A model generated the notes under the pieces. The model did not search any database. It had not been told where the DNA came from and worked only from the letters and a program-made list of their open reading frames with translations. 64,000 nucleotides of DNA from Solimonas sp. (GTDB lineage Bacteria; Pseudomonadota; Gammaproteobacteria; Nevskiales; Nevskiaceae). The DNA lies in contig JASBRP010000010.1 of assembly GCA_030149365.1 (NCBI GenBank), positions 32,751 to 96,750 on the forward strand. Reading direction: 5' to 3'. Shown here one piece after another: positions 1-64,000 of the stretch. Numbering within the stretch: position 1 is the stretch's first letter; every line of letters starts with the position of its first letter. A program made the position numbers and the translations under genes.

Positions 1-902
1 ATGTTGGCCACGCAGTAGTGCACGATACCGTCGACGGTGTAAGTCGGCTGCTGGTGCGTGGTCGGCCGGGAGGTCTCGAAGCAGCCGCCCTGGTCGATGG
101 CCACGTCCACGACCACCGCGCCCGGCTTCATGGTCTTGAGCATCTGGCGGGTCACCAGCTTGGGCGCGGTCGCACCCGGCACCAGCACCGCGCCGATCAC
201 CAGGTCCGCCTTGGCCACGCAGGCTTCCAGGGCATCGGCGGTGGAATACAGCGTCTTCAGGCGGCCGTCGAAGACCGTGTCCAGCCAGTTCAGGCGCGCG
301 ATCGAGCGATCCAGGATGGTCACGTCGGCGCCCATGCCCACGGCGATGCGCGCGGCGTTGTAGCCCACCACGCCGCCGCCGATCACCAGCACGGCGGCCG
401 GCGCCACGCCGGGCACGCCGCCCAGCAGCACGCCGTTGCCGCCCTGTGCCTTCTCGATGGCATGCGCGCCGGCCTGGATCGACATGCGCCCGGCCACTTC
501 GCTCATCGGCGCCAGCAGCGGCAGGCCGCCGCGGCCGTCGGTCACCGTCTCGTAGGCAATCGCCACGCAGCCGGAATCCACCAGCGCGCGCGTCTGCTCC
601 GGGTCCGGCGCCAGGTGGAGGTAGGTGAACAGCACCTGGCCCTCGCGCAGCATGCGGCACTCCACCGGCTGCGGCTCCTTGACCTTCACGATCATCTCGG
701 CGCGGCGGAACACCTCGTCGGCGGTCGCCACCAGCTCGGCGCCGGCGTTGCGGTAGGCCTCATCGGGGATGCCGATGCCCAGGCCCGCGCCGGCCTCGAT
801 CATCACCTGGTGTCCACGGCTGGTGAGCTCGCGTACGCCAGCCGGCGTCAGGCCCACACGGTATTCGTGGTTCTTGATTTCCTTCGGCGTGCCGATGAGC
901 AT
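1..902 (-). CDS. ald: Alanine dehydrogenase (3' end truncated by window edge)
   Basis: Reverse-strand translation [40 protein letters not shown]...[44 protein letters not shown] is typical of alanine dehydrogenase; start CAT at 900-902, no stop inside window. Confidence 0.95.
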
Positions 903-905
903 GGC

Positions 906-5881
<4,976 letters not shown>

Positions 5882-5890
5882 GACGGCATC

Positions 5891-6766
5891 TCAGGCGCGG
5901 CGGCCGCTGATCAGCGTCGAGAAATAGGCATCCTCGAGGCTGCCCTCCGCCTCGGTGAAGCCGTCGCCCGGATTCGCATCCGCGAGTACGTGGATGTAGG
6001 TGCGGCCGCCGTAGAGCCGGGTCGCGATCACGTTGTAGGCATCGCGATGCGGCTCGAGCTCGTCCTTGCCGATGGTCTTGCGCCAGACGCGGCCCTGGAT
6101 CTCGCGGATCAGTTCCTGCGGCGTGCCCTGCTTGACGATGCGCCCGCTCATCAGCATCGCGGTGTTCTGGCACAGCTTGGAGATGTCCTCCACGATGTGG
6201 GTGGACAGGATCACCACCACGTTCTCGGCGATTTCCGCCAGCAGGTTGAGGAAGCGATTGCTCTCCTCGGGATCCAGGCCGGCGGTGGGCTCGTCCACGA
6301 TCACCAGGCGCGGGTCGCCCATCAGTGCCTGCGCGATGCCCCAGCGCTGGCGCATGCCGCCGGAGAAACCTGCCACCGCCTTGTCACGGAACTTCCAGAG
6401 ATTGACCTTGTTCAGCAGCGCCTCCACCACCTCGCGGCGCTCGCCGCGCCCGGCGTAGCCCTTGAGCACGGCGATGTGGTTCAGCAGTTCGTAGGCGGTG
6501 ACGCGCGGATACACGCCGAAATCCTGCGGCAGGTAGCCCAGCGTGCTGCGCAGCGCTTCGGGGTTGGCCAGCACGTCGATCTCGCCGAACTGGATTACCC
6601 CCGAGGTGGGCACCTGCAGCGTCGCGATGGAGCGCATCAGCGAGGACTTGCCCGCGCCGTTGGGGCCCAGCAGGCCGAACATGCCCAGCGGCACCTCCAG
6701 CGTAACGCCGTCCAGCGCGCGGAAGCCGTTGGGATAGGTGTGGCAGACGTTCTGAAGTTTGAGCAC
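5891..6766 (-). CDS. ABC transporter ATP-binding protein
   Basis: Walker A GPNGAGKSS, signature FSGGMRQRWGIAQAL, Walker B LVIVDEPTAGLDPEE. Confidence 0.95.
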   Translation of the reverse strand: MLKLQNVCHTYPNGFRALDGVTLEVPLGMFGLLGPNGAGKSSLMRSIATLQVPTSGVIQFGEIDVLANPEALRSTLGYLPQDFGVYPRVTAYELLNHIAVLKGYAGRGERREVVEALLNKVNLWKFRDKAVAGFSGGMRQRWGIAQALMGDPRLVIVDEPTAGLDPEESNRFLNLLAEIAENVVVILSTHIVEDISKLCQNTAMLMSGRIVKQGTPQELIREIQGRVWRKTIGKDELEPHRDAYNVIATRLYGGRTYIHVLADANPGDGFTEAEGSLEDAYFSTLISGRRA

Positions 6767-6842
6767 AGCGGACCTCGTGTCGGTTACGGCGGCCTTCTCC
6801 AGCCGCAGTTCATGTTTTTTTCGATGCAGCCGGTGCTGCGGC

Positions 6843-9134
6843 CTATTGCCGCAGCGTCATCGGTTCGCCGATGGCGTCCGCGGCAATCTCCGCGGCCGAG
6901 AACGGATAGCGGTGCAGCTTCTTCTTCGAGAATTCACGCGTCTGGTCGGCGTAGTGCGGCGACGCCGGGTCGGTGGACTGCGAATAGCTGAGGATGGCCT
7001 TGGCCACCGGGCCCTGCTCGTCGAAGGTCACCGCCTGCATGTAGCTGGCACCGTGAACCAGGACATAGCCCTTGGGGGACGGCATGCCCTTAGCGTAGTT
7101 GAGGACGCCGCCGGTGGAGGAGCCGGAGATGGGAATGCGCGCTTCGCCGCGCTGGGCGAACTGCACATCTCCCAGCTTCGCATCCGGCTCGAGGCCGAGC
7201 TTCTTCATGCCCTCCGCCGCAGCGGCCAGCTCGGCCAGCACTTCGTCGCCGGCCTTGCCCGCGACGATGAAGCCACGCGGCGTGTTGAGCGGATCGTTGG
7301 CGTCATAGGCCACCTTCCATACATCGGGGCGGTTCTCGATCCTGGGCCAGAACAGAGAGAACAGCATCGCGCCGCGGCTGTCGAGTTCGGCCTTGCCATC
7401 CCATTTGGCCAGCGCCGCACAGGCCTCGGCAGGCGCACTCTTGCGCTTGCAGAGCTCCAGCAGCGCCGGCCGCGCCAGGTCGGCCGCGAAGAACTTGTTG
7501 CCGAGCATCGTCTGCGCGGCGAGGTCGATGTCGAAGCGGCCAGCCTTCAGCACGCGGCCGATCTCCTCGACGCCGGAGCGCGTGCGCAGGCGGCCCAGGC
7601 CGGGCTCACGGCCCATGATCGGGCTCAGCTGCAGGGGCTCGGCCGGATTGGAGTAGCGATAGCTATCGTTGCTGTTCTGCACGTAGTCGCGGCGCAGCAG
7701 CGCAGCCTGCAGCGAGGGCGGCAGCAGGCCGGGCTCGGCTACGTCGGTCGACTTTTCCCACTCGCAGGCCGCACGGCTGCCATCGAGCACGTAGATGTCC
7801 TGCAGGTGGCCCGGCAGGCGATCGCGCACCGTGCCGCAGGCCGCGAAGCGATCCGCCGGCACGTTCGGAACCGGCGTGATGTCGGCGTAGAGCGCGTCGC
7901 CGTTGCGATCGGCCGCCAGCGTGTTGAAGGCGGGCACGCCCAGCGTCCGGCCCAGCGCCTTGCGGATGTCCTGCACGTTGCGCGCGCGGGCCAGGTCCAG
8001 GTAGGTATCGCCGCTGCGTAGGTTGTTGGTGTTGGCGTCGGTCACCGCATAGGCCGCCTGCCGCGTCCACTCGAACTCCGTGCCCGGCACGGAAATCAGC
8101 GGGCCGTGGCGGCTCGCGTACAGGGTCCGGACGATCGTCCGGCCGTCCTTGTCCTGCACCTGGATCTCGCGGCGGCTCATCGCCTCGCGCTTGCCATCGA
8201 CGATGTAGGCGGTCGGGTCCTGCGGATCCAGTGCGAGCTTGAAAAGCGTCATGTGCGCCGCCATGTCCGAGGTATGGGTCCAGGCGACGTCCTTGTTGAA
8301 GCCGATGCCCACGAACGGCAGGGTCATGATCGCCGCGCCGGCCACGTCAAGCTTGCCGGGAATGGTCAGGTGCACCTCATAGAAGCGCGCGGGGCCGATC
8401 CAGGGAAAATGTGGATTCGCCAGGACCAGGCCCTTCCCGTTCGCCGTCGCGTCACCGCCGAAGGCCCAGCCGTTGCTGCCGAGCGGCATGCCGTCGAAAG
8501 CCTCCGTCGCGGCGACGCGGGATCCCGCCTCCTGGCGAGCCGTCGCAGCCGGAGGCGCTGCGGTCGCGATCTGCTTGGCGAACAGGGCGGACGACGACAG
8601 GATCGAGAAGGTATTGAACGAGACCAGGACATCGTCCGTGGTGATCTCGCGGACCCAGGGCTTGCCGGCGCAGGCTGCCGGCAGGCTGTCGCGGTGATCG
8701 CGCAGGTAGCGGTTGTAGCCCGCGACCCAGCCATCCACCAGCGCCCGGGAATCCGGTGATGCCTTCTGGAAGGCCGCACGCAGGGCGGCCTTGTCGGTCA
8801 CCGCCAGCTGGAAGATGTCGTTGTCGATGTTCTTCGCCGGCCGGATGCCGATCAGGGCATCGCCGTCGGCGCCGAAATACTTCGAGCGCTCACCCGCAAA
8901 GCTCATGTAGGTATCTGCCAGCAGGCAGACGTTGTCCTGGGCGCGCGTATAGGCGGCACCGAAGCCGAGGCTCGCGAAGTCGGCGGCCGTGATGTGGGGA
9001 ATGCCGAACTGGGTGCGCGTGATGCTCACCTCGTACTTCGCCGCTTCCTGCTTCGGCGCGCTGGCGCAGGCCGCCAGGCCGAGCAGGGCCGCACCGAGCA
9101 GCGGCAACGGACGAAGGATGGTTGGCTGCTTCAT
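6843..9134 (-). CDS. Penicillin acylase family protein (Ntn hydrolase, secreted lipoprotein-like)
   Basis: Signal MKQPTILRPLPLLGAALLGLAACAS; autoprocessing-type G|SNGWAFGG followed by LANPHFPW; ~763 aa. Confidence 0.9.
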   Translation of the reverse strand: MKQPTILRPLPLLGAALLGLAACASAPKQEAAKYEVSITRTQFGIPHITAADFASLGFGAAYTRAQDNVCLLADTYMSFAGERSKYFGADGDALIGIRPAKNIDNDIFQLAVTDKAALRAAFQKASPDSRALVDGWVAGYNRYLRDHRDSLPAACAGKPWVREITTDDVLVSFNTFSILSSSALFAKQIATAAPPAATARQEAGSRVAATEAFDGMPLGSNGWAFGGDATANGKGLVLANPHFPWIGPARFYEVHLTIPGKLDVAGAAIMTLPFVGIGFNKDVAWTHTSDMAAHMTLFKLALDPQDPTAYIVDGKREAMSRREIQVQDKDGRTIVRTLYASRHGPLISVPGTEFEWTRQAAYAVTDANTNNLRSGDTYLDLARARNVQDIRKALGRTLGVPAFNTLAADRNGDALYADITPVPNVPADRFAACGTVRDRLPGHLQDIYVLDGSRAACEWEKSTDVAEPGLLPPSLQAALLRRDYVQNSNDSYRYSNPAEPLQLSPIMGREPGLGRLRTRSGVEEIGRVLKAGRFDIDLAAQTMLGNKFFAADLARPALLELCKRKSAPAEACAALAKWDGKAELDSRGAMLFSLFWPRIENRPDVWKVAYDANDPLNTPRGFIVAGKAGDEVLAELAAAAEGMKKLGLEPDAKLGDVQFAQRGEARIPISGSSTGGVLNYAKGMPSPKGYVLVHGASYMQAVTFDEQGPVAKAILSYSQSTDPASPHYADQTREFSKKKLHRYPFSAAEIAADAIGEPMTLRQ

Positions 9135-9145
9135 GAACGTGCCCC

Positions 9146-11719
9146 TCACTTGAAATCCACGCCGAACCGCAGGATGACGGCGCGCGGGCGCGTGTAGCCC
9201 ACCGTCCAGTTCACCAGGTCTGCAAACGTGTCGTCCTCTGCATTCTTGGTCGCGGACACCATCTTTCTCTCGTCCGTGATGTTGTTGACGATCAGGCCCA
9301 GCGTCGGGATGAAGGAGAGGTCGGTACGCGTCAGGCTGAAGTTGAAGTTCAGCATGTTGCGCGCCTCCAGCCGGCCCTGGTGCTGCACGCTGCCCCAGGC
9401 AAAGCCGTTATGGGAGAACTGCAGCGCCGTGCTGGTACTCCAGACATCACTGAAGAGACGCGAGTAGCTGAGCGAGGCGGATGCCTGCAGGCGCGGAGCG
9501 TTGGGCATGGTCGAGCCGGCAGGGACAGGTTCGCCATCACCGTCCTTGAACTCCGCCGCGGTCCTGGAATCCAGGTAGCCGCCGCTGGTTTCCAGTAGCA
9601 GTCCCTCTATCGGCAGCAGGTAGCGCAGGGACAGCTCGACGCCCTTCACTTCCACCTCGCCGACGTTGTCGATGTAGGCCTCCGCCGGGGGCGCCACCTG
9701 GGAAACCTGGGCGTCGCTCCAGCGCTGGTAGTAGGCCGAGAGGTCCAAGCGCAGGCTGCGGTCCAGCCAGTCGGTGCGGACACCGGCTTCGTAGGCCCAC
9801 AGCGTGCTGGACTTGTAGGTCGGAGGGACCGCCGAGTTCGGGTTGGGAATCGCCACCGCGTTGACGCCGCCGTACTGGAAGCCGCGGGAAACGCTGCCAT
9901 AGACCAGCATGTCGTCGGTGGCTTGCCAGGCAACGGCGAGCTTGGGGCTGAAGCCCTTATCCTTTACGTCCAGGGGCTCCACCGACTTCAGTTCGCGGGT
10001 GGTAAGCACGGGGATCAGTCCCGACGTGGTCGAGACACCGCTCACCTCGGTGCTGTAGAGGCGTCCACCCAGCGTGACGGTGACCGATCCGAGGCGGCGC
10101 GACAGTTCGCCGAAGAGTGCCGCTTCGCTGGCTTCCAGCGGATCGAGCGTCTGGCGCCCGATCGAAACGCCTCGTTCGCTGAGGACGGAATCGCGCAGGG
10201 CGGGGGGCAGCAGGTTGAAGGCCGCGCGCAGCCTCGGCAGCAGCGGGACGGGCGTGTAGATATCGGAGGCAACCGAGGCGTCGTAGACGCTGTAGAACGC
10301 GCCGGCCTGCCAGGTCCAGTCGCCGCCATCCGGCGACACCAGCCGTAGTTCCTGCATCATGCCCTTGGCATCGACATCGCGCTTGGTCCGCCCCACCGTG
10401 AGGCCCAGCTCGCCCAATGGAGCTGCCAGCGCATAGGAGCCGTCGAAGTCGAAGCGGTTCTGCTTGGTCTGGTAGGCCGTCAGCGAGACCAGCGTGGCCC
10501 AGTCGAACTCGTAGCGGACGTCCAGCGTGGACAGATCGAAATAGCGCTCCGTGGGCGAGGACTGCGGCGCGTCGTAGCGCGTGTAGTCCGCGTCGAAGTT
10601 GGTCACGTAGAAGGCCTCGTCGGCCTTGCGTTCCTGGGCGGTGTACCAGGCGTTGACGGTCAGCCGATCCGTCGGCTGCCACAGCACCATCGCCCGGCCG
10701 GACCACTTGCGCGCCTCATCGACGTCCTTCTCCTGGCGCAACGGGTTGTCGATGTCGATGATGCCCGGGCGCTGCTCCGAGACGCCCGAGAGGCGGAACG
10801 CCAGCGTCGAGCCCACCGGTAGGTTGAGCGCGGCGCCGTAGGTCGGTGCCGAGCCGCCGTCCTTCACGGTGGCCCACTCGGTGAAGGCCTTGCCTTCCCA
10901 GGTCTCCAGCTTAGGAGCCTGCGGAACGTAGCGGATGACGCCCGCCAGCGAAGAGGCGCCGAACAGGCTGCCCTGCGGCCCCTTCAGCACCTCGACCGTG
11001 GCCAGGTCCCAGGTGTCCGGATCCACTACGGTGTAGCTGCCGATCGGATCGCCCAGCGGGATGTCTCCCAGCAGCACGCCGACGGTCTGGTTCGTGGTGT
11101 TGTCGGGCGCGATGCCGCGGATCACGATCTTGCGGGAGCCGGTGACCGCGACGTCCTGGATCTGCAGGCCAGGCACCTGGTCGACGAAATCCTGCAGCTC
11201 ACGGGCGCCTTGCTGCTCGAGCTTGTCGCCGGTCAGCACGTCGACCGTCATCGGGATGTCGCGCACCGACTGCTCGCGCTTGGTTGCCGTGACCACGATC
11301 TCCTCGATCTGCCCGCGCTGCGAGGGCTCGGGCAGCGACTGCGGCTCCTGCTGCTCGCGAGCCAGCACCGGGATCGTCTCAAGCTCCTCGAAGGATTCTT
11401 CGGCCGGGCCGGGCGCCGTGGCGTCGACCTGCGCCGGCGGAGCTGCGGCGGGCGGAGTGGCCGCATCGGCGGGCGCCGCCGCCGCAGCGGGAGCTTCAGC
11501 CGGCGCCGTGTTGCCGATATCACCGTTCAGGATTTCATCGAGGGCGGAGTCGATATCGGCATCCCCTGACTGATCCTGCGCAGCAGGCGGCGGCGTGCTG
11601 CCGGCAGCCTGCTCCTGGGCACCCGCCACCGACACGAAGCCGGCCCACAGCGCCAGGCACAGCGTGCTCCGGCGAAACGGAAGTGCGCGGGAACCACTCG
11701 AGAACGTCGGTCTGCTCAT
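9146..11719 (-). CDS. TonB-dependent receptor
   Basis: Signal peptide, Ala/Pro-rich linker, plug IEEIVVTATKREQSVRDIPMTVDVL...GPQGSLFGASSLAGVIRYV, C-terminal beta strand ending AVILRFGVDFK. Confidence 0.93.
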   Translation of the reverse strand: MSRPTFSSGSRALPFRRSTLCLALWAGFVSVAGAQEQAAGSTPPPAAQDQSGDADIDSALDEILNGDIGNTAPAEAPAAAAAPADAATPPAAAPPAQVDATAPGPAEESFEELETIPVLAREQQEPQSLPEPSQRGQIEEIVVTATKREQSVRDIPMTVDVLTGDKLEQQGARELQDFVDQVPGLQIQDVAVTGSRKIVIRGIAPDNTTNQTVGVLLGDIPLGDPIGSYTVVDPDTWDLATVEVLKGPQGSLFGASSLAGVIRYVPQAPKLETWEGKAFTEWATVKDGGSAPTYGAALNLPVGSTLAFRLSGVSEQRPGIIDIDNPLRQEKDVDEARKWSGRAMVLWQPTDRLTVNAWYTAQERKADEAFYVTNFDADYTRYDAPQSSPTERYFDLSTLDVRYEFDWATLVSLTAYQTKQNRFDFDGSYALAAPLGELGLTVGRTKRDVDAKGMMQELRLVSPDGGDWTWQAGAFYSVYDASVASDIYTPVPLLPRLRAAFNLLPPALRDSVLSERGVSIGRQTLDPLEASEAALFGELSRRLGSVTVTLGGRLYSTEVSGVSTTSGLIPVLTTRELKSVEPLDVKDKGFSPKLAVAWQATDDMLVYGSVSRGFQYGGVNAVAIPNPNSAVPPTYKSSTLWAYEAGVRTDWLDRSLRLDLSAYYQRWSDAQVSQVAPPAEAYIDNVGEVEVKGVELSLRYLLPIEGLLLETSGGYLDSRTAAEFKDGDGEPVPAGSTMPNAPRLQASASLSYSRLFSDVWSTSTALQFSHNGFAWGSVQHQGRLEARNMLNFNFSLTRTDLSFIPTLGLIVNNITDERKMVSATKNAEDDTFADLVNWTVGYTRPRAVILRFGVDFK

Positions 11720-11865
11720 GTCGAAGGCATGTCCAAATAATCAACCCGTACCCCTGGGTGCCTTGCCCGCCGTACCACCCGGCAAATCCCCCTCATCCGA
11801 TGAGCCGCGCAGGGAAACCACGGCATCGTGAGCTGAAACTACACGATGCGATGATTGACGCGAAT

Positions 11866-11904
11866 CTAATAGTTCTAATGCTAGACATAAGATTTACTTA
11901 TGCG
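11866..11904. promoter_or_regulatory. Putative multi-half-site operator, copy A, upstream of TonB receptor operon
   Basis: CTAATAGTTCTAATGCTAGACATAAGATTTACTTATGCG contains CTAATG-N5-CATAAG-N5-CTTATG; aligns with copies at 16909 and 18377. Confidence 0.6.
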
Positions 11905-12135
11905 CTTGGGCACGCTGATTGCAGTGACCCACGGTGAGGCTTTTTGCACTGGAACCACGCGGGAAATGAGCCGATGCAGTGCAGCAGCGCCGCGCGGCGT
12001 GCGGCTTGCGGCCGGGGGAGCCAGCATCAGCCCGCATCCGGGGCATGCAGGGGAAAGGGTGATCCGGCGACTCCCCGGGCCACCGAATCGAGAGCAGGGC
12101 CGGCAGGCTCGCCGCCGGCCCCTGCTACGGGCGGG

Positions 12136-12642
12136 CTACTTGAGCTTGGCCGCGGCGGGCTCGGCGGCCCGGCGGGCGCATTCGGCGTCCTGCTCGGCCG
12201 AGCCGCCGGACACACCGACCGCACCGGAGACCCGACCCTTGTCGTCGGCGAGCGGCACGCCGCCCGGCAGCGTCGTCATCTGCATGATCAGGAAGGCATC
12301 ACGGGTCGGCGCGTCGGCCGCGGCGACTCCGCCCAGCACCGCCGTGGGGGCGTTCAGGCGCAGCGCCGTGCGCGCCTTCAGCAGCGCGGCCTCGGCGGTC
12401 GCCGGGGAAGCGCCGTCCTGGCGCTTGAAGGCCACCAGCGTGCCGGAGGCGTCGATGACGCCGACGCTGAAGGGCGTAAGCTTCTGGCTGGCCACGTAGT
12501 CCAGGCAGCGCGCGATCATGCGCTCGGCGTCGCGCAGCGCGCTGTCGCCGGCCTTGTCCGCGGCCTGCGCGGGCATGGCCAGCATCGTCATGCCAGCGCA
12601 CAGCGACGTGGCGGCCTTCTTCCATTCAAGCTTGATCGTCAT
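12136..12642 (-). CDS. GlcG/HbpS-type heme-binding-like protein, secreted
   Basis: MTIKLEWKKAATSLCAGMTMLAMPAQA signal peptide; ...GTLVAFKRQDGA...GGVPLADDKGRVSGAVGVSGGSAEQD is GlcG/DUF336-like. Confidence 0.85.
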   Translation of the reverse strand: MTIKLEWKKAATSLCAGMTMLAMPAQAADKAGDSALRDAERMIARCLDYVASQKLTPFSVGVIDASGTLVAFKRQDGASPATAEAALLKARTALRLNAPTAVLGGVAAADAPTRDAFLIMQMTTLPGGVPLADDKGRVSGAVGVSGGSAEQDAECARRAAEPAAAKLK

Positions 12643-14888
12643 TTACGGTCCCCGGTTGCGTTGGAATCTGGCGGCGGCGGCGCATGTGCGTCGGAGCCCG
12701 TGGCACCCTGCTCGCTGTCGTAGGCCTGCCAGGCATCGTTGATGATGGAGGCGCGGATGGCCTCCACGTCCTGCGGCGTCAGCAGGCCCTTGAAGGAACC
12801 CATGCCGCGGCTGGCGCGGATGCCGCCGAGCACGATGTCCTCGAACTCGCCGTAGGTCTGCGCATTGATGCGCCGCAGGTCCGGAACGGTGCCCGTGGCC
12901 GCGCTGTTGTTGTGGCAGTGCTGGCAGTGGCGCTTGAACAGGTCCGTGCCCCGCGTGATCGTTTCCGGCGAGCCGTGGCGCGGCGCGGGCGGCGTGGCGA
13001 ACTTCTTCGCATGCTGGATCTCGGCCGGCAGCGGCACCGCGCCGCCGCCCAGGCGCAGCACGATCAGCTTGCCGGCGTTGCCATAGCGATAGGCCGCCGT
13101 GCCCTCGGGATGCGTGCCGCCCAGGGCACCGCCGAAGCCGGCCAGCAGCGCCACGTACTGCTCGCCGTCCAGCTCGTAGGTCATCGGCGCGGCCATGATG
13201 CTCACGCCCAGGTTGATCGCAGCGAGCTGCTCGCCGGTGGAGGCGCGGTAGGCGTACAGATAGCCGGTGGAGCGGCCCTGGAACACCAGGTCACCCGCCG
13301 TGGTCATCACGCCGCCGCCGTTCCAGATGGCGTTCATCTTGCCGGCCCACTGGTCGGAGGTTTCCACCTGCCAGGCCACCTTGTTGGCCACCGGATCCCA
13401 GGCCCGCAGATAACCGCGGATGGTCGGATCAGGCTGGCCCTTGGCGAGCTCGGCCACGGTCGGCATCTTGGCGGAAGCCTCCGCGTCCAGGCCCCAGTCG
13501 ATGGCACCGTCGATCGGGAAGCTGTACAGCGCGCCGATATTGATGCCGCCCTTCTGGTACTTGTAGGGCTCCTTCGGCATCCACCACACCGCGCCCATTT
13601 CCAGCGCCGGGATGTAGACCAGCCGCGTCTGCGGATTGAAGGCCATTGGGTGCCAGTTGTGGCCGCCGGCGGGCGACGGGAAGATCAGGACGGGCTTGCC
13701 GCTGTAGTTGCCCTGCCCGGTTTCCACCGGGCGGCCAGTCTTCTTGTCCACGTGCGAGGCCCAGGTGACGGGCACGTAGGGCTCGGCGGACAGCAGTTCG
13801 CCGGTGGCGCGGTCGAGCACGTAGAAGAAACCGTTCTTCGGCGCCTGCATCAGCACCTGGCGCTGGCGCCCGCCGATCTCCAGGTCCGCCAGGATCATCT
13901 TCTGCGTGGCGGTGTAGTCCCACTGGTCGCCCGGCGTGGTCTGGTAGTGCCAGGCCAGGCGGCCGGTGCCGGCATGCAGCGCCAGGATCGACGATACGAA
14001 CAGGTTGTCGCCGCCCGAGGGGCTGCGCAGCTCGCGCGGATACAGCGCGGAGTTGCCCACGCCGATGTAGACCAGGTCCAGCTGCGGGTCGTAGGCCATG
14101 CCGTCCCAGACCGTGCCGCCGAGGCCCACCTCCCAGAAGGAGTTCGGGTCCCAAGTTTTGGCGGCCATCTCCAGCTCGGGGTTCTCGAACGGGCCGGTGG
14201 TGCTCTTCGGCACCGTGAAGAAGCGCCAGCGCTGCTCGCCGCTCTGCGTGTCGTAGGCGGTGACGTAACCGCGCGCGTCCAGCTCGGCGCCGGAATTGCC
14301 GATCACCACCAGGTCGCCGGCGATGTAGGTGGAGCCGGTGACCGTGTAGCCGCGCTCGTGGTCGATGATGGTGTCCACTTCCCAGGCCTTCTGGCCGGTC
14401 TTGGCATCCAGCGCGATCAGGCGACCGTCGAGCGAGGCAACGAAGATGCGACCCTTATGGAAGGACAGGCCGCGGTTGGTGATGCCGCAGCAGACCTTGC
14501 TGGTGATGGCGTCGTTCACCTTCGGGTCGAAGGACCACAGCTTCTTGCCGCTGCGGGCATCCAGCGCGTGCACGAAGCCCCAGGGCGCGCTGAGGTACAT
14601 GACGCCGTCCACCACCACCGGCGTCGAGGACTGGCCGTGCTTGGTGTCGAGGTCGTAGTTCCAGGCAAAGCCCAGCTGGCCGACGTTGCCGGCGTTGATC
14701 TGCTTCAGCGGCGACGAATAGGTCTGGCCCGCGTCGTGGCCGCCGATCAGCCAGTCGCCGTTGCCGGCCGCAGCCGCAACCTGCGAGGACGCCTCGGCCT
14801 TCAGCAGCGCCGGCTCGCGCAGCGCGAAGATCGCCGCGACTGCCGCGATGACGACCACGGTCCCGACGATCAAAGATGTGTTCCGCAT
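12639..14888 (-). CDS. PQQ-dependent dehydrogenase with C-terminal cytochrome c domain
   Basis: Repeated beta-propeller GKLLW/GRLIALDAKTGQKAWEVDT motifs and C-terminal heme motif CQHCH. Start assigned at MRNTSL; MVMRN at 14894 also possible. Confidence 0.88.
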   Translation of the reverse strand: MRNTSLIVGTVVVIAAVAAIFALREPALLKAEASSQVAAAAGNGDWLIGGHDAGQTYSSPLKQINAGNVGQLGFAWNYDLDTKHGQSSTPVVVDGVMYLSAPWGFVHALDARSGKKLWSFDPKVNDAITSKVCCGITNRGLSFHKGRIFVASLDGRLIALDAKTGQKAWEVDTIIDHERGYTVTGSTYIAGDLVVIGNSGAELDARGYVTAYDTQSGEQRWRFFTVPKSTTGPFENPELEMAAKTWDPNSFWEVGLGGTVWDGMAYDPQLDLVYIGVGNSALYPRELRSPSGGDNLFVSSILALHAGTGRLAWHYQTTPGDQWDYTATQKMILADLEIGGRQRQVLMQAPKNGFFYVLDRATGELLSAEPYVPVTWASHVDKKTGRPVETGQGNYSGKPVLIFPSPAGGHNWHPMAFNPQTRLVYIPALEMGAVWWMPKEPYKYQKGGINIGALYSFPIDGAIDWGLDAEASAKMPTVAELAKGQPDPTIRGYLRAWDPVANKVAWQVETSDQWAGKMNAIWNGGGVMTTAGDLVFQGRSTGYLYAYRASTGEQLAAINLGVSIMAAPMTYELDGEQYVALLAGFGGALGGTHPEGTAAYRYGNAGKLIVLRLGGGAVPLPAEIQHAKKFATPPAPRHGSPETITRGTDLFKRHCQHCHNNSAATGTVPDLRRINAQTYGEFEDIVLGGIRASRGMGSFKGLLTPQDVEAIRASIINDAWQAYDSEQGATGSDAHAPPPPDSNATGDRK

Positions 14889-14934
14889 GACCATACCGCT
14901 CCCGGAATGATGAAACTCGTTGTTGTTCGCTGCT

Positions 14935-16854
14935 TCAGGCAAGCGCCGGCTTCACCACCGGCAGCAGCACCGCCGAGGCCTGCTCCGCGGAGCGCAGCAC
15001 GGTGATGTCCGCCTTGCGATAGTCCTCGGGCCGGGCATTGAAGATGTTCGGCACGAAGCTCTGCGGGTTGCGGTCGTACAGCGGGAACCAGCTCGACTGG
15101 ATCTGCACCATGATGCGGTGCCCCGGCTTGAACACATGGTTCACGTTGGGCAGCTCGAAGCGGTACTGCTGCGCCTCGTTGGCCGGAATCGCGCTGGGCT
15201 GCTCGAAGCTCTCGCGATAGCGGCCGCGGAAGATGTTCATGGCGATGGGCAGCTGGTAGCCGCTGCTGTCGGGGTCGACAGGATCCTTGGCCGGATACAC
15301 GTCGATCAGCTTCACCACGAAATCGCCGTCGGTGCCCGTGGTCATGGCGTGCAGGTCGGCCAGCGGAATGCCGCGCACGTGCACGGCCTCGGTCAGCACC
15401 GGCGTCTCGTAGCTCAATACGTCCGGCCGGCCGTCGACGAAGCGCTGGTCCTGCGCCAGGCTGGTGCTCCAGGCCTCGTAGGGCTTGCCGAGCACGCCGG
15501 TGCCCAGCTCGGCGAAGGGATCGACCACCGGCCGCGGCAGGTAGGGGACCGGCTTGGCCGGATCGCTGCAATAGGTGTCGCCGGCCTGCTGCTGCGAGGG
15601 CCGGGTGAAGGACAGCGCGGAGCCGGCTTGCAGGTACAGCGGCTGCAGGCTCGAGGCGTATTGCTCGTCGCAGGCCGTGGGCCAGTCCTCCAGGCGCTCC
15701 CAGCGCTTCTCTCCGGTGTTGTAGGCCATCACGCGGGCCAGGTTCGCCGGCGGGCCCCCGCGCAGGTGCTCGTCCAGGAACGGGAACATGATCTCCTGGT
15801 GGTACTGGTGCGCGGTGTCGATCTGCCATTGGATGGGCCCGATCGACGGCGCCGTGCGCCATACCTGGTTGTGGTGCCAGGGGCCCAGCACCAGCCAGTT
15901 GTTGGCCTCGTGCCCGGCCTGCTTCAGCGCGCGCCAGGCGTGGTTGGCGCCCCAGTTGTCTTCCTGGTCCCAGAAGCCCTGCGTCCACAGCGTGGGCACC
16001 GTCGACGGGCGCTCGGCCAGGCGCTGGTCCACCGCGTAGGCCTGCCAGTACGCGTCGTAGGACGGGTGCTCCATCATGCGCGCCACGAAGGGCAGGCGAT
16101 CCAGGCCGTGCTCGCGGATGTAGTCGCCGGCGGAACCGGCGCGCAGGAATTCCTCGTACTTGTCGTGCGTCTGGCTGGGCGTGAGCACGCCGACGCCGCG
16201 CTGGCCGCTCTGCATGTGGATGAAGCCCAGCATCATCTGGCGGAAGGCGCCGTAATGGAACCAGTCATCGCCCATCCAGGCGTCGATCAGCGGGCCCGAG
16301 GGCACCGCGGCCTTCAGGGCCGGATGCGGGTCCAGCAGCGCCATGGCACTGGTGAAGCCGACATAGGAATTGCCGAAGATGCCGACGCGGCCATTGGACT
16401 CCGGCACATGCTTCACCAGCCAGTCGATGGTGTCCCAGGCGTCGGTGGAGTGATCGGTATCCGTGGGGTTGCAGGGCCCGCGCGTGGCCTGCGTGACGTA
16501 GTAGTCGCCCTCCGAGCCGTGCTTGCCGCGCACGTCCTGGATCACGCGGATGTAGCCAGCGAGCAGATACTTGTCACCCGCCATCCGCGGCTTGAACAGC
16601 GAGGCGTTGTAGGGCGTACGCATGATCAGCGTGCCCGCGTCCTTGGCGTGGCGCGGCGTGTAGATGTAGGTCTTCAGCTTCACGCCGTCGCGCATCGGGA
16701 TCATCTCGACGCGCTCGGAAAACCCCTGGTCCAGGGTCCTGACTTCAAAACGTTCTGGAATGTCGCTCACGACCCGTCCTTGCTGAGGAAGCTGCGCCGC
16801 GCGGCTGGTAACCGGCAGCTCCGCTGCATCACCCGCCGGCTTGCTGCCTGCCAC
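14935..16854 (-). CDS. CocE/NonD family hydrolase (X-Pro dipeptidyl-peptidase-like)
   Basis: IPMRDGVKLKTYIYTPRHAKDAGTLIMRTPYN...GRVGIFGNSYVGFTSAMAL (nucleophile elbow GNSYVG). Confidence 0.88.
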   Translation of the reverse strand: MAGSKPAGDAAELPVTSRAAQLPQQGRVVSDIPERFEVRTLDQGFSERVEMIPMRDGVKLKTYIYTPRHAKDAGTLIMRTPYNASLFKPRMAGDKYLLAGYIRVIQDVRGKHGSEGDYYVTQATRGPCNPTDTDHSTDAWDTIDWLVKHVPESNGRVGIFGNSYVGFTSAMALLDPHPALKAAVPSGPLIDAWMGDDWFHYGAFRQMMLGFIHMQSGQRGVGVLTPSQTHDKYEEFLRAGSAGDYIREHGLDRLPFVARMMEHPSYDAYWQAYAVDQRLAERPSTVPTLWTQGFWDQEDNWGANHAWRALKQAGHEANNWLVLGPWHHNQVWRTAPSIGPIQWQIDTAHQYHQEIMFPFLDEHLRGGPPANLARVMAYNTGEKRWERLEDWPTACDEQYASSLQPLYLQAGSALSFTRPSQQQAGDTYCSDPAKPVPYLPRPVVDPFAELGTGVLGKPYEAWSTSLAQDQRFVDGRPDVLSYETPVLTEAVHVRGIPLADLHAMTTGTDGDFVVKLIDVYPAKDPVDPDSSGYQLPIAMNIFRGRYRESFEQPSAIPANEAQQYRFELPNVNHVFKPGHRIMVQIQSSWFPLYDRNPQSFVPNIFNARPEDYRKADITVLRSAEQASAVLLPVVKPALA

Positions 16855-16908
16855 GAAAAAACGGGGAGCCTTCAGGCCATTCTGCCGGGGGGCCTACCCC
16901 ACAAGAAG

Positions 16909-16947
16909 CTAATACTTCTTATGTGGGATATAAGAGGTTCTTATGGG
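16909..16947. promoter_or_regulatory. Putative multi-half-site operator, copy B, upstream of CocE operon
   Basis: CTAATACTTCTTATGTGGGATATAAGAGGTTCTTATGGG contains CTTATG-N5-TATAAG-N5-CTTATG. Confidence 0.6.
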
Positions 16948-17018
16948 CTCTGGCGGCTCCTCCGAGGCCTGCCGCATGAACCGCCGCTCGGGCCGGATCG
17001 GGGGCCGGAAAGGGCCCG

Positions 17019-17879
17019 CTAGATCGTCGGCAGCATCGAGCGCAGGTGCGATTCGAAGCTGCGCAGCAGTTGCGAGGAGTTGTGCCGCCCGGTCTTGATG
17101 GTGATGCCGATGGAGGGCAGCTTGGGCAGGCGACTGGAGGGCGGCAGTGCATACAGATCGGGCGGAACGGCGCACTGTGTCAGCACGGAAATCGCCTGGC
17201 CGGAACGCACCACCGCCATCAGCCCCGCCATGCTGGCGCTGGCATAGGCGATGCGGTACTGGCGCCCGGCGCGTTGCAGCCGCGAAACGGCGGCCTGGTA
17301 GTCCAGGGTGTCGGGATCCGAGAGTGCCAATTGCACGGGATCGCGGTTGTGGGCATCGCTGCCCTTGACCCCCACCCAGACGAACTGCTCGCGGCGCAGG
17401 AAGCGGTCGCGCTGCGAACTGTCCGGCTCCGAGACGATGGCGATGTCCAGGACCTGGCTCTTGATCTTCTCCAGCAGCCGCGTGGTCGGCTCGCAGACCA
17501 CCTCGATCAGCACCTGGGGATGCAGCTTGGAGTATTCCCGCAGCAGTTGCGGCAGGAAGGCCAGCGCGTAGTCCTCCGGGCAGCCGACGCGCAGCTCACC
17601 GGACAGGCTCACGCCCAGCAGCTCGCCGACCGCTTCGTCGTGGGTACGCAGGATGTTCTGTGCGTGCAGGTACAGCCGCTCGCCCTGCGCCGTCAGCGTG
17701 ATGCCGCGCCCGCTGCGGATCATCAGGGTCTGCTGCACTTCCATCTCGAGCCGCTTGACCTGCTGGCTCAGCGCCGCTTGCGTGCGCCCCACCTTGTCGG
17801 CCGCGCGGCTCATCACGCGGGCCTCGGCGATGGCGACGAAGTTGCGCAATAGATCGATGTTAAGTCGCGTGCTCACCAT
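17019..17879 (-). CDS. LysR-family transcriptional regulator
   Basis: LNIDLLRNFVAIAEARVMSRAADKVGRTQAALSQQVKRLE winged HTH; LysR substrate-binding domain follows. Confidence 0.93.
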   Translation of the reverse strand: MVSTRLNIDLLRNFVAIAEARVMSRAADKVGRTQAALSQQVKRLEMEVQQTLMIRSGRGITLTAQGERLYLHAQNILRTHDEAVGELLGVSLSGELRVGCPEDYALAFLPQLLREYSKLHPQVLIEVVCEPTTRLLEKIKSQVLDIAIVSEPDSSQRDRFLRREQFVWVGVKGSDAHNRDPVQLALSDPDTLDYQAAVSRLQRAGRQYRIAYASASMAGLMAVVRSGQAISVLTQCAVPPDLYALPPSSRLPKLPSIGITIKTGRHNSSQLLRSFESHLRSMLPTI

Positions 17880-17895
17880 ATAAATCTACCTTATG
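17879..17895. promoter_or_regulatory. Putative operator half-site pair at the lysR start
   Basis: TATAAA-TCTAC-CTTATG, same half-site spacing as copies A-C. Confidence 0.45.
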
Positions 17896-17943
17896 GCCCA
17901 AAGGGCGTCACGCCAGCACGGCAGAGCGCCAGCGCCGACGCCC

Positions 17944-18354
17944 TCAGGGCTCCCAGGCGCGCGGCAGCAGGCCGGCTTCGCGCACGGTGGGGATCTTCAG
18001 CAGGCGGTCGAGCAGCAGCTCCGGGTACATCACCGTGTGCGCCTGCAGCTCGAAGCGCAGCTCCAGCGATTCATCCTCATCGCGCCGGGTGAAGGCGAAC
18101 TGCAAGGGCAGCTCGTTCCGCACGGTGAGCAGGGCCAGCACGCGGGCCGGCAACTGGGGATCGGCCTCCGCCACCAGCCGGTAGCGCAGCCGAGTGTGAT
18201 CCTCCGGCGCCATGGTGGTGTCGCCATAGGGGCCCTTGGCGCTGGCGGCGACCTGTTCGAGGGCGCTGCGCTGGGGATCGACCGGGCTTGCAGGCGTCAT
18301 GGCGTTGGCGGGGAGCAGGGGAAGTAACAGCACGGAACGGGCCGGTATTCTGAC
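17944..18354 (-). CDS. Hypothetical secreted protein
   Basis: ORF with signal-like VRIPARSVLLLPLLPANA then MTPASPVDPQRSALEQVAASAKGPYGDTTMAPEDHTRLRYRLVAE...; start codon (GTG) uncertain. Confidence 0.5.
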   Translation of the reverse strand, partial: VRIPARSVLLLPLLPANAMTPASPVDPQRSALEQVAASAKGPYGDTTMAPEDHTRLRYRLVAEADPQLPARVLALLTVRNELPLQFAFTRRDEDESLELRFELQAHTVMYPELLLDRLLKIPTVREAGLLPRAWEP

Positions 18355-18376
18355 CACGGCCTCCGGCCCGCAGAAA

Positions 18377-18415
18377 CGAATACTCGTTATGTGGGGCATA
18401 AGGCCGGCTAATGGA
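18377..18415. promoter_or_regulatory. Putative multi-half-site operator, copy C, upstream of PhyH-type gene
   Basis: CGAATACTCGTTATGTGGGGCATAAGGCCGGCTAATGGA; GTTATG-N5-CATAAG-N5-CTAATG. Confidence 0.55.
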
Positions 18416-18441
18416 GGGCCGCGGGTCTATGATGCGAAAAC

Positions 18442-19158
18442 ATGCCTCCGACAGCCGCGAAGCCGTACCTGACACCGGAACAGCAGGCGCTGTTCCGTGA
18501 GCGTGGGGTGCTGCAGCTCAAGGGCGCCGCCGGACGGAGTCAGGTCAGCTCCTTGCGGGAATACGTGCTGGAGGAGCTGGAGCGGCTGAAGGTCTGGGCC
18601 TCCGGCAAGAGCCTGTCGGCCTCGCTCAAGCAACTGCCGGCCTTCCAGCAGATCACCCGGCTCTCCGGGATGATCCGGCTGCCGGAGACGCCCTCCCCGC
18701 TGATCTCGCCCGGGCTGTACGCCGACATGGAGACGCTGGCGGAGGGCAAGCTGGCCGCCGCGCCGGGCCAGTTGCTGCTGTCATTGCCCAACCAGGGAGA
18801 GTGGACGCTGGAAGGGCTGAACTGGCACACGGATGTTGCCCCGGAGAAGCAGCGCGTGCCGGGCATCCAGGCCTTCGTGCTGGTCGACGACGTGCTGCCC
18901 CGCGGTGGCGCGACCCTGGCCATGGCGGGATCGCATCGACTGGCGGAGCAGGGAGAAGCAGGCCGGACATTCCGCGAGCGGCTGCGCCGGAACGAGAACC
19001 TGGAGCTCGAAATGCGCGCCCGGGATTTCTCGATACTGGAAATGTCCGGGCAGGCCGGCGACGTCTACCTGATGGACATGCGGACGCTGCACACGCCGTC
19101 CATCAACGCCTCCCGCAAGCTGCGCATCATGGCGACAGTGCGCTACCTGGCCGCCTGA
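18442..19158 (+). CDS. Phytanoyl-CoA dioxygenase (PhyH) family protein
   Basis: Fe(II)/2OG motif candidates: NWHTD and later MRTLHTPSINASRKLRIMATVRY; 238 aa. Confidence 0.75.
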   Translation: MPPTAAKPYLTPEQQALFRERGVLQLKGAAGRSQVSSLREYVLEELERLKVWASGKSLSASLKQLPAFQQITRLSGMIRLPETPSPLISPGLYADMETLAEGKLAAAPGQLLLSLPNQGEWTLEGLNWHTDVAPEKQRVPGIQAFVLVDDVLPRGGATLAMAGSHRLAEQGEAGRTFRERLRRNENLELEMRARDFSILEMSGQAGDVYLMDMRTLHTPSINASRKLRIMATVRYLAA

Positions 19159-19168
19159 GGCGCGGCGA

Positions 19169-20050
19169 CTACCGCGGCCGCTCTCCCAGCAGGGCGTTCA
19201 GCCCCTGGGCGATCGCCGTCATTCCCTCCAGCGTGGGATGCAGCGGCGCACCCAGCAGTCCCTTCTCGGGATGCAGGCCGTTGGCCCAGGGCTGCGGGGC
19301 GCAGACATCGTGCCCCAGGGTCAGGCGCTGGGCGTCGAGCAGCAGGGCGCCATGTCCTTCGGCGGCGGCGTAGGTGACTTCCGCAAGCTGGTTGGCCATG
19401 ACGCGCATCTGGGCGGCGGCTTCGTCGCTCAGGCCGAGCCGCTCGCAGCTGCCGCTTTCCGGCAGCAGGGTCTGGTAGTTCACCAACACTACTTGGGCGT
19501 GCGGCGCGCGGCGGCGCACTTCCGTGATGATGGCCACCAGGCGCTCCAGCAGGGGCTGGAGCTTCTGCTCGGTCTCTTCGGGGCTGCGCACGTGGCAGCC
19601 GCCGATGCCGCGGATGTACCAGGGTGTCTGCTCATTGCAGGCCAGCGCCATCATGTTGCCGAGGTAGGCGATGTCGTTGCCGCCGATGGTGATCGTGACC
19701 AGCTCGGTCTCGGCGGTGACGGCCGCGATCTGCGCGGGCTGCATCAGCTGGCCGCCTTCGAGGATGTGCCGGGTGGTGGCGCCGCCGCAGCTCACGTCCA
19801 CCAGCGATAGGCCGCGCAGCCGGGCGAGCTGGTGCGCGTAGTTGTCGCGTGAGCGGGCGCAGAACCAGGGGCTGCCTGGAGCTGCCGAGCTGATGGCCGG
19901 ACCGGCGGCGAAGGAGCTGCCCATGGCCACGTATTGCGGGCGGCCCTGCTCGGGGCGGCCTTCGAAATAGAGATGCACGGCGAACGCCGCCAGCGCCAGC
20001 AACAGGGCGGCGACCGTGTAGCCCACCAGGGCGAGTATCCTCTTTGCCAC
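19169..20050 (-). CDS. SGNH/GDSL hydrolase
   Basis: YVAMGSSFAAGPAI block I, TIGGNDIAYLG block III, late D...H region (GLHPEKGLLGAPLHPT). Confidence 0.85.
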   Translation of the reverse strand: MAKRILALVGYTVAALLLALAAFAVHLYFEGRPEQGRPQYVAMGSSFAAGPAISSAAPGSPWFCARSRDNYAHQLARLRGLSLVDVSCGGATTRHILEGGQLMQPAQIAAVTAETELVTITIGGNDIAYLGNMMALACNEQTPWYIRGIGGCHVRSPEETEQKLQPLLERLVAIITEVRRRAPHAQVVLVNYQTLLPESGSCERLGLSDEAAAQMRVMANQLAEVTYAAAEGHGALLLDAQRLTLGHDVCAPQPWANGLHPEKGLLGAPLHPTLEGMTAIAQGLNALLGERPR

Positions 20051-20103
20051 CGCGATCCCCTCCAATCCAGCGACGACTGTACGCACTAACGCCCCGGCAC
20101 ACC

Positions 20104-20322
20104 ATGCAGGCCATTGAACGAAGGATCACCGGCTTTCACCAGGACGAGGAGCGGCACTGGGTGGCACAGCTGGAGTGCGGCCACAACCAGCACGTGCGCC
20201 ACAACCCGCCCTGGCAGAACCGCCCCTGGGTGGTAACGGCAGAGGGGCGCGCCGGAGTGCTGGGCGAAACGCTGCGCTGCGTGAAGTGCGCCCAGGGTGC
20301 GCCGCCGGACGCGCGGCCCTGA
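20104..20322 (+). CDS. DUF3565-like small zinc-ribbon-like protein
   Basis: MQAIERRITGFHQDEERHWVAQLECGHNQHVRHNPPWQNRPWVVT...LRCVKC. Confidence 0.8.
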   Translation: MQAIERRITGFHQDEERHWVAQLECGHNQHVRHNPPWQNRPWVVTAEGRAGVLGETLRCVKCAQGAPPDARP

Positions 20323-20338
20323 ACGGATAGCCGCCGAC

Positions 20339-20363
20339 ATGCCCGCCGCGAGCGGGCATTTTT
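20339..20363 (+). terminator. Rho-independent terminator
   Basis: ATGCCCGCcgcgaGCGGGCATTTTT stem-loop with T run just after the DUF3565 ORF. Confidence 0.75.
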
Positions 20364-20623
20364 CTGCGCGGGCAAACACCGTACGACTCCGGCCAGGCGC
20401 CAGGGCGCGCCGCCGGCCCGCGTCCAGCCCCCGGAACGGGTGAACTCCATCACAGCTCCGCCGCCCTCACCCCCCCACGGAGGGGTTACGCCGGGCGCGG
20501 GCGAAAACGAATACTCGTTTCAAGGCATGCGCCGCTTGCCGGACGCACGAAACGCAGCTTGGAAGAACGGGGAAACGCACTCACGCAGGGCCGGAAGCGG
20601 GCCGTGTCGCGGGTATCGAATCC

Positions 20624-21247
20624 ATGGACCACATCACAGCAGAAGCCAGCCGCCTGCCCGCCACCGTGACGGCGGCGCTGATCGCGGACCTGAAGGCGGG
20701 CGGCGAGCGCCAGCGCCAGGCCCTGGCCCTGCTCTACCGCCGCCATGCGCCGCGCCTGGTGGCCTGGTACCTGGGCCAGGGGGCGGATCGGGCGCTGGCG
20801 GATGACTGGGTGCAGGACACCTTCCTGCGGGTGATGCGCGGGGCGGCGGCGCTGGAAACAGACGAGGCGTTTGTCGGCTGGCTGTGGGCGATTGCGCGCA
20901 ACGTGATGGTGGACGCGCGGCGCCGCAAGGACAGCCAGCTTGCTTCGCTGGACGAGGCCGACGGCAGCGGGCTGACGCTGCGGGAGACCACGGTTTGTGA
21001 AGCGGCGCGGCCGGACGAGGCGCTGGAGCGCCTGCAGCACGCGGCGCTGGTGGGGCGGCAGTTTTCGGCCTTCCACCGCGATTTTCCGGAGCGGGCACGG
21101 TGTATCGCCTGGAGCTGCCGCGAGGACATGAGCATGGGCGAGCTGGCCAGCGCCATCGGCCGCAACGTGGGCGCGACGCGGGAGTACCTGTCGCAGTGCC
21201 GCAAGAAGGCGCGGGTGTATTTCCAGCCTTGCCTGGAGGCGGCATGA
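20624..21247 (+). CDS. RNA polymerase sigma factor (ECF-like, sigma-70 family)
   Basis: LALLYRRHAPRLVAWYLGQ...DDWVQDTFLRVMRG...GWLWAIARNVMVDARRRK region 2; MGELASAIGRNVGATREYLSQCRKKAR region 4. Confidence 0.85.
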   Translation: MDHITAEASRLPATVTAALIADLKAGGERQRQALALLYRRHAPRLVAWYLGQGADRALADDWVQDTFLRVMRGAAALETDEAFVGWLWAIARNVMVDARRRKDSQLASLDEADGSGLTLRETTVCEAARPDEALERLQHAALVGRQFSAFHRDFPERARCIAWSCREDMSMGELASAIGRNVGATREYLSQCRKKARVYFQPCLEAA

Positions 21248-21279
21248 AGATAAAGGGCATCGGATCGACCGGCGGCGAG

Positions 21280-21324
21280 GAAGTCCGCCCGTACTTCGAC
21301 AAGCTCAGCACGAACGGACTTTTC
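21280..21324. repeat. REP-like element
   Basis: GAAGTCCGCCCGTACTTCGACAAGCTCAGCACGAACGGACTTTTC; inverted copy at ~23932-23976. Confidence 0.7.
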
Positions 21325-21483
21325 GGAGCTCCGGGATGCAAGCAGAAAGTTTTCCTGACGCGGATGAATGTTCCGCGTCATTCCGAATGAGGGCGGTGGG
21401 GCCGTGAAAGGCCGAGCCGTGCTCGGGGTATCGGGGGACCGGTATCCATCCTGTTGTTCCAACCATCTAGTGGAGTAGAAATC

Positions 21484-21597
21484 ATGAAGTCCTACGTCAA
21501 GCCTGTTCTGGTGAAGCTCGGCACGCTGGCCCTGATCAAGTCGAACTCGACGGGCCCCAGCTCCGACGGCAAGCAGTACGCCGGCTTCTTCAAGTAA
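21484..21597 (+). CDS. Lasso peptide precursor (A), 37 aa
   Basis: Translated by eye: MKSYVKPVLVKLGTLALIKSNSTGPSSDGKQYAGFFK. Leader has YxxP (YVKP) and LVxLG elements; immediately upstream of ABC exporter, PqqD-like B1, B2 and Asn-synthetase-like C genes. Confidence 0.82.
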   Translation: MKSYVKPVLVKLGTLALIKSNSTGPSSDGKQYAGFFK

Positions 21598-21676
21598 GAA
21601 GTTGTCAGGGACTGCCCCGGGTGACCGGGGCAGCTCTCTTTGGGCGGCCGGGCCCTGCCCCGCTCCGCCAAGCCTG

Positions 21677-23557
21677 ATGGCACATATGTTCGAGCGCTTC
21701 GAGAAGCTGGTGGATGTCACGGCCCCGCCGCCGCGGGAGCAGCCGCCGGCCTCGCTACGCGCGCTCTACCGATATTTTCTGGCCGAGCACAAACGCCTGT
21801 TCCTGGCGCTGATGGTGATCGGCAGCGGCGTGGCGGTGGCCGACGCGATGGTGCCGGTGTTCATCGGCAAGATCGTCACGCTGGTGGCAGCGCCGGACCG
21901 GCAGGCCGCCTTCACCGAGGCCATCCCCATGCTGTGGGCGATGGCGGGTTTCATCCTGCTGCTGCGGCCGCTGCTGCTGCTGCTGGACCTGGTGCTGCGC
22001 AACAACCTGCTGGTGCCGCGCGTGACCTCGCGCATTCGCTGGGTGAGCCACTGGCACCTGATCCGCAAGCCCTGGAGCTTCTTCCAGAACGACCAGGCAG
22101 GGCGCATCGCCAGCCGGGTGATGCACATGCCGGGCGCGCTGCGCGAGAGCGTAGAGGCCGCGATCCGCGCGGTGTGGTACATCGCGATCTACGGCGGCAC
22201 CTCGCTGCTGCTGTTGTGCCAGGCAGACTGGCGGCTGGCGCTGCCGGTGTTGGCCTGGTTCCTGGGATACGGCCTGCTGCTGCGGCACTTCGTGCCGCGT
22301 CTGCGCCTGCGAGCACGCGGCAATGCCGAGGCCTACTCCACGCTGATGGGCCGCATCGTGGACAGCTACAGCAATATCCTGATGGTGAAGCTCTTCGGCC
22401 GCCAGGAGAACGAGGACGCCTACGCGCGCGAGGCGCTGGAGGCGCATGACCTGGCGCAGCGCCGGCACATGCGCCTGATCACCGCTTTCGTCTTTGGCCT
22501 GGCGCTGCTCAATACGGCGCTGATGGCGGTCACCACCGGCATCGGCGTGAACCTGTGGCTGCAGGGGCTGGTGGGCGCGGGCGCGCTGGCCATGGCGCTG
22601 CCGCTGTGCTGGCAGATGGCGAGCACCGCGGGCTGGGTGGCCTGGGAGATCTCCGGCATCTTCGAGAACGTGGCCGCCGTGCAGGACGGCATGGAGTCAA
22701 TCTGCGCGCCCAACCGGCTGCTGGATGAGCCGCAGGCCCAGCCGCTGGCGGTGACGCGAGGCGAGATCCGCTTCGAGGCGGTGCGCTTCGGCTACGAGGG
22801 GCGCGCGGAGGTCTTCAACGGCTTTGACCTGACGATACGCCCCGGCGAGCAGGTGGGCATCGTGGGGCGCAGCGGCGCGGGCAAGTCCACGCTGGTGTAC
22901 CTGCTGCTGCGGCTGTTCGACGTGAACGGCGGGCGCATATTGATCGACGGGCAGGACACGCGCGCGGTGACACAGGAAAGCCTGCGCGCGGCGATCGGCG
23001 TGGTGACGCAGGACGTGACGCTGATGCACCGCTCGATACTGGACAACATCCGCTACGGCCAGCCCGAGGCGGCGCCGGCAGACGTGGCCTGCGCGGCGCG
23101 GCAGGCGCAGGCGGATGAGTTCATCCGGCAACTGCGCGACGAGCAGGGCCGCGAGGGCTATGCGGCGATCGTGGGCGAGCGCGGCGTGAAGCTGTCCGGC
23201 GGGCAGCGGCAGCGCCTGGCGATGGCACGCGCGATATTGAAGGACGCGCCGATCATGATCATGGACGAGCCCACCGCGGCGCTGGACAGCGAGGCGGAAC
23301 AGGCGATCCAGCGCGAGCTGCAGGCCCTGGGCCGCGGGCGGACGATGATCACGATTGCGCACCGGCTCTCCACCCTGATGCGCATGGACCGCATCCTGGT
23401 GATGGATGCCGGGCGGCTGGTGGAACAGGGCACGCATGCCGAGCTGCTGGCGCGCGGCGGGCTCTACGCCAGCCTGTGGCGCCACCAGGCGGATGCCCTG
23501 GAGCCGGAGGCGCATTCGCTGTTCCGCAACCCTGAACCCGAACAGGCGGCCGCTTGA
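21677..23557 (+). CDS. ABC transporter, ATP-binding and permease (lasso peptide exporter, D)
   Basis: TM domain plus GRSGAGKSTL Walker A, LSGGQRQRLAMARAIL signature, MIMDEPTAALD Walker B. Start MAHMFERFEKL more plausible than ORF start 21602. Confidence 0.92.
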   Translation: MAHMFERFEKLVDVTAPPPREQPPASLRALYRYFLAEHKRLFLALMVIGSGVAVADAMVPVFIGKIVTLVAAPDRQAAFTEAIPMLWAMAGFILLLRPLLLLLDLVLRNNLLVPRVTSRIRWVSHWHLIRKPWSFFQNDQAGRIASRVMHMPGALRESVEAAIRAVWYIAIYGGTSLLLLCQADWRLALPVLAWFLGYGLLLRHFVPRLRLRARGNAEAYSTLMGRIVDSYSNILMVKLFGRQENEDAYAREALEAHDLAQRRHMRLITAFVFGLALLNTALMAVTTGIGVNLWLQGLVGAGALAMALPLCWQMASTAGWVAWEISGIFENVAAVQDGMESICAPNRLLDEPQAQPLAVTRGEIRFEAVRFGYEGRAEVFNGFDLTIRPGEQVGIVGRSGAGKSTLVYLLLRLFDVNGGRILIDGQDTRAVTQESLRAAIGVVTQDVTLMHRSILDNIRYGQPEAAPADVACAARQAQADEFIRQLRDEQGREGYAAIVGERGVKLSGGQRQRLAMARAILKDAPIMIMDEPTAALDSEAEQAIQRELQALGRGRTMITIAHRLSTLMRMDRILVMDAGRLVEQGTHAELLARGGLYASLWRHQADALEPEAHSLFRNPEPEQAAA

Positions 23558-23587
23558 GCGCGGCGACCTCCTTCAAGCACTGATCAC

Positions 23588-23896
23588 ATGACGGATACGA
23601 AGATGAACCCGACACCGCCGGCCGCCCTCCCCGCCTTCAAGGCCCAGCTCGCCAAGGGCGTGACGCTGACGCGCATCGAGGGCAAGAGCGTGCTGTTTTC
23701 CACGCGCACGGGGGAGTCCTTCGGGCTCAACGACATGGGCGCGGAGATGCTGGCGCAGCTGTTTGCCGGCGACTCGCTGCGGGCGGCAAAGCAGATCGGC
23801 GCGGAGTACAACGCGCCGGAGGCGGAGATTCACCAGGATCTGTCGGAGCTGGCGGAGGAGTTGGCGGGGTTGAGGTTGATTGAGGTGCGACGGTAG
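23588..23896 (+). CDS. PqqD-like protein (lasso peptide B1, RiPP recognition element)
   Basis: VTLTRIEGKSVLFSTRTGESFGLNDMGAEMLAQLFAGDS... typical PqqD/RRE fold sequence, within lasso cluster. Confidence 0.85.
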   Translation: MTDTKMNPTPPAALPAFKAQLAKGVTLTRIEGKSVLFSTRTGESFGLNDMGAEMLAQLFAGDSLRAAKQIGAEYNAPEAEIHQDLSELAEELAGLRLIEVRR

Positions 23897-23931
23897 GCGG
23901 CACTGAGCCTATTCAGCCTCGGACACTTGAA

Positions 23932-23976
23932 GAAGTCCGTTCGTGCTGAGCCTGTAGAAGCGCGGGCGGACTTCCC
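23932..23976. repeat. REP-like element, inverted relative to 21280-21324
   Basis: GAAGTCCGTTCGTGCTGAGCCTGTAGAAGCGCGGGCGGACTTC. Confidence 0.7.
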
Positions 23977-24048
23977 CAACTGCGGCTAGCTGGTTTCCGC
24001 CCACCCTTCGACAGGCTCAGGGCGAACGGAAACTCCAGCGGAGGTTCT

Positions 24049-24225
24049 TCCCTCGCCCGCTCGCGGGAGAGGGTGGCCCGGAGGGCCGGGAGAGGGGCTG
24101 TGAATCTGGGAATGGTGCGTCACCGACAGATTTACAGCCCCTCTCGGCAACTGCTCCTGCGTTGCCCTACCTCGGGCATCCATGCCCTCGTCCCCCGCCC
24201 CTCTCCCGCAAGCGGGCGAGGGGAG
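24049..24225. repeat. Nested inverted-repeat/intergenic repeat block between convergent B1 and B2
   Basis: GAGAGGGGCTGTGAATCTG (24090-24108) pairs with CAGATTTACAGCCCCTCTC (24127-24145), 1 mismatch; outer CTCGCCCGCTCGCGGGAGAGG / CCTCTCCCGCAAGCGGGCGAGG pair. Confidence 0.75.
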
Positions 24226-24603
24226 TTACCGCCAAGCCGGATATTCCGCCACCACCGTGAAGTCCTCCAGCCCCGGCGTGGCGACGAAGGTCTGGCCGCC
24301 GTTGACTACCCAGGCGTGGCCGCTGACCGGGGAGAGCTTCATGCCTACGCGCAGGTTGGCGGCGTGGCCGCGGAGGTTGAGCAGGTACCAGGTGACGATG
24401 GCCTGATCCAGGCACTCGATGGGGAACGGCAGGAAACGCAGGCCGCGCTGGATCCGGTCCGCGATCTGCGGCGCTGGCCGGGCGCCGAAGGCGCGCCACA
24501 GCGGGCGGCAGCGGCGGCCGAGGCCGGTGGCGAGGCGGACGGTGCGGTCCAGGCCGAGGAGCTTGGTGCTGCAGAAGGACAGGACGAGTAAGGCGGCGCT
24601 CAT
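24226..24603 (-). CDS. Lasso peptide biosynthesis B2 protein (transglutaminase-like leader peptidase)
   Basis: Minus-strand ORF: ...LRFLPFPIECLDQAIVTWYLLNLRGHAANLRVGMKLSPVSGHAWVVNGGQTF with catalytic C and HAW motifs. Start uncertain (24603, 24618 or 24633). Confidence 0.85.
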   Translation of the reverse strand: MSAALLVLSFCSTKLLGLDRTVRLATGLGRRCRPLWRAFGARPAPQIADRIQRGLRFLPFPIECLDQAIVTWYLLNLRGHAANLRVGMKLSPVSGHAWVVNGGQTFVATPGLEDFTVVAEYPAWR

Positions 24604-26467
24604 GAATATGATGAACATGCAGGTGGAACCCATTACCCAGTCGCACCAGGGCGCGAATTGTCAGGCTGAGGCGAGCACGCGGGAGGTCTTCCTGGTGCAG
24701 GCGGGCACGAGCCCGCGGTGGCGGGCGGGCGCCGGCACGCAGCAGGCGGCCAGCGAGCAGGGCGTGCTGCTGGTGGAGGGGGCCATCTTCCGCATCAACG
24801 GGCAGCGGCATGCGCGGCCGGCGCAGGTGCTGCTGGAGCGGCTGCGGGAGCGCGGCACCGGGGCGTTCTGCGAGGTGACGGGTGACTTCGTCGCCTGCTA
24901 CGTCACGCGCGAGGGTGTGCATGGCTTCAAGAGCCTGACGGGGCAGCACCAGCTCTACTACGGCGAGGGCCAAGGGCTGTTCTGCAACCGCCTTTTCCCC
25001 TTTCACGCCGCCACGCCGGTGCCGGAGTGGGACGAGGAATACTTTGGCCGGCACACGCTGATCGTGCCCGGCTCGCAGTTCCATGCGGAGTGCACGCCGC
25101 TGGCGGGTGTGCGTCGTGTGTTGCCGGGGCAACTGGTGACGCTGGGGCCGGGCGTGACCAAGCGCGCGCTGGTGATGCGCCAGTACCAGTACAAGCTGGA
25201 CCCGCAGCAGCGCCGCGAGGACGTGGCGCCGGAGATCCTGCGGCTGCTGCGCGAGTCGGTGCAGGACCACCTGCACGCGGCGCCGGGCGCGGATGTGTGT
25301 ATCGAGATCTCCGGGGGGCTGGATTCGTCCTTCGTGGCCTGCCTGGTGGGCGAGGTCACCCAGGGCGCCAAGGGGGTGATGTTCTCGCAGCCCAACGTGC
25401 CCTCCCACCATATCAGCGAGGGCTATGCCCGCGAGGTGGCGGAGCGCTATGGCATTGACCTGCGGATCATCCCGCCGGACGAACTGCCGGCGGTGCCGCA
25501 GCTGGAGCCGGCCTACAGCGACGAGCCCAGCGACTTCTTCTGGTTTGGCGAGCTGTTCTCCGAGGCGGTGGCGCAGATGACGCGGCCGGGCGGGCTGGTG
25601 TTCACCGGCTTTGGCGCGGACCAGCTCTTCCTGCGCTCGCCGGCGATGCTGCCCCACCTGCTGGGGCGCGGCGAGTGGGGCGCCTTCTTCAGCGCGCTGC
25701 GACCGGCGGCCAGGCTAATGAGCCGCAGCCCGGTGAGCCTGGCGCTGCAGAGCCTGGTCTCGCAGATCCCGCGGGAGCTGTATTACCGCATGGCGCGGCA
25801 CACGGAGAAATGGCCCTGGAACCCGCTGGACGTCTGCGACGTGAACATGGACCGGCTGCTGCATGCGCCGGTGGGCTGGCTGCGAGCCGATGACCGGCGC
25901 GCGGCGTGGGAGGACCAGCGGCGGCAGACCGAGCGGGAACTGGTGGGCGACGGCATCATCTGCGACAACTGGGGCTACTTCGCCGCCACGCGCGCCGTGA
26001 CCGCGCCGCACTTTGCGCGCCGCGGCCTCAAGGATGCCTCGCCGTTCTGCGACCTGCGGCTGATCGACTACGTGTACGACCACGTCAGCGCGCTGCTGGT
26101 GCACGACTTCAACGGCCGCTACAAGGAGCTGCTGCGCGAGGCGCAGAAGGGCGTGGTGCCGGAGAGCCTGCGCGCCAGGAAAAACGACACCTTCGTGTTC
26201 AACTCCTTCCAGCTGCGCTACTTCAACCAGGCGCGGGAGTACTTCCACTCCCTGGTGGACCACTGCCCTGCCGGATGGGTGCACGCGCCGAGCGTGCGCG
26301 CCGAGATCGAGGCCCTGCAGTTTGGCCTGATGAATGCGTCCACGCGGTCCGTGGTGGCGCTGATGGGCTACCTGAGCTGGCAGCGGGCCTTCCTGCGCCA
26401 GGCCGGCGGAGAATCCGCGGCACTGGAGCGGCTGCCCTGGAGCCAGTTGGGCAATGGGCACGGCTGA
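24602..26467 (+). CDS. Asparagine synthetase-like lasso macrolactam synthetase (C)
   Basis: PP-loop EISGGLDSSFVACLVGE; GFGADQLFL; N-terminal glutaminase-like domain remnants; ~621 aa. Confidence 0.88.
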   Translation: MNMMNMQVEPITQSHQGANCQAEASTREVFLVQAGTSPRWRAGAGTQQAASEQGVLLVEGAIFRINGQRHARPAQVLLERLRERGTGAFCEVTGDFVACYVTREGVHGFKSLTGQHQLYYGEGQGLFCNRLFPFHAATPVPEWDEEYFGRHTLIVPGSQFHAECTPLAGVRRVLPGQLVTLGPGVTKRALVMRQYQYKLDPQQRREDVAPEILRLLRESVQDHLHAAPGADVCIEISGGLDSSFVACLVGEVTQGAKGVMFSQPNVPSHHISEGYAREVAERYGIDLRIIPPDELPAVPQLEPAYSDEPSDFFWFGELFSEAVAQMTRPGGLVFTGFGADQLFLRSPAMLPHLLGRGEWGAFFSALRPAARLMSRSPVSLALQSLVSQIPRELYYRMARHTEKWPWNPLDVCDVNMDRLLHAPVGWLRADDRRAAWEDQRRQTERELVGDGIICDNWGYFAATRAVTAPHFARRGLKDASPFCDLRLIDYVYDHVSALLVHDFNGRYKELLREAQKGVVPESLRARKNDTFVFNSFQLRYFNQAREYFHSLVDHCPAGWVHAPSVRAEIEALQFGLMNASTRSVVALMGYLSWQRAFLRQAGGESAALERLPWSQLGNGHG

Positions 26468-26712
26468 ACGCCGCGCCCGGGAATTCCGGAAACGGAAACG
26501 CATCAACCCGATGCGCTAAAAAAAACTGCTCCGCCGGGCCGCTCCGGAGAGATGGCGCGCGCCACGTGCCAGACCCAGCCTTTCGGCCAGCCGTTGTCTC
26601 CGCGGGCGCCTCGTCCAGGCACGCCCGTTGCGCTGCGCGGGCTCCCCTGGTGGAGGGGCCCGGCGGGCAGCAATACCGTGTTGTTAATGAGCACCGACAG
26701 CAGGTGTGACCC

Positions 26713-26930
26713 GGGACTCGTTCGCGGATGCGCTAGCAGAGCCCTACTGGGTTAGCCAGGCAATCGTTCTACTGCAGGGAAGTTGGGGAGCGGAGGGGCA
26801 TGGGCCGGGTGGATGAAATCGATCCCGGTACGCCGTGGGGCCTCGGTCGTTGCGTGGCAACGTGGGGCCTGGCTCGATAGGAATAGGTTACGCCAGAGGG
26901 GGCGGAACTCATAACGGAGTTCCGTTTTTT
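26713..26930 (+). ncRNA. Candidate structured element ending in an intrinsic terminator (copy 1)
   Basis: GGGACTCGTTCGCGGATGCGCTAGCAGAGCCCTACT at 5' end and CGGAACTCataacgGAGTTCCGTTTTTT at 3' end; shares both ends with 27555-27767. Confidence 0.35.
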
Positions 26931-27059
26931 CTGCAGGAGCCATGCAGCCCATATCTGGAAGTAAGGACTACGCCGCAGGATCGGGCTAGCCCTCAAAGAG
27001 GATCGTCTACCTATCGCCCCGCTATCGAGGCGTCCGAAAGTATCCGCCCAACGTTTTCA

Positions 27060-27403
27060 GAGCGACTCTCGCAACGTCCGCCCCAGAAATTTTCCGTCTG
27101 AGTGTCGCTGAGCCTCGGGCGCCCGATCCATCTTCAGAATCAGATCGGCCAACCGTTCCTGCAAGGCATCCCGGCCGATCACAAACGCGAGTTTCAGGTT
27201 TTTAGCCAGGAGAAATTTTGTGATCTCCTATCAAGGCCCAAAAGGCGGCGATTCACCACCGCCGCTTCATCCAAAGCCTGAGCCGCCCTCTCCATCTCAA
27301 TAGCCTTCTGCGGCGCAGAGAATCTGACGCCCCTCAACGCGTCGCGAAGGGAGAAGATTTTCGCGCGAAGATTCCTTTCCAGATCAGGCTCGAGTAACCC
27401 CAA
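27060..27403 (-). pseudogene. Possible degraded ORF of unknown function
   Basis: Minus-strand ORF 27194-27403 followed in another frame by NLKLAFVIGRDALQERLADLILKMDRAPEAQRHSDG; looks like a broken reading frame. Confidence 0.3.
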
Positions 27404-27554
27404 CCCAGCTACTGCGCCAATGCGTTGCGGCGTTCAGATCTTTTCTTGCTGCCGTCTTCCTACGGCTCTACTTTGAGTATCTCAACGATGACGGCGGATC
27501 GACCCGTCTTGGCCATACGCAATCCGGGGACAGTTCGGCGAAGGGCCAGCTTCC

Positions 27555-27767
27555 GGGGCTCTTTCGCGGATGCGGCGCAGAGCCCTACTCAATCGCCCGT
27601 GCCGACTATTCCTGCGGGAAGCTTTGCTGGAGGTGAGACTGGAGCCGCGTGGAAAAAGACCCTCAGGGCAAATATGGGCACGTTGAAGTTATCTGACCTG
27701 GACCCTGCTCGTTGAGGAGCATTTTAGGCGGATTATGAGCGGAATTTGTAAGGAGTTCCGTCTTTTT
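27555..27767 (+). ncRNA. Candidate structured element ending in an intrinsic terminator (copy 2)
   Basis: GGGGCTCTTTCGCGGATGCGGCGCAGAGCCCTACT at 5' end and CGGAATTTGTAAGGAGTTCCGTCTTTTT at 3' end. Confidence 0.35.
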
Positions 27768-28105
27768 AGCTTGGCTAGCCGGCAACGCAAGAAATTCAAT
27801 CTGGCTCACCGCCATGGCTTGCCAAATGTGCTTCAGTCTTTCTAGCAATGGCAATGGAAACGGCCAGCCATCTCGCAGGTGGCCCTTAAAGAAGACCGTC
27901 GCGCATCGCACAACGCGGACCTCATTTCCCTGAAAAAACAAACGTTCTCTTCGCCGGAAGAGCCTCCATTTCGGAATGCGTAGAAGATTTGTTGTGGCCG
28001 CGGCTGGAAATTGCGATATTTACTAAAGGGGTGGACTACAACCCTCCCAGCCAGGGAGAGCCTCCATAGCTGTGAGGCGCTCATCAATGAACGGGATATT
28101 TCGAA

Positions 28106-28651
28106 ATGGCCAGGCCGTTATTTACGAGCAACGAATGGAAGGGATTCTGGGACGAAATATGGTCAAAGTTCGTAGATGGAATTCGAGCTACCGGCGCCAA
28201 ATTAAGTCTAGTTATCACAGCTTGCGGAATAGCGGCTGTCACTTGGGGGCTTCCTCACCTTAATAGGTCGGACACCTCGCCCGAGACGCTCGGGATTTAT
28301 GTTCTAGGCTTTATCATCCCTTTATTTTGCGAGGCGTTTCTTCTCGTCAAGGATGAAAATCGCTCCTTCGATGGGGCCGTAGCAGAATGGACTTGCATAT
28401 TTTTATTTGTTCTTTGGACTCTCGCCTTTTGGCTGTCCTTAAAAACTAATTTTCCCCAGCCAGCGACGGACGCTCCGCACTCAAAGTCTGAATGGCGTTG
28501 GGGAGCATCTGGATTTCTGCTCTTTTTACTTGTACTTTCCTTATTTTTTAGCTTTGTAGTAACCGGATTCGATCAAAAAAAGGCACCAAAGATCCCGGTT
28601 CTCGATGAAAAACCGCAGGAATTACACGATAGGGCAGACCGTCATGGCTAA
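28106..28651 (+). CDS. Hypothetical membrane protein (about 4 predicted TM segments)
   Basis: LSLVITACGIAAVTWGL, IYVLGFIIPLFCEAFLL, WTCIFLFVLWTLAFWLSL, GFLLFLLVLSLFFSFVV hydrophobic stretches; stop overlaps start of next ORF. Confidence 0.65.
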   Translation: MARPLFTSNEWKGFWDEIWSKFVDGIRATGAKLSLVITACGIAAVTWGLPHLNRSDTSPETLGIYVLGFIIPLFCEAFLLVKDENRSFDGAVAEWTCIFLFVLWTLAFWLSLKTNFPQPATDAPHSKSEWRWGASGFLLFLLVLSLFFSFVVTGFDQKKAPKIPVLDEKPQELHDRADRHG

Positions 28652-29858
28652 ATATTTCCTGACAGTGCCTGCAATCCGCATCTCTCAGCCCATTGGAGAA
28701 TTCTTCCTTTGCTCAATTCCGGCGGAGACACTTCTCGCGGTAACGTACTCGATTCCCGCGACAGCGAAGCGATCAGAAGGACTTTTGACTGGTATTTTTG
28801 GAAACCAGCGAACTGAGATCAAGGATCGCAGTCGGCAGATCGGAGCGTATATTGATGAGGAGAATTCGACGTTTCCCAACAACATCATCCTCAGTGCGAA
28901 TTACAGAACGTCCGGCGACTTCGAGGATGATGAATCTTTGCAATGGCGAGTAGAGCGCGTGAAGGACGAGCACTATCAACTGATAGTGCCATCTCCCGAA
29001 CGTCTGGCGTCAATTATCGATGGCCAGCACCGTCTGAAAGGCTTTGAGGAATCCCAAAAGCCCGACAGGAAAAAAATGGACATGCCGTGTGCGGTATTTA
29101 TCAATCTGCCTCGCCCGTATCAGGCTCGGATATTTGCAACAATCAACATCAATCAAAAGCGAGTGGATAAAAGCCTCGCTTATCAGCTTTTCGGCTACGA
29201 TTTAAATGAGAAAGATGCCGATCTATGGTCTCCAGATATGCTCGCAGTGTTCCTGGCCCGAAATTTAGAGGGCAGAGACGACTCCCCATTTAAAAATCAC
29301 GTGCGCCTTGCACTAGTCCAGATTCCAGGTGAAGGAAAGCAATCATCTGTTTGGAAAGTGTCAATCGCTAGCATCGTCGAAGGCATTACCCGACTCATCT
29401 CCGCCAAACCTGCCGCAGACAGGAGCGCCCTTTTGAGTAAGGAGGCAGTGGACAGATCGAAGCTGGCAATTGACTCTACACCGTTACGCCAGTGGTACAT
29501 CGATGGGAAGGACAAGAAGATTCTAGAATTAATCATTGACTATTTCCGAATCATCGATGAAGTTGTATGGAGCCATCAAACTGAGGGCAGCTTTGCGACC
29601 AAGACGGTCGGCATACTCGCGCTCTTTGACATACTCCGAGAGGGGCTTAGCAAGAAGCGTCTCGACCCAAATGCTACTCAGCAGACCACTCGCACGCTAT
29701 TCGCGCATGCTCGAGGGATCAACTTTTCCGACGACTTCTTCCATGCATCTGGCGCCGGACGGGTACGAATTCGCCGCGTACTCCAAACACTCACAGGCTT
29801 AGATCCAACCCCCCAAAGGGAAACGGCGGAAGCAGTTTCCCGCCTCCTGCATAAGTAG
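28644..29858 (+). CDS. DGQHR-domain protein (DndB-like)
   Basis: ASIIDGQHRLKGFEES ... INLPRPYQARIFATININQKRVDKSLAYQLFGYD. Confidence 0.85.
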   Translation: MAKYFLTVPAIRISQPIGEFFLCSIPAETLLAVTYSIPATAKRSEGLLTGIFGNQRTEIKDRSRQIGAYIDEENSTFPNNIILSANYRTSGDFEDDESLQWRVERVKDEHYQLIVPSPERLASIIDGQHRLKGFEESQKPDRKKMDMPCAVFINLPRPYQARIFATININQKRVDKSLAYQLFGYDLNEKDADLWSPDMLAVFLARNLEGRDDSPFKNHVRLALVQIPGEGKQSSVWKVSIASIVEGITRLISAKPAADRSALLSKEAVDRSKLAIDSTPLRQWYIDGKDKKILELIIDYFRIIDEVVWSHQTEGSFATKTVGILALFDILREGLSKKRLDPNATQQTTRTLFAHARGINFSDDFFHASGAGRVRIRRVLQTLTGLDPTPQRETAEAVSRLLHK

Positions 29859-29863
29859 CGACG

Positions 29864-29944
29864 TTACTCCGCTTTGATCGGAACCTCGGCGCCTGCTTCC
29901 CTAAAAAGACCGATGATCTGCTCTTTCGAATATCGCCTCTTCAC
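29864..29944 (-). pseudogene. IS3-family transposase OrfA N-terminal remnant
   Basis: Minus-strand peptide VKRRYSKEQIIGLFREAGAEVPIKAE* resembles the start of IS3 OrfA proteins (KRRYTEEQIIGFLREAE...). Confidence 0.65.
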
Positions 29945-30276
29945 GTCCGACCTCCTGGGTCTTGGGCCGGACTATAAATCGGCAAGTCGCGGCTGAGTAG
30001 GGCGTGGCCGCTGGATGGCCCGCTCTCGGCATGCGCCGGCCCTAGCGGCCGTGGAGCTGAGGGATTGGCTGTCAGGGATACTATCCGCAGATGGGGCAAA
30101 AATTCGTAACGGGGTGCCGTAATTTTCGGTCCACGACTGCTGGCAGACAGAAAAATAAACTGGCCTCTTTTAGGCCGCGTGCTCCTTGCCTGCGCCCCAC
30201 AGCCGCGTAATATCAACTTTTATTTTCTGCGCACAGTGCCACTCGCATACAGCTCAGTATGTGCCTAGCGGCGACA

Positions 30277-31419
30277 TCAATTCGCCCTGTTCCGTATGTC
30301 ATTCTCTACTTGAGCCGGCGCCTTCCTATCCACCCATCGATAAAACTCCAGCGCACTACCCAAGGCCTTCAGTGAGGCTTTGAGCATCGGACGAGCAGAA
30401 GTAACCTTTGACCACCATCCCAATGTCGGATCTAGCCGTCTGATCTCCTGCCGTAACTCCTCCAGCGCCAAGCCGACTTCTTCCTCACGTACAGCAGAAA
30501 GCCCATGCGTGAAACTGAGCTGATTTCTCGCAGTGTTCACGTTGCCAAAAATATGTCCATTGCCGAAGCGCGCTCCCAACTTCCCGCTGGCAACCAAGAT
30601 GTCCAGGAGCCTGGAAACCCCCGCGCTCTCTCCGTCGGAGAATTTAATGCCATGGACTGTCTCCAACGCCAACCCCGCCTCTACAGCAATGGCACTCAGC
30701 ACATACTCCGTAGCCCGATTGGAAAGCATGAGCGACGCACTTGAGGAACGACGAGCATGCAATATTTCGGCGCATACAAAGCAAATGGCACTCGCAGCTA
30801 CTAACACTTCTTTGATGCTGCCGGCCTCTCTTCGCTCAAGCACCCGGACTATGGAATGAATATCGTTCAACTTGTTAAGAAAATCCTCTAAAGGCCGCCC
30901 CTGGGATATCTCAAAGCGAAGCCGAGCTCGCCATTTCTCAATCTCCTGGACGATGTGAGGCCGCGATATCCACCAGTGGGGGCGCCTAGACGCAGAAACA
31001 TTCGTCATAGCGACCGCACAGGAAAGATAGATCTGCTCCAAAAAAATATAGAGGTCAAGAAGAATTCGTAACGTCGGACCGAATGCCTTACAAGCATCCT
31101 CCTTCTCTAGAAGGCAGAGCAGAGATTCGATGTCTTTTGAGGAAAAAACAAATTCACTAAATGCAGAGTCGAGTTTCTCTGTTACTTGTCGCAATAGAGA
31201 ACTTGGCAGATCTTGAGGGCCCACGCCTGCAAGAAAAGCGGAAAGCTGGTCATGACTAGCGTAGTGCCCTCCAACGATTAGAACAACCTGTTCTCCTGAT
31301 GGGAGGAATTCATGATCTGCGCAGAGCTCTGCAAGAAACATCTCATACTGCTCGGCATCCATCAGCGTACAAGCCGCCGACAACGGCAGGCTCATATCCC
31401 AGCGAGCCACGGAAGACAT
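30277..31419 (-). CDS. Hypothetical protein with HEPN-like C-terminal region
   Basis: C-terminal NTARNQLSFTHGLSAVREEEVGLALEELRQEIRRL has an Rx6H element in HEPN-like context; family assignment tentative. Confidence 0.5.
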   Translation of the reverse strand: MSSVARWDMSLPLSAACTLMDAEQYEMFLAELCADHEFLPSGEQVVLIVGGHYASHDQLSAFLAGVGPQDLPSSLLRQVTEKLDSAFSEFVFSSKDIESLLCLLEKEDACKAFGPTLRILLDLYIFLEQIYLSCAVAMTNVSASRRPHWWISRPHIVQEIEKWRARLRFEISQGRPLEDFLNKLNDIHSIVRVLERREAGSIKEVLVAASAICFVCAEILHARRSSSASLMLSNRATEYVLSAIAVEAGLALETVHGIKFSDGESAGVSRLLDILVASGKLGARFGNGHIFGNVNTARNQLSFTHGLSAVREEEVGLALEELRQEIRRLDPTLGWWSKVTSARPMLKASLKALGSALEFYRWVDRKAPAQVENDIRNRAN

Positions 31420-31421
31420 TT

Positions 31422-33386
31422 CTAGTCCAGAAGGTCTTCAAGTTGTACAGAGATGTATGCAAGTAATTTGGACTTTGCCTCTTCGAATCGAATCGATGAA
31501 ATTTTTGCGATCTCCTCAAGAAACTTCTTCTTGTCGTCCGCGTTGCCCGATTTTTGAAGGGCCCGCAGATGCTCTATCTCCGCTTCATCCTGAATAACTT
31601 CCATGTAGTTATTCTTATAAAACTTAATTAGCTGATCCCTGAGAGTAGACAGGTATGCCGACGCCGCCTGCCGGGCTATCGATCGGAGGGCCGTAGTTAA
31701 TGATTGCTTCAGTGGTGATTCGAGCTTTGTCCCTCGGAGCTTCTCTAGCGCGTTAATCGAAGCGTCGATGGCCACCTTCATGCTCAGAGAACTAAGCATT
31801 AAATTTAGCCAACCCTGTTTAATCTCTCCGCCTTTGAAGTTCGCTCTCTCTCCCTGCCAAAGCATGTGCTGAGTAAACGTACTACTGCCCAGAAATTGCA
31901 TGTCATGCGGGACAATGGTCTTCTCGAAGGCAGCCACGACCATATGTGCCGCCTCGCCAGGCAGAACGCCATGCTTAATGAGATCGCGGCTAACGACTAT
32001 CCAGGATCGAATAAAGGCTTGCTGGAAGACGGCCAATCTACTGGTTTTCGGCTGGTCCGCCTCAATGTCTTTAAACAAAGATGTATAGGCCAGCTTAGTT
32101 TCCGGCATCGCGATGGCATTAATGTCAGAGGGAATTTGGTGTTGCACAATCATCTTATGAACGAGATCAAACTCCGGCTTATCTCCTCTTTTCCTTTCAA
32201 CGGCCAGGCGCTGCATCCTGTCCCTCATATGCGATATCAACTTGGCATATGGAGAGAACTCTGTAAAAAGAACGGATAGAGGTTTAGCGACATACTCGGC
32301 GATCTGCTTGTAAATAACTTCATCGACAGCGCCACCAGAAACCTCCCTAGCAACAGCATCAATATCAAAGTCCTCATCCAGATCCAAAAGCCGTTCTTGA
32401 ACAGCAGGAAGCTGAAGTATGGTTGATGCAACTCTTGGAACAAAAAGGCTTGCACTAAGTGCATCAACTATTATGGAAACGGAGGTAATGCTGTAAGGTC
32501 GATTAATCTGGCCGGCTTTTTTATCATCGTGGATATTCCATTCTAAGTGATGGAGCTTGCTGTACCCGGCCGTCTCATCGTCTTTCCAACGCTCTGCAAA
32601 TGCCCTTACTGCTTCAGCAGCATAGGATCTATCATCGAGCAGCTGGAGGAAATGACCACTAACCCTTTTTGCCTCGTTATTTACGGTTATGAATAGATCT
32701 CGAAGATCTTCTAGGCCTGATTTCGTAGCGCCAACAGCAAACGGCGAAAACACAATGCATATGGGCACTTCGATCCCTTCTACAACGCTCTTCGACTCTT
32801 CGGAGTCATAGAGGCCGGAAAGAGCTTTGTATCGATGCTGACCATCGATAACAACCAGCGAGGATCGAGAAGAATTCAGCTCAAGGTGAGCGCCAAAGTC
32901 ATAGTAGAAGAAGGGTTTGCCAAGATCTGAAAATTTGGGAAGCTTCTCATTCTCTACACTACTTCCCCAAAGCTTTAGCCTGAACAGATTTCCATCCCAT
33001 GTAACTGTTATCGATGTACCGTTGTCGCTGTCCTCCTGAACGGGCACATCTTGAAAGAATTCCTGGATCTCTCCCGTCAGGTCTTTGTTAATAATCGAAA
33101 CCAGCAATGGCGCAAAAAAAACCGATCGGCCCTGGCTTTCCACAACGTAGTCCCGAATGTCGGCAACGTGACTAACATTCACATCGCGTTGAATCATCTG
33201 AGAGAACTTAATTTTTTGAATTGGCAGCGCGTCTGCCGCAACCTGCAACGTATTCTTAAGACGACTAATCGGAACCGTCGTCATAAAATAGAAAGCCGGA
33301 TGACTCGCCTTGGTCCTGAATCGACCGAAGGTACCCCGGAACTTCGCATCGAAAACGTCAGTCGGCGCTTTAAACATCGCTTCCAT
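31422..33386 (-). CDS. DGQHR-domain protein (DndB-like, 654 aa)
   Basis: SSLVVIDGQHRYKALSGLYDSEES ... LFITVNNEAKRVSGHFLQLLDDRS. Confidence 0.85.
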   Translation of the reverse strand: MEAMFKAPTDVFDAKFRGTFGRFRTKASHPAFYFMTTVPISRLKNTLQVAADALPIQKIKFSQMIQRDVNVSHVADIRDYVVESQGRSVFFAPLLVSIINKDLTGEIQEFFQDVPVQEDSDNGTSITVTWDGNLFRLKLWGSSVENEKLPKFSDLGKPFFYYDFGAHLELNSSRSSLVVIDGQHRYKALSGLYDSEESKSVVEGIEVPICIVFSPFAVGATKSGLEDLRDLFITVNNEAKRVSGHFLQLLDDRSYAAEAVRAFAERWKDDETAGYSKLHHLEWNIHDDKKAGQINRPYSITSVSIIVDALSASLFVPRVASTILQLPAVQERLLDLDEDFDIDAVAREVSGGAVDEVIYKQIAEYVAKPLSVLFTEFSPYAKLISHMRDRMQRLAVERKRGDKPEFDLVHKMIVQHQIPSDINAIAMPETKLAYTSLFKDIEADQPKTSRLAVFQQAFIRSWIVVSRDLIKHGVLPGEAAHMVVAAFEKTIVPHDMQFLGSSTFTQHMLWQGERANFKGGEIKQGWLNLMLSSLSMKVAIDASINALEKLRGTKLESPLKQSLTTALRSIARQAASAYLSTLRDQLIKFYKNNYMEVIQDEAEIEHLRALQKSGNADDKKKFLEEIAKISSIRFEEAKSKLLAYISVQLEDLLD

Positions 33387-33412
33387 AGATCACCTAGTTG
33401 CCGTTTGAATAG

Positions 33413-34051
33413 TTAAGCCAGCGAAATCCGCGGCCGAAGAAACGCTTGAGTTGCTCGCTCTGCACATAACACCGCCCTTCTCGGCACATCCAAGGGACGG
33501 ACTATAAATTTTAGATCAGACCACGATACCTTTAGCTCCTTCAGTCGGCCTGAGAATTGAGTGGCTCCAGACATATGTTGACGGAGACGCTCCTGAAAGG
33601 TTTGACTGGCTGTCATCCCGACATATATCGGTTGCGATAAATCCAATGTGTAGCGCAAGACCATTGCCGCAGCTTTAACGGCATCGACCCCGCCACCGAG
33701 TTCACTAATCACTTGCGCCAGATAAGTCGCATGCACGCCTTCCGGACTGGGTTGCGCGGTCACGGAGTAGGAAGTTCGCAGATGTGGTGCCTGCTCCGTA
33801 GCGATTTGGCCCAAAAGAATGCTGCTACGACTTAAGGCTAGATTGAGCCGCTCCGCCCTTCGTAGCAAGTCAGTGGTTAGGAGCTTGCAATCCCTCTCCG
33901 GCAGAAGTCCGAGCCTCACATCATTCGGCAGCGATAAGCGGAACGCATAAATCCCAAAATTGTCATCCGGGACATTATCCGCCTCTCCAGGCAACTCAAA
34001 AATATGTTCTGCGCTCATGTCGCACGCATGCCCTCTGGAAGACTCATACAA
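33413..34051 (-). CDS. GIY-YIG-like domain protein
   Basis: LDLSQPIYVGMTASQTFQERLRQHMSG...LDVPRRAVLCAERATQAFLRPRISLA resembles GIY-YIG core with terminal RP. Confidence 0.6.
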   Translation of the reverse strand: MYESSRGHACDMSAEHIFELPGEADNVPDDNFGIYAFRLSLPNDVRLGLLPERDCKLLTTDLLRRAERLNLALSRSSILLGQIATEQAPHLRTSYSVTAQPSPEGVHATYLAQVISELGGGVDAVKAAAMVLRYTLDLSQPIYVGMTASQTFQERLRQHMSGATQFSGRLKELKVSWSDLKFIVRPLDVPRRAVLCAERATQAFLRPRISLA

Positions 34052-34090
34052 CTAAAATATCTCTGCCGGAGACGACTCGCGCTTGGGCAG

Positions 34091-35224
34091 CTATAGCAAG
34101 GACTCGATACGGTGAGCTAATAAGTCCCAAGGCACTTCAGGCGTAGCGTGACTCCAGCTAATGCGGACACACGCGTTGGCGGCATCAGGGGACATACCCA
34201 TCGCTGTAAGCACGTGGCTTGGTGAATAGCTAGCCGAGGTGCAGGCAGATCCATTTGAGATAGCTACCAGGTCCTTCAAGGCGACAATCAACGCCTCAGA
34301 ATCCAAGCCGGCGAAGGACAGATTGAGCACGTGAGGTTCCACATTCGCTACACTTCCCGAGATTTGCGGAGAAAGCCGCGACAGGGCCGCGATGGCCTGC
34401 TGGCGAACCTCGAGATTCTTATTCCTTCGAGCTACATTATCCCGCTCTGCAAGAGCACTTGCTTCGCCTAGTGCTGCAATCAATGCGACCGGCAATGTGC
34501 CGGGACGCAGCCCACGCTCCTGTCCTCCACCAAAAAGGATCGGGCGCAGGGGAATCTTTTCGTATCCTCGACGGCGGGCGATCAAAGCGCCAACACCCTT
34601 AGGGCCATAGATCTTATGCCCACTAATACTGATGAGATCTAGGCGGGAATTCCGCAATGGCTCAATGTCCTTACCGAAGCCTTGGGCTGCATCGGTATGC
34701 AGGAACGCTGGGTGGTCCTCCATGACGGCGCAGATGGAAGCAAGTGGCTGACGAATGCCCGTCTCGTTGTTCACCTGCATCAACGACACCAATAGTGTGT
34801 CTTCGCGAAGTGCCCCTTCCAGATCTGCCGGGTCCACCTCACCGCTGCTTCCCACAGGGAGTGTTGTTACCTCAAATCCTTCTCGCGCCAGGGCCTCCAC
34901 AGGCTCCAATACGGCCTTATGCTCAATAGCAGAGGTAATGATATGTCGCCGTCCACTCGCCGCACCTTCCTCGCGGAGGCCAAGAATCGCGAGGTTGTTG
35001 CTTTCCGTCGCGCCACTAGTAAACACCACCTCCTCACGGCGGCATTGCACCACTGATGCGAGCTGATCACGGGCTCGCTGGACTGCCTGTTTAGCGCGAG
35101 CACCATATTCGTGCGTCCGGCTCCCCTCATTCCCATACTCGAGTGTCAGGTATTTCAACAAAATGTCGCGCACAGACGGCTCTAACGGCGTAGTCGCGTT
35201 GCAATCGAGGTAGATGGGGGCCAC
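34091..35224 (-). CDS. dndA: Cysteine desulfurase (DndA/IscS-like)
   Basis: MAPIYLDCNATTPLEPSVRDILL...VFTSGATESNNLAILG...ISGHKIYGPKGVGALIARR...GSACTSASYSPSHVLTAMG; divergent from dndB. Confidence 0.9.
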   Translation of the reverse strand: MAPIYLDCNATTPLEPSVRDILLKYLTLEYGNEGSRTHEYGARAKQAVQRARDQLASVVQCRREEVVFTSGATESNNLAILGLREEGAASGRRHIITSAIEHKAVLEPVEALAREGFEVTTLPVGSSGEVDPADLEGALREDTLLVSLMQVNNETGIRQPLASICAVMEDHPAFLHTDAAQGFGKDIEPLRNSRLDLISISGHKIYGPKGVGALIARRRGYEKIPLRPILFGGGQERGLRPGTLPVALIAALGEASALAERDNVARRNKNLEVRQQAIAALSRLSPQISGSVANVEPHVLNLSFAGLDSEALIVALKDLVAISNGSACTSASYSPSHVLTAMGMSPDAANACVRISWSHATPEVPWDLLAHRIESLL

Positions 35225-35234
35225 GGCGCTCCCT

Positions 35235-35268
35235 ATGTACGTTTTATTCTGGTTGATTTAACATACAT
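35235..35268. promoter_or_regulatory. Inverted repeat in dndA/dndB divergent promoter region
   Basis: ATGTACGTT-N16-AACATACAT, 1 mismatch between arms. Confidence 0.45.
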
Positions 35269-35298
35269 GCCGCCAGAATTTGACGGACATGACCTGCC

Positions 35299-36444
35299 AT
35301 GCCGCGCAACTCCTCTCCAGGTTCACGTACAGGCGGCCCCATTATGGCGGGTTCCTCGGACGTAAGCACCCAGCCCACCCTGACATTTCCTGTCATCCGA
35401 GGGATTCAGGCCCATCGCGAGTACTACGTGGCGATGTGGACTCTCCGGATGCTGCGCCAGATCTCGATTTTTAATGAGGACGAGCTTTCTCCGGAGCTGC
35501 GGGCGCAGCGGACCCTTAACACTGCGCGGGTGCCGGAGATTTGCGATTACATCCTTGGAAATCCTGAGGACTATGTCTTCTCGGCACTTACGGTCTCCAT
35601 CGACTCGGACGTGCATTTCGAGGCACTCCCCGGACAGGACAAGCTGGGGCTCCTCCAGGTGCCGATGGATGCAAGATTCATCATTAACGACGGACAACAT
35701 CGGCGTGCGGCCATTATTAGGGCCCTCGAACAGCGCCCGGAGCTTGGTCACGAATCCATCGCCGTGGTGTTCTTCCTCGACATTGGCCTAGAGCGTTGCC
35801 AGCAGATGTTTGCCGACCTAAACCGGCATGCGATACGGCCCAGCCGCTCTTTGGGCCTCCTATACGACCACCGCAACGACAAGGCTCAGCTAGCCAAGTT
35901 AGTCGTGATGAAGTCAGATTTCTTTCGGGAAATCGTAGATATGGAGCGATCATCCCTGGCAAAGCGCTCGCGGAAGCTTTTCACGCTATCGGCCTTCCAC
36001 AATGCGTGCGCGGATCTCGTCAGCGGGCTGGCCACGGGGGATCTAAATGAAGATGCAGACCTGGCCCGCGAGTACTGGGATGCTGTGTCAAAGCACTTTC
36101 CAGCTTGGGGACAGGTTAGGGAAAATCGCCTTTCGGCCAGTGAGGTTCGCGATGGTTACATCCATTCGCACGGCATCGCGCTTCAGGCTCTCGGCAAGGC
36201 AGGAAACACCTTACTGCACGAACACAAGGCGAATTGGAAGCAAAAGCTTAAGAAGCTGGAGACCATTGATTGGTCTCGCAACAATGCCCGCGTTTGGGAG
36301 GGCCGCGCGCTTATTGGCGGCAAGGTTTCCAAAGTCACCACAAATGTCTTGTTGACTACCAACATCATTAAGCAGGCCCTGTCACTGCCGCTAAGCGCAG
36401 ACGAACAACAGGTTGAGTCCGCGAATCTTAAGGGGCGCCACTAG
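35299..36444 (+). CDS. dndB: DNA sulfur modification protein DndB
   Basis: FPVIRGIQAHREYYVAMWTLRMLRQISIFNEDELSPELRAQRTLNTARVPEICDYIL...FIINDGQHRRAAI; followed by dndCDE. Confidence 0.9.
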   Translation: MPRNSSPGSRTGGPIMAGSSDVSTQPTLTFPVIRGIQAHREYYVAMWTLRMLRQISIFNEDELSPELRAQRTLNTARVPEICDYILGNPEDYVFSALTVSIDSDVHFEALPGQDKLGLLQVPMDARFIINDGQHRRAAIIRALEQRPELGHESIAVVFFLDIGLERCQQMFADLNRHAIRPSRSLGLLYDHRNDKAQLAKLVVMKSDFFREIVDMERSSLAKRSRKLFTLSAFHNACADLVSGLATGDLNEDADLAREYWDAVSKHFPAWGQVRENRLSASEVRDGYIHSHGIALQALGKAGNTLLHEHKANWKQKLKKLETIDWSRNNARVWEGRALIGGKVSKVTTNVLLTTNIIKQALSLPLSADEQQVESANLKGRH

Positions 36445-36467
36445 GGCCCTACTTTCCGAGCAATTTC

Positions 36468-38114
36468 ATGACTAAGCGAGAGGCGCCGATCAAAACGCCA
36501 CAGGCGGTTGATCCAACACCACTGAGCGCAATAACCAGTGGAGGAAAAAAAGCCGGGAAAGGTGCCAGCATCACAGGCACCAAGCGCGCATCGGCATTCG
36601 ATGAGCTTGGCTACAGAAAAACGATTGAGCAGCTCCTAGAAGAGATTCGAGAAATCTACCGGCTTGACGATGTGCCGTGGATTATCGGCTACTCCGGGGG
36701 CAAGGATTCCACGGCCACACTGCAGTTGATCTGGAACGCTCTGCAGGGCTTGCCGCTGGAGCAACGACACAAGCCCATTTTTGTAATCTCCACTGACACC
36801 TTAGTGGAGAACCCAATCGTTTCTTCTTGGGTTCGCTCCTCACTCCGCACGATGTCGGCGGCCGCTCAGAGCCAGCAGCTACCCATACGCCCTGAGCTCT
36901 TGCATCCTAAGGTTGAGGACTCCTTCTGGGTAAACCTGATTGGACGCGGCTATCCGGCGCCGCGCCCAAAATTCCGCTGGTGCACCGAGCGGCTAAAGAT
37001 TCGCCCTTCGAACAAATTCATTCTGGATCTCGTAGCCGAGAACGGCCAGGCGATCTTGTGTCTTGGAGCCCGAAGCGAAGAAAGTGCGGCCCGCGCCAAG
37101 GTTCTGGCCCGCAATACCAAATACCGCGTGCGAGATCGCTTGAGCCCCAGCGCCACCCTACCTGGCTGCCAGATTTATACACCGGTTGAAGCCTGGACCA
37201 GCGATGATATTTGGTTTTATCTCAACAATGAAAAAAATCCGTGGGGCGCTAGCAACAAGGAGTTGATGGGCATGTACGCGGGGGCGACCGCCGATGGCGA
37301 ATGCCCCTTGGTGGTGGACACCTCCACCCCCAGTTGCGGCGACTCTCGATTCGGCTGTTGGGTATGCACTCTCGTCGAAAAAGACAAATCGATGACAGCC
37401 ATGATCCAGAATGACGCCGAAAAGGAGTGGATGATGCCGCTTCTCGATCTGCGTAACGCGCTCGACTTTCGCAACAATGCCGTCGCTGACGAGACGTCCA
37501 GCGATCACCATCTGCGCGACTTTCGACGAATGGGTGGCGCAGTCGTTCTCATGGCAGACGGAAACCCAGTCCCTGGCCCCTACACTCAGTCGGCTCGAGC
37601 CGACTGGCTAAGCCGACTGCTTAAGGCGCAAAGCTACATCCGCAAGAATGGTCCCAAGGACGTCGCTGACTTGGAGCTGATAACGCTCAATGAGCTACAA
37701 GAGATTCGGCGCCTTTGGATCACAGAGAAACATGAGCTTGAGGATCTTCTTCCCAAAATCTATCAAGCCAGCACCGGCAAGGCCTACCCAGGAGCCGCGC
37801 TGGACGACAACCTTTTGCTCGGTGAGACAGAGTTTAAATTGCTTGCGGAAATTTGCGGAGAAGACCGCTTACATTATGAGCTTGCCAGGGAGCTCCTGGG
37901 CCTAACCCAGCAGCAGCGCTTCTCTGGGCGCCGCTCCGGCTTGTACGACCAAATTGAGAAAGCCTTCCGACGCCACTTTTTTGACGACAAGGACGACGCG
38001 GTGTCCAGGGCACGCCGGCGCGCCGACCACAAAGCCAAGCGAACTTCGCAGCGGCAGACGGGGACCGTGACCGCCACCGAGGGCCATTCGCCCTCCGAAG
38101 ATCTCGAAGCATGA
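36468..38114 (+). CDS. dndC: DNA phosphorothioation protein DndC (PAPS-reductase-like PP-loop)
   Basis: DVPWIIGYSGGKDSTATLQLIWNAL; KFRWCTERLKIRPSNKFI; FGCWVCTLVEKDKSM. Confidence 0.93.
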   Translation: MTKREAPIKTPQAVDPTPLSAITSGGKKAGKGASITGTKRASAFDELGYRKTIEQLLEEIREIYRLDDVPWIIGYSGGKDSTATLQLIWNALQGLPLEQRHKPIFVISTDTLVENPIVSSWVRSSLRTMSAAAQSQQLPIRPELLHPKVEDSFWVNLIGRGYPAPRPKFRWCTERLKIRPSNKFILDLVAENGQAILCLGARSEESAARAKVLARNTKYRVRDRLSPSATLPGCQIYTPVEAWTSDDIWFYLNNEKNPWGASNKELMGMYAGATADGECPLVVDTSTPSCGDSRFGCWVCTLVEKDKSMTAMIQNDAEKEWMMPLLDLRNALDFRNNAVADETSSDHHLRDFRRMGGAVVLMADGNPVPGPYTQSARADWLSRLLKAQSYIRKNGPKDVADLELITLNELQEIRRLWITEKHELEDLLPKIYQASTGKAYPGAALDDNLLLGETEFKLLAEICGEDRLHYELARELLGLTQQQRFSGRRSGLYDQIEKAFRRHFFDDKDDAVSRARRRADHKAKRTSQRQTGTVTATEGHSPSEDLEA

Positions 38115-40084
38115 TCATTGACTCAATAACGTTGCAGAATTTCGGGGTCTATCGCGGCACTCAATCAGCCGTTCTTACCCCAGAACCTGGCAAGCCGATC
38201 ATATTGTTTGGAGGCATGAACGGCGGCGGCAAGACCACCATGCTCGATGCAGTTCAGCTTGCGCTTTATGGGCCGCGAGCACGCATATCAAATCGTGGCA
38301 ACCTTTCTTACAAGGAGTATCTGCGCGAAGCGATGCATCGCGCTGCTCCACCCGAGGAAGGCGCGGGCGTCGTGCTGGAGTTCCGACGGCTGGTAAATGG
38401 TCAGTTCCAGTCCTTTCGTATAAGCCGGAACTGGTTTTCGACCGCCAAGGGCATAGAGGAGAACACGGAGGTTTCGCAGAACGGCGTAACTGATCCTGAA
38501 GCGGCTAGCCAATGGGACGAGACAATCGATGCTTATCTACCTAACAGCATCGCTCACCTCTTCTTCTTCGACGGTGAACAAATCATGGACTTGGCTGAAG
38601 CCGAGCATGCCGCGGATATCCTTCGGACAGCGATCCACTCCTTGCTCGGCCTGGATCTTGTTGACAGGCTTGAAACTGACCTGAAGGTTTTTGAGCGCCG
38701 CAAGCGTGCCGAAGAACTGGACCCTTCTGCCGCTGCCGAGCTTGTCCATCTGCGCGCCCAGTTGGAACAGTTAGATTCTGAACAAGCACAGATCGCAGCC
38801 GATGAGGCCGCCCTGGTAAATCAAGTTGGGCGACTCTCCAAAGAGGTCAGCTTAAAGGAGGCGCACTTTCGCTCAGAAGGCGGAGAGCTTTTTGATAAGC
38901 GCGCAGAACTAGACCGGCGCTTGGCAGAGGTCCGTCAAGAAAAGCTCCGCACTGAGGCACAACTAAGGGAGCTCGCCGCGGGCATGCTACCCCTGGCGAT
39001 GCTGCGCTCCGAGCTCAATGCACTACATCGATTGGCTGATCACGAAGAAGACATTAAGCGCGCCAGAACCGTTTTGACTGTCCTCCAGAGGCGCGATCAG
39101 AATCTGATCAGACAGCTGACCAATGAGGGGCTCTCTGCCAAGGCCCTCGCGACCGTATCGACCGTAATGAAGGACGACCAGAAGCGCCGAAAAGCCGATG
39201 CGGATGGTGAGCTGTACTTAGGGGCTTCCGGAGATCTTCCGGCTCAGCTCGAATGGATCGAAGCCTCTCCATTAACAAGTGCTGAGCATCAGGCCCGATC
39301 GCTAGTAAAGGCGATTGGCAGCTTTGACGAGAAGATCCTAAAGGTTGAACGAGACCTCGAACGCGTTCCGTCAACGGAGCGGATCGAGGCGATTAAGGCT
39401 GAGCTCAACGCGCTCAGCGGATCCCGCGAGCGAAAGGCAGCTGAATTAGAAGTTCTCCGATCGCGGCAAGCCGCGCTTTCAAAGACCCGACAGTCCCTTG
39501 AGGCACGCTTAGACCGAACCGATCAAGAGCATTTTGATCATCAGGCCACAGCGGACGACAAGGCTCGCTTCCTGCGTCACTCAATCAAAGTTAGGTCTAC
39601 ACTGGACGCACTTCGTGGACGCGTAGTTGAGCAGCACGCCGAGCGGATGCAAACCCTGATCCTTGACGCATTCCACCAGCTGCTGAGAAAGAGCGACTTG
39701 GTTTCCGCCATACAGATTGACCCCGAATCCTTCAGCATCACTCTGAAGGATGCCAAGCGACAGCCCCTGCCTTTCAGCCGCCTTTCTGCAGGTGAACGAC
39801 AGCTTCTTGCCACTTCTCTTCTTTGGGGACTCGCTCGTGCATCTGGCAGGCCCATTCCTACCATGATTGACACACCGCTGGGCCGCCTCGATTCAACTCA
39901 TCGAATGCATCTTGCAAGCCGCTACTTCCCGAACGCATCGCATCAGGTTGTTTTACTTTCCACTGACGAAGAATTGGTTGATGAAGACTTGTCGGCCATT
40001 CAGCCCTTTGTCTCAAGAACCTATCTCTTAAAGCATGATGATCGACAAGGAACCACGCGAATTGAGAAGGGGTACTTCCAGTGA
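38111..40084 (+). CDS. dndD: DNA phosphorothioation ATPase DndD (SMC-like)
   Basis: IILFGGMNGGGKTTMLDAVQLALYGPRA; coiled coil; LSAGERQLLATSLLWGLAR; position in dnd operon. Confidence 0.93.
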   Translation: MIIDSITLQNFGVYRGTQSAVLTPEPGKPIILFGGMNGGGKTTMLDAVQLALYGPRARISNRGNLSYKEYLREAMHRAAPPEEGAGVVLEFRRLVNGQFQSFRISRNWFSTAKGIEENTEVSQNGVTDPEAASQWDETIDAYLPNSIAHLFFFDGEQIMDLAEAEHAADILRTAIHSLLGLDLVDRLETDLKVFERRKRAEELDPSAAAELVHLRAQLEQLDSEQAQIAADEAALVNQVGRLSKEVSLKEAHFRSEGGELFDKRAELDRRLAEVRQEKLRTEAQLRELAAGMLPLAMLRSELNALHRLADHEEDIKRARTVLTVLQRRDQNLIRQLTNEGLSAKALATVSTVMKDDQKRRKADADGELYLGASGDLPAQLEWIEASPLTSAEHQARSLVKAIGSFDEKILKVERDLERVPSTERIEAIKAELNALSGSRERKAAELEVLRSRQAALSKTRQSLEARLDRTDQEHFDHQATADDKARFLRHSIKVRSTLDALRGRVVEQHAERMQTLILDAFHQLLRKSDLVSAIQIDPESFSITLKDAKRQPLPFSRLSAGERQLLATSLLWGLARASGRPIPTMIDTPLGRLDSTHRMHLASRYFPNASHQVVLLSTDEELVDEDLSAIQPFVSRTYLLKHDDRQGTTRIEKGYFQ

Positions 40085-40485
40085 TGAAAGCCCCGATTGA
40101 AACCATCCGCATTAGTCAGCAAGGCAAAGATCAGCTGATCAAGCTGCGTCGAAACACAGGCATTGAGCACTGGAACGTGCTTTGCCGCTGGGCATTTTGC
40201 GCATCACTCCGTGATCCGAAAGCCCCTACCGCTTTCTCCGATAAGCTGGAGGGCGGCGTTGAAATGACGTGGAAGGTGTTCGCTGGCGAGCATGCCGATC
40301 TTTATGCTGGATTGACGCGCATGCGAGCCAAAGAAGACGGATGGGCGGGCAGCGAGGAGGAGATTGGCCAGTATTTGCGCGCTCACCTACATCGAGGCCT
40401 CAATTTTTTATCTTCTGGAACAGCCACGAAATCTCTGGCGGAGCTATGTTCAAAGTGGATCACGGAACCTAAGGCTAAGCGCTAA
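40084..40485 (+). CDS. dndE: DNA sulfur modification protein DndE
   Basis: MKAPIETIRISQQGKDQLIKLRRNTGIEHWNVLCRWAFCASLRDP; small basic protein overlapping dndD stop. Confidence 0.9.
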   Translation: MKAPIETIRISQQGKDQLIKLRRNTGIEHWNVLCRWAFCASLRDPKAPTAFSDKLEGGVEMTWKVFAGEHADLYAGLTRMRAKEDGWAGSEEEIGQYLRAHLHRGLNFLSSGTATKSLAELCSKWITEPKAKR

Positions 40486-40532
40486 CCCGCCGTCATATCT
40501 AGAAGCGCTCGGATGGTGGAGGTATCGACCCT

Positions 40533-43073
40533 ATGGCCATTGGAAAGGTTGTAGCCGAGCACCTCTACATACACGTATCAGCACTCCAAGAATTGGAGGA
40601 TCAGGATACTGCGGTACTAATTCGCGAAACCTTGGCGTTACTGCCGCCGGCGGAGGGCGCAGTAGTCAACGTTGCTAAGGTTCATCTGCGCAGCCGCGCC
40701 GTTTCACTGCTGTCCTATCCTTACTTCGAAGACGACCCTTTCCCGCGTCTAAGCTGCAGCTGGTCTAGAGCATCCGGAGATACGGGCGTCGTAACGCGTC
40801 GAAGCTACGAGGACTCCAGTAATCCTCCTATCCTGCACCGGAAGGAGCTCATGGTTTCTCCGAATCACCCCTCGCGCGACGCATGGTCGCGCCTGACGGA
40901 GGAGGCCAAAGAGTGGGGTCTATTCGATGAGTCGGCCACAATAGGCTTTGCGTTAAATTGGGAACGCCTGATTGCCTCTAAGGGCCTGCAGATTCTAGGT
41001 GGCCAGCTGATTCCGTTGGGCAATGACACTTCCGACAGTGCCTCATCGTCCTCCGAGCTACCTTCTGGGCCCATTGAGCGACACCGGACTGCGCTCTCCC
41101 GACAGGCCCTGTCGGTACCGATACAACTCCTTACGCGACATGGTCTTTTAGAACCCTCTCAAACCTTCTTCGACTATGGGTGCGGTCGGGGAGGCGATAT
41201 GACCAGACTAAGGGAAGAAGGTTACGCCGTTGGCGGGTGGGATCCGTACTTCGCCCCAGCTTCCGAACACCACCCTGCAGACGTGGTGAATCTCGGCTTC
41301 GTCATTAACGTCATCGAAGACCCTGCCGAGCGCGTGGAGGCATTGCGATCTGCCTTTCATCTTACACGGAAGGTTCTGTCTGTCGGAGTCATGCTCGCTG
41401 GGAGCAGCAATGCTGGTCAGACTTTTGGTGATGGCCTGCGATCGAGCCGGAACACCTTCCAGAAGTACTTTACGCAAAAGGAGATTAAAGACTACGTTGA
41501 GACTGTGCTAGAGCGAGAGGCGCACCCCGTTGGACCCGGGGTGGTCTTTGTTTTTTCAGATGCTGCGCACGAGGAAAAATTTCTAGCCCGGCGCTACCGA
41601 AGCCAGAATGTGGCGCCTCGCCTGTTGGCCAGGCAACGCGTCAGGCACTCCTCATTAGAACAATTTAAGGCGACCCATCAGGCCCTGCTAGCTACGCCTG
41701 AAGCACAAGCAGCACTAGATAGGCTCTGGCTCCTAGCACTTGACTTGGGGAGACTGCCCGACGAGATGGAGGCCAGCAGTATCGGAAATTTTTTGCAGAT
41801 TTTCCCCAGCTACAAAAAAGCCCTGCGCACGCTCGCCCAAACAAAGGAGATCTCATTACTCGAGCAAGCAGAGAAGGCCCGCAAGGATGACCTTGACGTT
41901 TACTTCGCCCTTCTCCACTTCACCCGAAAAGCAGATCGGAAGAACAGCGATCCTGTCCTTCAACGAGATATCCGGCACTTTTACGGCACAGTGACACTTG
42001 CCAGTGAGGCAGGCAATAGACTGCTGCGAACAGCGGCCGTTCCAGCCTCGATATACGAAGCCTGCCACTGGTCCAGCGAAAAAGGCCTTGGCTGGCTCAC
42101 AGAACAATCCCACTTTCAGCTTGAAGCCGTTAGCGTCGATCGACTTCCTGCTGTGCTACGCATTTACATTGCCTGCGCGCTTCAGCTATCCGGTTCCGTT
42201 GCCAAGTATCAGTTAGTAAAGATTCACATAGCCTCTGGCAAGGTCAGCTTCCTTGACTATCAAGACTACGACTCGCCCCTCCCGCTCTTGCGACGTCGCT
42301 TGAAGGTCGATTTGCGGCGTCAAGATCTTCAGCTCTTTGAGTATGGATCCCCTCAATTCCCCATGCCCATACTTCACCAGAAGAGTCGCTTTATGAGCGA
42401 CGAGAGCGAAGGGTATGCCGAGCAAATCTCTTTTGACGAGAGACTCGAAAACCTTGGACTGGCGGATGCACGGCTTGGAGCAGATGAGCTTCTGCAGGAA
42501 ATTCGTTACCGAAGACTAGAGATTTCCGGGAGATCGCTACGCCCTAGTACCGAGATCCCAGCCTTGAGCGAACGCTGCGGCAAATTTCTGCGCTTTCAGG
42601 ATTTGATCCATTGCGGAGAAACGCAGCATCGGCTTGGCGTTGCGAATACTCCGCTACGTGCAGACAGCTACAACGCATTGTATGAACTCGCCACCCATGT
42701 GCTTGACCCTGTAATCGAATACTTCGGCGCGATAAAACTAACCTATGGATTTTGTTCCGCCGAGCTTCAAAAGCACATCAAAAGCAGGGTAGCGCCCAAG
42801 CTTGATCAGCATGCCGCAGCAGAGCTAAATGCCCGGGGCCACCTTATTTGTCCCCGCGGGGGCGCAGCATGCGACTTTCTGGTCGAGGACGAAGACATGG
42901 CGGGTGTTGCGGAATGGATCATCGAAAACCTTCCCTTCGATCGCCTCTATTTCTATGGAAAGGATCGGGCCGTTCATGTGAGTTACGGGCCGGAACAATC
43001 ACGTCTGGCTTACGAGATGATCGAGCGAGGAGGAAAGCTTGTCCCCCGCGAATATAAGAAGAAAACTTCTTAA
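40533..43073 (+). CDS. DNA phosphorothioation-associated putative methyltransferase
   Basis: HRTALSRQALSVPIQLL...FFDYGCGRGGDMTRLREEGYAVGGWDPYFAP; SAM-binding motif, colinear with dndBCDE. Confidence 0.85.
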   Translation: MAIGKVVAEHLYIHVSALQELEDQDTAVLIRETLALLPPAEGAVVNVAKVHLRSRAVSLLSYPYFEDDPFPRLSCSWSRASGDTGVVTRRSYEDSSNPPILHRKELMVSPNHPSRDAWSRLTEEAKEWGLFDESATIGFALNWERLIASKGLQILGGQLIPLGNDTSDSASSSSELPSGPIERHRTALSRQALSVPIQLLTRHGLLEPSQTFFDYGCGRGGDMTRLREEGYAVGGWDPYFAPASEHHPADVVNLGFVINVIEDPAERVEALRSAFHLTRKVLSVGVMLAGSSNAGQTFGDGLRSSRNTFQKYFTQKEIKDYVETVLEREAHPVGPGVVFVFSDAAHEEKFLARRYRSQNVAPRLLARQRVRHSSLEQFKATHQALLATPEAQAALDRLWLLALDLGRLPDEMEASSIGNFLQIFPSYKKALRTLAQTKEISLLEQAEKARKDDLDVYFALLHFTRKADRKNSDPVLQRDIRHFYGTVTLASEAGNRLLRTAAVPASIYEACHWSSEKGLGWLTEQSHFQLEAVSVDRLPAVLRIYIACALQLSGSVAKYQLVKIHIASGKVSFLDYQDYDSPLPLLRRRLKVDLRRQDLQLFEYGSPQFPMPILHQKSRFMSDESEGYAEQISFDERLENLGLADARLGADELLQEIRYRRLEISGRSLRPSTEIPALSERCGKFLRFQDLIHCGETQHRLGVANTPLRADSYNALYELATHVLDPVIEYFGAIKLTYGFCSAELQKHIKSRVAPKLDQHAAAELNARGHLICPRGGAACDFLVEDEDMAGVAEWIIENLPFDRLYFYGKDRAVHVSYGPEQSRLAYEMIERGGKLVPREYKKKTS

Positions 43074-43098
43074 GTGACGCCCGCGGCGCCTTACACAA

Positions 43099-43707
43099 CT
43101 ACCCCCGCGGATGCCCCTCCATCATCGCCCGCGCCGCCTGCGGCAACGCCGCCGTGGGGCCGGTTGAGCCCAGGCTGAGCAGGCTCATGTAGGCGCCGTC
43201 CATCAGCAGGAAGAGGCCGCGGGCCAGGGCGCCCGGATCCTTGTAGCCGGCCTGGGTGCAGAGCTGGGTGATGCGCTCCAGCTTCTGGCGGTTGAACTCG
43301 GTGACTACTTCCCTGGCAGGGTGGTTGGGCTCGGTGAGCTCGACGCTGGCGTTGCCGATGGCGCAGCCGCGGGTGTCGCAGGTGCAGGCCTTGCGGGCCT
43401 GGCTATCGAAGATGGCTTGCAGGGCGGCGCGGGCGTCGCCGGGGTGTTGGGCGACGATCTCGTCCAGCCACTCCCAGTATTCGCGGACGGATTCGCGCAG
43501 GTATTCCACCACCAGGTCGTCCTTGCAGCTGAAGGACCGGTAGAGGCTCATCTTGGTGGTCTGGGCCTCGCTGGCGATGGACTCCACACCCACGGCGCGG
43601 ATGCCGTTCTTGTAGAAAAGCTGGCGGGCCGCACTGAAGATGCGGTCTCGCGCGCTGGCGCGGGGCGCCTGACATTCCTTTTCCTTTGAAACACTTGCAG
43701 TGGACAT
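43099..43707 (-). CDS. TetR/AcrR-family transcriptional regulator
   Basis: RDRIFSAARQLFYKNGIRAVGVESIASEAQTTKMSLYRSFSCKDDLVVEYL. Confidence 0.93.
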   Translation of the reverse strand: MSTASVSKEKECQAPRASARDRIFSAARQLFYKNGIRAVGVESIASEAQTTKMSLYRSFSCKDDLVVEYLRESVREYWEWLDEIVAQHPGDARAALQAIFDSQARKACTCDTRGCAIGNASVELTEPNHPAREVVTEFNRQKLERITQLCTQAGYKDPGALARGLFLLMDGAYMSLLSLGSTGPTAALPQAARAMMEGHPRG

Positions 43708-43736
43708 GGTCCGCTCCAGTACAAATCTGCTTGAAA

Positions 43737-43755
43737 TGAGACTGACCGGTCACTA
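43737..43755. promoter_or_regulatory. Putative TetR operator
   Basis: GAGACTGACCGGTCACTA: palindromic GACCGGTC core between divergent tetR and RND operon. Confidence 0.5.
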
Positions 43756-43887
43756 CCATGGCTCCACGGTGATACCGAACGGTCTCGTAACATCATTGTT
43801 GAGGGCGCCACCCCCAGAGTCAAGGCGAACCCGACAGATGGACGGCTCCACGGCTTCACTCCCGCTAGACCATTTTGGGAGCCGTTC

Positions 43888-45453
43888 ATGACTACAACAA
43901 TCCCCCCGTTCCGTGGTGTTTTTGCCCGCCGCGCCGTGCTGGCGCTGGGCCTGGCCTCTGCCACGGTGCTACTGAACGCCTGCGGCATCTCCGAGGCGCA
44001 GGAGCAGGCGGCCGCCCCGGCGGCGACGCCGGTGCAAGTGGCGGAGGTGCCGGTGCGCAGCATCGCGGACTGGCGCGATTACACCGGCGAGATCGAGGCG
44101 CAGCAGCGGGTGGACATCCGCCCGCGCGTCTCGGGCTATATCCAGCAGGTGGGTTTCTCGGAAGGCGCGCTGGTGAAGAAGGGCCAGCTGCTGTTCCAGA
44201 TCGACCCGGAGCCGTTTGCGGCGCAGGTGGAACGCCTGCGCGCGGAGCTGCAGCGGGTGGAGGCGGAGCAGCGCCTGGCGGGCTCGCGGCGTGAGCGCGC
44301 GGTGGCGCTGCTGGCGGAGAACGCGATCTCGCAGGAGGAGCATGACCAGCTCTCCGCGGCGGCGGCAGCGTCCCAGGCCGGCGTGGCGTCAGTACGCGCG
44401 GCGCTGAGGGCGGCGGAGCTGGACCTCTCCTATACGCGGGTGACGGCGCCGGTGGACGGGCGCGTGTCGCGGGCGCTGATCACGGAGGGCAACCTGGTGG
44501 ACAGCGCCAAGGTGCTGACCACGCTGGTGAGCGTGGACCCGGTGTATGTGGCCTTTGACGTGGACGAGAGCACTTACCTGAGCGCGCTGGAGCGTGCCGG
44601 GGAGGCTCGGGTGTACGTGGGCCGCATGAACGATGCAGGCACGCCGCACGAGGCGAAGCTGGATTTTGTGGACAACGTTTCGCGTGATGGTGTGATCCGG
44701 CTGCGGGCTACTTTGGATAACTCGGCTGGCGCGTTTACGCCGGGATTGTTTGCCCGTGTGCGGTTGGTGGCGGGGCAGGAGTTCACGGCGGCGCTGGTGG
44801 ATGACAAGGCGATCGGCACGGACCTGGACAAGAAGTACGTGCTGGTGCTGAAGGACGGCAACGTGGCGGAGTACCGCGGCGTGACGCTGGGCGCGCGCCT
44901 GGATGGGCTGCGCGTGGTGAAGGCCGGACTGCAGGCGGGCGACGTGGTGGTGGTGAATGGCCTGCAGCATGTGAAGCCGGGCTCCGCGGTGGCTCCGACC
45001 AGGGTGGCGATGGGTGGTGAGGGGCAGGCTTCGGCGCAGGTGGCGGGGGCTGGTGATTCGTCCGCCGGCAATGCGGCGAGCTCAGCGCGAGTGGACTCTG
45101 AGGGCTCGGAGCCGTTCACCCTTCGACAGGCTCAGGACGAACGGGGTTCGGCGAAGAAGCCGGTGACGGAATCCGTTCGCACTTCGACGGGCTCCGTGCG
45201 AACGGACTCCGAGAGAGCAGCGTCCTCCGGAGCGGCGCAGAAGGATGCGGAGAATTCGGCCAGCAAGGGCAAGCGGCAGTTGAGCGTGAGCGCGCCGCAG
45301 GCCCGGCCGGAGGCGGTTGCGGTGCAGGTGGCTTCGGCGGCTGATGTGGTTCGGCCCGAGTTGCGCCCCTCGCCTCTCCCTCTCTCCCAAGGGGAGAAGG
45401 GTTCAGCAGAAGATTTTCGGGTGACGGCGAATGAGTTTGGAGCCGTGCCGTGA
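43888..45453 (+). CDS. RND efflux periplasmic adaptor subunit
   Basis: Lipoprotein-like signal ALGLASATVLLNACG; VRSIADWRDYTGEIEAQQRVDIRPRVSGYIQQVGFSEGALVKKGQLLFQID. Confidence 0.93.
   Translation: MTTTIPPFRGVFARRAVLALGLASATVLLNACGISEAQEQAAAPAATPVQVAEVPVRSIADWRDYTGEIEAQQRVDIRPRVSGYIQQVGFSEGALVKKGQLLFQIDPEPFAAQVERLRAELQRVEAEQRLAGSRRERAVALLAENAISQEEHDQLSAAAAASQAGVASVRAALRAAELDLSYTRVTAPVDGRVSRALITEGNLVDSAKVLTTLVSVDPVYVAFDVDESTYLSALERAGEARVYVGRMNDAGTPHEAKLDFVDNVSRDGVIRLRATLDNSAGAFTPGLFARVRLVAGQEFTAALVDDKAIGTDLDKKYVLVLKDGNVAEYRGVTLGARLDGLRVVKAGLQAGDVVVVNGLQHVKPGSAVAPTRVAMGGEGQASAQVAGAGDSSAGNAASSARVDSEGSEPFTLRQAQDERGSAKKPVTESVRTSTGSVRTDSERAASSGAAQKDAENSASKGKRQLSVSAPQARPEAVAVQVASAADVVRPELRPSPLPLSQGEKGSAEDFRVTANEFGAVP
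45114..45210. repeat. REP-like repeats embedded in the adaptor CDS
   Basis: ACCCTTCGACAGGCTCAGGACGAACGG and TCCGTTCGCACTTCGACGGGCTCCGTGCGAACGGA; related to 23999-24030 and 21280-21324. Confidence 0.75.
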
Positions 45454-48400
45454 ATTTCGCCCAGTTCTTCATCAGCCGGCCGATCTTTGCGGCGGTGTTG
45501 TCCGCCCTGATCCTGATCGCGGGTGCGATCTCGCTGGGGCGCTTGCCGATCAGTGAATACCCGGAGGTGACGCCGCCGACGGTGGTGGTACGCGCCAGCT
45601 ACCCGGGTGCCAACCCGAAGGTGATCGCGGAGACGGTGGCGAGCCCGCTGGAGCAGGCGATCAACGGCGTGGAAGGCATGCAGTACATGTTCAGCCAGTC
45701 CACGGCGGATGGCGCGATCAGCCTGACCATCACCTTTGCGCTGGGTACGAACGTGGACCAGGCGCAGGTGCTGGTGCAGAACCGCGTCTCGCAGGCGCTG
45801 CCGCAGTTGCCGCCGGAGGTGCAGCGCCTGGGCGTGACCACCAACAAGGCGAGCCCGGACCTGACGATGGTGGTGCACCTGCTCTCGCCGGATAACCGCT
45901 ATGACCCGCTGTATATCTCCAACTACGGCCGGTTGCGCGTGAAGGATGAGTTGGCGCGGCTGGATGGTGTGGGCGACGTGCAGATCTTTGGCGCGGGGCC
46001 GTATTCCATGCGCGTGTGGCTGGACCCGGAGAAGGTGGCCAGCCGTGGGCTGACGGCCAGCGAGGTGGTGACGGCGATCCGTGAGCAGAACCAGCAGGTG
46101 GCGGCGGGTACGCTCGGTGCGCCGCCCTCGCCGAACGCGGCGGAGTTCCAGCTCAGCATCGACTCGGCCGGGCGTCTGGTGACGGAGGAGGAGTTCGGCA
46201 ACATCATCGTGCGGGTGCGCGATGACGGCGCGATCACGCGGCTGCGTGACGTGGCTCGGGTGGAGCTGGGCAGCAGCAGCTATGCGCTGCGCTCGCTGCT
46301 GGACAACAAGCCGGCGGTGGCTATCCCGATCTTCCAGCGGCCGGGGTCCAATGCGATCCAGATCTCCGACTCGGTGCGGGCGACGATGGAGCGGCTGAAG
46401 GCGGATTTCCCGCAGGGGCTGGATTACCAGATCGTCTACGACCCGACGGTGTTCGTGCGCGGCTCGATCAAGGCGGTGGTGCACACGCTGTTCGAGGCGA
46501 TGCTGCTGGTGGTGCTGGTGGTGATCCTGTTCCTTCAGAACTGGCGGGCGAGCCTGATCCCGCTGGCGGCGGTGCCGGTGTCGCTGGTGGGCACTTTCGC
46601 GGTGATGCATGCCATCGGCTTTTCGCTGAACACGCTGACGCTGTTCGGCTTCGTACTGGCGATCGGCATCGTGGTGGATGACGCGATCGTGGTGGTGGAG
46701 AACGTGGAGCGCAACATCGAGCAGGGCAAGAAGCCGCTCGAGGCGACGCGCCAGGCGATGCGCGAGGTCACGGGGCCGATCATCTCGACCGCCCTGGTGC
46801 TGAGCGCCGTATTCGTGCCCACGGCCTTCATCAGCGGGCTGACGGGGCAGTTCTACAAGCAGTTTGCGCTGACGGTGGTGATCAGCACGCTGATCTCGGC
46901 CTTCAACTCCCTGACCTTGTCCCCTGCCCTCTCGGCGGTGCTGCTGCAGGAGCATGGCGCGCCGAAGGACCGGCTGCAGCGCGGTATCGATGCGTCCATG
47001 GGCTGGCTGTTCCGGCCCTTCAACCGCTTCTTTGGCGCGGCGTCTGAGCGCTATGTGGGTGGGGTGCGGCGGCTGACGCGGGGCTCGGCGATCGTGCTGG
47101 GGCTGTATGCGGCGCTGCTGGGCCTGACGGCGCTGGGCTTCAAGGCGGTGCCGGAGGGCTTTGTGCCGCAGCAGGACAAGCAGTACCTGGTGGCCTTTGC
47201 CAACCTGCCGGAGGCGGCGACGCTGGACCGCAGCGAAGAAGTGATGCGCCGCATGGGCGAGATCATGATGAAGCAGCCGGGCATCCAGTCGGCGGTGGGC
47301 TTCCCGGGCCTGTCCATCAACGGGTTCACCAATGCGCCCAACGCGGGCATCGTGTTCGCCACGCTCAATGACTTCAGCGAGCGCAAGGGCCCGGAGCTGA
47401 GCGGCAGCGCGATTGCGGACCAGCTCAATGAGCAGTTCAAGACGATACCGGAGGCGTTCATCGCGGTGTTTCCGCCGCCGCCGGTGCCGGGCCTGGGCAC
47501 CATCGGCGGCTTCAAGATCCAGCTGGAAGACCGCGGCGGGCTGGGCTTTGCGGAGCTGTCCACGGTGACCAACAAGATCCTGGAGCGGGCGAAGCAGGAG
47601 CCGGGGCTGTCGAATTTGTTCAGCAGCTACCAGATCAACGTGCCGCAGCTGTTCGCGGACATTGACCGCGACAAGGCCAAGGCACAGGGCGTGAGCATCC
47701 AGGCGATCAACGAGACGCTGCAGATCTACCTGGGCTCGCTGTACGTGAACGACTTCAACCGCTTTGGCCGCACCTACCAGGTGAACGCGCAGGCGGACAT
47801 GGCCTTCCGCCTGCAGCCGGAGGACGTGGTGAAGCTGAAGATCCGCAACGCGCAGGGCGAGATGGTGCCGCTCTCCAGCTTCATCACGCTGAAGCAGACG
47901 GCGGGGCCGGACCGGGTGATGCACTACAACGGCTATGTGACGGCCGAGATCAACGGCGGCCCGGCGGCGGGTTTCTCCAGCGGCCAGGCGCAGAAGCGGA
48001 TCGAGGAGATCGTGAAGGAGGAGCTGCCCAACGGCATGGCGTATGAGTGGACCGAGCTGGCCTACCAGGAGCTGGTGGCGGGCAATACGGCGCTGCTGAT
48101 CTTCCCGCTGTGCGTGCTGCTGGCCTTCCTGGTGCTGGCGGCGCAGTACGAGAGCTGGAGCCTGCCGTTCGTGGTGATCCTGATCCTGCCGATGGTGCTG
48201 TTCAGCGCAATTGCCGGTGTGTGGCTGTGGGGTGGCGACAACAACGTGTTCACGCAGATCGGCCTGATCGTGCTGGTGGGCCTGGCCTGCAAGAACGCGA
48301 TCCTGATCGTGGAGTTCGCCAAGGAGGCGGAGGAGCGCGGCGAGCCGCTGATGGACGCGATCCTGGAGGCTTGCCGCCTGCGCCTGCGGCCGATCCTGAT

Positions 48401-48650
48401 GACCTCGCTGGCGTTCATCATGGGCGTGGTGCCCCTGGTGTTCAGCAGCGGCGCCGGCGCGGAGATGCGCCAGGCGATGGGCGTGGCGGTGTTCGCGGGC
48501 ATGATCGGCGTGACGCTGTTCGGCCTGGCGATGACGCCGGTCTTCTACTGGCTGGTGCGGCGCTTCGTGCACGCGCGCAGCCGCAAGCCGATTGCCTTGC
48601 CGGCGCCGCCGGATGTGGCGGCGCGGATGGATCATGGAGTGGTGTCATGA
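45450..48650 (+). CDS. RND efflux permease (HAE1 family, AcrB/MexF-like)
   Basis: MNFAQFFISRPIFAAVLSALILIAGAISLGRLPISEYPEVTPPTVVVRASYPGANP; 1066 aa. Confidence 0.97.
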   Translation: MNFAQFFISRPIFAAVLSALILIAGAISLGRLPISEYPEVTPPTVVVRASYPGANPKVIAETVASPLEQAINGVEGMQYMFSQSTADGAISLTITFALGTNVDQAQVLVQNRVSQALPQLPPEVQRLGVTTNKASPDLTMVVHLLSPDNRYDPLYISNYGRLRVKDELARLDGVGDVQIFGAGPYSMRVWLDPEKVASRGLTASEVVTAIREQNQQVAAGTLGAPPSPNAAEFQLSIDSAGRLVTEEEFGNIIVRVRDDGAITRLRDVARVELGSSSYALRSLLDNKPAVAIPIFQRPGSNAIQISDSVRATMERLKADFPQGLDYQIVYDPTVFVRGSIKAVVHTLFEAMLLVVLVVILFLQNWRASLIPLAAVPVSLVGTFAVMHAIGFSLNTLTLFGFVLAIGIVVDDAIVVVENVERNIEQGKKPLEATRQAMREVTGPIISTALVLSAVFVPTAFISGLTGQFYKQFALTVVISTLISAFNSLTLSPALSAVLLQEHGAPKDRLQRGIDASMGWLFRPFNRFFGAASERYVGGVRRLTRGSAIVLGLYAALLGLTALGFKAVPEGFVPQQDKQYLVAFANLPEAATLDRSEEVMRRMGEIMMKQPGIQSAVGFPGLSINGFTNAPNAGIVFATLNDFSERKGPELSGSAIADQLNEQFKTIPEAFIAVFPPPPVPGLGTIGGFKIQLEDRGGLGFAELSTVTNKILERAKQEPGLSNLFSSYQINVPQLFADIDRDKAKAQGVSIQAINETLQIYLGSLYVNDFNRFGRTYQVNAQADMAFRLQPEDVVKLKIRNAQGEMVPLSSFITLKQTAGPDRVMHYNGYVTAEINGGPAAGFSSGQAQKRIEEIVKEELPNGMAYEWTELAYQELVAGNTALLIFPLCVLLAFLVLAAQYESWSLPFVVILILPMVLFSAIAGVWLWGGDNNVFTQIGLIVLVGLACKNAILIVEFAKEAEERGEPLMDAILEACRLRLRPILMTSLAFIMGVVPLVFSSGAGAEMRQAMGVAVFAGMIGVTLFGLAMTPVFYWLVRRFVHARSRKPIALPAPPDVAARMDHGVVS

Positions 48651-50191
48651 AGGACGAAAATGCTGTTGCAGCAGTGAGGTCTGAAGAGGCTGTGTTTGCT
48701 CAACCGAAAAGCCGCCCCTCACCCCAGCCCTCTCCCCGCACGCGGGGAGAGGGAGAACAGACCCGGGCGCGCTGGCAAACGCTGCTGGTGCCGATGCTGG
48801 CGGCGATTGCGCTGGTGGGCTGTGCGGTGGGGCCCGACTATCAGAAGCCGGACACGGCGGCGCCGGCCTTCCACAACGCGGATGCGGCGGTGGTGAGCGG
48901 CGAGGCCTACGAGGCGCGTTGGTGGCGGCTGTTTGGCGACGAGACGCTGGCGGGGCTGGTGGAGCAGGCGCTGGCGGCGAACCATGACGTGACCATGGCG
49001 GTGGCGCGGGTGCAGCAGGCGCGGGCGCTGTTCCGTGACCAGAAGCTGGACCAGTTCCCGGTGGTGACGGCGGGTGGCGTGGTCAACAACGGGCGGCAGC
49101 CGCTGCTGTCGGGCGACAAGCCCGGCATCACCGGCCCGCAGACGGACGTCGAGAACGCGCGTATCGGCTTTGACGCGGCCTGGGAGCTGGACCTGTTCGG
49201 GCGCGTGCGCCGCGGCGTGGAAGCGGCGCGGGCCGAGGCGCAGTCTGCCGAGGCGGAACTGCGCGAGGCGCAGGTGGTGGTGGCCTCGGAGGTGGCGCGC
49301 AACTACTTCGAGTGGCGCGGGCTGGCGGAGCAGATGGACGTGGCGCGGCGCAACCGCGACACGCAGGCGGAGACGCTGCGCCTGACCCATGTGCGCCTGA
49401 AGCTGGGCCGCGGTACGGAGCTGGAGACGGCCAGCGCCACGGCACGCCTGGAGGTGACCGAGGCGGCGATGGCGGACCTGGAGATCCTGCAGAAGCGCGC
49501 GGAGCACCGGCTGGCGGTGCTGCTGGGCCAGCGGCCCGGCGCCTGGCAGCCGCCGGCGCTGGCGCGCACCCAGGCCATTGCCCGGGCGCTGCCGGTGGGT
49601 GATGCGGGGCTGCTGCTGCAGCGCCGGCCGGACGTGGCGCGGGCCGAGGCGCGGCTGCACGCGGCGACGGCGCGCATCGGCGTGGCCAAGGCGGATTATT
49701 TTCCGCGGCTGTCGGTGAATGGCTTTGCCGGAATCGTCGCCGGCAGCTTCGGCGACTTGGGCCAGGCCGCCAATCACGCCTGGACACTGAGCCCACAGAT
49801 TTCCTGGGCGGCGTTCGACCTGGGCAGCGTGGCGGCGCGGGTGGATGCGGCGGACGCGAACACGCGGGCGGCGGCGGCGGCCTATGAACAGGCGGTGCTG
49901 GTGGCGCTGGAAGAGGTGGAGAACGCTTTCGTGAGCGTGAGCCGCTCGCGCCGGCGTCTGGAGCACACGCTGGCGCAGGCCGGCGCGGCGCGGCGGGCGG
50001 CGGAGCTGGCGCGCATCCAGTACAAGGCGGGGTCTACGGACTTCCTGGTGCTGCTGGATGCGGAGCGCACGCTGCTGGCGGCGGAGGATGCGGTGGCACG
50101 GGCGGAGTCGGCGGTGAATACGTCGGCGGTGTCGGTGTACAAGGCGCTGGGTGGTGGGTGGAGCCAGGGCGAGGTGGTGGCGGTGCGTTGA
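48647..50191 (+). CDS. NodT-family RND efflux outer membrane lipoprotein
   Basis: ALVGCAVGPDYQKPDTAAPAFHNAD...; start ATG overlaps RND stop (ATGA). Confidence 0.93.
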   Translation: MKDENAVAAVRSEEAVFAQPKSRPSPQPSPRTRGEGEQTRARWQTLLVPMLAAIALVGCAVGPDYQKPDTAAPAFHNADAAVVSGEAYEARWWRLFGDETLAGLVEQALAANHDVTMAVARVQQARALFRDQKLDQFPVVTAGGVVNNGRQPLLSGDKPGITGPQTDVENARIGFDAAWELDLFGRVRRGVEAARAEAQSAEAELREAQVVVASEVARNYFEWRGLAEQMDVARRNRDTQAETLRLTHVRLKLGRGTELETASATARLEVTEAAMADLEILQKRAEHRLAVLLGQRPGAWQPPALARTQAIARALPVGDAGLLLQRRPDVARAEARLHAATARIGVAKADYFPRLSVNGFAGIVAGSFGDLGQAANHAWTLSPQISWAAFDLGSVAARVDAADANTRAAAAAYEQAVLVALEEVENAFVSVSRSRRRLEHTLAQAGAARRAAELARIQYKAGSTDFLVLLDAERTLLAAEDAVARAESAVNTSAVSVYKALGGGWSQGEVVAVR

Positions 50192-50636
50192 TGCCCTCCG
50201 GGCTCGAACTGGCGCTTGGCTGCGAAGGGCGGGGCTGGTCGGGCTCCCCCTTCACAGGGAGACGGGTAACACCGTCCTGCCGTGCTCGGTGCGTACCGCC
50301 GCTGCACCACCCTCACCCTGACCCTCTCCCGCCAGCGGGAGAGGGGATGAAGGGGGGAACGCGCAGTGTTCGCGAAGCCCCGCCCCCTGATGCAGGAAGC
50401 CCCGGTTTTGGCCTTCAAAACCGGGGTTTTGCGCTCCAAGGGATTGTCTTTCCTGGGTTTATGGCCGGCGGACTGGTAAAATTAGGGAATGTCCGGTATC
50501 CTCATAGGGCTAGTGTCAAGCAGTGTATTCAGCTGTTCCTCCGCGCCAAACGCGGATAAAGGTTCCCGATGCGTTCCTTGACTGTTGCAGCCTCGGCGGG
50601 CGGCATGCCCGCTTTTATGTGTAAAGGAATGTATTC

Positions 50637-50849
50637 ATGAGCAACACCTCCACCGGTACCGTCAAGTGGTTCAATGAAGCCAAGGGCTTCGGCTTCATCA
50701 CCCCGGCCGCCGGCGGCGAAGACCTCTTCGCCCACTTCAAGGAAATCCAGGGCACGGGTTTCAAGACCCTGACCGAAGGCCAGCAGGTCGAGTACGTCGC
50801 TGCCCGCGGCCCGAAGGGCATGCAGGCGACGCGCATTCGCCCGCTCTAA
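50637..50849 (+). CDS. Cold-shock protein (CspA family)
   Basis: [62 protein letters not shown]. Confidence 0.97.
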
Positions 50850-50874
50850 TCCGGTCTTCCGGATTGGAACAAAA

Positions 50875-50900
50875 GACCGCGGCTCTGCCGCGGTTTTTTT
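50875..50900 (+). terminator. Rho-independent terminator after csp gene
   Basis: GACCGCGGctctgCCGCGGTTTTTTT. Confidence 0.85.
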
Positions 50901-50999
50901 ATGCGCGGTGGGTTTTGGGGATTCCCTGGAGAAGTCATGATCGGCTGCGGGGCTATCACTACACTGCAGCCTGGCCCGGATGCTTGCGGCTGTAGGCCT

Positions 51000-51080
51000 C
51001 GTTACGGAATCGGCCTGAACCTCGTTTGATGGAGCCCCCTCTCTCCAACCTCTCTCCCACGAGGGGAGAGAGGCTTAAGA
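51000..51080. repeat. Intergenic repeat copy (CTCTCTCCCACGAGGGGAGAGAGG family)
   Basis: AGCCCCCTCTCTCCAACCTCTCTCCCACGAGGGGAGAGAGGCTTAAGA; near-identical copy at 53349-53396. Confidence 0.8.
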
Positions 51081-51122
51081 GGCCCCCCTTACCTCTTAGA
51101 AACGAGGAAGGGGGTTCAAGGA

Positions 51123-51162
51123 CAAACAAGAAGGGGCGGCCCTGGCCGCCCCTTCTTGTTTG
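51123..51162 (-). terminator. Long perfect inverted repeat, likely terminator for MaoC-like gene
   Basis: CAAACAAGAAGGGGCGGCC-ct-GGCCGCCCCTTCTTGTTTG, 19-bp perfect arms. Confidence 0.7.
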
Positions 51163-51190
51163 CGGGAATGGCTCCCTAGTACCGCTTCGC

Positions 51191-52357
51191 TTACTTCTTC
51201 GGCAGCTCGATCTCGGCCTTGGCGGTGGCCATGACGGTGCCGAGCTGGTTGGCCATCTTGCAGTCCACCTGCACGATGGGACGGCCCTGCTCGTCCGTGC
51301 GCTTGTCGATGACGGTAGCGGTCATGATGGTGATGTCGCCGGCGAAGGCGGAGCCGCGGTAGTTGGCGCTGGAGTGGACCACGCGGCCCCACTCGCCGGC
51401 CCAGCCGGCGCAGTAGTCGAGGATCCAGGCGCCCATGGAGGCGCCGTAGCCGTAGGCGCGCGGCATGCCGATGGTGCGGGCCCATTCGGGGAACAGGTGG
51501 CCGCGCGAGGGGCCGTAGTAGGCGCCGTCGGTGAGCTCGGGGTTCTGGCGCTCCATGACGGGGTCGTTCTCGTGGCCGGCCATGTCCTTGGTGAAGCCGA
51601 GGGCTTCCAGGTCCAGGTCGGTGCGGCGGTGCATGCTGCCCCAGATGGTGAAGAGGTAGGCGCGCCACTCGGTGGCGAAGCTGGCGATGCTGTGCGGCCC
51701 GAAGATGCGGACCGGCAGGACGTCGCCGACGCTGACGTCGTCCCACCAGCGCTTGCCGTGGCCGAGGTCGTGCAGGGTCTGCACGTATTCGAACTTCCTG
51801 GTCTCGAGCTCTTCGATCTGTTCGCGCGTCCACACCGGGTCTTCGGTGGCGGTGAGCGAGCCCATCTCGCGGGCGAGGTCGGCGCGGTAGCGGATGCTGG
51901 TGGAGCGCTGGGTGGCGATCTTCTCGTTGCGCTCGTTGTAGTAGACGTTGTCGCCGCGCTGGAAGCAGGTGGGACCGGCGAACTTGGTTTCCTTGACGGC
52001 GTAGTCCAGGGGGACGCGCTCGTTGCGGATGAGGTCTCCGGCGAAGACTCGGGGGCCGTGGAACCACCACTCGTCGCCACCGAAGATCAGGTGGGAGTTG
52101 GGGATGGTGCCGACGCAGCAGGGCGCGGCGCCGTGGCCGTCGTCGGTGGCGACGGGGAAGGACTGCGGCGCGATGAGGCGGCCGAAGCGGCTTTCCAGGG
52201 CGAAGTCGTCGTCGTAGTGCAGGCGGTTGGGGTAATGCATGCCCTGCGCCCAGCGACGGATGTCGTTGGGGGCCACGGGGTCACGCGTGCGGCCCGGCTG
52301 CATGGGCTTGCCGAGGTAGCGGTCGATATCGGAACAGTCGAGGGTCTTGTCGGTCAT
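51191..52357 (-). CDS. MaoC-like / FAS1-like dehydratase domain protein
   Basis: MTDKTLDCSDIDRYLGKPMQPGRTRDPVAPNDIRRWAQGMHYPNRLHYDD...GGDEWWFHGPRVFAGDLI; the ORF extension to 52723 is antisense to the SDR gene. Confidence 0.8.
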   Translation of the reverse strand: MTDKTLDCSDIDRYLGKPMQPGRTRDPVAPNDIRRWAQGMHYPNRLHYDDDFALESRFGRLIAPQSFPVATDDGHGAAPCCVGTIPNSHLIFGGDEWWFHGPRVFAGDLIRNERVPLDYAVKETKFAGPTCFQRGDNVYYNERNEKIATQRSTSIRYRADLAREMGSLTATEDPVWTREQIEELETRKFEYVQTLHDLGHGKRWWDDVSVGDVLPVRIFGPHSIASFATEWRAYLFTIWGSMHRRTDLDLEALGFTKDMAGHENDPVMERQNPELTDGAYYGPSRGHLFPEWARTIGMPRAYGYGASMGAWILDYCAGWAGEWGRVVHSSANYRGSAFAGDITIMTATVIDKRTDEQGRPIVQVDCKMANQLGTVMATAKAEIELPKK

Positions 52358-52374
52358 GGGCGGCTGCGCGCGGC

Positions 52375-53118
52375 TTAGTTGGAGTAACGGCCGCCGTTGA
52401 CGCTCAGCGTGTGGCCGGTGATGTAGCCGGCTTCGTCGGAGGCGAGGAAGGCGATGGCGGCGGCCATGTCCTCCGGCTTGCCGGCGCGCTTCATCGGCGA
52501 GGCGGCGGCGATCATGTCGACCTTGTCCTTGAGGCTTTCGCGCAGCATCGGCGTGTCGACGAAGCCGGGTGGGACGTTGTTGACGGTGATGCCGGTGGGC
52601 GCGAGTTCCTGCGCCAGCGACTTGGTGAAGGCGATGACGCCGCCCTTGGAGGCGGAGTAATGCACCATGGTGGCGGCGCCGGACTGGGCGCTGGAGGACG
52701 AGACGTTGACGATGCGGCCCCACTTGGCGGCGAGCATGTCGGGCAGCACGGCCTGGGTGCAGAGCAGCACGCTCTTGAGGTTGACCGTCATGATGCGGTC
52801 CCAGAGCTCTTCGGTGATGTCCATGAACGGGGTGAAGGCGGACATGCCGGCGTTGTTGACGAGGATGCCGATGGGGCCGAGCTGTTCGCGGGCGACCTGG
52901 GTGGCGGCGTCGACGTCGGCACGCCTGGAGACGTCAACGCGCGAGGCGATGGCGCGGTGGCCTTCCTTGACCAGGTCGGCAGCGGCGGCCTGGGCGCCGG
53001 CTTCGTTGAGATCCCAGATGGCGACGGCGGCGCCGGCCTGGGCGAGGCGGCGGGCGGCGGCCAGGCCGATGCCCGATGCCGCGCCGGTGACGATGGCGAC
53101 TTTGCCTGCAAGTGACAT
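52375..53118 (-). CDS. Short-chain dehydrogenase/reductase (FabG-like)
   Basis: MSLAGKVAIVTGAASGIGLAAARRLAQAGA; VNNAGMSAF; YSASKGG; ends TGHTLSVNGGRYSN. Confidence 0.95.
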   Translation of the reverse strand: MSLAGKVAIVTGAASGIGLAAARRLAQAGAAVAIWDLNEAGAQAAAADLVKEGHRAIASRVDVSRRADVDAATQVAREQLGPIGILVNNAGMSAFTPFMDITEELWDRIMTVNLKSVLLCTQAVLPDMLAAKWGRIVNVSSSSAQSGAATMVHYSASKGGVIAFTKSLAQELAPTGITVNNVPPGFVDTPMLRESLKDKVDMIAAASPMKRAGKPEDMAAAIAFLASDEAGYITGHTLSVNGGRYSN

Positions 53119-53348
53119 GGCGACCCGCTCCTCCGCGGTGGTTCCGTTAGCTGCCGGAAACTAACGCGCGGACGGAGTTATCGTCAACAGTGTTGTTGAT
53201 TTTTGATCTGGGCGGCAGTGGCGAGGCGTCTGGAACCGCAGAGCCGGGGCAGGCCCTGCGCGTGCCGGGGCGCTGCTCCCGGCTTCGCCATGCGGAGCCG
53301 GGCTACTGTTGGTCCGGGTTGCGAATAGGCCTGGGACGGGTTTGACGT

Positions 53349-53396
53349 AGCCCCCTCTCTCCAACCTCTCTCCCACGAGGGGAGAGAGGCTCAAGA
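53349..53396. repeat. Intergenic repeat copy matching 51033-51080
   Basis: AGCCCCCTCTCTCCAACCTCTCTCCCACGAGGGGAGAGAGGCTCAAGA. Confidence 0.8.
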
Positions 53397-53411
53397 CGTA
53401 CCACGGTCACC

Positions 53412-53477
53412 CGGCAACTGCTCCTGCGTTCGAGGGCATGGATGCCCGAGGTAGGGCAACGCATGGAGCAGTTGCCG
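53412..53477. repeat. Composite head-to-head copy of a 46-bp intergenic element
   Basis: CGGCAACTGCTCCTGCGTT followed by reverse complement of the element found at 24145-24190 and 61028-61073. Confidence 0.75.
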
Positions 53478-53543
53478 AGCCCTATCTTCGGCATCCATGT
53501 CCTCGCAACCTCGTTGCCACCTGGGGAGAGAGACCCCGGACGG

Positions 53544-53951
53544 CTAGAGGTGCCGCACTTCCTTGGGTGCATGCCACCAGTCGTTGTCGCGGCCGTTGCT
53601 GTAGCCCACCGGAGCTTCGGCGAGCGTGCTGGGGTCCAGGTCGTCCAGGCAGGCGAGGTTGATGGCGACGAAGGGACCGCCCATTTCCTCGATGTGGCCG
53701 CGGCCGAAGGAGTGTAGCCCGCAGTTGCCGCAGAACAGGTGATGCACGCTCTGGGTGTTGAACTGATAGTCGCGCAGGGCGTCTTCGCCGGCCAGCAGGC
53801 GGAAGGCTTCGGGCTTGATGGTGGCGCCCCACATGCGCTGCTTGGCGCAGATGGAGCAGTTGCACTTGCCGGTGCCGGCGGCGAGGTCGATGTCGGCCTC
53901 GAAGCGAACGGTGCCGCAGTGACAGGAGCCGTGGTAGGTGGTGGTGGGCAT
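53544..53951 (-). CDS. GFA (glutathione-dependent formaldehyde-activating) family protein
   Basis: MPTTTYHGSCHCGTVRFEADID...GKCNCSICAKQRMWGA...HHLFCGNCGLHSFGRG: CxC/CxxC zinc motifs. Confidence 0.93.
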   Translation of the reverse strand: MPTTTYHGSCHCGTVRFEADIDLAAGTGKCNCSICAKQRMWGATIKPEAFRLLAGEDALRDYQFNTQSVHHLFCGNCGLHSFGRGHIEEMGGPFVAINLACLDDLDPSTLAEAPVGYSNGRDNDWWHAPKEVRHL

Positions 53952-53961
53952 GGCGAGGTCC

Positions 53962-54594
53962 TCAGGCGGCCTGCTGCTGGGCGAGCAGCTTGGCGTCGAA
54001 CTCGGCGGCGCGCTGGATCGCAGGGCGGTCGCAGACGCGGGCGGCGTATTGCTCGAAGACCGGCAGCTTGGGTACGGCACCGACCATCATGGTCCAGCGC
54101 AGGGCGGTGCCCCAGAGCACGTCGGCGGCGGTGAAGCGCTCGCCCAGCAGCCAGGGCCCTTTCTCCAGTTGCTGGGCCACCGTGTTGATGACGGTGTCGT
54201 AGTCGCCGTAGGGCGAGCCGCTGGGAACCGGCGGGGTGTGTTGGTTGAGCTTGTCGACGATGGCAGGCTCGAAGCAGGCGGCGTAGAACGCGAGCCAGCG
54301 CAGGTAGGGGCCGCGCAGGGCGTCGCCGATGGCGGGCGCCAGACCCTTTTCCGGATAGAGATCGGCCAGGTAGAGCGTGATGGCGATGCGCTCGGTGACC
54401 AGGGCGCCGTCATGGACGATGGCGGGCACCTTGCCCAGGGGATTGATGGCCAGGTATGCGGGGCCGCGCTGTTCGTTGTTTTTGAGGTCCAGCACCTTCA
54501 GCTCGTAGTCCGCACCCAGCTCTTCCATGAGCGCGAGGGTGGAGGCGGAACGGGACTGCGTGGCGTGGAAGAACGTGACCTTGCGATTGCTCAT
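53962..54594 (-). CDS. Glutathione S-transferase family protein
   Basis: MSNRKVTFFHATQSRSASTLALMEELGADYELKVLDLKNNEQRGPAYLAINPLGKVPAIVHDGALVTERIAITLYLADLYPEKGLAP. Confidence 0.93.
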   Translation of the reverse strand: MSNRKVTFFHATQSRSASTLALMEELGADYELKVLDLKNNEQRGPAYLAINPLGKVPAIVHDGALVTERIAITLYLADLYPEKGLAPAIGDALRGPYLRWLAFYAACFEPAIVDKLNQHTPPVPSGSPYGDYDTVINTVAQQLEKGPWLLGERFTAADVLWGTALRWTMMVGAVPKLPVFEQYAARVCDRPAIQRAAEFDAKLLAQQQAA

Positions 54595-54689
54595 GTGAAG
54601 CCTCCTTGGCGATGCGGGTTGTGTTTGGACCGTGGAAATGAGCTTATGGCCAATTGCGGACAGTTTCGGCCCTCGATAGGATCGGTCGC

Positions 54690-55637
54690 ATGTTGACTGC
54701 ATCGTCTCGCCTGCTGCGCCTGATCGCCCTGCTGCAGAGCCGCCGCTACTGGTCCGGCCGGGACCTGAGCGAGCGCCTGGAGGTGGATCCGCGCACGCTG
54801 CGGCGCGACGTGGAGCGGCTGCGCGAGCTGGGCTACCCGGTGAAGGCCTCGGCGGGCGTGGGCGGCGGCTACCAGATGGGTGCGGGCGCGGAAGTGCCGC
54901 CGATGTTGCTGGATGATGATGAGGCGGTGGCCGTGGCGGTGTCGCTGCGGGCGGCGATGGCGAGCGTGGCGGGCATCGAGGAGACGGCAATGCGGCTGCT
55001 GGCGAAGATGGACCAGTTGCTGCCGGCGCGGCTGCGGCGGCGGGCCAGCGCGCTGCATGCGGTGACGATCTCGCTGCGTAGCGGCGAACCGATGGCGGAT
55101 GCGGACATGCTGACGCGCAGCGCGGCGGCCTGCCGCGACCAGGAGTGCCTGCAGTTCGGCTACCGCGACCGCGGCGGGCGCGTGACGCAGCGGCGCGTGG
55201 AGCCGATGCGCCTGGCCAATGCGGGGCGGCGCTGGTACCTGGTGGCCTGGGACCTGCAGCGCGGCGACTGGCGCACGTTCCGAAGCGACCGCATGAGCGG
55301 GCCGCTGGTGACAGGGGCGCGGTTCACGCCGCGCACGCCGCCGATGGACCTGGCGGAGTACGTGAAGCGGGCGATCTCGTTTGCGCCTTTCGAGTACCAG
55401 CTGCGCATCCGCCTGAAGGGGTCGATGCAGGAGATGGCGCAGCGCCTGCCGCCCTGGGCGGGTGTGCTGGAGCACGAGAGCGAGACGAGCTGCGTCCTGG
55501 CTACCGGTGCGGACAGCGTGGAGGCGATGGCGGCGCAGCTGATGTTTGCCCGCGACTTCGAGCTGGTGGAGCGGCCGGACTGGTTGCCGGAGTTGCAGCG
55601 GACCATTGCGCGGCTCGCCGGGCGTGTGGCGATGTAG
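54690..55637 (+). CDS. HTH/WYL-domain transcriptional regulator (YafY-like)
   Basis: SSRLLRLIALLQSRRYWSGRDLSERLEVDPRTLRRDVERLRELGYPV; WYL-like region RRWYLVAWDLQRGDWRTFRSDRM. Confidence 0.93.
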   Translation: MLTASSRLLRLIALLQSRRYWSGRDLSERLEVDPRTLRRDVERLRELGYPVKASAGVGGGYQMGAGAEVPPMLLDDDEAVAVAVSLRAAMASVAGIEETAMRLLAKMDQLLPARLRRRASALHAVTISLRSGEPMADADMLTRSAAACRDQECLQFGYRDRGGRVTQRRVEPMRLANAGRRWYLVAWDLQRGDWRTFRSDRMSGPLVTGARFTPRTPPMDLAEYVKRAISFAPFEYQLRIRLKGSMQEMAQRLPPWAGVLEHESETSCVLATGADSVEAMAAQLMFARDFELVERPDWLPELQRTIARLAGRVAM

Positions 55638-55896
55638 CTTTATGGTGCAGCCTGCGACGCGCTGGAACGAACGGCACTTTCGTCAGGAATCAGCGGTATC
55701 AGGCGCCCGACCGACGGCGGCGCCTGCCTCTCTCTGCAGAGGCCAATTCCCATAAACGTGGCACATGGGTTGCTAAATAGATTCCGCATCCAATGACGCA
55801 TGCGGGGTCGCAGGGGAGCTCTCTTCATCGTTGCCATCACGCTCGGCAACTCCCTGTTGTGTATGAGCGAAATCAACCTACGAATGGAGTCATGTC

Positions 55897-56079
55897 ATGG
55901 CAATTCAGGAACTGAGCCGCGCAGAGGTGTCCGTTGTTTCCGGTGGCGCGGGCCTTGTGAGCGGCGTGGTGACCGGTGTGGTCTCGCTGGTCGGCAAGCT
56001 GCTCACCACGCCGCTGGTCACCAGCCTGTTGAGCACCTTGACCAAGGTGACGCGCGGCCTGCTGGGCGGGCTGAGGTAG
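55897..56079 (+). CDS. Double-glycine-leader bacteriocin/microcin-like precursor (60 aa)
   Basis: MAIQELSRAEVSVVSGG|AGLVSGVVTGVVSLVGKLLTTPLVTSLLSTLTKVTRGLLGGLR; GGAG RBS upstream; followed by HlyD, C39-ABC and TolC genes. Confidence 0.75.
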   Translation: MAIQELSRAEVSVVSGGAGLVSGVVTGVVSLVGKLLTTPLVTSLLSTLTKVTRGLLGGLR

Positions 56080-56272
56080 CAGGCAGGCGACGGAGCGGGA
56101 AGGCGGGCCGAGGCGGCTCGACCTTCCCGCGCTGCTCACATATCCCTCGCCGGCCGACCCCGTGTCCGCCGGCAGCATGATCACTCCACCTTGATGGCGT
56201 CCGGCGGCGCGATGTCGTGCCTGCCGCTTGCGCCTGGGTGACTGCGGACATCGGGCGACCCAAGGAGCCGGG

Positions 56273-57373
56273 ATGTCATCCCTTTATCGCAAGGCGGCGC
56301 TGGATGCCCAGGCGACCACTCCGCTGGGCAGGATCATCCTGGTGCAGCCGCCGTCGTTCCGCGTGCTCACGGCGATGGCGCTGTGCTTCGCCGGAATCGT
56401 CGTGGGCTTCCTGTTCTTCGGCGGCTATACGCGGCACAGCACGGTGACGGGGCAGCTATTGCCGGACGCCGGGCTGATCCGCGTGTATGCGCCGCGCGCC
56501 GGCGTGGTGATCGAGCGCCAGGTGCGCGAGAACCAGGCGGTGAAGCCGGGCGACGTGCTGTTCGTGATTTCAGGTGAGCACCCTGCCCGCCTGGGCGGCG
56601 ATGAGCTGCGCGGCCGTTTCGGGCTCGCGGCGGCGGAGCGGGATGACTCACGACTGCTGGTTTCCAAGGCGGCGGAGTTGCGCCGCCAGCTGGAGATCAT
56701 CGATGAGCAGATCGGGAACCAGGTAAGCCGGCTGGAGTTGAGCCGCAAGACGGCCGGCTCCTACCGGGAGCTGCTGGCCCGCAAGTACATCTCGGCGGAG
56801 CAGTTGCAGCAGAAGCAGGAGGACCTGCTGGACCAGCAGGCACGCCTGCAGGCATTGGAGCGGGAGCGCGTGGCACTGACACACGAGTTGGGCACGCAGT
56901 ACCAGGTGATCACGGCGACGCAGGCCGGCGTGGCCACGGCGGTGAATGCGGACGTGGGCCAGGCGACCGATGGGCAGCGGCCGATGCTGAGTATCGTGCC
57001 CGAGGGTTCGCGGCTGCAGGCGACGCTGTTCGCGCCCAGCCGCGCGGTGGGTTTCGTGCGCGCGGGCGACCGCGTGCGGCTGCGCTACCCGGCGTATCCC
57101 TACCAGAAGTTCGGCCATCACGGCGGCGTGGTGGACTGGGTTTCGAGGACGGCGGTGGCGCCCTCGGATATCGCGGCGTTGGGACCGCAGCCGCCCGGCA
57201 CGGAACCGCTGTACGAAATCCGCGTGAGCCTGGACCGCCAGGTGGTGACGGCCTATGGCCGCCGCCAGGCGCTGCAGTCGGGCATGGTGGTGGAGGCGGA
57301 CCTGCTGCAGGAACGCCGGCGACTCTATGAGTGGGTGCTGGCGCCGCTGTTCACGCTCTCGGGGAGGGTGTAG
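56273..57373 (+). CDS. HlyD-family periplasmic adaptor (bacteriocin secretion)
   Basis: One N-terminal TM (VLTAMALCFAGIVVGFLFFGGY), STVTGQLLPDAGLIRVYAPRAGVVIERQVRENQAVKPGDVLFVIS. Confidence 0.92.
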   Translation: MSSLYRKAALDAQATTPLGRIILVQPPSFRVLTAMALCFAGIVVGFLFFGGYTRHSTVTGQLLPDAGLIRVYAPRAGVVIERQVRENQAVKPGDVLFVISGEHPARLGGDELRGRFGLAAAERDDSRLLVSKAAELRRQLEIIDEQIGNQVSRLELSRKTAGSYRELLARKYISAEQLQQKQEDLLDQQARLQALERERVALTHELGTQYQVITATQAGVATAVNADVGQATDGQRPMLSIVPEGSRLQATLFAPSRAVGFVRAGDRVRLRYPAYPYQKFGHHGGVVDWVSRTAVAPSDIAALGPQPPGTEPLYEIRVSLDRQVVTAYGRRQALQSGMVVEADLLQERRRLYEWVLAPLFTLSGRV

Positions 57374-57375
57374 CG

Positions 57376-59523
57376 GTGCTGGATGCCTTGTCGCTCGGCT
57401 GGGGCCGCCGGCTGCCGCTGATGCTGCAGACCGAGGCGGCGGAGTGCGGGCTGGCTTGCCTGGGCATGGTGGCGGGCTATCACGGCTTGCGTACCGACCT
57501 GCGAACGCTGCGGCAGCACTACTCCGTGTCGCTGAAGGGTGCACGCCTGGCGGACATGATGCAGGCGGCCAGCGGCCTGGGGCTGGCCAGCCGCGCGGTG
57601 AAGCTGGAGCTGGAGGATGTGCCGCAATTGCGCCTGCCCTGCATCCTCCACTGGAACTTCAATCACTTCGTGGTGCTGCAGAAGGTCACGGGGCGCCACG
57701 CCACGATCCATGATCCGGCCGTGGGCATCCGGCGGCTGGCGCTGGAGGAATTCTCCGGTGCCTTCACCGGCGTGGCGCTGGAGCTGTGGCCGGCGCCGAG
57801 CTTCGTGCGCGCGGAGACCCGCCAGAAGATCGGTCTGCGCCAGCTGACGGGGGACATCGCGGGGCTCTATCCCGCGCTGGGGCAGGCGCTGCTGCTGGCA
57901 CTGGTGCTGGAGCTGTTCTTCATCGTCAGCCCCTTCCTGCTGCAGTGGGTGGCGGACGAGGTTCTGGTGTCCTCCGACCGCGAACTGCTGAACGTGCTGG
58001 CGCTCGGCTTCGGCCTGATGCTGCTGATGCAGCAGGTGACGACGCTGGTGCGCGGCTGGGTGCTGATGGCGCTGGGTACGAGCCTGAAGCTGCAGTGGCA
58101 TGCCAATGCCTTCACTCACCTGCTGCGCCTGCCGACGCAGTATTTCGAGAAGCGCCACCTGGGGGATGTGGTGTCGCGCTTCGGCTCGATCGATGCGATC
58201 GAGCGGACGCTGACCACGTCGTTCCTGGAGGCGATCCTGGACGGGCTGATGTCGGCGGTGACGCTGGGCCTGATGGCGCTGTACAGCCCGCGCCTGTGCC
58301 TGGTGGCGGTGTCGGCGATGCTGCTGTATGCGCTGGGCCGCTGGCTGTGGTTTGCGCCGTTGCGCCGGGCGACGGAGGAGCAGATCGTCCATGCCGCCAA
58401 GCAGCAGAGCCATTTCCTGGAGACGATGCGCGGCATCCGCACGATCAAGCTGTTCCAGCGACAGGAGGAGCGGCGCTCGCACTGGCTGGGGCTGATGGTG
58501 GAGCAGGTCAACGCGGATCTGCGCTCCAGCAAGATCACGCTGCTGTACCAGTCGCTCAACGGCCTGCTGTTCGGCGCGGGGCACATCCTGGTGATCTGGC
58601 TGGGCGCGCAACTGGTGATGGACCAGCAGTTCACCATCGGCATGCTGCTGGCATTCATCGCCTACAGGACGCAGTTCGATACGCGCGTCGGCGCGCTGAT
58701 CGACCGGTTGATCGAGCTGAGCATGCTGCGCCTGCAGGGCGAACGCCTGGCCGACATCCTGCTGACGCCCGGCGAGTCGACGCGAGGGCAGGCCGGGCTG
58801 GCGGCGCATCAGACAGAAGCCGGCGTGTCCATCGAGGTGCGGAACCTGCGCCTGCGTTATGCGGAGCAGGAGCCTTGGGTTCTGGATGGCGTTTCGTTCC
58901 GGATCGAGCCGGGTGAATGCGTGGCCATCGCCGGGCCTTCGGGCTGCGGCAAGACCTCGCTGGTGGGCGTGCTGCTGGGCCTGCTGCCGGCCTCGGAGGG
59001 CCAGGTGCTGGTGAACGGCCGCGCGCTGGAGCAGCTAGGGCTGGACGAGCTGCGTCGCATCACCGGCTCGGTGCTGCAGGACGATGTGCTGTTCGCGGGG
59101 TCCATCGCCGACAACATCTGCTTCTTCGACGCCCGGCCGGATCGGAGCTGGATAGAGGAATGCGCGCGGTTGGCGGCGATTGCCGACGATATCGACACCA
59201 TGCCGATGGCCTACAACACAATGATCGGCGACATGGGCGCGGCGCTGTCCGGCGGGCAGAAGCAGCGCCTGCTGCTGGCACGCGCGCTGTACAAGCGCCC
59301 GGCCGTGCTGGTGCTGGACGAGGCCACCAGCCATCTGGACCTGGAGCGGGAGCGGCAGGTGAACGAGGCGGTGCGCGCGCTGCGCATCACCCGCATCATC
59401 GTGGCGCACCGACCGCAGACCATCGCGTCGGCGGATCGGGTGATCGTGCTCGCGCAGGGCCGGGTGGCCGACGGCGTGGCGATGCCGATTGCCGAAGCGC
59501 CGCTGGTTGCCGCCCATGGCTGA
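57376..59523 (+). CDS. Peptidase-domain (C39) ABC transporter (CvaB-like PCAT)
   Basis: LPLMLQTEAAECGLACLGMVAGYHG Cys peptidase; ILHWNFNHFVVLQKV His motif; Walker A GPSGCGKTSL; ALSGGQKQRLLLARALYKRPAVLVLDEATSHLD. Confidence 0.95.
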   Translation: MLDALSLGWGRRLPLMLQTEAAECGLACLGMVAGYHGLRTDLRTLRQHYSVSLKGARLADMMQAASGLGLASRAVKLELEDVPQLRLPCILHWNFNHFVVLQKVTGRHATIHDPAVGIRRLALEEFSGAFTGVALELWPAPSFVRAETRQKIGLRQLTGDIAGLYPALGQALLLALVLELFFIVSPFLLQWVADEVLVSSDRELLNVLALGFGLMLLMQQVTTLVRGWVLMALGTSLKLQWHANAFTHLLRLPTQYFEKRHLGDVVSRFGSIDAIERTLTTSFLEAILDGLMSAVTLGLMALYSPRLCLVAVSAMLLYALGRWLWFAPLRRATEEQIVHAAKQQSHFLETMRGIRTIKLFQRQEERRSHWLGLMVEQVNADLRSSKITLLYQSLNGLLFGAGHILVIWLGAQLVMDQQFTIGMLLAFIAYRTQFDTRVGALIDRLIELSMLRLQGERLADILLTPGESTRGQAGLAAHQTEAGVSIEVRNLRLRYAEQEPWVLDGVSFRIEPGECVAIAGPSGCGKTSLVGVLLGLLPASEGQVLVNGRALEQLGLDELRRITGSVLQDDVLFAGSIADNICFFDARPDRSWIEECARLAAIADDIDTMPMAYNTMIGDMGAALSGGQKQRLLLARALYKRPAVLVLDEATSHLDLERERQVNEAVRALRITRIIVAHRPQTIASADRVIVLAQGRVADGVAMPIAEAPLVAAHG

Positions 59524-60946
59524 GCGATGGCGTGGCTGGAGGGTGCTGGTGGCACTCTGCGGTGTGGTGCTGCAGGGCCAGGCGGCGGCGGATTGGCGTG
59601 AAGACCCCTTCTCAACCGAGCGCCAGCTGCCGCTGCCGGTAAGCGAGCGGCTGGCGAGCCTGGGGCTGCCTTGCGCGGGCGCCCTGCCCCAACCGCTCAC
59701 GCCGCTGGATGCGGTGCGTCACGCGCTCTGCGAGCACCCTCAGACACGCCAGGCCTGGGCCGCGGTGGAGGCTCAGGCGGCGGCGGTGGGCCTGGGGCAG
59801 TCCGCCTACTGGCCCGGCGTGAGCGCCGCTGTGGGGCTCAGCCGGGTGCACGTGGCCAGCGAGTATCCCGGGCAGCCGGAGCTGGATTCGTCGTTCGATG
59901 GCCGCAGCAGCGGGCAGTCGCTGGGGCTGGACTGGGTGCTGTACGACTTCGGGCTGCGCGCGGCCAGCCTGCGGCGCGAGCGCGCGTTGTTCGTGGCGGC
60001 CTGCGCTTCGCAGAACGAGACGATCCTGGCGGTCTTCCTGGCGACCGCACGGGCGTACTTCGCGGCAGAGCAGGCGCAGGCCACCCTGGCCACGGAGATG
60101 CAGGCGGAGCAGGCCGCGCAGCAAAGTGCGGAGGTGGCGGCGGCCCGGATGGCCGCGGGCGTGGGGCTGGAGGCGGACCGGCTGCAGGCGCAGACGGCCC
60201 ACGCACTGGCCCGCCTCAACCGTATCCAGGCGCAGGAGAAGCGCGAGAGCGCCTGGGGTGTGCTGGCGTCGGCCATCGGGCTGCGGCCCGGCACGCCGAT
60301 CCTGCTGCCGGTGGCCGATGACGCGGCGATGGACGCGCCGGATCTGGACGCACGAATCGACGCGCTGATGGAGCGTGCACAGCAACTGCACCCACGCATC
60401 GCGGCGGCGCGGGCGCAGTTGCAGGCGGCGCAGGAGGCCGTTGCTGCGGAGAGGGCCGGCGGGCGTCCGCGCCTGGCGTTCTCGGCCTTTGCCGAGCGCA
60501 GCGATACGCCAGTGGATCGCGTGTCGAGCCGGCAGCAGATCGAGACCTCCAGCCTGGGGCTGCGGCTCAGCGCGCCGCTGTTCGAGGGCTTCGGTCGGGG
60601 TTATCGCATCCGCCAGGCGGAGGCGCTGCGGACGGGGCGCGAAGCGGAGTTGCTGGCGGCGCGGCAGGATGTGGCGCAGGCGGTGTGGGAGAGCTATGTC
60701 GCCGTGCGCGGCAGCGCGGAGGCGCGCCGGGCCAGCCGCAGCCTGCTGGACAGCGCCGGGCAGTCCCATGCGCTGGCCGCGGGGCGCTACCAGGCGGGAG
60801 TCGGCACCCTGCTGGAGCTGCTGCGGGCGCAGTCCGACCTGGCGCTGGCGCGCCAGCAGGAGGTGATGGCGCGCACGCGCTGGCGGCTGGCGCGGCTGGA
60901 GCTGGCGGCGAGTTTGGGGCGGATTGATTTCGGGATGCTGCGGTGA
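59516..60946 (+). CDS. TolC-family outer membrane protein
   Basis: LTPLDAVRHALCEHPQTRQAWAAVEAQAAAVGLGQSAYWPGVSAAVGLS; overlaps PCAT stop. Confidence 0.92.
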   Translation: MAERWRGWRVLVALCGVVLQGQAAADWREDPFSTERQLPLPVSERLASLGLPCAGALPQPLTPLDAVRHALCEHPQTRQAWAAVEAQAAAVGLGQSAYWPGVSAAVGLSRVHVASEYPGQPELDSSFDGRSSGQSLGLDWVLYDFGLRAASLRRERALFVAACASQNETILAVFLATARAYFAAEQAQATLATEMQAEQAAQQSAEVAAARMAAGVGLEADRLQAQTAHALARLNRIQAQEKRESAWGVLASAIGLRPGTPILLPVADDAAMDAPDLDARIDALMERAQQLHPRIAAARAQLQAAQEAVAAERAGGRPRLAFSAFAERSDTPVDRVSSRQQIETSSLGLRLSAPLFEGFGRGYRIRQAEALRTGREAELLAARQDVAQAVWESYVAVRGSAEARRASRSLLDSAGQSHALAAGRYQAGVGTLLELLRAQSDLALARQQEVMARTRWRLARLELAASLGRIDFGMLR

Positions 60947-61027
60947 ATCCGCTTGTCATCCGTCTCCCATTGCGAGAGAGGGGGAACCATCAAGGCGTAG
61001 CGACTCCCTGAAAATTCCCCCTCTCCT

Positions 61028-61073
61028 CGGCAACTGCTCCTGCGTTGCCCTACCTCGGGCATCCATGCCCTCG
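61028..61073. repeat. Intergenic element copy
   Basis: CGGCAACTGCTCCTGCGTTGCCCTACCTCGGGCATCCATGCCCTCG identical to 24145-24190. Confidence 0.8.
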
Positions 61074-61110
61074 CCTACCCCTCTCCCGCAGGGGGAGAGG
61101 GGAAAATGGC

Positions 61111-61296
61111 TTACTGCGTGCGCTGCCCCACCCGGAATCCCGCCGCCGCCTTCTCCCGCAACTCCTCCGGCCAGCGCGATACCTCCACGCTCACTTCGTA
61201 GGCCGCGGCGGCGATGATCTGCGCGATGCGGGCGGCGCTGGATTCCAGCTCGGCTTCGTAGGCCTCGTCGGCCTGCGGCTGCTGCGCGGCGGCCAT
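61111..61296 (-). CDS. Small hypothetical protein (61 aa)
   Basis: MAAAQQPQADEAYEAELESSAARIAQIIAAAAYEVSVEVSRWPEELREKAAAGFRVGQRTQ; immediately 3' of desaturase gene. Confidence 0.55.
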   Translation of the reverse strand: MAAAQQPQADEAYEAELESSAARIAQIIAAAAYEVSVEVSRWPEELREKAAAGFRVGQRTQ

Positions 61297-61298
61297 GA

Positions 61299-62423
61299 TC
61301 AGGCCGCCAGCGGCAGCTCGTGCGGCTGCTCGGCGTCGTTGGCCGGCACGGTGGCGCCGGTGCTGGGCTTGCGGCGGCCGGGGAGCGACAGCTTGGCGAT
61401 GCGCTTCCAGGTGCTGAGGGTCTGCTGGAAGAAGGAGCCGGTGTTGTACGGCAGGCCGTGCTTCTTGCAGATGGCCTGCACCTCGGGCGAGATCTCGGCG
61501 TAGCGGTGCGCCGGCAGGTCCGGGAACAGGTGGTGCTCGATCTGGAAGCTGAGGTTGCCGCTCATGATGTGCATGAGCTTGCCGCCGTGGAAGTTGGCCG
61601 AGCCCAGCAGCTGGCGCACGTACCACTGGCCGCGGGTCTCGTCCTTGATCACGGACTCGGGGAACTGCTCGACGTCTTCCGGGAAATGGCCGTTGAAGAT
61701 GACGGCGCAGGCCCAGACGTTGCGCGCCAGGTTGGCGGCGACGTTGCCGGCGAACACGAGCGGCGCCATCGGGCCGCCCAGCAGCGGGAAGACCACGTAG
61801 TCCTTGGCCAGCTGCTTGCGCATCTTCTTCCACACCGGCTTGAACTCTTCCTTCAGCTGCGCGCCGGTCTTGGTCTTGTAGATCAGGACCTCTTCGAGCT
61901 TGAGGTTCTGCACGGCGACGAAGTGCTGGAAGAAGGTGTGCAGGATGACCGTCAGCGGCAGGTTGGCGAGGAAGCGCGGCTCCCACTTCTGCTCTTCGGA
62001 CATGCGCAGCAGGCCGTAGCCGATGTCATGGTCGCGGTTGAGCACGTTGGTGTAGGTGTGGTGCTCGTAGTTGTGCGTCAGCTTCCAGTTCTTGGCGGTG
62101 TCGGCGCTGTCCCAGTCGAACTTCTGCGAGTTCAGCGCGGGGTCGCCCATGAAGTCGTACTGGCCGTGCATGACGTTGTGGCCGATCTCCATGTTGTCCA
62201 GGATCTTGGAGGCGCCCAGGGCGGCGACGCCCAGCGGCCAGGCCGGCGGGATCATGAGCATGACGCGGCCGGCGACTTCCAGCTGGCGCTGGCGGCGGAT
62301 GATGCCGCGGATGTACTGCGCGTCGCGCTCGCCGAGGTCGGCGAGGACGCGGTTGCGGATGGCGTCCAGCTCGGTGCCGATGGCTTCGAACTGTTCCTTG
62401 CTCAGCTTGTTGAAGATACCCAT
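61299..62423 (-). CDS. Fatty acid desaturase
   Basis: His boxes: HNVMHGQ, HNYEHHT, QIEHHLFP. Confidence 0.95.
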   Translation of the reverse strand: MGIFNKLSKEQFEAIGTELDAIRNRVLADLGERDAQYIRGIIRRQRQLEVAGRVMLMIPPAWPLGVAALGASKILDNMEIGHNVMHGQYDFMGDPALNSQKFDWDSADTAKNWKLTHNYEHHTYTNVLNRDHDIGYGLLRMSEEQKWEPRFLANLPLTVILHTFFQHFVAVQNLKLEEVLIYKTKTGAQLKEEFKPVWKKMRKQLAKDYVVFPLLGGPMAPLVFAGNVAANLARNVWACAVIFNGHFPEDVEQFPESVIKDETRGQWYVRQLLGSANFHGGKLMHIMSGNLSFQIEHHLFPDLPAHRYAEISPEVQAICKKHGLPYNTGSFFQQTLSTWKRIAKLSLPGRRKPSTGATVPANDAEQPHELPLAA

Positions 62424-62456
62424 GGTGGTTTCTCCTGATCCGTATTCGTTGTTTGT

Positions 62457-63578
62457 TTAGATGTCCAGGGTCACGGTGCCGACCGGCACGCTGACGCAGA
62501 TCTGGATTTCCTGTTCGCCGGCTTCGCTGAGCTCGCCGGTGCGAACGTCGCGCACGACGCCGTTGGTCTTGCGGCAGGTGCAGGCCTTGCAGATGCCCAT
62601 GCGGCAGCCGGACTCGGGGCGCAGGCCGGCGGCCTCGGCCTGGTCCAGCAGGGTGGCGCCGCTGTTGACGGCCAGGCGCTCGCTGCGGGCGAAGCGCACT
62701 TCGCCTTCGGCGCTGCCGCTGTCGATCACCAGCGGGGCGACGGTGAAGCGTTCCAGGTGCAGGCGCTCGGCCAGGCCGTCTTCCGACCAGACCTTTTCCA
62801 CGGCCTGCATCATCGCGGGCGGGCCGCAGAGGAAGGCGGTGGCTTCGCGGTAGTCCGGCACGGCCGCCTGCAGCTGCTCGCGGCTGAAGAAGCCCTGCAG
62901 CTCGCCACCCTGTTCGGGCTGGGCGTAGCAGCGGATCAGCTCGACGTTGGCGTGCTGCGCGGCGATCAGCGCCAGCTCGTTGGCGTAGATCATGTCGAGC
63001 GCGGTGTTGCAGTAGTGCAGGAAGGTGATGCGGCCCTGGTGCTTCTCGTCGAGCAGGGTGCGCAGCATGGACATCACCGGGGTGATGCCCGAGCCGCCGC
63101 TGATCAGCAGCACGCGATCCGGGCGCTGTTCCGGCAGGGCGAAGACGCCGTCGGCCTGCGACAGGGTGACAACGGTGCCGGCGGTGAGCGCGGTCTTCAG
63201 GTGCTTGGACACGAAGCCGCCGGCGTGGGCCTTGGCGGTGAGCTCGATCAGGCCGTCGGCGGCGTGCACGGAGTTGGCCGGGGAGTAGCAGCGCATGCGG
63301 CGCACGCCGTCGATCTCCACGGTGAGGCGCACGAACTGGCCGGCGCGGAAGCCCTGCCAGTTGCCGTTGGGGCGCAGCGTCAGCGTGATGCTGTCGGCGG
63401 TGCCGTGCTTCACGGCGACGATCTCGGCGCGCACTTCGTGCACGGACCAGGTGGGGTTGAACAGCTCGAGGTAGCGGTCCACGCCGTGCGGGGTGGTCAG
63501 CGTCTCGGCCAGGCGCGAGCTGAGGATGCGGCGCATGCCGGACTTCAGGAAGCTGCTGCTGGTGTTGGCGGTGTTCAT
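62457..63578 (-). CDS. Ferredoxin reductase with C-terminal 2Fe-2S domain
   Basis: RPNGNWQGFRAGQFVRLTVEIDGVRRMRCYSPANS; LISGGSGITPVMSMLR; CRMGICKACTCRKTNGVV. Confidence 0.93.
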   Translation of the reverse strand: MNTANTSSSFLKSGMRRILSSRLAETLTTPHGVDRYLELFNPTWSVHEVRAEIVAVKHGTADSITLTLRPNGNWQGFRAGQFVRLTVEIDGVRRMRCYSPANSVHAADGLIELTAKAHAGGFVSKHLKTALTAGTVVTLSQADGVFALPEQRPDRVLLISGGSGITPVMSMLRTLLDEKHQGRITFLHYCNTALDMIYANELALIAAQHANVELIRCYAQPEQGGELQGFFSREQLQAAVPDYREATAFLCGPPAMMQAVEKVWSEDGLAERLHLERFTVAPLVIDSGSAEGEVRFARSERLAVNSGATLLDQAEAAGLRPESGCRMGICKACTCRKTNGVVRDVRTGELSEAGEQEIQICVSVPVGTVTLDI

Positions 63579-63593
63579 CTGCGGCTCACGTTG

Positions 63594-63706
63594 GTGAACA
63601 AGTGTGTACCATCTTGTTCCGTGAGACTTCGCGTGTCAACAATTGTTCACTGAATTTTGTGAATTTGCTGTTTTTGAATGATTTTTAGTTAATTATTTCA
63701 GTGAAC
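63594..63706. promoter_or_regulatory. Cluster of GTGAAC/GTTCAC half-sites upstream of ferredoxin reductase-desaturase operon
   Basis: GTGAAC at 63594; GTTCACTGAA 63645-63654 inverted with TTCAGTGAAC 63697-63706; also GAACAAG...CTTGTTC. Confidence 0.5.
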
Positions 63707-63850
63707 GTTTTCGCATTATGCAGGGTTTCGGGGGTGTTCGGGGAGGGGCTTTGCGGGGAATGGGGGAACAATCCTGCAATCTGCGAGGCATCCGGTTGGG
63801 ACCGTGGGTTGTGCTCACGGCCAACGGCCACTCCTACGGGTGCTTTTCAT

Positions 63851-63908
63851 GTGGGAGGGACGCAAGTCGCGAGGGACGCTGGAAGATCGCGACTTGCGTC
63901 GCTCCCAC
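63851..63908. repeat. REP/BIME-like inverted repeat
   Basis: GTGGGAGGGACGCAAGTCGCGA ... TCGCGACTTGCGTCGCTCCCAC, 22-nt arms with one mismatch. Confidence 0.75.
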
Positions 63909-64000
63909 GAGGGGTGGGTTTTCAGCGGGGACCGGCGGATCCATGCAGGCGGCTTGTCGCGAGCAAGCTCGCTCCTACAGGTGCGTCCCTATGTAGGAGC

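Follow-up and report, generated by a model that had tools for sequence, protein, structure and literature searches.

The genome of a Solimonas sp. carries a horizontally acquired island that combines a predicted Dnd DNA phosphorothioation (PT) system with a reverse-strand operon encoding DndA, a GIY-YIG nuclease-like protein, a long DGQHR protein and a HEPN-like protein, and the GIY-YIG and long DGQHR genes recur as a pair alongside sulfur-DNA systems in many bacterial phyla. We give roughly even chances to the reading that this is a PT-coupled defence island in which the dndA–GIY-YIG–long DGQHR–HEPN operon forms the predicted effector arm. Pairing of GIY-YIG with long DGQHR genes in PT systems appears not to have been described before in the literature searched.

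The 64-kb stretch of DNA that was analysed, referred to here as the window, contains a region of ∼16 kb (∼26,930–43,105) with a GC content of 0.46–0.57 against 0.66–0.70 in its flanks. Synteny with a congener (G050) ends at 26,929 and restarts at 43,106, the same flanks being joined there by a different insert of 3.4 kb. The GC drop and the broken synteny mark positions 26930–43105 as a real and foreign island in a defence-gene spot, which in congeners is occupied by genes with predicted defence functions, namely a helicase and GNAT pair, Dcm/Vsr/GHKL-like genes, or methyltransferase and GHKL-like genes. The island comprises complete dndA and dndBCDE, a dnd-associated methyltransferase gene and two satellite sets, one with a four-transmembrane (4-TM) protein and a TIGR04172-like DGQHR protein 1 on the forward strand and the other consisting of the dndA–GIY-YIG–654-amino-acid DGQHR–HEPN operon on the reverse strand. 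All of the genes named in the initial annotation have open frames, in the order and on the strands given there.

The modification genes were called with NCBIfam models and their curated cut-offs, and all of them score above these thresholds, in agreement with the completeness claimed initially. The cysteine desulfurase gene dndA (34091–35224, reverse strand) matches TIGR03235 at 501 bits against a cut-off of 480 and is followed on the forward strand by dndB (35344–36444; TIGR03233, 486 against 328 bits), the sulfurtransferase gene dndC (36468–38114; TIGR03183, 645 against 290 bits), the ATPase gene dndD (38111–40084; TIGR03185, 587 against 246 bits), dndE (40081–40485; TIGR03184, 112 against 72 bits) and a gene for a DNA phosphorothioation-associated putative methyltransferase (40533–43073; TIGR04096, 508 against 150 bits). 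With dndA/iscS and dndBCDE all present, the locus is a predicted Dnd PT system on the basis of its gene content.

Genes for DndF, DndG or DndH were not seen anywhere in the 64-kb window, as had been claimed initially. It could be argued that DndFGH is encoded elsewhere and was missed in a draft genome, the satellite genes then being regulators or decayed passengers, and the state of the assembly (69 contigs, 93% complete) lends this some weight. The DndF and DndH models found no match in the rest of the host genome; the same models were silent in every genome tried, so their silence outside the window is weak evidence. DndFGH genes normally lie near dndBCDE, however, and the flanks adjoining the island are conserved in the congener. 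Moreover, all accessory frames are open with their catalytic residues intact, and DndI-type DUF262 (GmrSD_N) is absent from the host genome by a model that detects three copies in a Citrobacter positive control. This explanation is considered quite improbable.

The GIY-YIG nuclease-like protein (33413–34051, reverse strand) was recognized by family alignment and has an insert of ∼100 amino acids between the GIY and YIG motifs. The window copy keeps all nine columns that are invariant in the 52-row family alignment (G33, Y35, P141, Y143, G145, R155, H159, E198, and P207), and these include the GIY and YIG motifs with the catalytic Arg and Glu of the GIY-YIG superfamily, which makes the protein a predicted nuclease. 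The Pfam GIY-YIG model matches 24 of the 52 family members at E ≤ 0.1 (best 1.2e-4), the window copy on its own falling below the cut-off, and the family profile gives weak matches to UvrC, I-TevI and T4 EndoII. Among 993 genes of the long-DGQHR loci, the GIY...YIG...R...H pattern occurs in 52, all from this family.

Its neighbour, the 654-amino-acid long DGQHR protein (31422–33386, reverse strand), has a DndB-like N-terminal half and a helical C-terminal half. It scores 62.2 bits against DGQHR model TIGR03187 (cut-off 58.85; 6e-17) and 43.3 bits against Pfam DndB PF14072 (cut-off 29.1; 3e-11), and the DGQHR motif is invariant in a 62-row alignment, so that by domain and motif it is assigned to the DndB/DGQHR family as a long form. 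No other copies of this protein were found in 85 genomes of the order or in 369 genomes of the class. An AF2 model (pLDDT 79.7, pTM 0.83) found no significant PDB or viral match with Foldseek, the top four viral matches including two GmrSD (DUF262) proteins at non-significant scores; an NTPase or PT-sensing role is therefore suggested by the motif. DndB is a reported transcriptional repressor, and the DGQHR proteins may be regulators only. A lead on the role of DGQHR is offered by analogy with DndI, where ATP hydrolysis and PT-stimulated defence both depend on the DGQQR motif (PMC11662687).

To follow these proteins across bacteria, 80 relatives of the 654-amino-acid protein were gathered without regard to their neighbouring genes. 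Within the retrieved DNA, 64 of the 80 loci adjoin PT modification genes, 34 with dnd and 30 more with Ssp/DUF4007-type genes, and six of nine genomes without PT genes at the locus encode DndC above the cut-off; dndBCDE is present in 1.82% of bacterial genomes (PMC8569181). An insert-bearing GIY-YIG protein is encoded directly upstream of the long DGQHR gene in 54 of the 80; the GIY-YIG gene precedes it closely on the same strand in 57 loci, mostly overlapping it or separated by ≤10 bp. The co-occurrence check proposed in the initial annotation thus found the GIY-YIG–long DGQHR and long DGQHR–HEPN pairs to be conserved, mostly beside PT genes, which supports the view that the accessory genes are not random neighbours of dnd.

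The same distribution bears on whether the pair serves the modification step itself, with the GIY-YIG protein nicking or processing DNA for sulfur insertion, the DGQHR protein tuning marking like DndB, and restriction being located elsewhere or absent. In Ssp/DUF4007 loci the pair sits inside the writing cluster directly after a PAPS-reductase-like gene, it accompanies two distinct PT writers (dnd and Ssp/DUF4007), and the Ssp writing proteins include a nickase, all of which would fit such a function. In dnd loci, in contrast, the pair usually lies outside dndBCDE on either strand, some pairs are separated from the closest PT gene by at least ∼10 kb (for example, L022) and, to our knowledge, well-studied dnd systems write PT without it. 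A role in modification is therefore judged unlikely.

The last gene of the operon encodes a HEPN-like predicted RNase (30277–31419, reverse strand) with an RNx5HG motif at residues 298–306. In the window-type DGQHR branch, a fast-evolving HEPN-like protein is encoded directly downstream of the DGQHR gene in five of five intact loci at a spacing of 2–9 bp. The genes at this position in the window and in L012, L013, L100, and L101 share only E238, R298, N299, H305, and G306 as invariant residues, homology of the window protein being weak outside the motif. RNx5HG occurs in three of the 993 genes of long-DGQHR loci, two of which directly follow a window-type DGQHR gene. HEPN relatives score 24.8 and 19.7 bits (2.1e-5 and 7e-4) against Csm6 HEPN PF09670, with a cut-off of 27; the window copy matched no curated family in a single-sequence search, and the HEPN alignment, used as a profile against the PDB, returned nothing meaningful. 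The AF2 model is all-helical but of poor quality (pLDDT 40.8), and the R-x4-6-H motif in this modelled all-helical domain is consistent with a predicted HEPN RNase. The GIY-YIG-like and HEPN-like calls, for which single-sequence family searches are weak or silent, are both supported by family alignments. In the tree, the five HEPN-bearing rows form one clade with L011, a locus interrupted on its 3' side by an insertion element, and the position of the window clade involves long branches. E. coli genomes yielded no DNA relative of the Citrobacter DGQHR–HEPN pair. GIY-YIG and HEPN genes occur together in the window only; the other HEPN-type loci have no GIY-YIG gene, so the two nucleases need not cooperate.

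Dnd loci without DndFGH that carry URI/GIY-YIG or HEPN nuclease genes at their borders, sometimes on the opposite strand, have been described as encoding likely suicide effectors (Rakesh, Aravind, and Krishnan, 2024; PMC10853773), and the general idea is already known because of that report. By extension, the accessory genes here may be standalone suicide or toxin-like effectors at the dnd border, the HEPN RNase being restrained by the neighbouring DGQHR protein and self/non-self discrimination playing no part in their action. The short DGQHR–HEPN spacing and fast HEPN evolution fit such a toxin–regulator pair; the GIY-YIG–DGQHR pair, however, is fixed over many phyla and often within an operon, which exceeds what would be expected of interchangeable border toxins, and we doubt this explanation. 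The loci of that study resemble the window in that dnd lacks DndFGH and adjoins genes of the GIY-YIG superfamily and HEPN genes, whereas its main text makes no mention of the DGQHR motif and, as far as consulted, gives no account of a long-DGQHR partner, pairing, GIY insert or Ssp/DUF4007 link.

The forward satellite set consists of a 181-amino-acid predicted membrane protein (28106–28651, forward strand; ∼4 TM segments), identified by hydropathy and position as a DGQHR1 partner, and DNA phosphorothioation-associated DGQHR protein 1 (28644–29858, forward strand). The latter matches TIGR04172 over its full length at 426 bits (E 1e-127), below the cut-off of 450, and is a near relative of that family rather than a certified member; its treatment as a new family was dropped. 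Its likely start is the ATG at 28,644, chosen by overlap with the upstream gene in place of 28,605. TIGR04172 (DGQHR_dnd_1) has been a known PT satellite family since 2011, to which the forward protein corresponds, and no mention of a membrane partner was found in the available part of that report (PMC3226654). A membrane protein of 171–180 amino acids is encoded directly upstream of the TIGR04172 gene in four of four annotated plasmid loci, all adjoining PT-associated genes, so that the association recurs. The window membrane protein did not align with these plasmid counterparts by phmmer, and tblastn against plasmids gave no match for it or for the window GIY-YIG and HEPN proteins. The initial interpretation is therefore partly supported, with a correction on novelty as regards the border nucleases and the forward DGQHR protein; the DGQHR-centred pairs were not found in the literature searched.

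Compared with known systems, the window shares the modification genes of IscS-DndBCDE-DndFGH and has GIY-YIG, long DGQHR and HEPN genes instead of DndFGH. Similar to IscS-DndBCDE-DndI, it combines Dnd modification with a non-FGH candidate effector in which a DGQ[QH]R-type motif occurs, whereas DndI is a single DUF262 and HNH protein and the DGQHR protein here is separate from the nucleases, with a GIY-YIG nuclease fold (PMC11662687). In the Citrobacter relative L013, genes for DGQHR, HEPN and DndI-like proteins stand in a row. The GIY-YIG–long DGQHR pair has relatives inside DUF4007/PAPS-reductase loci of the kind found in the SspABCD-SspE and Type-4 BREX PT systems, whereas the window uses dndABCDE rather than Ssp or Brx genes.

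The identities of the genes, their catalytic residues, the pairing within operons and the link to PT across phyla come directly from the analysis. For the predicted effector arm, we infer an order of action, together with the enzyme activities, PT sensing and protection against phage, in which DndA and DndBCDE would place PT marks on host DNA, possibly supplemented by another mark that the TIGR04096 methyltransferase adds. The long DGQHR protein is a DndB paralogue that combines an NTPase-like DGQHR motif with a large helical half; it would restrain or license its partners in response to PT status or invader signals; the GIY-YIG protein would nick or cut unmarked invader DNA, and the HEPN protein would act as a backup RNase that halts growth if marking fails. 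A broader proposal, to which appreciably less than an even chance is given, is that the long DGQHR protein is an unnamed control subunit of PT immunity common to Dnd and Ssp/DUF4007 systems, switching on an adjoining interchangeable nuclease. In most lineages this nuclease would be the GIY-YIG DNase with its insert; one proteobacterial branch would have a Csm6-like HEPN RNase in its place, and the bacterium studied here would have both, for a two-stage DNA-then-RNA response. DndFGH is lacking from most Dnd modification loci. As a concrete candidate for the effector arm that is missing there and would read the sulfur mark, the analysis offers the pair of GIY-YIG and long DGQHR genes, found with Dnd and Ssp/DUF4007 writers over many phyla, and the HEPN branch, if this reading is true, would link DNA marking to RNA-level shutdown.

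The PT modification genes of the window form a complete set, with dndA, dndBCDE, and the TIGR04096 methyltransferase gene each above its curated cut-off in the family search and dndA divergent from the others. Following dndA on the reverse strand are a GIY-YIG-like gene (212 aa, after a 39 bp gap), the long DGQHR gene (654 aa, 26 bp further on), and a HEPN-like gene (380 aa, after 2 bp); upstream, on the forward strand, a 181-aa membrane protein gene overlaps the gene of the TIGR04172-like protein DGQHR1. The initial annotation had described these genes correctly, and re-examination moved only the start of DGQHR1, to 28,644. The TIGR04172 family has been known as a PT satellite since its definition in 2011 (PMC3226654). 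In 4/4 plasmid loci examined, the TIGR04172 gene is preceded by a membrane protein of 171–180 aa. PT-associated genes are close by in each: two of the loci have dndC/dndD or DndE-type genes, and two have the restriction enzyme named by TIGR04095 together with associated protein 4. The pair in the window matches these in form.

The GC content falls from 0.66–0.70 to 0.46–0.57 across about 27–43 kb of the window, and synteny with the congener G050 extends up to 26,929 and resumes from 43,106. Between these flanks lies other content of 3.4 kb in G050 and about 6.8 kb in a second congener, G051, and in a third, G052, methyltransferase and GHKL-like genes adjoin the same TetR gene; by-eye reading gives a helicase with a GNAT-type pair and a Dcm/Vsr/GHKL-like set as alternative contents. 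Because of the GC drop, the broken synteny, and these alternative contents, the spot looks like a site of defence-gene turnover, and the dnd island appears to have been acquired horizontally. In loci L113, L114, and L115, alternative predicted defence genes lie between or beside the flanks that bound window positions 26,930–43,105. The left island edge (26,930–28,105) holds about 1.1 kb without a clear gene and may be decayed. Genes at 20–26 kb that flank the island resemble a lasso-peptide cluster, in which the asparagine-synthetase-like gene (24,419–26,467) is accompanied by a PqqD-like gene and an ABC transporter.

The first distant relatives of the 654-aa protein (plasmid tblastn) were annotated as DndB in cyanobacterial DUF4007 loci (DUF4007, PAPS reductase, helicase, cysteine desulfurase), and a Nonomuraea relative found in the same way adjoins dndABCDE and the methyltransferase gene. 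An alignment of plasmid relatives was used to scan 85,000 genomes, giving 80 loci with mechanically called ORFs. By phmmer and clustering, the DNA analysed at each locus contained dnd genes in 34/80 loci, Ssp/DUF4007-type genes in 30/80, and neither in 16/80 (several of them on short contigs), frequencies that apply only to this sample from a scan relying on two motifs. DndC scored above cut-off in six of nine genomes whose locus had neither gene type. Set against a dndBCDE prevalence of 1.82% of bacterial genomes (PMC8569181), the locus counts and the DndC elsewhere in these genomes link the family to PT by genomic association. That the accessory proteins act in PT modification is a reading held to be unlikely.

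A GIY-YIG partner was present in 57 of the 85 loci collected at that stage, always immediately preceding the long DGQHR gene on the same strand, and in most cases overlapping it or lying within 10 bp. Nine residues (G-x-Y, P-x-Y-x-G, R, H, E, P) are invariant across 52 aligned rows including the window copy, which keeps 9/9; they constitute the GIY-YIG catalytic signature, with an insert of ~100 aa separating GIY from YIG. Pfam GIY-YIG matches 24 members at E≤0.1, all weakly, and the best match in a PDB profile search was UvrC, with I-TevI and T4 EndoII weaker. Three loci (L060, L022, L078) have the GIY-YIG and long DGQHR pair with no PT genes in the locus DNA, and their genomes encode DndC. 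In many Streptomyces-type dnd loci (L029, L034, L036, L050, and other actinobacterial loci, at about 8000–9800), a GHKL-ATPase of cluster c13 occupies the slot upstream of the long DGQHR gene that GIY-YIG fills elsewhere, and L029 also has an Mrr-type nuclease just downstream.

The closest relatives of the 654-aa protein come from Rubrivivax (L011), Shewanella benthica (L012), Citrobacter (L013), and two genomes from the order of the Citrobacter genome (L100, L101). The next gene encodes a 351–415 aa protein in all four relatives with an intact 3' side, and such a gene is found in 5/5 loci with the window included. Only E238, R298, N299, H305, and G306 are invariant in all five proteins, the RNx5HG motif occurs in 3/993 genes of the collected loci, and the L012 and L013 copies match PF09670 (Csm6 HEPN domain) under its cut-off. 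Since the window copy is barely alignable beyond the motif and its AF2 model is poor, the 380-aa protein is graded as likely HEPN. In the tree, the HEPN-bearing rows form one clade (SH-aLRT 95), the window being nearest L011, with long branches calling for caution. The window's double set of GIY-YIG and HEPN is unusual, because GIY-YIG is absent from the other members of this branch. In Citrobacter sp. On2M (L013:9968–14966), long DGQHR, HEPN-like, and DndI-like (DUF262 + GmrSD_C) genes stand in a row convergent with dndBCD.

The initial annotation had described a Dnd system without DndFGH. No match to the DndH model was found among 369 members of the class, in 19 further genomes with DGQHR, or in 14 controls, and the DndF model likewise matched none of the 14 controls; because the controls were silent too, this silence carries little weight for the genome outside the window. 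That DndFGH is present but was missed is considered improbable. Decoupling of DndABCDE from DndFGH, and URI (GIY-YIG)/HEPN nucleases at dnd borders, are described by Rakesh et al. (2024; PMC10853773). A search of mainly open-access main texts found no published description of the long DGQHR family, of the way it is paired, in Dnd and Ssp/DUF4007 loci alike, with a GIY-YIG protein that bears an insert, or of the DGQHR–HEPN branch.

The AF2 model of the long DGQHR protein is confident (pLDDT 79.7): its N-terminal half, which contains DGQHR, is mixed alpha-beta and its C-terminal half helical. A structure search with it returned no significant relatives. DndI, whose motif is DGQQR, acts as a PT-stimulated ATPase and nickase (PMC11662687); the long DGQHR protein may, by analogy, serve as a sensor or switch that is NTP-driven. 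Makarova et al. (2012; PMC3506569) proposed that immunity genes, those of dnd among them, are coupled with suicide genes. That the accessory nucleases are uncoupled suicide effectors is given a low probability. The initial annotation had tentatively assigned the restriction or abortive arm to GIY-YIG and HEPN and sensing to the DGQHR proteins. In the preferred reading, which is given an even chance, the island would encode PT-coupled defence in which the long DGQHR protein controls both predicted nucleases.
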